Shown: in pieces, positions 1-64,000 of the stretch
Layout: every line of letters starts with the position of its first letter
Numbering within the stretch: the stretch's first letter is position 1
Assembly (NCBI GenBank): GCA_030268105.1
Contig: BSDZ01000020.1
Span: forward strand, 62,001 to 126,000
Direction: 5' to 3'
DNA: 64,000 nucleotides
Source of the DNA: Volvox africanus
Lineage: Eukaryota > Chlorophyta > Chlorophyceae > Chlamydomonadales > Volvocaceae
Notes under the pieces: model-generated
What the model saw: only the letters and a program-made list of their open reading frames with translations
What the model was told of the DNA's origin: nothing
Databases searched by the model: none
Position numbers and translations under genes: made by a program

Positions 1-3000
1 TGACACTGAGTTTCCCCTGCCGCTGCTGCCGGTGGTGTTCCCGATGGTGCTTCCGCACGTGACACACACAGAGGCACCCAGCGATGCGTTGTCGGTGATC
101 CAGGACGCGGGCTACCCGCACGAGCTGCACACCGTCACAACGGAGGACGGGTACGTAATCCGCATGGAGCGCATCCCGCGGCCCGGGGCTCGCGACGTGG
201 TGTTCTTCATGCACGGCGTGCTGGACACCTCCATGGGCTGGGTCAGCGGCGGGGTCACCGGCAGCCAGGCGTTCGCCGCCTGGGAGGCGGGCATGGACGT
301 GTGGCTGGGGAACAGCCGCGGGAATGCGCCGCGTCAGCACCAAGGTGGGTTCCGCCGGGGAGCTGGCACCGGGGGAGTATCCGGGGGTGTATCCGGGGGT
401 GGGGAGTCTCTCGTGCCTTCTGGAGATTACACGGGAGGCTTTGTCGGTGTATCCCGGGATGAGGTGTAGCGCCCTGCTGATGGCTCGGCGGGCCGTTTCC
501 TGTGAGCTGCGGAGGTACGGACGCGGCGGACGAAGGACAAAGGACTAAGAAGGGCATGGAGGTTCCCGAACCGCATGACAGCGCCCGGCATTAGCCCTTG
601 CAGAGCTGCTCTCGGGCTGGGTCCATTGCTCGGTTACGACCAGGCGCACCACGCACTAGGTCTCAGTAGGTCCCTGGTCACCGTTCAGCTGCAGGAAGGG
701 CGGCACTCATAGATGATGTGGACTAAACCCTAACAGTTCAAAATAGCAACAAACCGGTGTATACCTTTCTCTGGTCTACACGCTTATCCTAGTCGTCATG
801 GTGCAATTGCAATCTTGTCGCCAATAGTGTTATCGCCCGATTGGCGTTTCTCTCTGTGCGCGTATGACGGCCGCTGAACCCCTCGCCACCCCCCCACCCC
901 ACCCCACCCGCGCCCGACCTTCACGGTTAGTCTTTGCTCCCCCAGTAACAGCTCCATGATTCATTTCGTTCGCCCTCCCCGCCTCCAACCTCCAATGCCG
1001 CAGATCCCTCGCGGCGGGGATGGCGATACTGGCGGTACAACACTAACCACATGGGCATGTACGACATCGCGGCGCAGCTCGATCACATTCACACCATCAA
1101 GTGCGCGGAGCTGTGCGCCGGTGCGGCCGTGCTCTGTAGCGCTGCTGTGGACTCCGTACCCGTGTCATGTCATGTCATGCCGTCTGAGTCTCTCCAGCGC
1201 CCCGGACGTGATGTGGTCCGCTTGTCATGTCAATGCGCGGGCCATTGTCCGCTGACCGTTGTCCGCTGACCGTTGTTCACTGACCGTTGTCCGCTTCCTC
1301 CGCCAGGTACCGTTAGTCTGGATGTGGACCACCTGGGACCGCTGGCCGGGAGCTCGAGAGGTGGCGCTCCAGGGAGCCGCACGTCCGCCCACTGCAATCA
1401 GGGCCTGGGGTCGAAGCTGCTTGCCGGGCGCATCGGGAGCCTGGCCGGCTGGGGCAGCTCCCCGGGGGTCCCTGACCGCCTGCCTCTGCAGTCGGCTGCA
1501 GGCGATGGCGGCAGGGGATGCAACACGTAAGCGCCGGGAGGAGGGTTTGGGAGGGAGGTCATTCAGAAAGAGTCGCCGAGCTAGTTGTTATTGCCGTAAT
1601 AATTGCAGTACTAACCGACTGCGAGCCTAAAACTGTTTTGGCGTACGCGAGCTGGCTGCGGTAGGTGACGGGGCGTGGAGGCTCGTTGAAGTGATGTTGC
1701 CCGAGATGGCGCCCGAATGAATGGCAGATACAACGCGGTGTAGGTATATGCCGCAGCTGCTGACGAATCCGTGTGGGCGGATCAGTGCATGTATGTGGAT
1801 ATCTACGAGGTCGGGGTTCAGGATTTAGCTGCAGCTTAGGGGTTATTGGCGCTGCCAGTCTTCGCCGACACAGCAGCCCTCTTGAAGACACACCGCTCAC
1901 GTCGCTCTGAGCCGCAGGATGCGGTATTCCAACAGCGACAGCAATCTCTACTGGAGGGGCAGCTCCGCCAGCGCTGCGAGCGCCGCCCGCGCAGCTGGCT
2001 CCGACGGCGTTGCTCCCGCGGGTGCTGGTGCTGGTGGGGGCAACTGGGGCAACTGGGGTAACAGCGCGGCGGCGAGCTGCACCTCCGAGGCCGCATCCGC
2101 CTACCTGGCGCCCTCCACTCCTCGCCAGGTGTCGCCGCAGCAGGGCTCAGGTGCAGGGCTCGGTCCCGCGGACAGCCTCACGCGGACCGCCAGTCTGGTT
2201 CGGGAAGTGAGCAGCCACGGGCTGTGGTCGCCGCTTTCCAGCAGCGGGTGCAGCGAGGCTGGGGAGGGCGGGGAGGCCACGGCACCAGCACCTGGGGCAG
2301 CGGGCGGAGACGATGATGCTGAACCGGGTGGAGATGGAGCTGCGCTGCGTCCTCCTCCCGTACTCCCGGAGCAGCTACGGGCGCCAGAACTGGAGCCGTT
2401 GGGCGCCACGACTCACAGTGAGGCCGGCGGGGTCACCGCAGGTCGGTGTGGGCGTGTCTCACCCGGTTGGGTCGATGCGGGCTGCGAACCAGTGGCCGGA
2501 GACCTCAACCCTTCTGCTATCCTGAGCCACAGTGCTGTGCCGGCGGTATGTCAGAACTCCGTCACCATGACCGTCATTGCGTCATCGTCGTCGTCATCTG
2601 CTGCTGCTGCTGCTCCCGCCCTCACAGCGGCAGCCTCCTCATGTGGAGAGGCTGCGGCACCAGAGGTAGCGACGACGTCCAACCTGCAGATTGGGACACC
2701 GGGGGATCTCGGGACCAGGTGGGCGGCGGGGCCAGGTCAAGTGGGGGGCGGTTGCGGTACTCTGCAGCCAGCTACACAGGACTACAGTGTGGATGGGAGC
2801 TGCGGAGGTGCGCGGGGTGTTGGCACAGCGGCCTCAATGCTGGGGGTCGTGAGCTCCGTTTTGGGGCCGGCAGCCGACGCCGTGACGAGCGCCGTGGTGT
2901 CTGCTGGCGCCGCCATCGCCACCGCCGCAGCCTCCGCGACCAACCTGATTCACCACCCCCACACGTTGAGACCCGCCGGCGGTGCGGCTGGGGCCGCCTC

Positions 3001-6000
3001 TTCACCGCTCGCCGCGTGCACCTCAGCGGCAGTGGCCACCTCGCCGCCGCAGTGTCTGATCCCCAGTCCCTTCGCAGCTGCAGCGACACAGGCGTCGTCC
3101 GCCTGCATGAGTGCTCCATCACCTACCTCGGGAGACGGACTCGATGTCGGCCATCTCCTGGGGGGCACATCGCTATCACCCCCCTGCCTCCCTCTGTCCT
3201 TGCAGCTACCGAACCGCCCTCCACACGCCAGGATACAGTCCAAACACAGAAGCTGTGACTGTGAAGTACCCCACACAGACGCAGCTGCTGCAAAATGTCC
3301 CGTAATTGGCGAAGCAACACAAGAGGCGGGAAGGGCGGGACTCAACACCGCATCACCAGGAGCAGGTCCAGCAGCAGGAGCAACAGGACCAGCGAGTCCA
3401 GGGTCGGCTTCCACTCGGGCGGTTCAGCGAGAGCCAAGCTCCCACGCCCATCCACTTGACGGGCCCTTCGTCCGCCGGGCCTGCAGCTCGGGACACCTGG
3501 CCATGACAGCAGGCGAGGTCTGTGTGGCTGCCCACATGGCCAAACCCAACGGCGCCGCTGCATCTGATCCGGCGCCCCTAGGCCCCGCAGCACCGAAGCG
3601 GCTCCCCAAAGGTCTCCCCCCTGCTTCAGGGCGCTCCTCTTCGGGCGATGGGAGGGCCATTGCGAGCGGCCTCGCGGCTACCGCGATGAGCTCTGATGCT
3701 TCCGGATCAACCAGTGCGGAGGACCAGGCTCGGGGGGGCCAAGCGGAGGGTCGGGCTGGCGGCGGCGCAACAGCGGGTGCAAGGCGGCCTGCACCTCCCG
3801 CCTCTTGCCCGTATAAGCTTCGCTGCGTCGCTCACAGCCTGGGCGGCATGTCGGTGCTGATCCATCTCATCAACCGGCTGAGGGAGGGCCGCCCGCATAA
3901 CGTGAACCGCCTGCTGCTGCTGACACCTGCGGGCTTTCACAAGTACTGTCCCAAGGTGAGGCGTCCGAGCGGGGTCTCTGCGGGTTGCTGCTGCTAGAGC
4001 TGCGAGGGTGCCTGGGGGAAGGGCGCGGATGGACCTCTTTGCACATCGTGTAATAGTGACGTTTCCGGAGGCTGAGGCTGAGGCTGAGACAAGGACCTTT
4101 GGGCTTTTTACTTTTGAAGCCGAGCCGCAATGTCTCACACCCCCGTGTGGCATAATAATTCCTAATTTCCTCGTTTCCTCATTTCACCTCCCTTCCCTGC
4201 GACCCTCACTCTTAGTCCTCGTTCCTTCAGTACCAACAGGACTTGTACACTCGCCTCCCCTCCTTCCCTCCTTCCCTCTTCCCCTCCTTCCCTGTCCTCA
4301 CATCACATCACACCTTCTCCAGGCTGCCAGACCCATCATGTGGACGCTGCCAATCGCTGCCCGGATGCTGCGCGCTGTCCTGGGTCGGTCCTTCTGCTTC
4401 CCGCTCTACATCCCAACACCTCTGGGCCGCGCGCTGACGTTCAAGTTGCTGCTCTCCGCCAGCCGCATCCCGGGCCTGGGGGAGCTGTTGCGGCTGGGGT
4501 TCAAGGTGCGGCGGGTGTGACCGTGTCTGCTGTGACCCAGCTGGGAGGCAGAGGACGGGGGAAGGGACCCTTTAGCCGAACTGGCGCGGTGTGTATGTGT
4601 GTGTGTATGTATGTATGTATGTATGTACATCTGTGTTCGTCTCGGTCGGCTCTCCGCCGGGTACCGTATTGGGGTATCGCAGGTGGGGCGCTCTCCCAGG
4701 CGGCGACGTGCGATGCTATTTTAGCTTCAGAGGTTGTTTGGATCGGGGAGGGCGTGTCTCAATGCCTGGGTCGGGAGGAGGCAGAGCGTCGTACGTGATG
4801 ATGCATGCTGATGGGGGAAGTCCTGTTCTTAAATGCATTTCCTCCCCCCACCCCACTCCGCCCCACTCCGCCCCGACCCGCGTGTGTCTTTCCCTTTCCT
4901 GGGACGTAAAGGCCCTGCTGAATGGCGACATCAGCCAGTGGGATCGGGCCCTGCAGCTGCCGCACTACAGCGCCCAGGACATGCCCGCAATCTCAGTGGA
5001 CCAGGGTAGGTGGGAAACGGTGGGCCTAAACGCTGCGGACGTTTCTGTCGCGAATAGCAGGTATACGCTCAGCTTCAACGGTCGTTCAGCGTGAGCAGCA
5101 CGCTTAGGTCTGCACGGTACACCATAACCCCCCTTAAATTTCCTCGACTGAACTGCAACTGCTCATTATCTGCTTCTTCTGCTGCTGCTGTGCACGCCAG
5201 TAGCGACTCAGCAGTCATGATGAGGTCAAGGATGTCCGATAATCCGCGACCGCGTTCGGGTCATGTGGCCCTCCCTGTTCACGGATGTTTATTCCCTGTG
5301 TGCTGTGTGCTGGGGGGGGATGGGGGTTCGCTGCTCACCCCCTGCAGTGCTGCACCTCATCCAGCTGGTCAACACGGGGGAGTTCAGGTTGTACGACTAC
5401 GGCTCCCCCGCCGCTAACAAGGCGCATTACGGAGTCCCCCTGCCGCCGGACGTCTCCTCCGAATACTGGCGCCTAGACATGCCGGTGCACTTGGTGGCTG
5501 GCCGGAGGGACGGCATCATTCCGCCACCCAACATCCACCGCCACCTGGAGGCCATGAGGGCGCAGGTGCGGGCGCTGCGGGCGCTGGGGGGGGAGAGAAA
5601 TGGTTGCGGACTCGGGGGTGTCTCGTAACTTATCACTTTGGTGCAATGCTTGCAAGGGCTGAGAGTGCTGGACTCTTTGCTCTGGGGTTACTTGTTGGTC
5701 CAACAGGCTGCAGCGAGGTCTCCAGAACATCAGGAAGTCCCTCACGTTCACATCGCCAGGGCTAGAGGTGCACGAGGGCCCTCTGTGCAGATGTGTCGTT
5801 GGCTCATCGCCCGGCTTCAGACGCCTCTGGACTGACCTCACCAGTTTTCCTCCGCACCTGATTTCATGTCCGGGTGTAACGAGCAAGTTCCTGTTCCCAA
5901 CTGCATCCCCCCTCCCCCCCTTCCCCCCCCCCCCATACACACCCCCACGCTGCAGGGGGTTGCGGTGAGCTACCGGGAGTTCGACTTCGGCCACCTGGAC

Positions 6001-6060
6001 TTCACCTTCGGCGTCAAAGAAGAGCTGCGCATGTACCTGATGAAGGTCTTGCGGCGCTGA
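1..6060 (+). CDS. Alpha/beta-hydrolase (triacylglycerol lipase-like), 5' end outside window
   Basis: Model from conserved peptides and GT-AG junctions with matching phase. Exons: <1-344, 1004 to about 1120, about 1918-3955, 4323-4505, 4912-5005, 5348-5565, 5956-6060 (stop TGA). Seen: an HG oxyanion-type segment (VVFFMHGVLD), the lid/cap entry (DVWLGNSRGN), nucleophile elbow AHSLGG, the acid region AGRRDGIIPP and the catalytic-His region FGHLDF. Order and sequence match the plant gastric-lipase-like family (At1g73920 type), which is expected to hydrolyse acyl esters. The exon ending at 3955 adds roughly 600 Ala/Gly/Ser/Pro-rich residues between the AEL segment and PYKLRCVAHSLGG, where plant members have only a short linker. 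The junction between exons 2 and 3 is not settled, and part of the low-complexity stretch could be intron. A 54-nt alternative exon at 5714-5767 would keep the frame but is not needed. Confidence 0.85.
4591..4628. repeat. (TATG)n/(TG)n microsatellite
   Basis: Tandem GTGTATG then TATG units lie in the intron between the lipase exons ending at 4505 and starting at 4912. Confidence 0.8.
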
Positions 6061-8342
6061 GCTGACCCGGTGTGGGGTGTTGGATATGCGGCCTGCCAAC
6101 AAAGGAGAAGCGGGCACTGGTGCGGGTGCCGGTGTGGGTGCGTGCAGAACCTTTATGATTTAATCGCACCTACGCGTGGACGTAGCTAGTTAGAAAGTGG
6201 AGGGATAACGAGGAAGGGACGGAGGTCGTGGAAAGGCCGGATGATCCCCGAACCCGAGGCGGTCTCGTGTGATGACAAGTATGGTATCAAAGTAATCCAG
6301 CCAGCCAATCACAGTGGGGCATCATGGCCTGCGTATACATGTGCACAGCTTCACTCCGACTAAGGGGTGGACGGCTGCGTTACGTGAGCCGCTGCGCGTG
6401 TTGACTGCTGCAGCCAAAGGGGATTGCCAGTGGGAGTGATTGCCCTACGTGGCAGCCGCGGCGTAGACCCTGATGAGTTGCGGGGATATGGCCGGAAAGC
6501 AGGTTTGCGTTGCAGCTGGACACGAGTGGCCACACCCAAGCGATGAACAACAGGAGCGGATGTACAGCAGAGGGCAAATCGGCAAATAAAACCCTCCCCA
6601 TTGTCGAGATGGACCCCGCCTGGGGAGGGGGGTTGGATGAAAAACACCTGAGCCGGTCACAGGAACTCTACAGGGGGGATAGCTTACAAGCAACGGCCGT
6701 ACGGGGAGGGTGCCGGTGAAGCACAGCAATGGGGGTGAAACGGTGGTGCCGGGTGGCGATAACTCCTGGCTATTGGCCACTATTGGGGACATGACCACCA
6801 CCATGATCTGGACGACGATGTTGACGTGATACGTCTTTCAACCGACCTGTGTCTGAGCAACAGAGAGCGGGCACGTCCTGCCACATGCGCATGACCGACA
6901 ACGGTTCGGAGGAAGCGGCATAGTTTAAGCCACCGGTATCCATTATGCCCCAGCCCCGGCGGCGTCTTGTTGCCTTTTGCCCCCTACTGTGGGGTCTGAA
7001 GGGTTTTAGCACCGGTTGTCTTTGCGGATCTTACATCTGGAGCTAGGCAATATGCTTCTTCCATTTTGTTTCTCGAAGGTGACACCCTAATCGCGCGGTT
7101 CGACGGAATGCTAAAGACACAAAGAAGACTCATGTTCGTTTTGTGCTCCGGTCTTTTTGTTCCTCTTCACTGTACGTACAACGTATGGGTGCACCCAATA
7201 CGATAAAGTAAACTGCTTGTTGTTTGATTCCTTCATCACGGGCGCTTTGGCATTGGCGCCCGTGATACCAAAGGGGGCGCAAAGATATAAAAAGCGGGTG
7301 CTTTGGTATCGGCAGGTGCGTCCGGGGGTAATGGGTGTGCGGTCTGGTTGGCAACATGCGGATCTGTGCACAACATACCAAAATACTCAGTCCGGGCGAC
7401 TTCTTGGTCACACCGCCAAAAGTGGGGGATATTGATTCTTGCTGCTGTGTGGGATGGATGTGATGGATTTGGTTGAGGAAGATAGGCACATACAAGCAAA
7501 CGTGTGCGGTGCGACATGACCTGAGGTGGACGCATGCCGCCATGTGCTTGCCGCTCTATTTCTGAATCCTTGCCCTTGAAAACGGGGGTGGGGCTGCTGC
7601 CAGGGAGGTTTGGGTACACTTTAGGTTCAGCGCTGTCACTGCTGCCTGCGAGCGTGTGTGTTATGTCGCGTGTTGCGTCGAGAAGACCACCAAAGGGGTC
7701 GGATTTGACTCTTCAATTCACACCCGTCACGTCACGTCTTCGTCGCCCCCTTCATGAAATGACCATATCAGCCAAATAGCACGGGAGATCTGTTTTATTC
7801 CTGGAATCAAAGCTGTGACTCAAACGTCATGGCCTGTTGTTTGCAGTCTTTTTTCATTTTCTCGGAATTTCGATTCTCATATAGTAGCAGCAGGCTCTTC
7901 TCACCCTCTGTTGCTTAGCAGGGGTTCCGAACAGAGGCTTGGAACCGGCCTTTTACTACACATCGAAGGTCTTTGCGGTGTCCGGTTCCCAATCTTGTAA
8001 CTTATCTAAAGTACCGTGTAGCGAAACATGACTTGGGTAACAGCCTGGGGGGATCCGATTCGACCCCCGACTGAAGCTGGTCTTCATATATATGTATATA
8101 CGTCCACCTCTCACTCCACGTTCATTCCGCGTTCGGTCCGCAGATGCACCGGACATCTGCATCGCCTTAACGTAACCGTCTTTTTTTATCGCCACCACTG
8201 CTGCCGCCAGCACCCGTACGCTAATCAAAATCTCCCTGCAGTCGCTCACCACCGCCATTTTTAATGGCCTAAAAGTAGACACGTTATGGATGGGTGCAAG
8301 AACGGAGCAAGCGAGGGAGGGGTGGAGTACCTTAATCGACCA
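6061..8342. other. Intergenic, no gene recognised
   Basis: This is the stretch downstream of the lipase gene. Open frames here lack family motifs and credible exon structure. The only clear structure is a perfect 10-bp inverted repeat (arms 7235-7244 and 7257-7266, 12-nt loop). Confidence 0.5.
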
Positions 8343-8880
8343 TACTTCCCTCAGGTATAAAAACAAAGGTGATTATGTATTGCGGCCAACACTGCGCACC
8401 GCGTCATGTGCCTTGACAGAATGTACGGCTCAAATAGAGCTAGTACGACACAGTCTGAACGCTTTCCAACCACTCGTTTGTTGCAATGGCTTGGTTACCT
8501 GGAGAGCGATGACAGTGGCACTCATATGTCATATATCCAGACCTTGTCGCACTGCATGTCAGAAGCGAAATCGAAACAGCCAACTATATGCGATGTGATA
8601 TAGTGCTTCTCGGAACCACAACCCCTCGTGTGTTCTTCGGAATTCAATGCCCTTACCTTCACACGGCATGTACAACGTACCACCTAAACGAAACAGGCAC
8701 CAAACCCCCGTGCCGTTCGATCAATTGTAGTGAATACTGAATAGCCTGCCTTTGCCCTCAGCACACACCAAATTGTAGAGAATACACATATGTATTTGTT
8801 TCATTCCGAACAATATATATATATATGTGTGTGTGTGTATATGTATGTGTGTGTTATAATATGTCTCGATTCCTCTTCCC

Positions 8881-8976
8881 CACCTGACAGCTCACCGAAG
8901 TGGCGGTAGGCCCAGGCCCCCACCTCCCCACCTGACAGCTCATCGAAGTGGCGGTAGACCCAGGCCCCAACCTCCA
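8881..8976 (-). repeat. 48-bp tandem repeat encoding an exon tail, 2 units
   Basis: Units 8881-8928 and 8929-8976 each translate on the minus strand to a 16-residue block (EVGAWxYRHFxELSGG). The second unit is the end of the reductase-like exon; the first lies just past its splice donor. Being a multiple of three, the duplication keeps the frame open. Confidence 0.9.
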
Positions 8977-9096
8977 TCCACTCCTCCTCGCGGACCGTCA
9001 CCGTGATGGAGGGCTTGTGCTCGCACCAGTGCCGCTGGTAGGCCAGACACAGCTCCAGCTGGCTCAGGGCGGACACGGCGTCGCGCGTCACCGCAC
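8932..9096 (-). pseudogene. Isolated exon resembling adenosylcobalamin (class II) ribonucleotide reductase
   Basis: A 165-nt exon on the minus strand is bounded by CCAG at the acceptor and GTGGGG at the donor, phase 1 on both sides. It encodes about 55 residues including WCEHKPSITVTVREEEW and VGAWVYRHFDELSG. This pattern (W-x-E-H-x-P-S-x-T-V-x-V then E-W-x-x-V-G-x-W-V-x-x-H-F-D) recalls the C-terminal part of B12-dependent ribonucleotide reductases, which reduce ribonucleotides to deoxyribonucleotides. No companion exon was found in the window, so it is called a gene fragment. The family assignment is from memory of the motif and is tentative. A second copy lies at 33171-33335. Confidence 0.45.
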
Positions 9097-9861
9097 CTGG
9101 GGGGGGGCAGGGGGCAACGGGCAAGGAGGTGGTGTGGGTTTCTATATGTATATCCAATTAAAGCACTCCGTCTTCTGAAGCATTCACACGTGCATATGCG
9201 GTGCTCACCTGCAGAAACGAGTGGTATCTGCCACCCTATCTGCCGATAAGGAAACCCCGGGGGTGGGGCTTTACATGAAGTAGGTACGTACAATAGTGAG
9301 AAAGCGGCTTGCTGAGTTGCAGGGTGCGGGTGGGAAAACGGGACGACCTAATATGCCGTGTTATATGCCGTACTGCCAATGGGCCTTCACTGCTGCAGAG
9401 CTGGGACTACTCTTAGCTCCGTGAAACGAAGCTCCTGAAGGCGCAATCGGGCGCGGCCACACCGGCACAGCCTGAGGAGACACAGGCGCACGCCGCACAA
9501 CACAGCTGAATGCAGCACTGGTAGCCGAGTTCCTCCGGAGTACCCGTCAAGCACCAGCTGCGCGCGCACCCCCGCCCGTAGTCCCGGAAGGCATGCATGG
9601 TCAGGGAGAGGTCCGAAATCACTATGAGACTGCAATTCCCTGCTGGCTCGCAAAGTGAGGCCTGGACGGAAGAGTGTTCGGGGAGCTGTTGGGGCGGTCC
9701 AAATGGCACCAGCATGTCTGATTGAAGATCTTTCCGCTATAGTCTGTTGCAACTCGTAAAGCAATGGTCCGCTGGGCCGAGCCAGGCATGTTGCCGCGAA
9801 AGGTTCGGGTGGGTGGCGGGAAACTAGGGCAGCAACAGGCCCAAATAGTGGCTGGAAAAAG

Positions 9862-11848
9862 ATCTTCCTTTTTGGTATTCCCATGGGGTTTTCTTTCACA
9901 CTATTTCATCTTTATTTGGTTGTTTGAACTTACTGCCATGTTGTGCCTTTTAGAAGCGAAGCAAGGGTATATTAGACCGCTACTTTCTGTTGGCTCACCT
10001 GAAGGTCGAGCAAGTTCGTTGCATCGCTTTTCATCCTCTGGTCATGTTACCCGAATTTCAGATACTTGCCTCTAATATAATATTTCGGCAATCAAGCGCT
10101 TTGGTCGGCCACTGCACAGACATGTGCAAAGCTCAGATGCAGCATTTCGCTGAATATGCGTCCACTGGGCATGTTCCAAGCATTCGTCTATTGTCCCAGG
10201 AAACATTATCATTTCTTTCGGCACTCAGTCATGGCGTCGGGTCCAGCAGAACCGCGACCACCATACCATGTATGTTGTGCTACGATTCGTTTCCCGCCAA
10301 TGTGTAGGTCAATGCGACGCTACAAGGCGATGTGCCGACTTGATGAATGCATGATAAATATGAATGAACTTGCATGAACATAAATGTATTTGCATACATT
10401 TATATATGTTTGGCATGTTACTATCATACATCGCGACATATCTCATTGCATCATGGCTGATCCGCCTAACATGCATGAAATCCCGAATTATTGAGAAGCG
10501 CATTGTGCTCATGCTATGGAGCGATAAGTAATATTATTTGCTATAATATTACATCATTATGGCATACGTCGGGAACGCCGCACTCGTCGCGATACATGCC
10601 TTGCACCCGAATATCGTTATTCGGACCCTTGCATCATGCGAATGTCGGAAAGGCTTATCGGTTGTTATACATGAACATCGCCTATACGCAGTAGGCTTGT
10701 CACACTTAGGATCGGCCTCCTAGTTTAAATTGTACGGCGTAGCGATGCTGCGAGTATAACAGATGCGAGGACGGTTGAGTAAACCAAGACATTTTGATAC
10801 CGGAGAAGACTTCTGTGTTCAATATCATTATTGCTAACCGCTTTCATACTTAGCCCGAGCTAAGCCTGAACTTCGCTTGCCACCGCCGCGTGATGACTGC
10901 TTGCTTCCGGCGCTGACGGCGATTACATCCATTGCATCGCTTCGGTCTGTATTATTGTAAGTTATATCTCTTCTTGTCTTGAAGTCTTCCGCTGTCCCTG
11001 TTTGCTCTCGATTGCCTTGCTGTACTTGCAAGTGCTCGCGCATTGGTATCGAAATCCTTCAGACGCGCAGATATCTATGAGCAAACCCGAAGGAGAGGTA
11101 CAACAATGTACACCTTATTTACCGCATGTAGCCATGGTACTGTGCTTACGGTACGGTGGCCACGCCCATTTCCAGGCTCGACCCTCGTTGGCCCTATAAC
11201 GGACTAAAACCGGGAAAGCGTAAAATCGGGTAGACACGTTCTTTGCTGCTCCAGTCGCCAACCTCAGAGCACCGGCGATAGGCATTCGATCGAATGGGTC
11301 AGGCCCTGTCTGCTCCGCAAGAGATTCCTGGGCGGTCGAAAGATAACCCAGTAAGTTGTGCGCGTAGTTCGCGCGATGTTGTGACATGAGTAAGCTGGCA
11401 CTCGCAATGAGCGCTGCGTCTGAAAGTCCCCGTGCGGCAAGGGATGCAATGCGACGGGCAGCATTTGACGCAGGCGGTGGTGTGCTCGCTTGCTTGCTTA
11501 TAACTAACGGTCCAGATCCCGTGCGAGCGAGCGATGACTTCACCCTAGAATGTCGCCACCCCCCCTGGCCAAAGGGGCAGCCCGTTATCGATGCTGTTGT
11601 TGTATGGAATACTATTGCCACTACTAGTATTGCACTTTTTAAATTGGCTTGTTGGTTATTTTAGCAGTATGTCGAAATAGCCGGGTTCTATGCTTTGTAT
11701 TAGCATCTAGGCATTCGCATTATTCCTGAGTTGCTGCTACCGAGGACAGGGAACGATTATTTTAAATACCTCTAACCAGTGCTAAGACATCCTTTCTTTT
11801 GAGACGGGCACGCACGCAATGAGTATTTAGATAATTTACACGTTTGGC
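9862..11848. other. Intergenic, no gene recognised
   Basis: The longest open frame (11115-11621, minus, 168 codons) starts with GTG and shows no motif I know. The region is more AT-rich than the flanking lipase locus. Nothing else is supportable. Confidence 0.4.
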
Positions 11849-13228
11849 ATGCAGGAGCCTGACCCAAGTATAAGAGCAAAAGCGAGGAACGGTGACAGTT
11901 ATGGCGTGTACCCGCTCTACGCCCCGAAGCGGAAGAAACCAAAACTGGATATCCTCTTTTTCCACGGCCTACAAACCAAGGATAGGTTGGCCAATGCAGC
12001 GTGGTGGCATACCTGGTTGTCTGAAGCGGGCTCCAACCCTCGGATCTGCTGGCCAAAGGAGTGGCTCAGCGCCACGTTTGACAGCGCCAACATCTGGTCC
12101 GTCAACTACGATGCAAGGCTTAAGGTCGACCACAATTACGATGTGACCCACTGGGGAACCATCGCAGAAATGGTGTTGCAAATGCTGATCGGACCAGCAG
12201 TAAATATTGGTGGTGATGGTCGTCAGGTGGTGCTGGTGGGCCACTCCCTTGGCGGATTGATCCTGAAACAAGTGGTGATGGAGGCCCTGGTAAAGGCGAA
12301 TGGGTCCGATGATTCGAAGGAGAAGCACCGTGCTAAGGCATTTTTTGACAACATAAAAAAAATCGTCTACTACAGCACTCCCCACGCTGGCTCACTCCTG
12401 GAGGAGTGGTCAAGGAATCCGATTGTGGACAATGTCATCTTCCAGGGGATCGCCGGCGGCGGTGTAGATAGGAACCTCACTGCCTGGTTAGAGGTTTTCA
12501 ACACGTCGTCCAGCGCTTTGCAAACGAAGTTCGCAAATGTTAAATCAAACCTCACCCCTCTTTGTTTCGCTGAGCGGATGAAAACAAACCTGGTGAGGTT
12601 CTGCTAACGGCAAGCAAGCTCTGTGATGACGTGCTTGTCTGTCTCCCTGTAGCTGTCTCACTCTGATCCCTTGTTCTCCCAGCCGGTGCTGGGCATGCAG
12701 CTGGTCGTCAAAGATGGATCGGCGCATCTGTCCAACGGCATCAACAAATTTTATAATGCCGACCACTATGGAATCTGCCAGCCAGTCGACGAGAATGACG
12801 AGAGGATCTCCAATCTGATCGACTACATCCAAGATGCTTATGATGTGAGCAGCGCCCTCTCTCACTGGCATGTGTATAGTCTTGAGATGTGCTTATGAGG
12901 GGCAGAATAATGGCGCTAGCAACAGCTTTTGAGGTTTGTCCCCCTCTCTTGCAATGCACTTAGGCGTACCCTTATTCCCTTTGGGAGTGGGATGGCAAGG
13001 GCAACCTGATGTTCACACTGGCGAAAGACGATGACCCCTGCAAGATCTGCGTGCGGGAGTTTAATGATGGCAAGCTGTTTAAGGAAATGATATACCAGGA
13101 CGACAACAACAACGAGCACAGGATGGACGACTGGTGTGACGAGTCCAAGAAAAAGCCGTGGTCAGAGAATATTCCGGACGGTGGAAAGCTCATCTTGCCA
13201 GGCACCTTTGTACCCAAATCATTCCGGC

Positions 13229-13264
<36 letters not shown>

Positions 13265-13471
13265 GCAGCAGGTACGAGTTTAGCTGTGAAGGTAGCACGA
13301 GTCATAATGCTCATGTGCCAATAATGGTGCTCGTACCTATAGTACTGGCCTTCATGGGTGTCTTGGCGGTCCCAAGCGATTCCGAGCACTCATGCAGTTG
13401 GGTTGAAGGTCCTGCCGCCTCCCCCCTTACTGTCCTTGCCCCTGCAGAAGTATCCACCACCGAAAGAATAG
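11849..13471 (+). CDS. SERAC1-like alpha/beta serine hydrolase, 398 aa, complete
   Basis: Exons 11849-12592, 12683-12844, 12964-13230 and 13448-13471 (stop TAG), all GT-AG and all phase 0. The ATG at 11849 follows an in-frame TAG 21 bases upstream. Residues 34-40 hold the HG motif (DILFFHG), Ser133 sits in VGHSLGG, YYSTPHAGS is the conserved strand after it, and His276 in ADHYGICQP is the likely catalytic histidine. Order and spacing match the SERAC1/PGAP1-type hydrolases, which act on lipids or lipid-linked substrates at membranes. No signal peptide or membrane segment is evident. Residues 303-398 form a Trp/Asp/Lys-rich tail (with PCKIC) that I do not recognise. The last exon adds only seven residues (KYPPPKE), so the 3' end is the least certain part. 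Confidence 0.85.
13231..13261. repeat. (GT)n microsatellite at a splice donor
   Basis: About fifteen GT dinucleotides begin immediately at the end of exon 3 of the SERAC1-like gene, so the donor GT is the first repeat unit. Confidence 0.9.
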
Positions 13472-14685
13472 GCACCCCTCTCTGGCCCAAGGACGGTTGA
13501 AGGGCCGAGCTTACGAGGTTAGGGATCCAGGTGTCCTTGTGTGCAAGGAGGTTTACGTGCGTTATGGAGACGGGATTGCATGGGGCCGCACTGGACAGGA
13601 TGGGACACCTGTTGAGTCGTGGTGGGAAAGTGGCTGGAAGGAGGCATGTGGTCAGTCCCATATGGTTTAGGGAGTCACTTAGGGCAGTTGGGGCGGAAGT
13701 GTCTATTGCTGGCCTGGGCCGTCGGGTGTTTGTGCGTTTTGTTAGTTGAGGACAGGCAGGGGATTTAGGAGAGGAGCCGCTTGAATGAGATTACTAGACA
13801 TGATGGGTACCCGGGTTCATGCAACTAGGTATTAATTATGGCGGAAGAATTGACTTCAAGATGGGAGTCAGCCCGCTGATCCGATCACCTAGTTTTGTTG
13901 AGTCGTGATTCAGCCCGAAGGAGCCCTTTCATACCGGTTCCAATGTACGGCAAAGAAATGTGGAAGGAAAAGGTGAAGTCAGAAAGCACACCGATGGGTT
14001 CATATTTGCTTTTATTACATCTCAAATGATGTCCTTGGTTGAATGCAACGAAATCGACTGAATCAAAGTTGAATGACAGTGTTCCGGGTATGGCATCCTT
14101 CTCCTTAGACATACTTTGGGACATCCTAAAACCCTAAGATTGATATCTCACAGCCAGCGCGCGAATTCCGGTGAGAATTACTGCGAATGTAACGCACAGC
14201 CGTAACGCAGCAGAATGAAATCAGCATGCCATCCCAAAGTTCTTCAAAAAAACACTCATGATGGATCCTTGTCACTATTTACGAGCAAAAAATCTCGTTG
14301 TTACCTAGCAATAGTATCATTCTTACAAAGCTCGTAATATATGAATCCCAAGTATAAAGCACATGACTTGTCTGCAGCCCACAGACGACTGCCGTTCATA
14401 GCGCCAGGCATTACACGGTGCAGCCCCGCCTTTTTTTCGGCATCATTTAAGGCGGCCGACAGTCATCTCTTGTCAGGTCTAGGGACCTGCTTCATGCTGT
14501 ATATTATTGGCCAAATCAATGGCTGGCATGGCAGGCAGCCAAAAGACAAAGGTAACACTCCTTCCTTGGTTATTCTTACCAATACTCGTACACAGATACA
14601 TATGTTAAACATATGACTACGTACTTATACATACTCATACATGTACTATATACGTACACAGGAATAACACATATTTGCTCCTTTC
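13472..14685. other. Intergenic, no gene recognised
   Basis: This lies between the SERAC1-like gene and the ankyrin relic. Only short, motif-free open frames are present. A polyadenylation-type TGTAA occurs near 14186, but its link to the gene is unproven. Confidence 0.4.
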
Positions 14686-14898
14686 TTTTCTAGTTTCCAG
14701 TCGCATCTGTGGCGGCCTTTCAAGCTCAGTGGCGAGGAGGAGGTCGACGAACTCTTCCCCTTCGTCATCCACCTCCCCAAACAGAGGGGTCGGGGGGTGT
14801 TACGACCAAACCCGTCTTGCGGCAGTGGTGCTGATGTGATGGCGGAACGATGGGTTTTCAGAGCTTCAGTCAGAGACTCTATATTCCCGATATTCACC
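14686..14898 (-). pseudogene. Decayed ankyrin-repeat exon (paralog of 56337-56541)
   Basis: On the minus strand, NIESLTEALKTHRSAITSAP continuing LPQD matches NIEFLRNLLKTSHFAITSAP continuing LPQD of the plus-strand ankyrin gene; a later frame gives ELERPPQMRLETRK against ELERPPHMRLAARK. The acceptor and its phase are conserved. At least one frameshift separates the two halves, and the donor GT of the intact copy is replaced by GA, so the exon could not be spliced normally. Intron bases just past the donor are still alignable (CAAATATGTGT). Confidence 0.8.
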
Positions 14899-16586
14899 CT
14901 GGATGTTTGAATGAATTTTAGTGGTTCAAATTAGTTTGTCACCTCATACACCCTGGCAGGAGCGGCGGTGGGCATGCAATGCAGTCCGGCATGTATCGAC
15001 AATCGAAATTACTGACTCCTAAAAATGCATGAATAATGTATCCAGGTAGAAACTATACGGCGAGAGCGGGGCTCATTGGTTGATGATTGTCGCAAGCAGT
15101 AGTGTATGAAATATAGAAAGATTTCGTTCACAAAGACAAAAGCATTTGTAATCTTCAAATTTCAATGCTAAGTTATGCTTGCTAGGCTTGGCGCAAAGGT
15201 TTGCCGGAAGCAAACATTTCCCATAAATCGATAAGATTTGATTTAAAATTGAAACCTTGTACAATCCCCTATTGTAATACGTTGCAAGCATGGCAAATTA
15301 AGCACAATTGACGAGCAATGAGGCAAATCCGTTCACCATGAGTCGACCACTGCCATGTATAAACCTAGACATCCAGCTAAATACCAAATGGACAAACAGT
15401 AGAAGATTTGATTACCAAGACATGCTTCATCTGTAATTAGTTGTTGCTCTCGGAACAGAAAGCCATTGCCATTTCTGTTACAAATGCACAGTGCTAATGA
15501 AGGCCTAGGTCAAGAACCGATGGCCTGACGAACAACAAGAACGCGTGCTGAACAACTAGAACAAGATGTAAATACAGCCCGCGAATAAATACAGCCCTGA
15601 GGTCACGGACTGAGGTAAGGCCCTTACTTTAAACGCCTTACCTGGGCCTTACGCCTAACTAGCCCGGCTTCCTAACGCAAGCCCGCATTATCTGATTTCG
15701 AGGCGAATTCCCATAAATGCTCGCCGATCTACTTGTTGCTGCTCCCGCACATCAGTTTGTGTGCGTGCCACTAAGATTATGTCACAGCTAACTGGTAGAG
15801 ATACCAATTTCTTTATGAGCCCAGTGTCCAAATGCGCGGGCCGTTAGTTTCTGCCTGAAAGCTTTCCGATGCTCACATTTGATTTGTCATTTGATTCGTA
15901 GATTTCCCCCGCTCTTCGAACGAGTGCAGAGTGCCGATGTTATCTCGCTCTGATGGTCAGCAAAGATTTGAAAGATATTGAGCAAATACACATAGATTAA
16001 AAAGCGGGGTTTCTCATGTTTTCAATAATGGATTGTGTTGGAATGCGACACGCAGTCGGACAGGGAAGCAACTCCCTAGTTCGTTACATAATTGCTTTTT
16101 GTTTTGGCCACGCAGGCCTGCCCGCCTCCCGACTGTAACAGATTATGTCAATACTTAATAATATTCCTGAAGTCATTCTATCCTCATTATACTAGGTATC
16201 ATAAAGGCGCTTACCGTACAGCGGTACACATTGCATCCCGTACATCAGTACATACATACAATACATAGTCCGGCTACGGCTGTAATATTCCGTACACGGA
16301 TGCCCGTATACGGCCAGATCTCCATCTACAATCGTCTAGAGGAATCCGCAACCGCAAAACAACCACTATCGTACAATAAACGTCGAAAACCTTTCGTCGT
16401 ACAACTTCAAATTAGAGAATGAAAGCACGATATGGCCTTCCTCACTAGGCGTACATACTTTTCGATATTCTCCCCTACCCCTACCCTCTCAAACAACAGC
16501 GACAAAATTAGTAGTAACTTCCCACCTACACCCCGTCTTCCCCCGCCATCAGCCATAGCAAGAAGGATAGGCACGTAGGTACACAC
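14899..16586. other. No gene recognised
   Basis: AT-moderate DNA between the ankyrin and WD40 relics, with no recognisable coding motif or repeat. By analogy with the plus-strand locus it may be former intron or intergenic spacer. Confidence 0.35.
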
Positions 16587-19564
16587 CCGTATCGTCAAGT
16601 TGGAAGAGTGCGGCCGTTCTGTCTTCGGAAACCAGAATACAGCGCGATCCGTCGGCCGTGAACCATGCACCACATATGCCCTTCATGTGGATTTCGTCGT
16701 ACTTACGGAACGTCTCCCCCGTACCAAGGTCCCAATGCCACACGCAGGCATTTCCGTAGGCCGTCGTGAGCATCCAGGCAAACTTCGCATTGACTTGGGA
16801 ACACACGGGCCCGATATGTTGAGTTCGCGTGACGCTGGTCTGCAAGCAGGGAAGGGGCACCACCAGTTGCATGTACCCTTGTATCAGGAAGGAGCGGGCC
16901 AAAGACCCTCCACAGGTAGAGGGCATGGGTGCCCCCATGTCGATGGACGATGATGACCCCAATTAAAGTGACCTGCGAGCTGACCAGGAGCGGAGTTGAC
17001 GCCTTAGTTGATTCGGCAGATTCCGCTGGATGCCGGTGGTGGGTACTGAACCCGGGAAGAGCACTGATTTCGGACAAGTCGGCATGGGAGACCGGATGAG
17101 GGTGCCCCGAAATACCGGGGAAGGTAGGGACTGCCAGGTTAGTGGCCACGGGTGAAGATGTACCCCCCTATCCACCAAAAGAAAGGATGTCGTTGAGTGG
17201 TGGTTGAGCTCTCGTTAAGATCGTGAAATCCCTTGCCACTCCTCTACACATGCAGGCGATCAGGTAACGTCATTTCCTCGATTAGTGGCATGGAAATGTG
17301 TTCATACCGCGTGGAAATTCTATCCAGACAAAGAACCCTACCCGCACAAGCTCGCGTGAGGACAAAGCGAACAAATGGGTTTCCCTTTCCTGACCATCCA
17401 ACACCGCAACCTTGCCCCGCATCTGCCACTGTGACTCTCCCCACTGCCACAACTGTGATTGTGGCCACAGCTGCTTCTTAAATCGTCGTTGTGGTAGGGC
17501 ACCAAACCGGCATCTCCGCCTGACGAAACACATAACTTTAGTAAAATTGATAAGTTGCTGAACACCGCTGATGTCTGCCATATCAACTTGTCCCTGACGA
17601 AATCGTACACGTGACGTTGATATTCATCTGCGGCCAAGGTTAGTATAGTTGTCGTTTGATATAGAATGCCGTACATATACGACATACACCACCCACAGTA
17701 AGGATTATTGCCGTGCGTCATGAATGGCCGTGTTGACGGATCCATGATATATGGAAGCAATTGACGAATCAAGAAAGGCAGAAATGGTTTTCCTAGCCCT
17801 ATTAAATGATATATAATCACCTGCTGCCCGGTCTGCTAGCCAGCGCATAAGCTTGCTTGTTGAAGGCAATGGTATCGTCAGGTGGTGGCAACCTGATGAT
17901 GTTTATATTCACCTGAGCATCGCCTGCATGTGTGACCCGCACATCTATAGCCCACTCATCCCGCTTATGTGCACCTGCGGACCTGGTGAAACCAAGGTCG
18001 TTCACGCCGGGCAAATCGCAACAAACTGCAGCGTTCCGTCGCGCGATACGTCCTATATGGGTCGAGTACTGAATCCCCTCTTAGCATGTCCAACTGATGT
18101 GACTCGGTGTAACTGGGGCCCTCTATGTCGAAGAGCTGGATGCGTTTGTCGGAGCACACCGCCTCAACTTATAGGGCGATGAGAGCGATGTCGTTTCCAC
18201 CAGCCCCTCATGTGTGAGTACCGATGCTTGAAACCGCCGTAAGCATCATCATCAGGTGGGCACCCATCACGACTGCTGTCGCCAGAATTGCTTGTGTCGA
18301 TTCCAGAGGCAACTGTAAAGGCAACTTCCCCTGCAGCTTCCCCTGCACGCAGGATGGTTGTCACGAGGATATCGTTTTGAGGACGCGTTACTGTGTTTAG
18401 ATTGGTGCCCCTAGTCAAGGAAGCTCGGGTAAGTGCCACCGCTCCACATGTATATCGATCTCCCTGCCTCGTCAGCTTCATGGGTTCCGTTCCAAGGTAC
18501 TACTAGCGAGAGGTACCAGAAGCCGTGCAGGGAGGTTGCTGCGACCCGCCGTGAAGTTTTGGATAAGATATGATTCGCACGTGTATTGTGATGTGCAGGG
18601 TTATGACAAAACTAATAAGCAATTTGGATACAACAAAGCACGCAGATTAGGCTTCCAAGCATATATTCCGTACCTCTGCCATCGCCGTTGTTCAGCCGGA
18701 GACAATGAAAGTAGTTACAGTGGAAAAGGAAGTGCGGGCGGTATCATAGATAGAGGAGGTGGGGGAGGAAGCGGGGTTCGTGGAGGAGGTCATGGGTTCT
18801 GCGGCGGCCTGCGGATAGGGCCACCGGGGAGGAACCAAATACCGCAGGAAAACGTGGAAGTGGGGATGTGTCTGGATGCAGGCTCTGGGTAGCCCGATGC
18901 GGATAACATGGGAGATTGATAAATGAGCAAGGGCCAGGCATACGTTGATAGATGCACCCTAGGAGGCCGTGAGCTGCCGGTTCGGAAGCAGCGAGCACCC
19001 GAGATTGAGCTTCCTTGCCTGTAGCTTCGGCTTATACATGCCTGCAGACCACAGCAAGCGTTGGCATGCGAGGAAGTAGGGATCTCGACAGATCGATTTC
19101 CTCATGACCCTCCTCGCTGCGCGGACGAGTATGACGCCGATCATTTGGTTCAATGGGGATTGGAGGTCGGATGTGCAATTAAAGAGACATGTATGAACCT
19201 CTTATCTGTCGCAACACTCCTTTTAAGTAAGTGCTTCATACGCATGCATCAAGAAGGGCGGCGGTAAGCCAGAGTGTCTCATCGCACTGTATCGCCCCCT
19301 GCTATCGATCTTAAGGCACACAGTGGTTCGCAGCTGGTCGTTGTACAGCTGGCGCTGCCCTGCCGCTCCACCACCTTTAGTACTGCCGGCAGCACTGCTA
19401 ATGCATTCGAAAACGCTGCTCCACAGCAACTCTCGACTGAAGATGCTCCATAATGAAACATCGCCCTGTACGTCGACGACGAGAAGAACCTCTCCGGCTT
19501 TCGGCTGCCAAAACACAGCGCAGGACTTTAAAGGTTTGGTGGTGAAGTTCATCCAATTCATCAA
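16587..19564 (-). pseudogene. Decayed WD40-repeat gene, inverted paralog of 34524-50261
   Basis: Recognisable exon remnants read from high to low coordinates. 19564 to about 19300 (GEVLLVVDVQGDVSLWSIFS) pairs with plus exon 1. Around 18330-18160 and 18160-18075 (VCSDKRIQLFDIEGPSYTES) pair with plus exon 39751-40116. About 17629-17540 (RHVYDFVRDKLIW) and 17480-17340 (QMRGKVAVLDGQ) pair with exon 40549-40763. 16839-16587 (GAWFTADGSRCILVSEDRTA) pairs with 40965-41226. Acceptors and phases agree, including the unusual TTGGCCGCAG acceptor. Frame is lost between the two parts of the 18.2 kb exon and again near 17475, and no counterparts of plus exons 36333-37885 or 50005-50261 were found. It is therefore called a pseudogene, although sequencing error could mimic the frameshifts. 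Confidence 0.75.
17020..17178 (-). repeat. Dispersed repeat of about 160 bp, copy 1
   Basis: The reverse complement aligns along its length with 36716-36877; shared blocks include ATTTCGGGGCACCCTCATC and GGGTTCAG-ACCCACC. It lies in a different intron position of the WD40 relic from that of copy 2 in the intact gene, so it moved independently. Confidence 0.8.
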
Positions 19565-19569
19565 GGGAA

Positions 19570-19830
19570 CGAGGAACGGAGATCACGGGCCGGAGTCCGG
19601 GGTACAGAGCACGGGGCCGGTGGCCGGGGTCGGGGTTCGGGGGTCCAGGGTGCGGGGTGCAGGGTCCGGGGGCCGAGGACGGGGATGGAGTATGCCAGAC
19701 GGGGAATGGGGAACAAGTGACGGGGGATGAAGGCCGGAGTCCGGGGTTCGGGATCCGGGGGCTAGGGGTCGAGGACAGTGGACGGGGAACGAGGGACGGG
19801 GCAAGGGGCATGGGAAGTAGTAGCTATTAT
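19570..19830 (+). repeat. G-rich imperfect minisatellite
   Basis: Dozens of irregular GGGG-containing 7-10 nt units lie on the plus strand, with many runs of three or more Gs spaced closely enough for G-quadruplexes. It sits just upstream of the first remnant exon of the minus-strand WD40 relic. Confidence 0.75.
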
Positions 19831-20304
19831 CAGCCTTCAAATTTGATGGATTGCTCCGGGGTCCATAAAAACAACGCTTGCGTACATTAATACATAGTTA
19901 TGATCCATTCAATTCTTAATCCGCTTCGAAGTAAAGATCGCCTTTATGTATGCCTTGAACCTCTTTCTTTAGGGACCGTACTACGAGACCGTACAGTTCA
20001 AACTGTTACGTTAGGTGATTTAGGTTCTTCAAACACATATGTAATATGGATTTATGCAAGTTGGCTTGTAATTATATATCGGATACCTGTCGTATACTAC
20101 ACCCATCTTCCAATGATTTAGCTAGCTCGGAATTTTTGGGTCGTCAATACCCATTCTAAGCCCTAACACTTATTGTTAGACCTATAACATATTGTTAGAC
20201 AACGAATATTCCTGCTCGTTGATGCTATTGGGGTTTTGACATCAGTAGTATCTTCTGACGCGAAATCTAGGTTCTCTAATTTGTCCTGTTGTGCACGTCA
20301 ACCG

Positions 20305-23300
20305 ATGCATCATCATAACTCTATAATTCGTGGCCATATTCTGGCGCAAACGCATAAGGCGGTTCTGGCCCCGATTCGACCGCATGGCGCCGTCCCGTGC
20401 CAAGTCCGCACCAAGATGGTATCATTGGCGGCTACCCAGGTCATGGTAAGTAGAAGTCTGTGTTTTATACGCAATATTTATGCCTCAGAGTGTAAAATGT
20501 GTAGCACGACGTTCATGACCTACATATCTGAATCCCTACTTGAGCCTACGGCATCTTAGCTTGATGTTACGTGGGACCCTACCACTGCAGGGTGGGCCCG
20601 AAACACGGCCGGCGGTGCAGCTGTCTGTTTCTCCAGGCGACGTCCTAGCAAACCCCGATGCAGTGGTGCAGGTGAACCTGTGTTTTTCGTTTCAAATCCC
20701 ATCTCGTAATGGTACCATCTGGGATATTGTAAATGCTGTTCTCAGTAACCCGGTGGCTTGCATACCGAGTTTGGTATCCGCCCTTGGACCCCCTCCCCCT
20801 GTCTGAGATCGGGTTGGAAAGCTCTGGATGTCTCTACCCGACGCTCCTCCATTGCACGCAAAGTCCACCACTGCAATGCAGTCATAAAATAATATTACTA
20901 AAACCTGCGTAAGGTAACGACCTTCAAAAATCTAGTGTTATCTCGTGGACGCGTGAAGGTCCGTTATGCCGTCCCTTACGGACATGCGCCTCCATATTGG
21001 TTGCTACCGGCTGCAGGTTGGAGTCGGGCAACCGACGTATACCGTACGCGTGCTGTACCGCAGCCGCGGAGGGCCCCTGGAGGGCGCCTCCTGTGTTTGG
21101 GCCCACATCGGTCACAGCGGTTGGCGGGACACGCAGGACGTGATGCTCTCCAACATCGACACCGACGGTATCAGTCATGAGCAGGTATCAGTCATGACCA
21201 GAGTACGGCACGCCGTGCGTACCCAAGCGCCCGCAGTATCATGTTTTCCTTTACGACGATGGACGAAGCTGTTCAGGTCTCAATGTCCGGAATCTGATCC
21301 CCTATTAGCTTTAGCCTTCTTCATCTAGGAGTGCATTTCTGGCATCACCGGCCATCCGGGACCTGACCCGGTTGCGGTCGGTCATGATCGTACGTTGTCA
21401 GGGTGCTATGGCTTGGGGGGCTTAGGATACCTGCGAGTACGACCGCCCCTGACCTACGTACGAAGCTTAAGGTCCCTTTCAAACGAAACCCAAACCTGCG
21501 CAGACTCTGACCCGAATCCTCTCCCCGTTTTCCTCGACCTGATACGAAACCGTCCATCCATCTCCGTCTTCTCCCCTCTCCCCTCCCCGTCCCCCCGTCC
21601 CCTCTCCCCCGCTCCCCCTCTCCCCCGCTCCCCCTCTCCCCCGCTCCCCCGCTCAGGTATGGCAGGGCACGTACCTGGTTCCCGCTGGTCGCCTCGCCCC
21701 CCCCTGGCACCTGGAGACGCAGATGGTGTTCAAGGGGCTGCTTGGCGGACATGAGCGGTGGGACAACAACGGGGGCTCCAACTGGACGGTGGCGGTGGAG
21801 GTCACTCCAGGGGAGGGGCTGGTGGCTGCGCTCAACTCAAGCTCGGCAGGCACCCGGGCGCTGGTGAGTGGGGGTTGGGGGTTGAGCGCCCTGGCACGGA
21901 GCCGGAAGGGAGGCAGGGAGAGGACTAGGGACGGGGTTGGGGAGACGCGGATGTGCGATGTCATCAACATGCGCCGCAGTTCCCCCTGGCAGAAGTCCTT
22001 CACTGCAAACAAGGTGTGAGAGACGAGGGAGAGGGATGCCGAGGCGTGAGAGTGGCATGTCCAAGGAGACCGTTTGAAAGCTCCACATGCGGTGGCTCCG
22101 AAGCTTTCCAATGCGTTTGCAACTGCCCCCTGTCCTTCTGCCGATGTCGCAAACGCCCTTCCGCCCCTCCCCTCACGTGACAGCTCCTCACCTCTTGCCG
22201 CCTCCGGCAGACTAAAGCCCTAACGCCCCGACCTGGTGCCCCGACCTGGTACTCGCAGACCAGCAGTCTGCTGCTGAGGCTGGAGGCGCTGGTGGCCAGC
22301 CGGCTGTTGACTCCTGAGCAGGGCTCGGTGCTCAGGATGCTGGCGTGGCAGCACGACATGAGCACCGTCAAGGCGTACCAGGTAGGGAGGCGGGTGGGAC
22401 GTTTGAAGTCTGATACCATATTCGTCCGTACGTCCGTACACAGGGGGTAGGTTGCGAGATTGGGCGGCTCAGGTGTGCTGAGGTCGGGGTTCGTTGCGGG
22501 ATGTGGCAGACCCCGTAATGGGGAAGCCAAGGGGATGGGGCCGGGTAAAACCAAACTGTGCTACATTGTATATTCTGTTGTTCGTTGCGAAAATGCCACG
22601 TTACACGCCTTTTCCCGTGGCTTATACCGCATCGCGCTCGCTCGTTGGATGACCCCCCCGCCTACGCAGTCGGTACGGCACTTGGACGACAAATCGGTGG
22701 CGGGCGCACTGGCGGGCCGATGCGCATGGCTGCGGCCGCCGGGACTGAATGTCGTACACGTGGCCAGCGAGATGGCGCCGATTGCCAAGGTAGATACATA
22801 CGGTGGACGAGAATTATCTTCAGCACACGCAGTCAAGGGTTTTGGGCGAGGAGGGGGCCCGGGTAAGGGAGGCACGGCTGCACCAACACACCCACGCACC
22901 CGAACCTACACAAAATCAGTTGTATATACAGACGTGGACTCAAAAAAGGCGCTCTTCCTAGATTGCGGTTGTGATGTACGACGGGCTCCGTCGTCTTAAA
23001 AAGGGGGTACCGCGGATGAGTCAGCACCCCGCCCCCTCGCACCCACTTCCCCCTTCCCCCCCCCCTCGGGGCCCCAGGTGGGAGGGCTGGCCGACGTGGT
23101 GTCGTCCCTGGCGAAGGCCCACCAGTCGTCGGGGCTGCTGACGGAGGTGATCCTGCCCAAGTACGACTGCATCCAGTACGGTGAGCAACCCTCGCGGCCA
23201 ACCCTCGCGGCGGGGTAGTACTCCCGGGAGGCCCCCGCATGTGAACACTGCCCGCATGTGTACGACAACAACGCAATGCCCAATACCACCTCCACACCCT

Positions 23301-26300
23301 TCCTCCCGCCTAACCCCGTACAGGCGAGGTTCACGAGCTGCGGCAGATGAGCGAGCTGGAGGTGCCCTGGGGCCCCGACCCCAACCGCACTGTGCGGACA
23401 GTGGTGTGGAGTGGCTGTGTGGACGGACTGCCGGTCTACTTCATAGAGCCGCACTGCCCGGAAAAGTGGGTGGCCGAGAGGGGGTTAAGTGAGGTGGCGG
23501 CCATGATGGCGAGTGGGGGCGGGTGGGTTGGCGGCGCTATCGATCTCGCACCTTTGCTGATGGATCTCCCGCACTCGCGCAGGTACTTTTGGCGGGGTAA
23601 GTTCTACGGCGAGCCGGACGACGCGGCGCGCTTCTGCTTCTTCAGCCGGGCTGCGCTGGAGTTCCTCGCGCGCCGACAGCACGAGGCGCCCGACGTCATC
23701 CACTGCCACGACTGGCAGGCGGCCGCGGTGGTGAGGCGGGGAACAAGTGGGAGCTCCTGCGCTCTGTCTGTCTATCTGTCGGAGTGCATCCGCCTGTTCC
23801 TTTGTCGATCAGTTGATGCACTTCGTTGAGAATGAGTGAGACACCGCCCCTCCACGTCATCACCGTACATCATTCGTACCCCCCCTCGACAAGTCCTGGT
23901 GGAAATGCCCCCGCCTCTTCCTCCTCCCCCCACCCCGCCCCCCACCCCGCATCAGGGTCCGCTTCTTCGCGAAACCTATCGGGCGTCCGGACTGTCCCGC
24001 ACTCGCTCAGTGCTCACTATTCACAACATGGCTTTCCAGGTGGGAACAGCCTGGCTGGTTAGTTGGCGTTTGGGCTGGGGCTTGTGACCACCAACGTGCT
24101 TTCGTATACGGGGTATGCAAAATGTATGCTTTGCTGTGCCGTACTTGCAGCACCCGTTCTGCGAGTTGCGCCGGTACTTGTCGGCCATGTGTGTATTCCC
24201 GGCCCTCCCTTCCCATTCCCCCCCTCGTTGCCCTACACCCTGTGCCCACCTGGGTGTAGTTATGGGGTTTTCTGCATGCGCGTTATTAGTGGTCCTACCG
24301 CTCCTTCCTCCCTCTCTCCCCGCCTCCCCTCCTACGCCCCACAACACACAGGGCCACATCAGGGGGTCATTCCTGCAGCACATGGGTCTGGCCTCTCGGG
24401 CCTCCCATGTCGTACAACCCGACATCATGCTGCACCACCACCACCACCAGGGCCAGCAGCATTCTCAGGCCGCCGGACACGTCAGCATCAACCCGAACGG
24501 AATGTGCAGCTGGTCCAATGCGACCCTGAATCTGCTCAAGGTGCGTCCGTCAAGACGGCGCGGGGTGATGACGGTTGGGCGCGGGGTGCGTGAGGTGCTG
24601 AGCGACAGAAGGGCGCTGACGTGCGTCCCGCACACGCCCTCCTAACCACCACAAAGCCGTGTAGCTCAATCACATCACAGTTTGCCGAGCTCGTTTTACG
24701 TTGCCAGGCGAATGGTGGACCCCCTCCCGCTCCCGTCATCCGTCATCCGCCTTTTGCAACCTGGCCGCCTCTTTCCCTACCCGAATGGGATGGTTTGGGT
24801 TTTTGGTTGCGATTGGGCAGCACAAACGTATTCCCGTCTTCCCACCACAGCCTCCGATATGTACATACACATAATCATGAGCTCTTTTCCTTTGTTTCCC
24901 CTCCAAAGGGCGCGATCGTGTATGCGGACCGCATCACCACCGTCAGTCCCACCTACGCCCGCGAGGTGCTGGGCGAGCAGATGGGGATGGGGCTCAACGG
25001 AGTGCTTCAGCGCCACCAGTACAAGCTGGCGGGGGTGCTCAACGGACTGGACTACGAGGTGAGGGGGGCGTAGCGGGGCCGGGGGTCTGCGGCTGGCGCA
25101 CCGCACGATGTGCTGTGTGTCACGTTCACATCCTGACACCGGCGCCATTACTGCCACAACCGTCACGACCGCCCGTGCCAATGCAGCGATGCCGCTGCTG
25201 TGTACACGCACATACGCACATACACATGCGCACAGGCTTCATTTGATTCCCCGCTGCTCGGTCGTCTAGCTCGTGTCTGTGTTTTCGTTTTCCCTGATCT
25301 AATACCTCTCCCCTCACCTGCCTCCTTCCTCTGCGCCTCCTTCCTCTCCTCCTCCCCTCCCCCGCCTCCCTTCTTCGTCCGCTGCAGACCTGGAACCCGG
25401 CCACTGACCCCTGCCTGCCCGCCCACTTCACCGCGGACGACACCGCGGGCAAGAGGGCCTGCAAGGCCGCGCTCTGCAGGGAGCTGGGACTCCCATTCGA
25501 CGGAGACATGTCCCCCGGACCCGCTGCCGCAACTGCTAACGGCCACAAGGAAAACAACGGACACAACGGAACGCATTACAGCAGTAGCAGCAGAAATGGA
25601 GGGCCCAGCGGATTAGGGCCCGGCGGTGGTTGGGGTCCGAACGGCCGTCCGTTGTTGGCGATCGTTAGTCGGTTGACGGAGCAGAAGGGCCTCTACCTCA
25701 TGACTGCGGGTCTGCGAGCCGCTGTGGAGGCGGGGGCCCAGGTGGTGGTGCTCGGCAGCGCCCCGGACCCCAAGGTCAGTGAAACCCAAGAAGGGCTGGT
25801 GGAGGCGGGCGGGCAAGGGGGAGGACCGGAAAGGACCGTCGAGCCAGTCGGCATTCCCCCCTCATCCCCCCCCCGCCCGGGGTTGAGGGGATGGAGTTCT
25901 GCCGCCTGGTGTGAGGGCCTTATGGCCGTCCGGTCTTCCAGTGCGATGCATTCCGCGGCAGCACATCGGAAATGAAGTGATTGGGACAGGCGAAACAGAG
26001 TCTGTGAGGAAGTGAATTGGGGCCAAAGGAAGGGAGCCAGCGGGAGGAGGAAATGGAGAAGAGGAGGGAGGGGCAGAAATGGATCGGGGTCCGGTGGATG
26101 AGTTGGTCAAATATAAAAGGAAAGCTTAGGGTTACGGGAGCCGTCTGACACTGGTTTGATGGGGTCTAGGAGAGAGGGGTTTGAGCACATGCAGTGAGTC
26201 ATGGTAGTGGTCATGTGCTTCCCCAGATACCCCGGTGTTACCCAATCCCGGTTTCTGCAAACACAACTGCATCTGTGTCGCACTGCTGTCCTGTTCTGAC

Positions 26301-27287
26301 AGGTCCAGCGCGAGTGGGAGGATCTTGCTCGGGAGGTGGCGTCGGGAGGCGATGCCCGGATCATGCTCCGTCACGACGAGGCTCTGAGCCACCGCATCTT
26401 CGCCGGCGCGGACATGCTGCTGGTGCCCTCCCTCTTCGAACCCTGCGGCCTCACCCAGGTAGCCATGAGGGGGGGCCTGTCGTGGCGCCCGCGCGGAGCT
26501 CTGTGTTAGCGGGGGTGTTCTACCTGGCTGAGGTCGGGGCCCCGAGAGGGGGGTGGAGGGTGCTGCTGGTGGCAACAGCCAGGTGGAGAGACCAGGAGGT
26601 CGCAACCGGGAGGGAGGGAGGGAGGGAGGGAACAGTTCCGGGAGATGACGGACGGCGACCTACTGACTGACTCAATGAGACAAAACGGCTTGGTAGACAG
26701 ACAGATAGACAGAACGGCAGATGGGTAGACATACCTCGTCCGCCACAACCTACCAGGTCCCACCGGGCCCTCCCACACACACATGCGAAGTTCCTTGTTC
26801 TTAGGGTTTTCGCTTTGCCCCCTTCGCGCTCATGATGCACGCAAAGCTCATCGCTCTACGATACGGCACCGTACCGGTGGTCCGTGAGACCGGCGGCTTG
26901 GCGGACACGGTACGAGATGTCGCGCATTCACTGGTTCCGGAGCACGAGCGGAACGGCTTCACCTTCTCAGCGACCGACGTGTCAGCAGTGCAGACAGCGC
27001 TGCATCGGGCCATCACCGCATACCGGTAGGTGGGGCCTGGGTTTGGGGTCGTCGCACATTCGGACCCTCTCGATCTTCTTCCACCCAGCCCACTAGCATT
27101 TCATATGGGGGACGTACATACTCGCATCAACACTCATACGCATCCACACTCACATCCGCATACTCGCAGGGACGGTCGCGAGTGGTGGTCCGCCGAGTTG
27201 GTCCCGCGGGTCATGCGTCAGGACTGGAGCTGGACTCAGTCGGCGGAGCGCTATCAGCACATCTACAGCGCCGCCATCCGGAATTAA
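20305..27287 (+). CDS. SS3: Starch synthase III (plastid, soluble), 847 aa, complete
   Basis: Sixteen GT-AG exons with continuous phase: 20305-20445, 20591-20671, 21017-21184, 21657-21863, 22211-22381, 22670-22789, 23078-23180, 23324-23465, 23583-23730, 23956-24039, 24352-24540, 24909-25058, 25388-25774, 26303-26458, 26847-27025, 27170-27287. It transfers glucose from ADP-glucose to the growing alpha-1,4 chain in the chloroplast. Residues 1 to about 45 are basic and Ser/Ala-rich, like a transit peptide; the ATG is the first in frame after a stop at 20185. Residues 75-199 look like a CBM53-type starch-binding module ([20 protein letters not shown]). The GT5 domain starts at [17 protein letters not shown] (K-x-G-G-L, split by an intron), then CHDWQ and TIHNMAF. 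The GT1 part has [24 protein letters not shown] and RETGGL. Low-complexity inserts (His run near residue 485; Gly/Asn/Ser near 609-654) are lineage-typical. The 117-nt intron at 23466-23582 is itself open in frame. Confidence 0.93.
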
Positions 27288-27396
27288 GTACGGCTGGAGT
27301 GGGCGGTTGAAGCGGGCGCTGGGGATTGGTGGGCCCTATCATCGACATTGCAGTTATAGTGGAGGATGCGCGCGTGTTTGTATGATTGGTTTCCTT

Positions 27397-27401
27397 TGTA
27401 A
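27397..27401 (+). promoter_or_regulatory. Candidate polyadenylation signal TGTAA
   Basis: TGTAA is the usual chlamydomonad polyadenylation signal. This copy lies 110 bases past the starch synthase stop codon. Assignment is by position only. Confidence 0.35.
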
Positions 27402-30400
27402 CTCCGGGGGGCCGGAGGGAGGCGGAGAGCTTCCAGCTGAGAAACATGCCGTGCAGCAGGGGTGGGTGGCCGGAGTGTATGCGTGCGCTCTGTGTGTATT
27501 CTTGCGTGTGTGGGGGGGAGTGGCGGATCCAGGTATATAGGGTAATAGGCTTGCAGATGTATGTACGAGCATACCAGTTATTATTGCCTGGCCTGGTTAT
27601 TGAGGAATAAAATATACTACATGTGAGGGGGAAGACGGGGAGGGATGTGGTTCCGGAGCGTACGTAGATAGCGTATGTAGATTGGGTGAAACATCCGTGA
27701 CCTGTCTGGGCGAGAGGACGGGTGAAACCCGCGTGGCACACAGCCAGCCGCAATTATGATGAGAATCAATAAAGCCCTACTGCTGGGCATATAAGGCCCA
27801 GGTGAGGTGTGCATTTCTTTGCGGAGTATTGAAAGTCTCTCTTCGCGCGGAGTGCTTGCTGGCGTAGTGTAGGGCGGCTTACGTACGGAGAGACGGCCGC
27901 GGGGAGAAAGGTTAAGATTGTTTCCCTGATTTCCGTTTGTTTTGGTATTACGATGGAATTTGTGTCCTCGCTGTTAATCGCTATAACAACCCAAAACCTT
28001 CATTCGAGGAGAGGGAGTGGCAGAGTGATAATTTCGCCGTCTGCTGGATTTCCGCCTCTGCTACGAGGGGCCTTCATTTGCCCCTCGCATGGGTCCCTCG
28101 CATCACCCCACCCTCCGGCAATGGAGAGTGGTGCTCACGGAGCTCGGGCCGCCGGAGAGAGAGACACAGAGAGAGTGTGAGGGAGAGAGCGCGCGCTAAA
28201 GCTGAGGCGCTGATAGGCGTTATCAGGGTGTAGTTCGATGGATGGGGTGAAGTAAGTGAATCGGTGTTCATTCGTTTTCTTCGTTGTGGTTCCGGATCAT
28301 CTTCGTTAGTGTACGAAAGTGTGATACGTATGTGTGATTTACTCGATTGTTATTTGGAGGAATGGGACTCTCCACAGGGGGGGTCACGCGAACAAGGTAA
28401 TTGCGGCAGGCGGCCGCAGCAGCCAGTGGCGGGGAGGAAGCGGCTGGGCAGAGCGGTGTCGTGTAGTGCTTCACTGTCGGGCTGGGCCGGGCTGCATATT
28501 GTGGCGCTCAGTGCTCAATGGAAGCTGTCTGGCTGTCTGTCTGGCTGTCTGTCTGGCTGTCTGGCTGGGATGCTATGTACGGTAACGCTCGTGGGCACCT
28601 GCATGTGTGTATTCAGGAATACGTCCGGATTATTGCACTGTATTTTCTTGGGTACATGTGCTTGTATGTGTGTGTTTTACCACATTTCCGTACGTTTGCG
28701 CAACACGTGTCGTACATCATGCACCCTGCTTTGACCAGCATGTTTTGCAGCATAAATGTATGTCCTATGTGGTTGGTATCAAGAAGCTGCGGGCGTTTCG
28801 GTTAGCCGATCGGTTAATTTGCTACTGTGTCAAGCGAGCGCAAGTCCTCGATCCCTTTTACTTTATCCGTTTGCTGCGAAGTCGGGGCGCGGGCACCTCG
28901 TGGTGGAATGTCCGTGTGTCGGGTTCTTTGTGGACGTCGTGCGTCGTTGCCTTATCCTTGGTGCCGTACTGAAAGGGTACTCGTACAGCTGTCGTCCATG
29001 CATGTGGGCTTTGATTACCAAATAATCCACAACCACCTGGACTACGTACGCACCCTGCTGGAGGGGGGAGGGCGGGGGAGAGTTGGGCCGCAGCAGTATA
29101 TCTGAGCGAGATGGAACGTACCGAAGATAGAGAATTAGACGAGACGTTTCCGAGCTCCGAGCCTATTCACGTGCTCAAAACAGATAACGTAGGTTGGAAG
29201 CAAGGCTTCCACCGCCTGGGCGACGAAAGGAAGGGCATACCCTGCGTGCTCACATGGTGAGGGTAGGGACCGGGTATATACAGCCCCAGTAATGGCTGAA
29301 CGGATGGTGCCCTGTCAGTCCTGGAAGAGATGCGTGTCTTGGCTTTGCAGCAGGGGCACTACGAATCATCTGATGACACCTTTTGACACAATCCATCCTT
29401 ATCGGAAAGATCGCCTCTGCCTTATGTACATCGGTGAAAGAAAACATCGGTGAACGTTTGTTGGGCGGGCTTTCCCCCCTTGGGAAGACCCCCTTGGAAA
29501 CGATGACAAGCCCAATCCCCCCTCTCCCAGGGGGCTGTCAATGTGACGGCGTTTCAGGTTGAACCCTATGGGTACTGCCCATCATCAGGGCCAATTTACA
29601 TTCTTAGATTGAATATGAAACCATTTTGGATCGCAAATGTGATGTCCTGCATATATGGCTCAATCTGGCTGTCAACAAATAAATGCATGGCACTGTTAGC
29701 CGAAGCAAGAGGAGCAACGCCAATATTGCATCCGCCTATATGGATGGCAATATGTATGCACTTGTCGTGAATCATCACAGAAGCTTTGAAAATATACCTT
29801 TGTGCGATGCGGCTCATTGATCTGATTGCCGGATGTACGAACGCATGCATAGTTGTCACTGGGATATTTAGATGATAGGGGCTGCACTAATATCTACGCA
29901 AATACCCAGCATGACACTTCATAAACCCTTTGTCATGACCCCCTAACCCTCTAGCGCTACAGATACACACCCTCTTGCGATGACGATACAACGTGCGCGG
30001 TGCACTGTGTGACCATTTGTGACCACATGCTGACAATCACCACCCAGTATTGTGGATACGACATGCGCACGTCACGGTGCGTTTTTCGATATATGCGGTT
30101 GCCTAATCAGATGGGGTGTGTGGTGGGCCTATTCATCGCGGACATAATCATTATTACGCATCACGTGCTAACCACGACGCATGATTATTGAGTTGATGCT
30201 TCGTATAAGGGAAGCGAACGCGCCATACGAAGGAGTGCACAGCGACTCTTCATATATGAGTGAGAAGGCTGTGGTCGCCATGAGCACCCGTGACAGATAA
30301 ACGTTAAGGTTGTCGGCGGCAAACTGGCAAGGTACGGGTCATCGCCGAGTGGATACTTATTGTTGTCTCTCTTGCTCGAATACAATATGAGAAAGAAACA

Positions 30401-31234
30401 AAACTTTCCTCATATCATTCTAGAATTATGTATGTATTTTAAGCTTAGTAAAGAGCTTTAGATGGCAACTTTCAAGGAGAGGCGCTTAGTAAAGCATTTG
30501 TGAAATTCATGTAACTATCAAGATATTATGCCAACTCCCCTCGAAAGTTGCTTTAGGGACGACGTTTCAGGGAGATCCTCCGAAACCTCCAAGGCCCCCG
30601 ACCCTAACCGACTGACCATTGCCGTACAGAAAATTCTGCCCGGTCCGTACATATCGGTCATTGAATCAAATCAAAATTTTATTTCACACCTAAAAAACCT
30701 TATTTTAATAAATGCTTGGAGCATATGTTCACTGTTTGCACTTTCTTCCTTCCCTTGACATGCCCCCAAACTATCTCTCGCCCTGACTCTGCTTACTATC
30801 CCTATCTCTGCACTATAACCCCCTATCTCGACACAACTACCCCTCCAATCCACGCATACATAAGGAAATAGTTCGCACGTGTGGGCATGAGTGCCCCACA
30901 CTCCTGAAAAGCATCCCCATCCCAAATTATGCAAAAAGTGAGGTTGTAGTCCCCCCCTCCCTAATTGGACCACATACCCCCTTTCCACGTTCAAGGTATC
31001 AGATACAAGGTATACAGCTATCAGATAATGGGAAACCTTACTCGGGTGGGTTATTGTGTTCCTTTTGACTGGGGAGTGCTGGCATACATATAAGTCGAAC
31101 ATGAATTCAGACCCGAACAACTATTACGATTGTCTGGTCTGTCGTACAGAGTGTCAAGCGACGAATAGAGGTCTTAAGTTCTCTATCAATCGGTAATCCT
31201 CACTACCACCTTTCATATTTTTTTGTATTTATCA
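27402..31234. other. Intergenic, no gene recognised
   Basis: About 3.8 kb without family motifs or consistent exon structure. It contains the GTCTGGCT repeat at 28524-28568. Base composition shifts from GC-rich to about balanced in this interval. Confidence 0.45.
28524..28568. repeat. (GTCTGGCT)n short tandem repeat
   Basis: Alternating GTCTGGCT and GTCT units run head to tail; the repeat tolerates loss of one GTCT. Confidence 0.85.
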
Positions 31235-31517
31235 ATAAAACAACATCCTCCCTCCCTCCTTCGCCACCTCCATCCCTCTCCCTCTCTCATTCACCACCTC
31301 CGTTCTTCCCTCGCTCGCCATCGTCTCCCCTTCCTTCCTCCCTCCCTCCCTGGCCGCCCTCCCTCTCTTTCTTCCTGCTGCCTCCCCGCCTGCCTCCCCC
31401 CTTGCCTTTCCGCCTGCCTCCTTCCCTGCCTCCCCCTTTGCCTTTCCGCCTGCCTCCCTCCCTGCCTCCCCGCCTACCTCTTTCCCTGCCTCCCCGCCTG
31501 CCGCCCCACCTGACTCC
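31235..31517 (+). repeat. Polypyrimidine minisatellite (CCTGCCTCCC-like)
   Basis: Almost uninterrupted C/T tract made of CCTCCCT, CCTGCCTCCC and CCTTTCCG variants. It abuts the truncated 5' edge of the copia relic at 31523. Confidence 0.85.
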
Positions 31518-31522
31518 CCCCT

Positions 31523-32111
31523 TTTGCATCATTGGCAGGCGGCAAAGGGCGTGTTGCGGTACATCGCTGGCACCGTGGGAGTAGGCATTGTCTTTACGGC
31601 CAAGTCCGGCGCGGGAGCCCTGCGCGGCTACTGTGATTCGGACTACGCCGCCTGTGTCAACACGAGGCGGTCCTCCACTAGCTACGTGTTTTTGATTACG
31701 GGGGATGCAGTGAGCTGGTCTAGTCGCCTACAGCCGACGGTTGCCACGTCGATGGCAGAGGCCGAGTACATGTCAAGTGCCGCTGCAGTAAAGGCCGAGT
31801 ACATGTCAAGTGCCGCTGCGCTGTGGTACCGTCACCTGGCTCAAGATTTACAGCTAGGTGTTTCGAGTGTGCCGATCAAATGTGACAACCAAGCGGCGAT
31901 CAGGCTGGCCAACAACCCGATTACATCTGTGAGGGCAAAGCACATTGACGTGCAGCACCACTTTGTGTGCGAGCGTTCTGTCGTGGCGAGATTTCGTTTC
32001 TGTATGTCAAGTCCGCGGACATGGTGGCTGATGGCCTGGCCAAGGCGCTGCCATTGCGGCAGTTTGTTTGAGAAGTGTGCGCGGCATGGGGGTGCGCTAA
32101 CTGGTTGCTGA
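31523..32111 (+). pseudogene. Ty1/copia RNase H-end relic
   Basis: Translation shows the end of copia pol: AAKGVLRYIAGT, GYCDSDYAA, SYVFLITGDAVSWSS, AEAEYMSSAA, NNPITSVRAKHIDVQHH. Everything upstream (gag, protease, integrase, RT) is missing. A short in-frame tandem duplication repeats KAEYMSSAAA. Two frameshifts follow, one after CERSV and one after LPLRQF, before the usual FEKC end. It is non-functional. Its codons differ clearly from the minus-strand elements, so it is a different copia family. Confidence 0.9.
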
Positions 32112-32146
32112 AGGACCCGCAAGGTGGTCTGCCCGCGTGGGAGTGA

Positions 32147-32288
32147 TGTAAAGTGTCAGAGACCTTCGGCCAGACCTGTGTTGCTCCTTTACTTTTATAT
32201 ATTGGGCCCTAACCGTTAGACATCTGTACGGCCTGAGGTCTCTTATTTCCCTGTGGTTGGGAGACCAGTTCGTTAGTTGCGTGTAACA
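32147..32288 (+). repeat. Probable 3' LTR of the copia relic
   Basis: It starts TGTAAAGTGTC after a purine-rich stretch (GTGGGAGTGA) just past the RNase H relic and ends GTGTAACA, giving TG...CA limits of 142 bp. No second copy is in the window to confirm it. Confidence 0.45.
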
Positions 32289-32527
32289 TTGTGAGGGTCG
32301 CGATGCATCTTTTCCGGGCGTTAAGCATCTTGCCTAGCATGGTTTTGTGCGTTTGCGTGGTTCATGCCAATAATCGTCATCTAATGGAAACACACCATGC
32401 ACATCCATTTATACCATTTCCAGGTAGAGCTCAGCAGCAAAGATTTCCAGCTAACAACGAAATAAAGATACATGGGTTCACACACGGACACTGACGAGCA
32501 TGTCATGACCCACATCCTCTCAGCCGC

Positions 32528-33943
32528 TACTTCCCTCAGGTATAAAAACAAAGGTGATTATGTATTGCGGCCAACACTGCGCACCGCGTCATGTGCCTTG
32601 ACAGAATGTACGGCTCAAATAGAGCTAGTACGACACAGTCTGAACGCTTTCCAACCACTCGTTTGTTGCAATGGCTTGGTTACCTGGAGAGCGATGACAG
32701 TGGCACTCATATGTCATATATCCAGACCTTGTCGCACTGCATGTCAGAAGCGAAATCGAAACAGCCAACTATATGCGATGTGATATAGTGCTTCGCCGAA
32801 CCACAACCCCTCGTGTGTTCTTCGGAATTCAATGCCCTTACCTTCACACGGCATGTACAACGTACCACCTAAACGAAACAGGCACCAAACCCCCGTGCCG
32901 TTCGATCAATTGTAGTGAATACTGAATAGCCTGCCTTTGCCCTCAGCACACACCAAATTGTAGAGAATACACATATGTATTTGTTTCATTCCGAACAATA
33001 TATATATATATATGTGTGTGTGTGTGTATATATGTATGTGTGTGTTATAATATGTCTCGATTCCTCTTCCCCACCTGACAGCTCACCGAAGTGGCGGTAG
33101 GCCCAGGCCCCCACCTCCCCACCTGACAGCTCACCGAAGTGGCGGTAGGCCCAGGCCCCCACCTCCCCACCTGACAGCTCATCGAAGTGGCGGTAGACCC
33201 AGGCTCCGACCTCCATCCACTCCTCCTCGCGGACCGTCACCGTGATGGAGGGCTTGTGCTCGCACCAGTGCCGCTGGTAGGCCAGACACAGCTCCAGCTG
33301 GCTCAGGGCGGACACGGCGTCGCGCGTCACCGCACCTGGGGGGGGCAGGGGGCAACGGGCAAGGAGGTGGTGTGGGTTTCTATATGTATATCCAATTAAA
33401 GCACTCCGTCTTCTGAAGCATTCACACGTGCATATGCGGTGCTCACCTGCAGAAACGAGTGGTATTTGCCACCCTATCTGCCGATAAGGAAACCCCGGGG
33501 GTGGGGCTTTACATGAAGTAGGTACGTACAATAGTGAGAAAGCGGCACAGCCTGAGGAGACACAGGCGCACGCCGCACAACACAGCTGAATTCAGCACTG
33601 GTAGCCGAGTTCCTCCGGCGTACCCGTCAAGCACCAGCTGCGCGCGCACCCCCGCCCGTAGTCCCGGAAAGCCATGCATGGTCAGGGAGAGGTCTGAAAG
33701 CACTATGAGACTGCCATTCCCTGCTGGCTCGCCATGTGAGGCCTGGACGGAAGAGTCTTCGGGGAGCTGTTGGGGCGGTCCAAATGGCACCAGCATGTCT
33801 GATTGAAGATCTTTCCGCTTTAGTCCTTTTGCAACTCGTAAAGCAATGGTCCCCTGGGCCGAGCCAGGCATGTTGCCGCGAAAGGTTCGGGTGGGTGGCG
33901 GAAAACTAGAGCAGCAACCGGCCCAAATAGTGGCTGGAAAAAG
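32528..33943. repeat. Direct segmental duplication, copy 2
   Basis: Co-oriented and near-identical to 8343-9861. It lacks the segment corresponding to 9309-9466; the flanking CGGC in copy 1 marks a 4-bp microhomology deletion. It has three instead of two 48-bp units. Its right edge joins directly to the telomere-like block at 33943. Confidence 0.95.
33171..33335 (-). pseudogene. Second copy of the class II ribonucleotide reductase-like exon
   Basis: Same 165-nt exon, phases and splice borders as 8932-9096, with two added 48-bp tail units (33075-33170) instead of one. The open frame is preserved across all units. As in copy 1, no neighbouring exons of such a gene are visible. Confidence 0.45.
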
Positions 33944-34016
33944 GGTTTAAGGGTTTGGGATTTAGTTAAACCCTATGTTAAAACCCTAAACCCTAAAACC
34001 CTAAGCTCAAACCCTG
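33943..34016. repeat. Inverted interstitial telomere-like repeats
   Basis: G-strand units (GGGTTTAAGGGTTTGGG) are followed after ATTTAGTT by C-strand units (AAACCCTA, AAAACCCTAAACCCTAAAA). Units fit the chlamydomonad telomere repeat TTTTAGGG with degeneration. The G-then-C order is that expected for two telomeres joined end to end. Confidence 0.85.
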
Positions 34017-34223
34017 TTCACACCAGCAGGAATACGAATCCACATTCGTAGCTTTCCTCGCCCATCCAGCAGCAAAGTCGCCCACCTCCGCGCCCACCAA
34101 GGTCGCCCTCGTTGCCTAATCAGGTCATCGGTAAGCTATGTAGGCTTCGTTGTTAGTCTCACATGATTTTAGTGGGCACCTGAAAACGTAGCGGATTTTA
34201 TTTGTTTGCAGCACACCCGTGCG

Positions 34224-34467
34224 TGTTGAGAGGTAGACTATCAGACATAAGGAAGCCTGACGTAATTACGAGAAAGGAGAAGTTACATATTATCTGATGG
34301 TAAAAAAAGTTCGAAAAGATCGTTCTGGAGTCGGACATATACTAGCGCGTATAGCACTACAAACAGTACGAGCGCGGGTCGATAACGTACCGCCGAGTAC
34401 AGCTACAACAGCATGATTGTTGCTAGTATGGATATGCTATATCCAACTGATATACCATTTCATAACA
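34224..34467 (-). repeat. Solo LTR (family LTR1), TSD GTGCG
   Basis: A 244-bp copy of the copia LTR found at 57287 and 60567. It has TG...CA limits (TGTTGAGAGG to TTTCATAACA as read on plus) and identical 5-bp flanks GTGCG at 34219-34223 and 34468-34472. It lies 56 bases upstream of the WD40 gene's start codon. Confidence 0.93.
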
Positions 34468-34523
34468 GTGCGTGCTGCTGGTTTGGTCACCTGGCTTGAT
34501 TGAGTCATAGTATATCAAACATA

Positions 34524-37500
34524 ATGTCAGACCCCTCTCCCGAAACCAACAACTACAGGCCCTCGAAGTGGACTACTCATGATGATGTTTACTACAAGGA
34601 ATGGATAAATAACAGAACCGACATGTACCCAACATGTTGCGATGCAGCCGGAGATGTCCTTCTCGTCGGGTACGAGGACGGTCATGTTTCAGTATGGAAA
34701 ATCTCCAGCTGCGAGCTTCTATGGAGCAGCTGCCCTAAAATAGATGGGGCGAGCTGTAGCAAAGCTAATCCACCCAAGGAGTCGCCGGTCACTGCATGCA
34801 AGGCTTTAAGTCGTGGCGGAGAAGTCTTCATTACGGGTCACGCCGATGGGGGAATTAAGAAGTGGTCTTTTCAGGTACGAAACCTCCGCGGCTTGCTTCA
34901 TTCGGAATAGGGTGACCATATTTACAATGGCCAGAGTGAATATGAGTTCCATATCGCATGCAAATGTTTGCTCCTGTTTTCAACTTACGCATCGCCATTT
35001 TCGAAGCTTTGAAATCGATGTTAAGGGCAGAGTGCATTAACTTTCATTATTCATGTAAGCGCGACATGCTTTGACGTTATGGGGAAAGCTGGCCAAAGTT
35101 AACATGACGGACGAACAACCTGAGCCGCTGCAAAAATACAGGAGTATATGAATGATTCATTGAAATTTTTATTTACTACATAACCGGATCTCAAATCAGC
35201 AACATGCTGCATCGGTAGAACAAAATTCTTCGGGAGCTGGCAGAATGTCAGCAAAGAGTGTGACGCCTACATTGTCACCGTATGTGCCCAAATCTACGAC
35301 CTCCTTGCCCTCACTGGCAAGTGTGACAGGCAACCGAAAGAAGGTTTTAGACAAGCTGGCTGGTCTAGTCGTACCAGTACCGAGAACGGCCCGCTTAAAG
35401 TCCCAATAGATATATCAGTTATTAACAAGATGTTCCTAGCAACAAGAGAGTAAAAGATACCGCCACCAACTTCACATCCACATTCCACGAAGCAAAGGAC
35501 AAGGTCGGAGCAAACAGCTGTCCTAAGTCAATCCCCTCCCATAGCCCTTAGCCACCAAACGCGCCGTAAAACACTCAATCCTGCCATCACACCTAGTTTC
35601 TGCAACACCACCCCGCACAGGTTTGTATTTCAGCATTTTAAGATAAACGTCCTCTATCTCAGATATCTGAACTATCTCTTTTCCAAAGGGGGGGAGGGGG
35701 AGGAGGTGAATTCCAATGACGCCCCATGCCACCCAGGCCTGAAAGGCAGTGTTGAGAGGTCTGGGTAAGGGATGGTCCCTGAGAATACTGCACGCAGTCT
35801 GAGATTTGCCGAGTTTCTAGGATTTTAAAGATTCCTGTGGCAATTTATCGGTTTTGTTTAGCTTAATATAAGGCGGCTGAAGGCTTATTAAATTAGTGTC
35901 TGGCCACGAGCTGTCCATTCACCTGGCAGACCATGATGCTTGTCGTTCGAAGCAAGCCTAGCTACTATTGAGAGCCGTACGTAGCTTGGGATGGACAAGC
36001 TGGAGAGCTCTCAACCCCCCTTTGCCAGCAGCAGTAGTGTTGCAGCAGTAGTAGAGTATACGTACAGTGGTTATTTGAAAATGATCCACAGGTGTATGTG
36101 TGCAAGAGATATTAACACACAAATCATGGTTTTCTATACTTACATGCACGCGTGCGGACTTGCACGAGCAAATAATGGCAACTGAAATCCAAGCAAGGCA
36201 TCGCATCCATCCTCCGAGAGACACATACACATGCATGTCCACTTCCATCCTAATTTGTTGAACACGCAACGTCAAGCTAACGACAAATTGACAAGCATCT
36301 TTCGGCTTGGAAACCCCATTTATGTGCGCTAGCAACAACCGAGAACTAATGGCGACCGCCGCTCCAGCCCCTGCATGTCGGCGATCTGCAATAGCACCGT
36401 TAAGCACTCTGACAAGTCGGGCAGCATTATCGGAATTGCTGTATCCCGGAATGGGGAGCGGATCCTTACTCACACCCATAATGATGTGGTGATGTGCTGG
36501 AATAACAACATGAAGGAGATTGATAGACACTCTTGTGGCGAAGTAAGTACGTGCAACACGTGCTGCATGGTTAACGAGGGCGGTAGGAAGTACAATTGAC
36601 GCCGCATAGTATGTGCTACTACTGCTGCCATCGTGTGTGCGGAGTGAACCCTGTGACCTGTCTAATAGCTGTGTGCTAAATGTACTGACTGTGGGTGTGC
36701 GTCGTGCAGCTATGTGTGCGTAAGGTAGGGGGGCTTCGCTTCACCCGTAACCACTACGTGGCACTCCCTACTTCCCCTATATTTCGGGGCACCCTCATCT
36801 GTTCACGCCTAGAAAAGTGGACTTCTCTGAAATCAGTGATTTTCTCGGGTTCAGCACCCACCGCCAGCATCCAGTAGTATCTATTCGTTTATTTTACGAT
36901 GCGAAATTCACACGTGTGATATACATTTGGCTCGAATGTAATGGCAGGTAATTTGCTCCGCTCTTTCCGAAGATGGCAACAACGCCATCGTTGTGTCAAA
37001 GAGCCTGTCAAACGAATGTACCGTCTTGTTTTGGGACACAAGGATGCAGTATGAATCAAAGAAGCAGCGGTCTTTGGAGGTCCCCTCTGCTGATCCATTA
37101 TTGGACATCGTCTGCGACATCAGTTGGTCTGCTCAGTTGGTGGCGGTAGCTGAGAAGCATGGCAGCTTATTCGTATGGAATGTGGAGACGGGAAGAATGC
37201 AGTTCAAGACAACATTCAATCATGGCCCCCGCAGTTGCTGCCGTTTCAGCCCGTGCGGCCTGTTCATTTTGGTAGGTCGATGGCGTTTCTCTGTTTTTGT
37301 CGGCGAGGACACACATTCATTAGTTCATGAATCCATTGCAATAAATAAGCGACCAACAGCCGTGTATTTCATCTAGAGCGATAATATATAGAGTCTTAAA
37401 CAACACTAGGTATAAATATAGGTGGTTGGTTCCGCCTGCATCACCATCTAGCACCGCGGTCACTGTGCATAGCATTTTGCCAGCAAGGCTACCTGTACAC

Positions 37501-40500
37501 AACTAAGTGAATCCGAGCTGACTTACACAATGAGAGGGTATTATGTTTCCATGCATAATACAGTTTACGAAGGCCAAACTGTAATAGTCTTACATCTACG
37601 GCATCATATTCACGATATTATGTTCAACAGACACGGGATCTATTATTTAATTCTCAACCACATATACACTCCCTCCGTCTCTCATTACGCAAGGGTTCAG
37701 GTTTCATACATGTTATACTACATCCGGACTTTCGGTCCCCCTTGTTAGCAAAGCAGTACGTATGCATGTGACACACATTCTCAATACCCATAATACCTAA
37801 TCAGGTGAGCGGTCTCAACTTTGGGGAGCTCATTCTGCTCGAATCCACATATGGCCAGGAGATATTGCGGGCATACCCGCCTGAAGTAAGTCTGTGACCA
37901 GTAAATTTGTTGTTAATTGGGTTTGCAAGCAGGCGTGCAAAGAGCAAGAGAAGCACTTCCATGTACTATGCACGGGATAGACGTGTGCGCCTGGTTCCTG
38001 TTGTTTGGTGATAATGAATGGAATGAAATTCTGAGAGAACAAGATATGGAATGCACCTACCTGCTGTGGACCGGAATGATGGATGGCGTGGATAACAGAA
38101 CCGTTAGAAATGACGATGTCCTGAAAGAGGCAGGAAGTACGGTGTAATAGCGAACAAGCCTGTGCCCGGCAGCACTGACCCAGCAGCAGCAGCACTGGCT
38201 AACGGACGACCAAGCTAACAGGGCGCCCGCCGCCGACACAAGAACCCCCCTATCCACACCTTCGTATCCGCCTCTCGAGGCCATCCCCTAAGGATCCGAG
38301 CTTGCGACCACAAAGTCGCCAGTTTGAATCTGGGTCGGGGCAAAATGGCGTAGGGGGAATGCTGCTTGGATAGCCTGATTCTACGGAATTGGGTCCGAGT
38401 CCACAGAGGGTTAAATGCATAGCCCGTAAAGTGCGCATCTGAGGCCCGTAACTGGGCTGATGGTGCGGGGTGGTTTGACACCCACCTAAATGCCAGTAGA
38501 TCCGAAGGGGCTGGCGCATGGATAGGGGCCGTAGAGAGCAAGGAAACTCTGCGTAACCTAAAAACAGGTGATCTCTAGCGGCCTCAGATAAAGACGCTGA
38601 GGTACGCGTGCTCACTCGGTTAAAAATCCCGGAGATCCCCATAATACACGCCAGCCCGCAAGGGCGGAGTAACCATAATAATAATAATAACCCCCCTATC
38701 CACATCTCACGTTAAATCTGGTACCGCAGGCCCTTTCTTATACACACAAATTAGACTCCATTCACTACCTCCAGGCGCAATATATAATGCCTACAGCCAT
38801 AGCCAGGTAATGCGGCGCTCCTACGCATCCTATTTATTGTAAATGGTTTGCATCTTTGGCATTCGCACATGCGTACGTACGGACGCAGGGGATCCGTACA
38901 ATCAGGACGGTCATGGGATGTTTCTTCTGGGTGCCGTCATCCGAGGTACGTAGTCTTGGGCCAATGATTACCCTCATCGCATGCGATGAACGCATGCTAG
39001 CAAATCTGGTAATATTGAAAGCTATTAGGGAGGTTTGTATGGGTTCCTGCCATTTCTCTCCCTATCATTATTAACCGTATGAACATGCATAAGAGCCAAA
39101 AATTGTAACAACAAAGAACAACATAGAGAATAAATCTACTTTACTACTAGCGACAGGAAGCCTACATGATAATGTCTTTTACCACCTACACCTCTCTGGC
39201 CGCCTGCCGTCACAGCCACGGGCCCGTGCTGGCCCGGATGAGACACCATTACCACAAACACCACAAAATACTGGTAAGTGGAGAAAACATTGGGGACAAA
39301 AACAATGGAGCTCATCATGGTCAGATTGGTGGGTGAGCACTTATCTACAGTATTTGCGTATGACGATTTCTGATGTTATATCTCATCTGCTTGCAGTCAT
39401 CTGTACAGACATGTGAACGGGTGTGTACAGATCGCATCTCATCACTACTCCCTAGCAAGGCGGGGAGCCACATCCTGCCTGCTGCACGGAGTATGATCGA
39501 TTTTCACGATCCCTGTACAATCAAAGCTGAGGATGATGGTGTAGGTATACATGTGTCGTCTTACGAAGAAGCAGCTCGGGATACATATGCATGCATGTTG
39601 TCGTATACTCCACCGTACCTCCATTATAATCCTCCCTCTGGCCGCCTGATTGGCGATAAGCAACAATGATAAGAAATGAATAATTCATCCGCGACGACTG
39701 AAACCGTCATATGGGTTTCTTGCCTGTCCTAATTCGCAACTCACTCGCAGGTGATGTTGCATTATCAGTGATGTCTGATGGCGGCACTCGTGGGCGAACC
39801 CCCCTAGGTGACTACAGGGGGTACCAACAGCGCTACATTCGATTCAACCGTGATGAGGGGCGGGTGGAAAAACCAAATACTGATGACGATCCATTGCCTT
39901 TCACCTTTCCCACGCGCTTCGGGGCAGTGTACTCTGACGGAAGCATCCGGGTCTTCGACATGGAAGGCACCAGTTACACCAAGTCATGTCAGTTTGACAT
40001 GGCCGTGGATAAGCAACATGGAGAAATTGATAAAATAACAGACGTCGACGTATCAGGGGATGGGAAACTGCTTTTTGTTATTACTTCCAAAAAGATCAGA
40101 AATAGAGACCCAGCAGGTACGTAAGGTATGCAGCGAGGAGTGCGTGAACGGCCGGGGTATGTATGTGTGTACAGGTAGATCAAACATCTGCGCAATATTA
40201 GAATTTCGTAGTACGTTGTTGCGTTAAAAATTAAGGAGTCGGGTTCTTGGCTGCGCCAAATAGGTAGGTAGGTTGGTAGGTAGAAACAAGAAGTTATGAA
40301 TTATGACATCTCGCTGACTCTGCTTTGCCCTATATATGAGGCCTTAACAGAGCAGCAGGTTACATCATTTGTCGCAAATTCAACAATTGCTTGCTATCAC
40401 ATTGCATTGCTTGCTTTATTGCTCTGTCAATGATTCATCAATTTAGTCAAACATGAAGCAAGCGCACGATTGACGCACTTTGACCGCATGATCATAACAA

Positions 40501-43500
40501 TGTAATGCATGTGCAAATTTCTGTAACAACAGATACACTTGGCCGCAGAACTTCGAGTGTACGACATCGACAGCGGCAAGTTAATCTGGAATCAGAAAAA
40601 TCCTGATTTTTGTAAAAGCCGCGTGATTCCAAGTGGAGATTCTGGATTGGTGTCGTACGATATCAGTGGAGGTTTTCAGTCATGGCACATGCAGGGCAGG
40701 GTTGTTTGGTCGGGCAGTGGAGAAATCCACTTATACGATTTATCCCAGCGCACAGTTCAATTGGTAGGTCAATAATTCGTAGATGTATAAGATATGCACA
40801 GGCTTACTCACAAATCATTAACACATATAAAGGAAATAAAGGGCAAGTAAAATAGGGACCAACCATACGTTTCACACCAATCAGGGCCTTTGAATCCATC
40901 CTGTTGTAGAAATACACCGGGATGGTCGCCGTATCTATCAAATCCTGTTCCTTGTTACCTGCAGACCATCAACACGGAAGAACATCATACATATGGATAT
41001 GGCCTGTATCCCCAAGTCCATTGGGAATCACAGAAGATGATCACGACGTCCGATTTTGGCGAGGACAACTGGGTGTGTCATTGGAACCTGAGTACAGGGG
41101 AGATGATCCAGAAGTACGACAGAATCCACATGAAGGCGATAACTGGTGCATGGCTGACGGCCGACGGATCACGCTGTATTTCGGTGTCCAGAGACAGAAC
41201 GGCGGCCCTATTCAGGCTTGATAATGGTACGTATAGTGGAAAGGGGAGCGACATGGGGGTTTAACACTTTGAAGAATTATTTTCAGTATTTCAATAACGT
41301 TGTTCCTCGACAGAAGGTGTAGTAGTCGTACATGTACGGCCCACACACCAGCACAATATCAAGGTGCAGAAGCACCCTGTCAGCATCTAGAGAGGCCTTT
41401 GCGGCTCTAAACTACTACACAAGGTCATGGGTCTGCTCCGAAGCTAAGCTACTTTACAAACTGTGTGGTGAAAGTTATTGATTTTTTTGAAGTTCGTTTT
41501 TGTTGTTCGTTAGGGCTTGGGTTCCTTCCCTAGGCCTCTTAATACAGCATTCTGTAAACAGAAATGGCAAATGGCTGATGAGCTCATCAGCTATTACTGA
41601 TACTCGAGTATCAACTGATGAATAGGTTGGCGGGTTAATTATGGAACTTGAAGGAAAATTCCACAGAATCTCAAGCCATTATTCAAAATTGGCCAATTAA
41701 GAGGCATGATTGTGAATATCCTATCCACAAGCTTCATGTTCACGTGCTCACTGATTGTGCACATTGAGAACATTTGGGAATCGTGAACGTTAACATGTAT
41801 TTTTAGTCCCTTATTTTTTTGTCGTAATAAAAGCATTGAGTTCGAAAAGGATGGATTGGTCTTTTCCAGGGTTAAAAAGCCACGAATTTTGGAAGGTCAG
41901 GCTTCATTTCGGACGCTGCTAATGTTTTCACATATTTAGCTACGCTGTGTCAAGACAGATACTGGAAACATGTGTTTCGGTGAAGTTGGGTTGCTTTTTT
42001 CATGTTCTTGTGTTGAAGTCAGCAAAGCGCCCGGCCCCTCGTGGGCCGTATTACTTGCTCTAACATTCTTTCGTATATGAGTGTTGCTCACATTCCAACA
42101 CCCCCCCGTGAGCGACACTCCGTCGAGCTTCACGGTCTCCCGATAGCTGCCTCGTCCCGGCCTCCCTGCCCTGGTCAACAGCCAGCGGGATTCGAACCGG
42201 CGACCTCTCGGCCAGCCGCGCACGTGCGCTCGGGGCTCATAACCTATTGAGACGTAGACTATCAGACATAAGGAAGCCTGACGTAATAACGAGAAAGTAG
42301 AGTTACATATTATCTGATAGTAAGGAGTCCTAATAGTTCGTTCTAGAGTCGGCACATATACTTGTGCGTATAGCACTACAAGCAGTACGAACGTGGGTCG
42401 ATAGCTTACCGCCGAGTACAGCTACAACAGCGGGATTGTTGCTAGTATGGATCGCTATATCGAACTGATATACCATTTTATAACACGCCCCCTCGAGACA
42501 TGCCTAGCAACAAGTGAAAGAAGATAATTCCAACCAGGGATTCTTCTTGAAACCGAAAAGCTAAAGCCAAACGAGTTCGCCCCAAACAAACTTAGAAAGC
42601 TTACTCGGCCAACCCCATCGCCGTAATGCACTTCTTAAACTTTATCTCTCCAAGTGCCTTGGTTAACACATCTGCTACCATATCCTCCGTCGAACAGTGC
42701 GATAAGGCAACTTCCTTCCGCAGGACTCGTTCTCGCACTAGATGATGTTGCACGTCGATGTGCTTAGAACGAACCGACATTATCGGGTTATTCGCAAGGC
42801 TCATCGATCCCTCAGAATCCGTTCGAATCTGAATAGCGTGTGTCCTCAGACCCAAGTCTCTGGTCAGCTTGCGAAGCCAAAGTGCCTCCCGCACTGCAGC
42901 TGCCGTGGCCTGGTACTCTGCCTCCACTGTTGAAGCTGCCGACGTGCGCTGCAATTGGCTGTTCCAGCTGATAGCTGCGCCGTTTAGCAAGAATACGTAG
43001 CCAGTTGTGGACCTCCGAGTGGCTGGATCTCCAGCCCAGTCGGAATCACTGTAGCCCACCATGGTGAGATCGCCATCTCCGTCATAGCATAATCCGAGCT
43101 CCTTGGTACCCGCCAGGTATCGCAGCACCCCCAAAGCCAAGCCCATGTGAACCTTAGATGGGTTGCCCATGAAGCGCGCCAGAACGCTCATTGCCTGCGA
43201 GATATCCGGTCTTGTGCTCGTCGCCAGGTAGTTCAATTCGCCGACAAGCGCCCTGTACTTGGTGTTGTCTACGAGCTCCTTGTTGTTGTCTTCTGCAGGC
43301 AGGGCTCTAGTACCAGGAGGTAGTGGGGTCTTTCGAGGCTTTGCATTGACGAGTTGATGTCGCTGCAGCAGCTCCTCAATGTAGCGTCGCTGCGATAGTT
43401 TTACCTCCCCGTGCGCTCCCCGGCTGATCTCCATGCCCAGGAAAACTTTTGCCTCTCCAAGATCTCGAATCTTGAAGGCTTGTCCGATTTCTGTTTTTAC

Positions 43501-46500
43501 TCTCCTGATCATTGCCTCGTCTTCTGAGGTGATGATGATGTCGTCCACGTGCACCAGCAGGTAGACGATCTCCTTCTCGTCCTTTTTGATGAACAGTGCT
43601 GGGTCTGCTACTGACGGTTTGAACCCCAGCTTGTCCAGCTCCGCCGCTAGCTTCATATACCAGCAGCGTGGGGCCTGTTTCAGCCCGTAGATTGAGCGTA
43701 GAAGCCTGCACGCCTGCTCTGGATCTGCTGACTCGTAACCAGGCGGCTGCTGCATCCAGAGCTCCTCCTCTAGCTCCCCGTTCAGGAAAGCTGTCGAAAC
43801 GTCTAGCTGATGGATCGGCATTGCTTTAGCCGCAGCCACCGCCAGGAGCATACGAAGCGAAGCAAAACGCGAGGTTGGAGCAAAGAGCTCCCCATAATCA
43901 ATCCCCGCCCGCTGCTCGTAGCCCTTCGCCACCAAACGTGCCTTGTAGCGCTCGATCTCGCCATCCTCTGCACGTTTGACCTTATACACCCACCGACAAG
44001 GCAGAATCCGCGCACCTGGCGGTGGTTTTGCTAGCTCCCAGGTCCCATTTGTGAGCTGTGCTGAGATTTCCTCATCCATGGCACTTCTCCATTCCTCAGC
44101 ATATGGGCCGTCAGTGGCCTCCTGGTATGAAGCTGGCTCTGGTACTTCTTCCTCGATTGCAGCATTGATCCGCCCGAACGTAACCCTTCCGTTGGGCTCA
44201 TGCCTCCATTCAATCAGTCGCTTTCGCTCACGTAGTGGATAGCGACGTTCCTGCATATTAACGTCTGCACCGTCGTTGTTGTGGTTTTGCTGCTGCACCG
44301 GCCCTTCGCCTGTCATAGCGTCTCCACCATTGCCTCCGCGGGACTGCGCTGTATTTTGCATCCTGGGAAACTGTGCTGCTGGTATGCCTGCGTGCCTCTG
44401 TGGCGCCGCTGTCTGGCCGCTGCTGGTGGATGCACCATGGTTCACTTCAGCAGCTCCCTGGTCCATGTCGGTGTTGACCGGCGACCTCTCGGCCAGCCGC
44501 GCACGTGCGCTCGGGGCTCATAACCTGTTGAAGTCAGCAAAGCGCCCGGCCCCTCGTGGGCCGTATTACTTGCTCTAACATTCTTTCGTATATGAGTGTT
44601 GCTCACATTCCAACATCTTGTCGTCATGGTATATGGCTATGAACCCGGTTCCCTTCCATGAACCTTTCTTTAAGAGACATTGTTGCGCACACTGTGTCAG
44701 AAAAAGAACGCCGATGCAGCCGTAGCCTACGTATAAACCTGCAAGCTCAAAGCAGATTAGTAGCCCGGTTGCCGCGTGTCCAACTGGTGAGCTGTACCGT
44801 GCCTCAAGCCTATTAAGAGACAAGAACCAAAGTCTCAAGCAAGCAACGGTATGTTACAAAACAGCTAATGAGGTATGAGAACCTCGCCAAATATATACTC
44901 ACAGAACAAAGTGTCGTACCCTCGGACGCACTGATTAGGCAAGTAATTAGTGGCTCCGCGCCGGAAGTCCAAACGCCAGTCTTACTCCATGACAAAACCT
45001 CCATGACTCCACGACAGAAACAGCCTTACCAGGCAAGACCTAGACCTTACTGAGAATACCAAACGTTAGGACAGTAATATAAGGAAGTCAGGCCGAAACT
45101 CAACACACTGGAACCTGAGATTAGGATTAAACGAGATCTGTACATAAGCGTATGCGATACAGGTGTAATGATATAAAAGGATTAGCCAATAGCCTCACGG
45201 CAGGCACCACATGGGTAACTCGGTTTGGCTACAAACGCACTCCTTATCATAACACTAGCAAACCCACAACCATAGTTAATACCAAAGCTATTACCCAAAT
45301 AACCACTATGGCTCGTTAAACACACTTCGGCCTCGCTAACCCAAGCTCGTCACGTTGCTGCATTACCAAGCGCTTCACCAACATCGGATAACACACGTAT
45401 TCATAACAAAGATCTCCCAGATTCCATAAAGTTAACCGCCTACAGCAGCTTGCATAGCCAGCAATACCTAGCCAAGATTAGACGGGCTGCTGCATGTAGG
45501 CGGGCTGCTGCATGTAGGCGGGCTGCTGCATGTAGGCGGGCTGCTGCATGTAGGCGGGCTGCTGCGCAGAGGCCGGGTTTTAGGGTTTTAGGGTTTAGGT
45601 AACGAATAAGGAGAACGAATAGGGAACGAATACGGGGCACAAAGTGCCACATGCACGAATCATGAAACAATTACCGAGCAGAGAATAAGGTAAGAGACCA
45701 GTTCAGATAGGTTGCGTGGTGTTAAAGTCAGCAAAGCAACACGTAGTACTTGAGAGCCGCAAAAGCCTCACGAGACGATCCTGATATGGTGCGCATCTGC
45801 ACCTCTATATCGTGTAGGTGTGTTACCGTACGTATACAGCTACTACAGGTTGCCAAACAGATATTTAGTCTCTTTACTTATGTGAAAGTTCTCACTCAAT
45901 GCTACATTTTTGATTTTACAAGAACTTGTGATGAGCATAGTAAGAGTTACCTAAGCAACAGCATAGTAAGATTTAAACGACTATCATGACTATTGTTGAC
46001 TGGCCGCCGCAGTCACAGTTTTGGAGGTTAAGACGGCACATTGCAGCAGGAACCCTAATGATGCCTGTAAAATGTATCTTATATGAGGACTGTTGAACTT
46101 TTATGTCTGCTAGTCCGTATTTTGGGAGTGATGCTGTATAGTTGATCTATAGTCGATGCATCTTTGTTCAAGTTTAGTTCATCAGAATAGATTTTGTATA
46201 CGATGTTTCCTATCGTCTATAGTTGATTCGACTATAGCGTGTACTATATTTGATCAACTATAGACAATTTAGAAATATTCGATGGCTTTTGCAGATAAAT
46301 TTGGGTCAATTTACAGTCTTATCCAACAGTTATTTCAGAGCATGTGCTTGCCATGCATAAGTAGTACCTCTACTACTTACGTCCCATGCAGCATACATAT
46401 CAATCAGTAATACACAAGTATCCTAATATCCTATTGCCATGCTGTTATCAACGAACTTCTGGAGTCCTCTACATCTATCCATCCCACCTCACTTAAAACA

Positions 46501-49500
46501 GCTGTTACGCAGCCTAATGTATTACGCAGCCTAATGTATTACGCAGCCTAATGTATTACGCAGCCTAATACGCAGCCACACATCATAGGCAAGTTGTTCA
46601 GCAGCCGGTGATAGTACACGGAAGAATGCACCGCCCTTGCACGATATGATTGTGAATCATCCGAAAAGTATAAACAAAGTCTCGCTATCTAGGATAGTAG
46701 AGCTCAGCAATATAGCCACAAGCGGGAGTTCAAACATGGTAAGGTCTCCAGTGTATCCTACTTCGATGTAGGCTACATGTGGTTTCTTGTCTTGTAGTTC
46801 CTTGTAATGTCTGTTCACAGTTTTCCATAGGGCAAGGGTGGGGATCCTTAAGCAACTAGTTGCTTCCATGGCGAGGTGTGGTAGCATCCATTTGTGGATA
46901 CGTGTCCCATCACAATATTGTGGGAGATCATCAGCTTTCCCCGCACTCATATCATCAGACCGCCTCTATATCAGCCATTGGTGAGTAAATGCAGCATCCA
47001 CCCAGTATATGTGCTCTAGAGTCAGTCTTAGAGCCCTCCTTCTTGCAGGAGCGACAGATGGGGCAGTTCCCATCCCCGCCAAGTCCATAGAGTTTCTTGA
47101 GCTTGGCATTGTATAGGAGCCCGTATCATGCTTTGAGGATCTATCTGGAGCTCGAGCCAGTGGCAGTAGGTATCGACTGCGCTTTGGGTCTAAGTTAGTT
47201 GATGCATCCCACCGCCATTCTCAGTTAGTATGGTACATGATTATTCCCTTATTAAGGTCATTGACGCGAAGGATTGTTTGTTTTTGTTTCAGCCAGTAGA
47301 GCTTGTCGAATTATCTGTTGTTTCGTTCGAGTAAGCAGATATTCATGCAGCAGTTCCTAACGAGCTTTAAGGAGGGCTTTGTGCTTGGAGATGTGCAGTC
47401 TGGGGGCCGGGGCTCATTAATCGCTCTCAACCTTATGGTTGAGGGAGGATTGCGAGTCGGTTGCTAGGGTAATGGCTCGGGGTTTCGGCATTGGGTTTGT
47501 AGTGCACAATTTGCTGCCCGAATGGCTGACAGCTCTGCCCTTAGGATAGTGTTGGTGCATCTGTAACCTGCTGCCGCGTTGATATGAAGGGTCACATCAT
47601 TGTGGCCCTTCTATGCTGCGGCTCCAAGTTTCTTGGGGCCTTCAGTTGTAATGGTTTTAATGCAGCTTCCATCGCTCCATTTAAAATTGTTAGGGGTTGT
47701 GTGCAGAGGGGATTTGCCTGGGAGGGTTTCCTTCAGGTGTTGTTTCAGCATTTGTCCTTCATGTACAGTAATTTTGTTCCTGGTTTGGGTGCTGTTAGGT
47801 GTGTGTGTATCATATTGCGCTTTTTTGTGCAACTTTACATGTGCAAGATGCTCATATTGTTTGTGCTTTCCTCATTCCAGTTCTTCTGCAGGTTTTTCTT
47901 GGGCAGATTGTTGGCTTTAACAGCATGTAGTTGCTGCAAGAGCGTCTTTATGGATCGGGCATTGAGCCCACGTATTGCCATGTCATATCTTTGCTGTCAT
48001 AAAGAAGTCCATTCCACGTTGTAGATGGGGGCTGGTGTGTCAGTTCCGATTCCTTCTGAAAATGAGCATCCTTATCCGTCACTGATTCGTCCAAGGTGGA
48101 ATATGTGCAGGGTGTTGAGCAGTCGGGGGCTATTTTTGCTCCGTGGGGCAATCAGAATTTCTGCGATGGGGGTTGTGTATGCCTTATCGTGCGCTGCACC
48201 CCCTACCGCCCATATCACTGCCTTCTTTACACTGGCTGGGTTTGGGATGTGAGATGGAGAGGCCTGTAAAGGTCTGGGTAAGTCATTCTCGTATGGTTAT
48301 AACGAGATTACAAGGATTTCAAGATGCTGCATGTCCAGGGAGCCTATACATTTACGTTTCAGGTCAAGGACAAAAAACCATACTTTAGTAACTGAGAGCC
48401 GCAAAGGCTTCTCGAGATGCTGACAGGGTGCTTCTGCGTGTGCTGGCGTGTGGGCCGTACATGTACGACAGCTACACTCCCCCCCTCTGGAGGGCACGTC
48501 TGGGGCACTTTGACCCTATCAGCTGATGCTAACCATCGCCTCCCCCAGCCATGGGAGGTTATAGACTCATCCCACGACACGACATGTGTTTGGACCCACA
48601 TGCGTCCTGCACTTACGGGTATTTTAAGCATCATGTCCTCATTAGCACTCAACTTCTCTCCTACTTTCGAAGGGATCCAAGATATCATCAGACCGGTCTC
48701 AAATAGCCGATGTGTGCTGGGAGCGAATTGGGGATGTTAGGATCTGAATCGAACAGCTTGGTTCCTATAACAGTTGAGAGCTGCAAAGGCAGCGTTCAAA
48801 TACAAACATATATGTTTGTAAACATCGCATTTTTGGAATCTGAGCTGACTTACGCAGAGCACCAATAAAATTAGATAAATCCACAGAAGCGCTAGCATTA
48901 TAAACATTTAACATGTCATATTCTAAACTACCAAAATAGTACCAAACCCAGATAATATCCCACATTAGTAAACCGTCGGTAATTCGATTTACTAAGATTG
49001 CTTTTGGGGCACGTTTTCCTACAGGCAAACGATGACTCCAATACCCAATTAACAAATAGAAACAAACACAAATTCCCTCGTAACCCACATGCATAACAAG
49101 TAAATTGTCAGCAGAAACTAAAACGCATTTGAGACCAGTGAATAAACTTAGATATCCAAGGAATAAACCTAAACGAGGGTCTTGGCGCATTTATGCACAT
49201 GCATACATGTGTACAGCAAAACATACGCTAGTTACTGTTAACAGCATGTTAGCAGTTAACAAATAAAAATTAAAAGACCAACTAGCAGAAAAGGAACCTA
49301 CGGAGAACCAAGAACCAGCAACATTAATACTAACGGAGCAACCCATGAAGACAACCTCGCAATAAACTATGGCACTAGAAGTGAAAGCGATAAACATGAA
49401 ACAAATAGCTAAAATTGTTGAACCGCGGTGACCCAAAAGACGAGCACCGAATTACTGACATGAGTAAAAATGCATGATAATGACTCATGCACCTTTATAT

Positions 49501-50261
49501 CATCCTCATGTGCGGGCAGTTGTTGAAGTCAGCAAAGCGCCCGGCCCCTCGTGGGCCGTATTACTTGCTCTGACATTCTTTCGTATATGAGTGTTGCTCA
49601 CATTCCAACACCCCCCCGTGAGCGACACTCCGTCGAGCTTCACGGTCTCCCGATAGCTGCCTCGTCCCGGCCTCCCGGCCCTGGTCAACGTCTCAATAGC
49701 AGTACATGACGACTACAACACATAGTTTCTTTTGTGATGTTGCCATCCCTGCTTCAGCTTCTCAACATATACTGTCTAGTGTGCATATATTCATGTATGC
49801 ATGATGTCCGTGTCCTCTTCTCCTGAGATGTTTGGCATTGATATACAAATGCATCTCGTAGCTACCTATAGTATACATCTGTCCGTCCTTGACCCTTACT
49901 TTCGTACATGCATGCATACTGTCACCTCCAGGCTGCTTTCGTCATCTAATTGTATTTTTCATCTATTCTCCTCGCTCCTGGCATGGTCATATGCACGCAC
50001 GCAGGAAACTTTATCAAGAGGTTTAAGGGCCACGAGGACTATGTAACATTCGCTGCCTTGTCGCCTAATGAGGACATCCTGGTCACTGCCTCAGATGACG
50101 AAACCGTGCGGATTTGGGACGTAGACAAGGAAACCCAGCGGCACGTCATTCAGTACAAGGATTGGATACATAACATCATCTTTCTGCTATCCACAAATTG
50201 GATCGTTATCAAAGACGTTCTTGGTCAAGTCATTGGGTTTGATACAGTTAAGCGTGATTAA
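34524..50261 (+). CDS. WD40-repeat protein, about 735-754 aa, transposon-filled introns
   Basis: Exons 34524-34874, 36333-36542, 36948-37271, 37805-37885, possibly 38889-38945, then 39397-39538, 39751-40116, 40549-40763, 40965-41226, 50005-50261. All are GT-AG with matching phase. At least nine WD-like blades are visible, e.g. GYEDGHVSVWK, EKHGSLFVWNVETG, VYSDGSIRVFD, LRVYDIDSGKLIW, GEDNWVCHWNLSTGE, SRDRTAALFRL, SDDETVRIWDV, enough for tandem beta-propellers. Such proteins are scaffolds; the partner cannot be told. ATG 34524 is the first in the frame. The junction 41226/50005 recreates a blade (RLDNG-NFIKRFKGHEDYV), which supports an 8.8 kb intron. A decayed inverted paralog lies at 16587-19564. 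The exon at 38889 and the region 37886-39396 are the weakest parts. Lower GC than the starch synthase gene. Confidence 0.8.
35480..35660 (-). pseudogene. Copia reverse-transcriptase relic in intron 1
   Basis: The minus strand gives YKPVRGG...DGRIECFTARLVAKGYG, matching WVYKVKRAEDGEIERFKARL of the intact element at 58.6 kb; the nucleotide sequence also aligns (CCACCAAACG-GCC). It is degenerate and truncated on both sides. Confidence 0.7.
36716..36877 (+). repeat. Dispersed repeat of about 160 bp, copy 2
   Basis: Aligns with the reverse complement of 17020-17178. It lies in the WD40-gene intron between exons ending 36542 and starting 36948. Open in one frame in both copies, but the two translations share only part of their length. 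Confidence 0.8.
38259..38688 (+). repeat. tRNA-related SINE with 16-bp target-site duplication
   Basis: A 430-bp insertion bounded by perfect 16-bp direct repeats AACCCCCCTATCCACA (38243-38258 and 38689-38704), ending in an (ATA)n tail (ACCATAATAATAATAATAA). The head contains a tRNA-like anticodon stem (GCGAC...GTCGC) and T-arm (CCAGTTTGAATCTGG). These are the marks of L1/LINE-mediated retroposition. It sits in a WD40-gene intron. Confidence 0.9.
41317..41420. mobile_element. Small inverted-repeat element (MITE-like), copy 1
   Basis: 104 bp bounded by perfect 9-bp terminal inverted repeats GTGTAGTAG and CTACTACAC; AAG on both sides may be a 3-bp target duplication. Related copies are at 48388-48477 and 54163-54261. 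No coding capacity. Confidence 0.75.
42245..42485 (-). repeat. LTR1 inside the chimeric element
   Basis: A 241-bp copy of the copia LTR, correctly placed downstream of pol and its purine tract (CTCGAGGGGGCG on minus), but followed by TRIM leader DNA rather than host flank. It ends CTCAATA instead of TCAACA. Confidence 0.9.
42601..44466 (-). CDS. Ty1/copia reverse transcriptase-RNase H polyprotein, 621 aa, 5'-truncated
   Basis: One open frame begins with a Gln/Asn-rich linker (residues 1-75) and RRYPLRERKR, followed by the copia RT (WVYKVKRAEDGEIERYKARL, QLDVSTAFLNGELEEELWM, YLLVHVDDIII with the YVDD-type catalytic motif as HVDD), then RNase H (GYSDSDWAGDPATRRSTTGY, STVEAEYQA, KHIDVQHHLVRE) and a normal C-terminus. 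Gag, protease and integrase are absent; the frame starts at the point where copia DNA joins the TRIM leader. It could yield RT/RNase H if expressed, but is not an autonomous element. Closest relative in the window is the element at 57287-60799. Confidence 0.93.
   Translation of the reverse strand: MDQGAAEVNHGASTSSGQTAAPQRHAGIPAAQFPRMQNTAQSRGGNGGDAMTGEGPVQQQNHNNDGADVNMQERRYPLRERKRLIEWRHEPNGRVTFGRINAAIEEEVPEPASYQEATDGPYAEEWRSAMDEEISAQLTNGTWELAKPPPGARILPCRWVYKVKRAEDGEIERYKARLVAKGYEQRAGIDYGELFAPTSRFASLRMLLAVAAAKAMPIHQLDVSTAFLNGELEEELWMQQPPGYESADPEQACRLLRSIYGLKQAPRCWYMKLAAELDKLGFKPSVADPALFIKKDEKEIVYLLVHVDDIIITSEDEAMIRRVKTEIGQAFKIRDLGEAKVFLGMEISRGAHGEVKLSQRRYIEELLQRHQLVNAKPRKTPLPPGTRALPAEDNNKELVDNTKYRALVGELNYLATSTRPDISQAMSVLARFMGNPSKVHMGLALGVLRYLAGTKELGLCYDGDGDLTMVGYSDSDWAGDPATRRSTTGYVFLLNGAAISWNSQLQRTSAASTVEAEYQATAAAVREALWLRKLTRDLGLRTHAIQIRTDSEGSMSLANNPIMSVRSKHIDVQHHLVRERVLRKEVALSHCSTEDMVADVLTKALGEIKFKKCITAMGLAE
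44850..45410. repeat. LTR3-type repeat, solo or partial
   Basis: Positions about 45100-45395 align with 61870-62180 (shared ATAACACTAGCAAA, ATTACCCAA, CACTATGGCT, CACACTTCGGC). That second copy lies next to a gag relic and primer site, so this family is an LTR. Outer limits here are uncertain. Confidence 0.55.
45480..45567. repeat. 18-bp tandem repeat, about 4.7 units
   Basis: Perfect head-to-tail units GGGCTGCTGCATGTAGGC end seven bases before a telomere-like block. Confidence 0.95.
45575..45599 (+). repeat. Interstitial telomere-like block
   Basis: About three TTTTAGGG/TTTAGGG units, all in the same orientation, directly after the 18-bp tandem array. Confidence 0.85.
46506..46577. repeat. 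17-bp tandem repeat, about 4 units
   Basis: Units TTACGCAGCCTAATGTA repeat head to tail, the last one shortened. Confidence 0.95.
46660..47835 (-). pseudogene. LINE relic: RNase H and C-terminal zinc finger
   Basis: On the minus strand, fragments in order: FKWSDGSC (RNase H start), NTILRAELSAIRAA and ATDSQSSL (RNase H core), HISKHKALL, then CPICRSCKK...SRAHILGGC, a C-x2-C...H-x4-C finger typical of the end of LINE ORF2, and HVAYIEVGYTGD. Frameshifts and stops separate the pieces. Similar fragments may extend to about 48150. It lies in the long last intron of the WD40 gene. Confidence 0.75.
48388..48477. mobile_element. MITE-like element, copy 2 (inverted)
   Basis: The reverse complement of the 41317 element: GCCGCAAAGG...GGGCCGTACATGTAC...GCTACAC. 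The terminal repeats are partly degraded. Confidence 0.7.
48826..49455 (-). pseudogene. nad5: Nuclear copy of mitochondrial nad5 (NUMT), partial
   Basis: Read on the minus strand, two frames separated only by a stop give the N-terminal part of NADH dehydrogenase subunit 5: GSWFSVGSFSASWSF, then DPRLGLFLGYLSLFTG, SADNLLVMHVGYEG, YLLIGYW, KAILVNRITDG, FGSLEYD and KSAQI. Positions and spacing match respiratory complex I ND5, a membrane proton-pumping subunit encoded in chlamydomonad mitochondrial DNA. The in-frame TAA at about 49191, lack of both termini and location inside an intron, next to a TRIM fragment, show a transferred, dead copy. Confidence 0.85.
49521..49698 (-). mobile_element. TRIM-like element fragment with TSD GCAGT
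   Basis: One 90-bp LTR2 (49521-49610, one base different from the pair at 42-44.6 kb), the adjacent TRIM internal DNA, then the ten bases CGTCTCAATA that form the U5 end of LTR1. Perfect 5-bp flanks GCAGT at 49516-49520 and 49699-49703. Confidence 0.8.
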
Positions 50262-51393
50262 TAAGCTAAAAAAGCCAATGAAAAAAATTGCCATGCCAAG
50301 TATGTCTTAGCAAATAATCTTATATGCATTAGATAATGAATATAGAACGATGATTTAATACTAAGATCATCAAAGGGCATAACTACACAATTGTGGAATT
50401 ATGTAGGGGGTTATCAGGCGATAACTAAGCATAACAAGCAATTGTATATATTCATTATTATTATAGACATGATATTAATATAAGCAATGTAATATGTATA
50501 TTAAAAGTATAATTGTATTATAAATTAAAACATAAAATACAGTAAAATAATATTTATTATATTATTATTTCTTCATTTTTATTATGCCTATAATACCACA
50601 CCTGATTACTTATGGTATAGTACTATTTCAGATTTTATATTTCATAGTAATGTTACATTTTTTAGTTGAAATTTTTTACTTCGGTTCTAACATTTTAAAT
50701 AATTAAGAAATAAGCAGATTCGTGATGAAATCCCGACTTTGAATCAAAGGGGTTGCATGAATATTGATTTGGAGGAAATTTCCTGGGTAAAGACTTGAAG
50801 GACTATACTCAGTTAGTAGGTTGCATGTTGCATGTTGTATTTTGCTAAAGCTAAGGCAGTTTTCACGCCACAAAGTGTTCGTTGTTGCCCTGATATTCGC
50901 CACCTCTATCTGTGAGAATCCGTAGTACTGGCATCCCTTCCTACATTTTATGCTCCTCAAAAACGTTATGTAAATATTTAACAGAAATTATATTATTAAC
51001 TTTTAAAAGTAAAAAAATACTTCTTTATATATAACATAATATATATATATATTTTAAATATATTATAATATTTTTTTATATTCTTTAATTATCTTTAAAT
51101 AATGCTAAGATTGAAATATAATTAGTAAACTCAAAAATAGGCAGTTTAATTCTAAGCTCACATTTTATCTGAAATAGTTGAGATTTAATCTTACAATTAC
51201 TGGGTATATAAAAGTTACTAAGACGAAGAAATATCAAACGGTGTTAGGTGTAGTTTGCTCTCACGAGCAAGCGTTTTTAGGTGAGAGTCTAAATCTCGTA
51301 AATGAGAGTTTGACTCTGAAGTGGGGCAATCAGTATCCCGACATAGCAAACTCATGGCAGAATGATTGGGGAAATCTGGTAGGTTTGTTGCAG
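50262..51393. other. Very AT-rich intergenic DNA
   Basis: Downstream of the WD40 stop codon, composition drops sharply with long A/T tracts (50280-50720, 50970-51130). No coding motif or organellar gene was recognised in it. Confidence 0.5.
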
Positions 51394-51635
51394 TGTTGTG
51401 AAGTAGACTACCAGACATTTGGAAGTCTGACGTTAGAATGAGGAAGGTATTCGTTACATTGTATCTGATAGTCAAAGAAGGCTGAATAATTCGGTCCGGA
51501 GTTAGCTCAAATAATCGCGCATATAGAACGACAGATGGGACGAGCACAGGTCGCTAGCGTACTGCCAAGTACAGCTCCAACAACACGATTGTTGCTAGGG
51601 CGGATCGCTATATCCAACTAATACATTTAATAACA
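51394..51635 (-). repeat. Solo LTR, diverged LTR1 subfamily
   Basis: 242 bp, limits TGTTGTGAAG and TTTAATAACA; aligns with 52847-53091 and more distantly with 57287. Five-base flanks (TGCAG, TGTAT) do not match, so it is older or rearranged. Confidence 0.85.
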
Positions 51636-52597
51636 TGTATTCGCTGGAGTTGCGGCATACCTTATATTTAAAAATACTAATTCGAGCTACTTTTGCAAAA
51701 GTTTTTGTTCAACCGAATCATTTGTTATTTGTTCTTATTTGATTAATTGAAATTCGCAACATATTGGATTTCCAGTCAAGGCACTCGATATTTATTTTCG
51801 CGGAATGTAATCTATTGTCAAGTATAACGTCTTAAAACAGAATTGTGCTCTTGTAATCAACCTAGATATGCTTTCCCCTGAATATTCTGGACCGCTAACA
51901 CTGAATTCTTGTGTGGCTGCTATAGGAATATATGGGTATTCCTATTCCTTACGACTTGAACAAAAGAATTTTCGGTGAAGAGGAAAAATGTTCGAGTAAT
52001 TTGGGTGAAATGTTTAAGATGAAATCAGAGACCTCATCCATTAGATTATCTGTAACCCTGCTATTTAAGCTCTCACTTATCCCAGCTCCATATGCTTCCT
52101 GAATTTGCACCAATTAGGAATACGCAAGTATACTAAAGTTTCTACAAGTTAATCGATCTGACTATTTTTTGCCAGAAACTTAAATACCGTACCCCAACCG
52201 TATCCACGTAGGTGACTGCAATACCTCAATTTAAAGATGCTGCAGTACCGGCACAATAACGTAAAACAATAGATGTTATTACTAAAACTAATTACATTAT
52301 GTACGATTTCGATTTATAAGGAGGAGCATGTGTTTTAAATTAAACATTAATGTTTAGCTAATGAATTTGTAAATCTGATCACAACCTCTTGCAACTGAAT
52401 AAGAATAATGGTAAGAATCGTCACCACTAGCACAACTCCCCATAGATATGTTACATCTGTCGTTGCATCTGGATAAAAACCCTATTATTTACATTTAGTA
52501 CAAACAAACGTAAGATTAAATCTCAACTATTTCATTTTAGGTATTGTAAAATGCCTTAAAGATAGTAAACAGTTCGATTACGGAAGATGAAGCCCTG
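51636..52597. other. No gene recognised
   Basis: AT-rich DNA between two solo LTRs, with no motif or repeat identified. Confidence 0.4.
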
Positions 52598-52646
52598 AGG
52601 GTTTTAGGGTTTAGGGTTTTAAGGGTTTTAAGGGTTTTAGGGTTTG
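52598..52646 (+). repeat. Interstitial telomere-like block
   Basis: About six TTTTAGGG/TTTAGGG/TTTTAAGGG variants in one orientation, 200 bases left of a solo LTR. Confidence 0.85.
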
Positions 52647-52846
52647 AATAAATCGATATCATAATTGTCATGTACTTCTTGGATTACTGCCACCGGTATT
52701 GGAGAACCGGCTTCAAGACGACCATAATTATTTTCTATACCATATTAGGAAGAAAATCACAAACAAGCTTACTAGCATGTTTTCTCAGTTTTCATGGTTT
52801 ACGAAATCGCTCGCAAAGGCCATTTAGTCTGGGGATGATAAGCTTC

Positions 52847-53091
52847 TGTTGTAAAGTAGACTATCAGACATTTGGAAGCCTGACGTTATAATGAGCAAGT
52901 AATCATTGCATTGTATCTGATAGTAACAAGAAGGCTGAATAATTCGGTCCGGAGTTAGCTCAAATAATCGCGCGTATAGCACGACAGATGGGACGAGCAC
53001 AGGTCGCTAGCGTACTGCCAAGTACAGCTTCATTAACACGATTGTTGCTAGGGCGGATCGCTATATCCAACTGATACATCATTTGATAACA
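52847..53091 (-). repeat. Solo LTR, diverged LTR1 subfamily, TSD GCTTC
   Basis: 245 bp with limits TGTTGTAAAG and TTTGATAACA and perfect 5-bp flanks GCTTC at 52842-52846 and 53092-53096. Confidence 0.92.
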
Positions 53092-53496
53092 GCTTCCAGT
53101 CGAATCGGTAATATAACTAAAATAGACAATTTAGATACTTGCACCGAAGGTTATTGCTTCCCGAAGAAAATAGTATTCATGAGCCCCGCATTGATCCTTG
53201 CGCCTAGATTGAAACCAAGGTGATAACAGTTAATACCTTCATCTAATCGTGTGGTGTGCTAGGTATTTGCTAGGATCTACTTTGCAGCACAAATATGCCA
53301 CACTATAAAAGTATATAAAGCTGGTAGACAGAGACCGCTCATTGGCATTATTTGATCAAACAAGTGTATTATTATTATTTACTTGTTATGGTGTTAGTTC
53401 TGGGCTCCAATATTGTGCAACATAAAATACCAACAAACCTTTCACGCGCTTGTCCGCCAAATACTAATTTATTTGCATGCGTGTGTCTCACCTCAG

Positions 53497-56400
53497 ACCG
53501 GCAAGTCCTCCCCAATGATTTTCGCTGGCGATGCTGTCAAGAAGTGCAACATTATGAAGCTACGCCCCGTTTCGCCATCGGGGGCCGCCAAAAGCGGTTC
53601 GGCACTACAGCTTCCGCTGATGATCACAGTCCAACAAAACTTCCGTATAAACGTGCTGCACCTTCACACACTATCAGTACGCCAGTCAATATCGAGCAAG
53701 GTAAGCACATTTGTGTTGTCCATTTATGTTGTGCATGTATGTAATGTATTGTATGTGAAACAAGACGAGATCCTTTGGTTGAGTGACCTATGGGTTTACT
53801 GTTACACCTACGAACAAATGTGCAACCTTGCTTAGCTAAGCATGGTTGCACATCTTCCGTTCGTAAGTGTATCAGCCCAGAGCGATATTTGTTGGAACTC
53901 GTCAGAGGGCGGCACAAAAATATTCTTCAGGAAGCCTTTAATAAGCTTGGGTACGCAGTCTTCGACTTCCAGTGACGAGGTGAGGAGTCACCAGTGGGGA
54001 GTATTGATGGATTCACTCAGATGTGTAAATATATCACCCTATAACCCTTATATCATAGTCATGAATGTAACGCATGCGTTTAGCCTCCTCAACACAACAG
54101 TCCGGCCATTACACGTCTCACACTTCTGCAGCTAGACCCTTAGCTAGTCCTTAACCATCTCTTGTAGTGGTCGTACATGTAAGGCACATACAACACGATA
54201 TAAGATGCAGAAGCACCATCTCGGCATCTCGAGAGGCCTTTGCGGTTCTCAACTACTGCACCTCTGTGTAGTTCCTTTATGTCCTGTATGTCCGTTGACA
54301 TAAGGGATCAGTTGTTGATCTACAAGGTTGATCAGTCTTGGCATGTCGCCCTGTGATACAGCCAAAAGTTGCACCCAGCACGTGTCATACTAGGTACAGA
54401 GGGGGTTTGCAAGTGCACGCATGCATCCTAAAATTTTCCGAAATTATTATTATTATTACATTACTCCGGCCGAAGCCTGGCGTGTGTTAAGGGGGAGACG
54501 GCACTGAGGGGGTACACTTCACGGACTCCCTATACTCCATATCTCCACCGCTATCCCGGTTGATCGTCCATCTTCTTCGATCAACGTTGAACCATTATCG
54601 CTGGCCATACGCCACACTCTCGCTGTGGGACACGACCCGTTCTTGCATCTTGCCAGTGTCGGGTGCTCCTGTACATATACACTAGGCCTCCTGAAATCTG
54701 CACCCTGTGCTTGCGGCACCCTTGTCCTGGCGGAGGGTACTCAGCCCCCTCCGACCCGCTTCAGCCGCTTGGGAATTCTGCACCCCTCGTCTTAGTCTCG
54801 TGCGAGGTTCGGCCTAGCCATGCTTTCTCAGTAGCCTCCAATGAATTTCTTGTCCAGCTTCAGAGCGCCTTGTTTGTCCAATGTCTCCTCATTCACTGCT
54901 CCTAGCCTTCTGGTGATGGGCTTACCACCACATACTCACAAGTTGCTGTAGGCCACGAGCAACCCGTGGTGACAGCGATGGGTTTCGAACCCACACCTCC
55001 AGTCGGAAACGTCAGTGCTCTTCCAATTAAGCTACGCTGCCTAAGAGTTCCCGAGAAACATACCACCTAACATTTTACCTACCTTCGTGCCTTCCTACCT
55101 TCGTGCCTTCCTACCTTCCTGCCTTCCTGCCTACCAACAAGTGGTTAATACCATTCGTCAAAATAGATCCGTCCCGCTATATTGCATAAGTGTTACCAAT
55201 ACGCACGTGATTACGTAGGGTGAGAGTAACTGTTTTGGGCTTCCAGAGATCGTTGTATTGTCTCTTGCCAAGACGTTTCCTGGATTGGCGGTTGCGCCTC
55301 ATAAGGACAACGGGGAGACATATTTGCACAGGTGAGTTTTGAATATGGTATCAAACAGACTCCACAAATAAGCCGAACTTACCTCTGCCCGATCTTGTTA
55401 ATACAAACATATAATACTATGTGTAGTATGTAGATCGTGCTGTATAGGTACCCCTCGTTGGCGCACATAAATAAACCCTGTGTAGGATGTACCTTTTGCG
55501 ATTGGGGCGTACATAAGCTAGAAACACAGAATCAGGATCAGAGCCAAAGCTTCATCCTTCACACTGACAACATAGCTAAATGCTCAGGTTTCAAATTATC
55601 GATGTTATGAAAAATAACATATCTTAGATTTGATTTGATTATCTTACTGACACAAGTCAGCCGCAAGCATTTTTCCTAGCGGGGCAGACGTTTCGATTTC
55701 TATCCATGTATATGATGACCGATAAGTGAATTTCCCGCAACAATGTTCCGCAACCATGATCCGCAAAAACATTCCCTAGCATCACTAATATGCCATTATC
55801 GCGTCCGAAAGCGCCTATGTATACTTGACATTACTCATGCTCTCACACACACAGCCGTGGCTGCCACTAACTTGCGATAGCAATCGCGTATTCTATGCAA
55901 GAATTTATCTTGAACAATAATCCCTTCGCGTATCATTATTATATGCTTGGGGCAGCATATGGCTTAGTATTTACTTCGTTGCTCGTGACGAACGAACGGG
56001 CCAAGACAGCAATGCCATTATGCGCGCAATTGCATAATAGTCGTATATTAAATGCATATACATACATTCATGGTTGCAACATTGCACCGTGGGATGCCTA
56101 CTATAAGCCTCTGGCGAAGTGAGGTTAAGCTGCTCAACGATAGATTTAAGAGATCGCGCCACTGGGGCCATGGAGACATTGACGAAGTCAGTGAAATCTA
56201 TTAGGTGAATTAATTAACGCGATATGGTTTCTTTATTTTATCCTAAATGTTTCGGATTCAATATTATGATGCCCATTTCTGCTGCTTTGCTCATGCCAAT
56301 CAATATACTTAGGAGTACATCACTTGTAACATGCAGGGCAGTCGAGCATAGTAATATCGAGTTTCTGCGCAACCTACTGAAAACCAGCCATTTCGCCATT

Positions 56401-59400
56401 ACGTCAGCGCCACTGCCGCAAGATTGCAAGGGCGTAACACCCCTCGATTTCGCATTGGAGACAAAGAATCTTGAGTTGGTTGAGCTATTCCTTTCTAATG
56501 AGCTTGAACGGCCGCCGCATATGAGACTGGCAGCTAGGAAGGTAAGAACATGCAAATATGTGTGTGATGGGAGTCAAGGAGTGCTTTTTAGTCTGCCTCT
56601 TGCAAGCCCTGCGAACCTAGGACTGGGCTAAGCGCTCAGGGCTTAAGTATTATTAATGAGCACTACAAAAGGCCCTAGGCTCATAAAACATCCTGCATGC
56701 ATTTGGCTGGTGGCGACTATTGTTGAAATAAGCGTAGGATCGTGCCACCTACCTGGCAGAATGTAAATATAATTGAAAGCACATTTAATCGCATTACCGA
56801 TTATAGTATGGTCAACATCTGCAGCTAAGCAAGTGTTGTATCATGCTCTTCACGAAGGCATTACAAATTCTGTACGGGTGTCGGCTTCAAGGAGGCCGGA
56901 GAAAACAACGGAAAACAACCTGACGATATGTTAGATACTGTTGGAATGTAGACTACCGGACATTAGGAAGCCTGACGTTATTATTCGAGAAATTATTCGT
57001 TACATAGTATCCGATAGACAAAATGAAGACTGAATAGTTCGGTCAGGAGTTGGCACAAATAATTGCACGTATAGCACTACAGATGGGACGAGCGCGGGTT
57101 GCTAGTGTACTCCCGAGTACAGCTCTAAAAACGCGATTGTTGCTAGAACGGATTGCTATAAATCCCAACTGATACACCATTTCATAGCAGATACGGTTTG
57201 GACATTGGCTCGCACAAGTAAGGTTAGTTAAAGTATGAATAACCGTATCCATTGTATCGGCATTATTGTTAATAATAAGGGATAACTATTGAGACGTAGA
57301 CGATCAGACATAAGGAAGCCTGACGTAAATACGAGAAAGTATAAGTTACATATTATCTGATAGTAAAGAAGTCCGAATAGTTCGTTCTGGAGTCGGCACA
57401 TATACTAGCGCGTATAGCACTACAAACAGTACGAGCGCGGGTCGATAGCGTACCGCCGAGTACAGCTACAACAGCGGGATTGTTGCTAGTATGGATCGCT
57501 ATGTCCAACTGATATACCTCTTCATAACACGCCCCCTCGAGACATGCCTAGCAACTAGTGAGAGAAGATAATTCCAACCAGGGACTCTTCTTGAAACCGA
57601 ACAACTTAAGTGAAACGAGTTCGCCCCAAACAAACTTAGAATGCTTACTCGGCCAACCCCATCGCCGTAATGCACTTCTTAAATTTTATCTCTCCACGTG
57701 CCTTGGTTAGGACACCTGCTACCATATCCTCCGTCGAACAGTGAGACAAGGCAACTTCCTTCCGCGAGACTCCCTCCCGTACTAGGTGATGTTGTCCCGA
57801 GCCCCTTAGTACCCGCCAGATAACGAAGCACCCCCAAAGCCAAGCCCATGTGTGCCTTGGATGACTTCCCCATAAAACGCGCCAGAACACTTATTGCCTG
57901 CGCAATGTCAGGTCTTGTGCTCGTCGCCAGGTAGTTTAGTTTGCCGACAAGCGCCCTGTACTTGGTGCTGTCTGCGAGCCCCTTGTTGTCGTCTTCTGCT
58001 GGCAGGACTCTAGAACCGGGAGGTAGTGGGGTCTTTCGAGGCTTTGCATTGACGAGTTGATGTCGCTGCAGCAGCTCCTCAATGTAGCGCCGCTGCGATA
58101 GCTTTACCTCCCCGTTTGCTCCCCGGCTGATCTCCATGCCCAGGAAGACTTTCGCCTCTCCAAGATCTCGAATCTTGAAGGCTTCTCCGATTGCTGTCTT
58201 GACTCCTCTGATGAGTGCTTCTTCTTCTGAGGTGATGATGATGTCATCCACGTGCACCAGCAGGTAGATGATCTCCCTCTCATCCCTCTTGATAAACAAT
58301 GCTGGGTCCGCTACTGACGGTTTGAACCCCAGCTTGTCCAGCTCCGCCGCTAGCTTCATGTACCAGCAGCGTGGGGCCTGTTTCAGCCCGTAGATTGAGC
58401 GTAGGGGCTTGCACGCCTGTTCTGACTCGTAACCAGGCGGCTGCTGCATCCAGAGCTCCTCCTCTAGCTCCCCGTTCAGGAAAGCTGTCGAGACGTCTAG
58501 CTGATGGATCGGCATTGCTTTAGCCGCAGCCCCCGCCAGGAGCATACGAAGTGAAGCAAAACGCGAGGTTGGGGCAAATAGCTCCCCATAGTCAATCCCC
58601 GACCGCTGCTCGTAGCCCTTCGCCACCAAACGTGCCTTAAAGCGTTCGATCTCGCCATCCTCTGCACGTTTTACCTTATAAACCCACTGGCAAGGCAATA
58701 TCCGCGTACCAGCCGGCGGTTTTGCTAGCTCCCAGGTTCCGTTCGTGAGCTGTGCCATGATCTCCTCGTCCATGGCACGACTCCACTCTTCAGCATCTGG
58801 GCCATCGATGGCCTCCTGATACGAATCTGGCTCCGGGATCTCGTCCACGATTGCAGCATTGATTCGCCTGAACGTCACTCTGCCGTTGGGCTCGTGCCTC
58901 CACTCAATTAGTCGCTTTCGTTCACGTAAAGGATAGCGACGTTCCTGCATGTTAACGTCTGCACCGTCGTTGTTGTGGTTTTGCTGCTGCACCGGTCCTT
59001 CGCCTCTCATAGCGTCTCCGCCATTGCCTCTGCGGGACTGCTCTGTATTTTGCGTCCGGGGAAACTGTGCTGCTGGAATGCCTCCGTGCCTCTGTGGCAC
59101 CTCTGTCTGGCCGCTGCTGGTGGATGCACCACGCTTCACTTCAGCAACTCCTCGGCCCACGTCGGTGTTGACCGGTGTATTTTTACAGCCCCCTGACGAC
59201 GGAACGCCGCCAGACTCCTCGACATCCTTCTCAGGTTCATCATCGGAATCCTCATAGCTATTTCCAACGGTTGACTTGTCGAATCCAACCTCCGCACATG
59301 AGCGGCCTTTTCTGGTCGGTTGCCGTACTGCATGATGATGGATAGGATACAGCCGTCCCACCTTGTCAGCTCTTAGGATTGTTCTCCCCTTGTCCTGCAG

Positions 59401-62400
59401 AGTGCCTTGTGATGGCTCAGCAGAATCATAGCGCCACGCTCATCGAAGATGCCTGCTGAAATCAGCTTCACGGTCACCTTAGGTACCACATAGACGTTCT
59501 TGAGCTCAATCTGCAGCCCTTTAACGGTGTTTCTCCACATGGTGTAACGACCCACGTGCGTCGGTTGATGCCTAGAGCCATCGTAGCCAACCACCGTGAA
59601 TTTCTCTTCAGGCTGCACAGCTCGCACGTCCTCCAGCTCTGACACGTCGTAGGTGATATGCCATTCTGATGCCATGTCCAGATGCCATGCGTCTGACCGT
59701 GACTCACTTCCAACAGCATACGCCATTTTGGTGGGCTCCCTGCGCTGAAGGTTGCCCCCGCCGCGACCATTGTTTTGTTGCTGTTGATCCACCAGACGCT
59801 TCTTGCACACTCCGATGAAGTGACCTGGCTTACCGCAGTAGTGGCAGACGGCGTTAGATTTACTCCTCTGCTTACTTGTCTGATGACGGCTTGTAGAGTT
59901 GAATTTTCCACCACTTCGGTGCGTGATGAATGCCGATGAAGACTTGCTGTTGTCCTCGTCCGGTATCACATACGCCATTAGCGCGACCACTTGGGTAAAG
60001 TCCAGCTCCCCTTCTCACATTGTGAGAGCACATGATACTTGCTCGGAAGTCCTTTGATGACTATTGTAGAGAGCTCCGTGTCAGAGACTACGTGTCCCAC
60101 ATCCAGCAAGTTGGACTGCAGCTGTCGCGCGCGGCTGATATAAATTGGCAGCTCCTCTCCATTGGCCATTTTGAAGTCACTTAGCTCCTGTCGTAGGGCT
60201 ACCTTTCTCGTATTGCAGGTTGATGTGAACGTAGCCGCCAAAGCGTCCCAGGCGGCCTTCGCATTTGCCGCCCGAACAATTGTTTGGAGGTGATGGTTCT
60301 TGACGTTCTTGGCCATCACACTCTTGACCTTGTCGGACATGGTGACATCCGCCTCTGCAATTGGTGCTTGTAGCAGGGCGTGACTGTATCCAAGCTCCGC
60401 GCACAACAATTGGAATCGCAGCTTCCAAGTTGAATAGTTGTGCAGGTCCAGCGGTTCGTCCAGCCTATCCTTTCCCATTGTGAAGACCTATAAACGCTAA
60501 GATCAACACTAGAAATGGGCAAAAGATGTTAGGCTCCACGGTCAACGTTGACCGGGGCTCATAACCTATTGAGATGTAGACTATCAGACATAAGGAAGCC
60601 TGACGTAATTACGAGAAAGTATAAGTTACATATTATCTGATAGTAAAGAAGTCCGAATAGTTCGTTCTGGAGTCGGCACATATACTAGCGCGTATAGCAC
60701 TACAAACAGTACGAGTCGATAGCGTACAGCTACAGCTACAACAGCGGGATTGTTGCTAGTATGGATCGCTATATCCAACTGATATACCATTTCATAACAA
60801 TAACGCTAATGAAAACCGGGTAATATAAGGGATGTTTAACTGAAGCTTTTCTTTGGTAAACTCCTTTATAATCCATCTTAACTATAATGACTTAACTTCT
60901 TGGTAAAAATAGGCGGCCATTTCTTAGGATCAGAACCATATCTTTCCATAATCCTATCAAGCCATAGGTCGGTATCAACTCTACCTGATATAACGTTAAA
61001 ATTATCCATATGACTTAAATTTACTTTTGCGACAACCGCATTCCCTCGTTTTATCAGGAAATACGTTGAGGCCATATCGGTGATTTTAATTAATAAGAGA
61101 TATATTCTCTTTGCGATAACATGAAAGCACTTCTGTAAGCCTCGGTTTCTCTGAGGTTAGGTAGAAGAATCTGAGTGGTAGTTTGCTGAATCAGTGTATG
61201 AGAATCAGTGTGTGAGAAACATCGATGAATCCTTCTTGCGGTCCTCTGGCGACACCTAAGACCTACGACTCACCACAACTTGCGAGAAGTCCACTCAATC
61301 TCTCGCTCAGTCAGAGCAGTTGTGGTCATGCGAAATTTCCGTGGCAACCCCTTGATAACAATCATAGAAAGCTCCACGTCGGAGACTGCATGCATGACCC
61401 ATGTCCAGTAGGTCTGACTGTAGTTGGCGAACACGGTTAGAGGGGCAACTCGTCTCCATTGGTAATCTTGAGGTCACTCCGTTCTTGCCAAAGTGCTTTC
61501 TTTTTCGTGCTATAGGTTGACACGAACGTAGCCACCAAAGCATCCCAAGTAGCGTTAGTGTTTGGCGCTCAAGCAATGGTTTGGAGGTGGCGAATCTTGA
61601 CGTTCTTTGCCATCACACTCTTGACATTGTCGGACATCATCGTATCCGCCTCTGCAATCGGTGCATGTAGCAGGACGCAACTGCATCCAAGCTCCGCACA
61701 TAAAACTGAAATCACAATCTCTACGTCGCGCAGATCCAGTGGTTCGTTCAGCTTATCCTTACCTATGGTGAAGACCTACAAACGCAAAGATTGACACTGA
61801 TGATGGGCAATAGGTGACAGGCTCAGCGGATCACGTTGACCGGGGCTCATACCTGTTAGAAGATAGCGGTGAGCGCACTGGAACCCAAAATTAGCGACAG
61901 ATGAAAGCTTTACATAGACAGAAATAGCCAGACATAAATAAGAACCGCATGAGCAACTCCGGTCTGACTAGGAGCGCACTCCCAATTATAACACTAGCAA
62001 ATTCACTATCATAGTAAATACCGAACAATACCTATTTCCAATTATTAGGTATTACCCAATATATCACTATGGCTGACTAGGGGGTACGTCCCACACACTT
62101 CGGCAATATTGCTTGATGGTTATACGATTGCCTTCCCCAGCGCTTTGCCAACAGCTCGGAAGTATCGGATGACAGCACAAATATAACACTTTCGCAGCGT
62201 CTCATAGCCGATGCACTAAGCGTCTCACGAGGGCTGACAGGCCACACCACACACTTATCACTGACAACATGCAGACCATTACATGCTGCTTGACCTCAGT
62301 GATTATTCCCTATAGCTGGAAGACATGCCCACCATATGGGACCCCTCGAGAGAACGGCAGCTCGACGAGATGTTGTATGTCATGTGCTCCTTTTGGAGCA

Positions 62401-63708
62401 CAACATACACCTTCTGCCACAACTTGACCAAGATCGGCCTGGATTCCTTTATTTGTAGAGTTTCAGTCTGTTGTATTACTAAAAATCATACATTGAAAGG
62501 TGTTAGCGAGAACTACCAATAGGTAGAGTGAAAAAAGTTTGTATCACTTGGGCAAGATCCCATATGGCGGATGGATGGATGAGACTCCTAAAACCCCTAT
62601 AATAAAACCCGAAAACCACGCACTCACAAATGCTGGGTCCTCCGCAGCACCTGACTCACAGCAAGCATGTAAATGTATAAGAGTGTTGTGCCTTCCGTCT
62701 ACTAACAACAAATAACAGACGGCAGTGGCACACAGTTTGCTGGTAACTATGCACGGTGGAATCACAACTCACGTATTGGTGATGACCTTGGAACAACTTA
62801 CGTGTCCAGAAGTTGCGGCTCTAGGTAGTTTAAGGAGCTAAGGCGACATATATCATAAGTTGCTTGTAATGCAATCCAATGTGTTTGTATATTCCTTATC
62901 ATTTGCTTGCTTGTGGGACGCTGTGATACATCTTCCTTGAAATATGCCTACATCTGCCAAATTAGGATCACCACACAAACCTATTTGTACTTATACGTTA
63001 GCTGATTTTTTGTTCATTTCAACTACGTCATGTAAGTGACACGCAGGCATTTTCCCAGCTTTCAAAGGATGCCACCGAGCAACTTCTCAAGTTTCTAGAT
63101 GCAATGGGGAGTGAAGGGAGGAGAAAAGGAAAAGCCAGTTGGTCGCGGGCTTACATTGCACCTGGGGAGGACGAGCTCGCCAAGGAGCTTGACTGGGCGC
63201 AGTCAATTGCTGGGAGATATTTATACCGGGTATGTATGTCCTTGTATCTTATCACTATGTGTTAGATAACCATGATGCCGTGGAGTAAATGCGGCCAGAA
63301 ACTTTGCTTATGCCTATCCGTACAGTTATTACATATTCATAGGGCCCTGGCCTTCTCCGACTTCGGCAAACCGAAACGTCCTTGCTGCTGTCATTAAATG
63401 TAAGATGATGGAAGCCGTTTTCCCTTTATATGCTTAAATAATATCGATTATTTATTGCGAATTAAGCCAGTTTTGAAACATCGTCATCTGTCATCCAAAT
63501 GTGAACTCCTATTAACACCTATCTCCGATACATATTCTAATGTAAATCCTTGTTGCAGATTATAGAGAAAAAGAGGGATCCAGACAGGGTCGTAAGGTAC
63601 AAAGTGAACGCGTCCGCCTGGTGGAACAAGCTCATGAACTTCCGCACCCCGAAACAACAGGACCTGGTCTCTCCCTTCCCTTTCATGATCCAACTAGCGG
63701 CTATAAAG
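53497..63708 (+). CDS. Ankyrin-repeat protein, both ends open
   Basis: Supported exons: 53497-53700, 53876-53979, 55249-55331, 56337-56541, then 63047-63229 and 63559-63708. A weaker exon at 62316-62374 ends in the wrong phase for the next. Core evidence is the splice 55331/56337, which recreates the ankyrin start NGETYLHR-AVEHSNIEFL, followed by GVTPLDFALETKNLELVELF. The upstream 53.5-54.0 kb exons are low-complexity and chosen by phase only. The 63 kb exons (KDATEQLLKFLD; RVVRYKVNASAWWNKLMNF) have no family I recognise; ankyrin proteins with C-terminal membrane parts are possible but not shown. Ankyrin repeats bind proteins. A copia element and a solo LTR sit in the intron after 56541. A decayed inverted copy of the 56337 exon is at 14686-14898. 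No start codon is identified. Confidence 0.65.
54163..54261. mobile_element. MITE-like element, copy 3
   Basis: Same orientation as 41317-41420: TGTAGTGGTCGTACATGTA at the left, GAGAGGCCTTTGCGG internally and AACTACTGCAC at the right. Confidence 0.7.
54440..55041 (-). repeat. SINE on the minus strand with tRNA-like head
   Basis: The (ATT)n run at 54445-54460 followed by ACTCCGGCC...GCCTGGCGTGTGTTA is the reverse complement of the 3' end of the 38259 SINE. About 500 bases on, the tRNA-like unit 54971-55041 is in the right place and orientation to be its head. No clear target duplication was found, and the middle part is not alignable by eye. Confidence 0.6.
54971..55041 (-). tRNA. tRNA-like sequence, probably SINE head or pseudogene
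   Basis: Acceptor stem GGCAGCG/CGCTGTC (one G-U), D-arm GCTT/GAGC, A box TAGCTTAATTGG, T-arm GTGGG-TTCGAAA-CCCAT with B box GGTTCGAAACC. The anticodon stem pairs poorly, so no anticodon is assigned. Both internal polymerase III boxes are good. Confidence 0.5.
56939..57189 (-). repeat. Solo LTR, LTR1-related, TSD GATAC
   Basis: 251 bp with limits TGTTGGAATG and TTTCATAGCA and perfect 5-bp flanks GATAC at 56934-56938 and 57190-57194. It lies 97 bases left of the copia element at 57287. Confidence 0.92.
57645..59361 (-). pseudogene. Copia pol remnant: integrase C-terminus, RT, deleted RNase H
   Basis: The frame 59361-57679 begins at the end of integrase (GRLYPIHHHAV), then the Asn/Gln-rich linker, PLRERKRLIEWRHEPNG, full RT (FLNGELEEELWM, LLVHVDDIII) and the connection LATSTRPDIAQAISVL. 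About 335 bases encoding RNase H, present in the 42.6 kb copy, are deleted after GTKGLG; the C-terminal SHCSTEDMVAGVLTKA lies in another frame to 57645. Confidence 0.9.
59373..60478 (-). pseudogene. Copia gag, zinc knuckle and damaged protease
   Basis: From ATG 60478: MGKDRLDEPLDLHNYSTWKL and RQLQSNLLDVGH are the copia Gag capsid-like region. A frameshift near 60015 moves to the frame carrying the C-x2-C-x4-H-x4-C knuckle (CHYCGKPGHFIGVC) and a protease start. The protease active site, normally W-H-L-D-S-G-A, reads WHLDMASEWH here, so the D-S-G triad is lost. The segment ends just before where integrase should begin; 59373/59361 marks the internal deletion. Confidence 0.88.
60805..61299. other. 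No gene recognised
   Basis: Short AT-rich stretch in the ankyrin-gene intron between the copia element and the gag relic. One minus-strand open frame (60878-61075) has no motif I know. Confidence 0.4.
61300..61853 (-). pseudogene. Second copia gag relic with primer site
   Basis: Aligns with 59.98-60.56 kb: RQLQSDLLDMGHACS against RQLQSNLLDVGHVVS, broken by frameshifts. It ends with CCGGGGCTCATACC, the same primer-binding site (one base shorter), directly against the repeat starting at 61854. Confidence 0.8.
61854..62188 (-). repeat. LTR3, 5' LTR of the gag relic
   Basis: It starts TGTTAGAAGATAG immediately after the primer site and ends AATATAACA, giving TG...CA limits of 335 bp. Its interior aligns with 45100-45395. 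The sequence is unrelated to LTR1. Confidence 0.6.
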
Positions 63709-63914
63709 GTACATACATCGGTAAATGATGCGCATGTATGCATGACTGTCTTTAATACCCTGTCTTTCCACCTAGTATCTACCTATTTATCTTTATATCT
63801 GTCTGCTGTATTTCTACCTACGTATTAATTAATAATTCACTTATCAAGCTATCCCTATCAAGCAACTCACAATGATCTTTTATAAATAGTTTATAATACA
63901 TTTATTAATTTATA

Positions 63915-63920
63915 CATTAA

Positions 63921-63951
<31 letters not shown>

Positions 63952-64000
63952 AACATATTATATTATATAATGTTATATCATATTTTATTACAAAACAGAG
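63915..64000. repeat. (TA)n and AT-rich tract at window end
   Basis: An uninterrupted TA run is followed by ATTATATAATG-like AT-only DNA, in the intron after the 63559-63708 exon. Confidence 0.8.

Follow-up and report, generated by a model that had tools for sequence, protein, structure and literature searches.

A three-LTR insertion in Volvox africanus very probably formed by strand transfer between a TRIM and a Ty1/copia retrotransposon at a shared primer site

VejuL and BARE-2 are retrotransposons that each carry the sequence of another element. Both were named as apparent products of template switching by Sabot and Schulman (2007, PMC1950507), who attributed insertions with three LTRs, the outer two alike, and a flanking 5-bp duplication to a switch between two RNAs packaged together. 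New insertions of Onsen in Arabidopsis have recombinant LTRs, most of which, according to the available part of that account (Sanchez et al. 2017, PMC5668417), fit the first strand transfer. In rice, the TRIM OsajRetroS10 and the large copia element OsajLTRA10 have LTRs and flanks in common, and 25 bp are present twice at the breakpoint. The accessible sections of the same paper (Gao et al. 2016, PMC4717578) also list eleven larger plant relatives of TRIMs, four with full gene sets, which were taken for probable ancestors and helpers. The chimeras described here bear on the open question of how gene-less TRIMs and the elements that mobilise them are related. In a stretch of 64,000 nucleotides of the Volvox africanus genome (the window), positions 42006-44620 hold a chimera of TRIM and Ty1/copia with three LTRs. 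It very probably arose when reverse transcriptase moved from TRIM to copia RNA at a shared 14-nt site, and was then probably inserted as one piece.

The element lies on the minus strand and is enclosed by a perfect TCTTG target-site duplication (42006-42010 and 44616-44620). In element sense it begins with a 90-bp TRIM LTR (LTR90, the 5' LTR, 44526-44615), followed by a predicted primer-binding site adjoining that LTR (44512-44525), TRIM leader (44484-44511), the copia reverse transcriptase region, a single complete copia LTR of 241 bp (LTR1, 42245-42485), a further predicted primer-binding site (42231-42244, sense GGTTATGAGCCCCG, complementary to nt 26-39 of tRNA-Met), TRIM leader (42196-42230, primer site excluded), TRIM internal region assigned by similarity to standalone copies (42108-42195) and LTR90 as the 3' LTR (42011-42100). 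The heptamer C7 on the plus strand that adjoins this last LTR (42101-42107) is the predicted TRIM polypurine tract. As the first-pass annotation had claimed, the outer LTRs are identical (0/90 differences) and enclose a copia pol frame, LTR1 and a 49-bp leader with primer site that is present twice (42196-42244 and 44477-44525). It had also placed the left join between leader and pol at a shared pentamer, ACCGG; the join is there, but the stretch common to copia and TRIM leader is the 7-nt ACCGGCG (44477-44483). The copia 3' part (42486-44483), with a predicted polypurine tract and the reverse transcriptase/RNase H region, is 99.6% identical to a standalone copia element, L033, and LTR1 is 99.2% identical to the LTR of that element. 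An open frame of 638 aa, stop to stop (42601-44517), matches RVT_2 (E 1.1e-71); its first 12 residues are TRIM leader read through, and the remaining 626 constitute the C-terminal portion of the copia frame. From its position this portion is taken to include RNase H, for which the Pfam search gave no separate match. Of the gag, protease, integrase, reverse transcriptase and RNase H that a copia element encodes in one frame, only these 626 residues with RVT_2 are left, and the gag-to-integrase region, some 730 of the 1355 residues, is absent. At 2605 bp, with a reverse transcriptase frame inside, the element is TRIM-like at its ends only.

Both sets of parts in the window belong to real repeat families. 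The combination of TRIM leader, primer site and LTR90 occurs at 85 places genome-wide and that of copia leader, primer site and LTR1 at 107 (each with up to 3 mismatches and with 0 places in the read-backwards control). LTR90 and interior are 96.2-99.6% identical in nine standalone copies (L002, L007, L008, L073, L074, L080, L081, L082 and L084), and in all of these except L082 the form LTR90-145 bp-LTR90, of about 325 bp, was recorded. TRIMs are defined by direct LTRs, a length below 1 kb, no coding capacity and target duplications of 4-6 bp; the standalone copies have direct LTRs and are too short for a retrotransposon protein, and perfect 5-bp duplications flank 8 of 15 TRIM loci, the remainder including hybrids and rearranged copies. 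No branch of the TRIM tree was starred. In the parent copia L033 a single frame of 1355 aa contains Pol_BBD and scores above cut-off for gag, pre-integrase, SH3 and RVT_2, whereas rve, at 29.4 bits, falls just short of its cut-off of 32.6; the domain search gave no separate RNase H match in this frame. In Drosophila copia, priming is by a half-tRNA, the primer site being complementary to the inside of initiator tRNA-Met. In agreement with this, the predicted sites match this genome's tRNA-Met genes over 14 nt in the TRIM and over 14 and 15 nt in two copia families, each match ending at nt 39. The 14-nt site common to TRIM and copia, which matches nt 26-39, stands directly at the LTR edge and agrees with the shared Met-tRNA primer site proposed in the first-pass annotation. 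LTR90 and LTR1 gave no mutual match in a BLAST search of the window (E up to 1e-3), so that the three LTRs of the element are not of one family.

The joins between these families recur. When the genome was searched for both joins of the window element, as the first-pass annotation had suggested, the right join, which lies exactly between LTR1 and primer site, was found at 8 other places (40 scored of 776 candidates), but the exact left join was found in the window only (40 places scored of 1217 candidates). Allowing up to 3 mismatches, TRIM leader and site run into LTR1 at 6 places, and the reciprocal join, copia leader and site running into LTR90, occurs at 7. Two-LTR hybrids, with a TRIM LTR at one end and a copia LTR at the other, occur in both orientations and with two copia families. 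An assembly error can be rejected for the right join and its reciprocal, because both recur at separate loci; the argument has no such support to offer for the left join, which is single among the places scored. Both ends were recognised at 11 of the 16 join loci that we read, the other five (L026, whose flank is duplicated over 776 bp or more, L031, L034, L037 and L087) having no recognised second end. Perfect 5-bp duplications flank 10 of these 11, against 0 of 110 swapped pairs, and a chance origin of the duplications is thereby rejected. Five are three-LTR insertions: the window element, L028 (TCTTT), L030 (CAACC), L027 (CGTAG), which is nested inside another LTR1, and L025 (GGCTC), whose right edge was set where CAACA meets GGCTC, so that its duplication is partly chosen. 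Four are two-LTR hybrids, which read in sense LTR90-copia-LTR1 (L035, CAAAC), LTR1-TRIM-LTR90 (L032, CGACA) and LTR2-TRIM-LTR90 (L085, ACCAG), the fourth being L078/L089 (ATTGT). L036 has a perfect AGTAC. The imperfect duplication of L029 (ATTTT/TTTTT) gives no support, because 6/110 swapped pairs also come within one mismatch. L030 has a whole copia interior between TRIM LTRs, in the order LTR90-copia-LTR1-TRIM-LTR90, and L028 has the same order with internal deletions, most of copia lying between the TRIM LTRs. A further join at a short match is present in the window element (7 nt) and in L025 (4 nt, TTCC).

These insertions are best explained by strand transfer, during reverse transcription, at the primer site that TRIM and copia share, because integrated copies could hardly be turned later into hybrids that have two unlike LTRs and yet an intact duplication. 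The template switching between TRIM and copia RNAs, followed by integration in one piece, that had been proposed for the window element alone is thus supported by the recurrent join, its reciprocal and the two-LTR hybrids with perfect duplications. TRIM and copia RNAs would be packaged in one particle, and minus-strand DNA primed on the TRIM RNA would, on reaching the predicted primer site, pair with the copia primer site and copy copia U5-R. An ordinary R-to-R transfer would then give a complete LTR1, and synthesis would continue through the reverse transcriptase region. In the window copy, a second switch at ACCGGCG back to the TRIM leader may have lost the gag-to-integrase part. TRIM plus-strand strong-stop DNA would close the product on the primer site and give identical outer LTRs, and insertion would probably be by copia integrase. 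Without the second switch the product would have the order of L030 and, with internal deletions, of L028, and a single transfer alone would yield the hybrids L035 and L032. A switch of this kind would allow a miniature element, at one stroke, to gain genes or to exchange its ends. The claim that the window shows a small element acquiring a reverse transcriptase holds here in the literal sense only; the data do not support the window copy as a working new element, its gag-to-integrase part being gone and a second copy of its left join not having been found among the 40 scored places.

The alternative that survives best, although we consider it unlikely, is homologous recombination after integration, in which a TRIM already in the chromosome recombined at the common primer site with copia DNA, as a one-LTR circle or as integrase-independent cDNA. 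One crossover of a one-LTR circle at this site would give the exact order of L028 and L030 and keep the TRIM's duplication, and integrase-independent insertion of Tf1 is reported, in the accessible part of that work, to favour homologous sites, the primer site among them (PMC12786077). However, such recombination does not give the hybrids with two different LTRs that end exactly at a duplication (L035, L032, L085 and L078), because the homology stops at the LTR edge; its homology would be only about 14 nt, and the window copy would require a further event at a 7-nt match. Divergence also speaks against it, in that outer-LTR differences (0/90 in the window and in L027, 5/91 in L028 and 4/91 in L030) go with divergence of the copia part (end branches of 0.0019 in the window, 0.0057 in L028 and 0.026 in L030), though on few insertions. 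It is very improbable that the TRIM descends by deletion from a larger autonomous element with 90-bp LTRs, as in the rice OsajRetroS10 model, with the chimeras as remnants of this ancestor. L028 and L030 do show that large elements with LTR90 ends exist, but they do not look like such an ancestor, because the copia pieces of the window element, L025, L026, L028 and L030 match, at 94.8-99.7% identity, a standalone family whose LTRs are different, and LTR1 is present inside each of the five. Nested insertion of copia into a TRIM followed by deletions, for which L027 offers a precedent in this genome, can be dismissed, since LTR1 is single and not double, no duplication surrounds the copia part (such a duplication being part of what the first-pass annotation had named as telling against its own reading), the LTR1 join lies at the primer-site edge in the copies matched, and the reciprocal and hybrid forms would be left unexplained.

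Strand transfer at the primer site appears to have taken place more than once. A single clade of the copia parts of five chimeras is rejected (p-AU 2.2e-06), which implies more than one origin because these parts do not group together; for the three young chimeras alone (window, L025 and L026) the test does not reject a common origin (p-AU 0.111). A wider reading, to which we give slightly less than even chances, is that the half-tRNA primer site is a recombination hub where LTRs and complete gene sets pass repeatedly, either way, between TRIM RNA and two or more copia families, that new LTR families arise by module swapping at this one fixed point, and that the duplicated primer-site stretch of rice OsajLTRA10 is a trace of the same event. 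If true, it would yield TRIMs with genes (the form of L030), copias with a TRIM LTR (as in L035), TRIMs that bear one copia LTR (LTR1- or LTR2-TRIM-LTR90), and the second copia with a TRIM placed behind the copia's own primer site. This last form is indicated by coordinates at six places; it would keep equal outer LTRs and may replicate. Direct copia-copia hybrids, which a primer-site hub would allow, were not found in searches for both pairings, the leader and site of the first family running into LTR2 at 0 places (up to 3 mismatches) and those of the second ending in LTR1 at 0 of 22 places (up to 2 mismatches), and this counts against such a hub.

A TRIM and its likely helpers appear here to have been caught exchanging parts, and since the parents are unrelated elsewhere, the point of exchange can be narrowed to one short site. 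This suggests, as helpers of the TRIM, elements that share its primer site and resemble it at the LTR ends. A pair of unlike LTRs does not keep an insertion from having a normal target duplication, an observation relevant to what integrase requires. In such genomes the two LTRs of an element may be unlike from the outset, and dating by LTR divergence would then go astray. The 25-bp stretch that is duplicated at the TRIM/copia breakpoint in rice contains TGGTATCAGAGCC, which we take to be the plant initiator-Met primer site. The rice case was interpreted as the birth of a TRIM by deletion (PMC4717578), whereas the Volvox africanus chimeras point to primer-site capture. The recombinant LTRs of new Onsen insertions are a further likeness, but these recombinants are between members of one family, and the accessible portion of that account includes neither an unrelated partner nor gene capture (PMC5668417). 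For VejuL and BARE-2, primer-site joins with reciprocal products are not described in PMC1950507. We found no published TRIM-copia primer-site chimera in the literature searched, which covered few of the subscription journals. The complexes of Sabot and Schulman (2007) resemble the window element in their three LTRs, alike outer pair (90 of 90 positions here, with LTR1 internal) and flanking 5-bp duplication, but in each of them both parents come from a single family (Angela, Squiq or Opie), and a switch from R to R was proposed (PMC1950507). In contrast, the parents of the Volvox africanus chimeras are unrelated in LTR and interior, so that the switch point, the primer site, can be read, and reciprocal and two-LTR hybrids are present too. 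Three-LTR template-switch insertions within one family were thus already known; what is new is the joining of unrelated parents at the primer site, with reciprocal products.

The chimera at 42006-44620 of the window (C20:62001-126000; minus-strand sense) brings together two unrelated LTR elements, a miniature gene-less element (TRIM) and a copia element, in a host genome of 141 Mb. Its outer structure is as the first-pass annotation described: sequence and repeat analysis show identical 90-bp TRIM LTRs (LTR90) at 42011-42100 and 44526-44615, TCTTG is duplicated at 42006-42010 and 44616-44620, and two copies of the 49-bp leader are present. The proposed copia pol frame was also found, on the minus strand (638 aa, RVT_2 match 1.1e-71); it retains the C-terminal 626 residues of the copia frame, and RVT_2 is the only domain found in it. 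The enclosed copia LTR (LTR1) is real with its edges corrected to 42245-42485, and the left join does fall in shared sequence, which is the 7-nt ACCGGCG rather than the pentamer ACCGG. A genome search for both joins, as had been suggested, showed that the right join recurs and that the left join is confined to the window among 40 scored places, and the window copy therefore shows no sign of renewed movement. The window also contains a second TRIM fragment, a degraded member of this copia family and more LTR1-like copies (49521-49689, 57291-59439, 60571-60799 and 34228-34467).

Both parents exist as standalone elements. The TRIM consists of 145 bp between two LTR90s and is flanked by 5-bp duplications, and the copia parent is represented by a locus (L033) with 241-bp LTRs, GATTT on either side, and a single minus-strand frame of 1355 aa in which gag, pre-integrase, SH3 and RVT_2 score above their cut-offs and the integrase core slightly under its own. 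Parental-type joins of leader and primer site (up to three mismatches) occur at 85 places for TRIM and 107 for copia. These figures count places, not events: they take in segmental copies, for instance those clustered on C86 and C104, and the 85 contain the left end of the window copy itself and at least two hybrids of the L078 type (C86:2801775 and C104:7336).

TRIM and copia have in common the sense sequence GGTTATGAGCCCCG, a predicted tRNA-Met primer-binding site directly at the LTR edge, whose complement is nucleotides 26-39 of tRNA-Met genes. The match to tRNA-Met is 14 nt in TRIM and in the first copia family, and 15 nt in the second. Of 29 pattern matches in the genome (at most one mismatch), 26 lie in a tandem cluster at G000:C15:2413661-2429190, with one tRNA-Met gene every 607-627 bp or so, and ARAGORN called four tRNA-Met genes in the 3-kb piece examined; from their sequence we read these as initiator tRNAs. 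In Drosophila copia, the first 39 nt of initiator tRNA-Met serve as the primer. The TRIM leader in the window (42178-42222, minus strand) has a box-A-like TGGCCGAGAGGTC and a box-B-like GGTTCGAATCC close together, and neither ARAGORN nor Rfam calls a tRNA there. The minus strand also has a tRNA-like gene at 54967-55041, for which ARAGORN gives an unclear two-base anticodon (Rfam tRNA, 44.4 bits).

Joins of the TRIM leader to LTR1 at the primer site were found at nine places including the window (40 of 776 candidates scored), or six in a search with up to three mismatches, and the opposite join of copia leader to LTR90 at seven. Scoring of 40 out of 449 candidates gave a further 13 places, segmental copies included, at which the TRIM leader joins the LTR of a second copia family (LTR2, about 348 bp). 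We read 16 join loci, counting the duplicate pairs L085/L086 and L078/L079 once each. Three-LTR insertions comprise the window copy, L030 on C75 (entire copia interior and an insert), L028 on C8 (most of copia, with internal deletions), L027 (heavily deleted, within another LTR1) and L025, which has an insert and keeps just the final few bases of its 5' LTR90, following a 4-nt match. Two-LTR hybrids have the sense order LTR90-copia-LTR1 (L035) or LTR1-TRIM-LTR90 (L032, and L029 of the same type), or contain LTR2 (L085, and L078/L089 with an extra stretch of copia2 leader); the far edge of LTR2 is TTAACA in both L085 and L078, and their duplications differ. The palindromic composite L036, on C28, has inverted LTR90s at both ends of a TRIM/copia palindrome (7667-9005 of the reverse-complemented locus) with AGTAC on each side, and is perhaps another multi-switch insertion. 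A second end was not recognised in five of the 16 loci (L026, L031, L034, L037 and L087). In L026 the flank left of the chimera (1-776) is repeated on the right at 4847-5622 with 99.6% identity, and this right copy runs past GATAG without an element, resembling an empty site.

Perfect 5-bp duplications flank 10 of the 11 loci with both ends recognised, the far edge of L025 having been set with the help of its own duplication. When left and right flanks were swapped among the 11 loci, none of 110 pairs was perfect and six were within one mismatch, so that the four of five matching positions in L029 lend it no support.

Joins of the copia2 leader to LTR90-type sequence occur at 11 places, eight exact and three with TGTTAAAGTC (one mismatch). 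Six of these, several close together on C10 and possibly segmental copies, precede a TRIM-leader join to LTR2 on the same strand by about one TRIM length, the C17 pair being some 60 bp shorter. These coordinates indicate the sense order LTR2-site-TRIM-LTR90-site-copia2, a TRIM inside copia2. The genome search for leader joins at the primer site found no direct hybrids of the two copia families. On C17 (G000:C17:568979-825065) the copia2 leader and primer site join another LTR-like start, TGTTATAGTC, at nine places, several about 8 kb apart, perhaps marking a further LTR family.

For retroviruses, the literature describes two transfers as obligatory and places the second of them at the primer site (PMC3187697). 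A minus strand made on TRIM RNA would finish with the primer-site complement, which could pair with the primer site of copia RNA; extension would then copy LTR1 and the copia interior, and TRIM plus-strand strong-stop DNA would close the molecule. The order in L030 would need one extra step, and the window copy one further switch, at ACCGGCG. L035 and L032 would need a single transfer, between plus-strand strong-stop DNA of one element and minus-strand DNA of the other, or an equivalent minus-strand path, and they fit both routes alike. The L030 order would also result if a copia circle recombined into a resident TRIM at the primer site, and Tf1 is reported to insert at such sites independently of its integrase (PMC12786077). 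However, we consider this route improbable, as it would not produce L035, L032, L085 and L078, whose ends are two different LTRs abutting matching duplications, and as LTR90 pair differences (0/90 in the window and L027, 5/91 in L028, 4/91 in L030) track copia divergence in this small sample.

A single clade for the copia parts of five chimeras was rejected (p-AU 2.2e-06, 25 rows), and a clade of the three young chimeras was not (p-AU 0.111). These results support two or more origins involving the first copia family, apart from those with LTR2. In another tree, with rows joined across inserts, the values were 5e-42 for the five, on which we do not rely, and 0.026 for the three. In the first of these trees L028 and L030 form a group that is not firmly supported (92/68).

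Sabot and Schulman (2007; PMC1950507) described four three-LTR insertions with duplications and proposed R-to-R switching. Each of those lies within one family, in contrast to the unrelated parents of the window chimera. Gao et al. (2016; PMC4717578) described a large rice copia element that has its LTRs in common with a TRIM and whose breakpoint carries a 25-bp duplication, and interpreted the case as origin of the TRIM by deletion. As far as the literature searched extends, the unrelated parents, the primer site as exchange point, the reciprocal hybrids and the two partner families are new.
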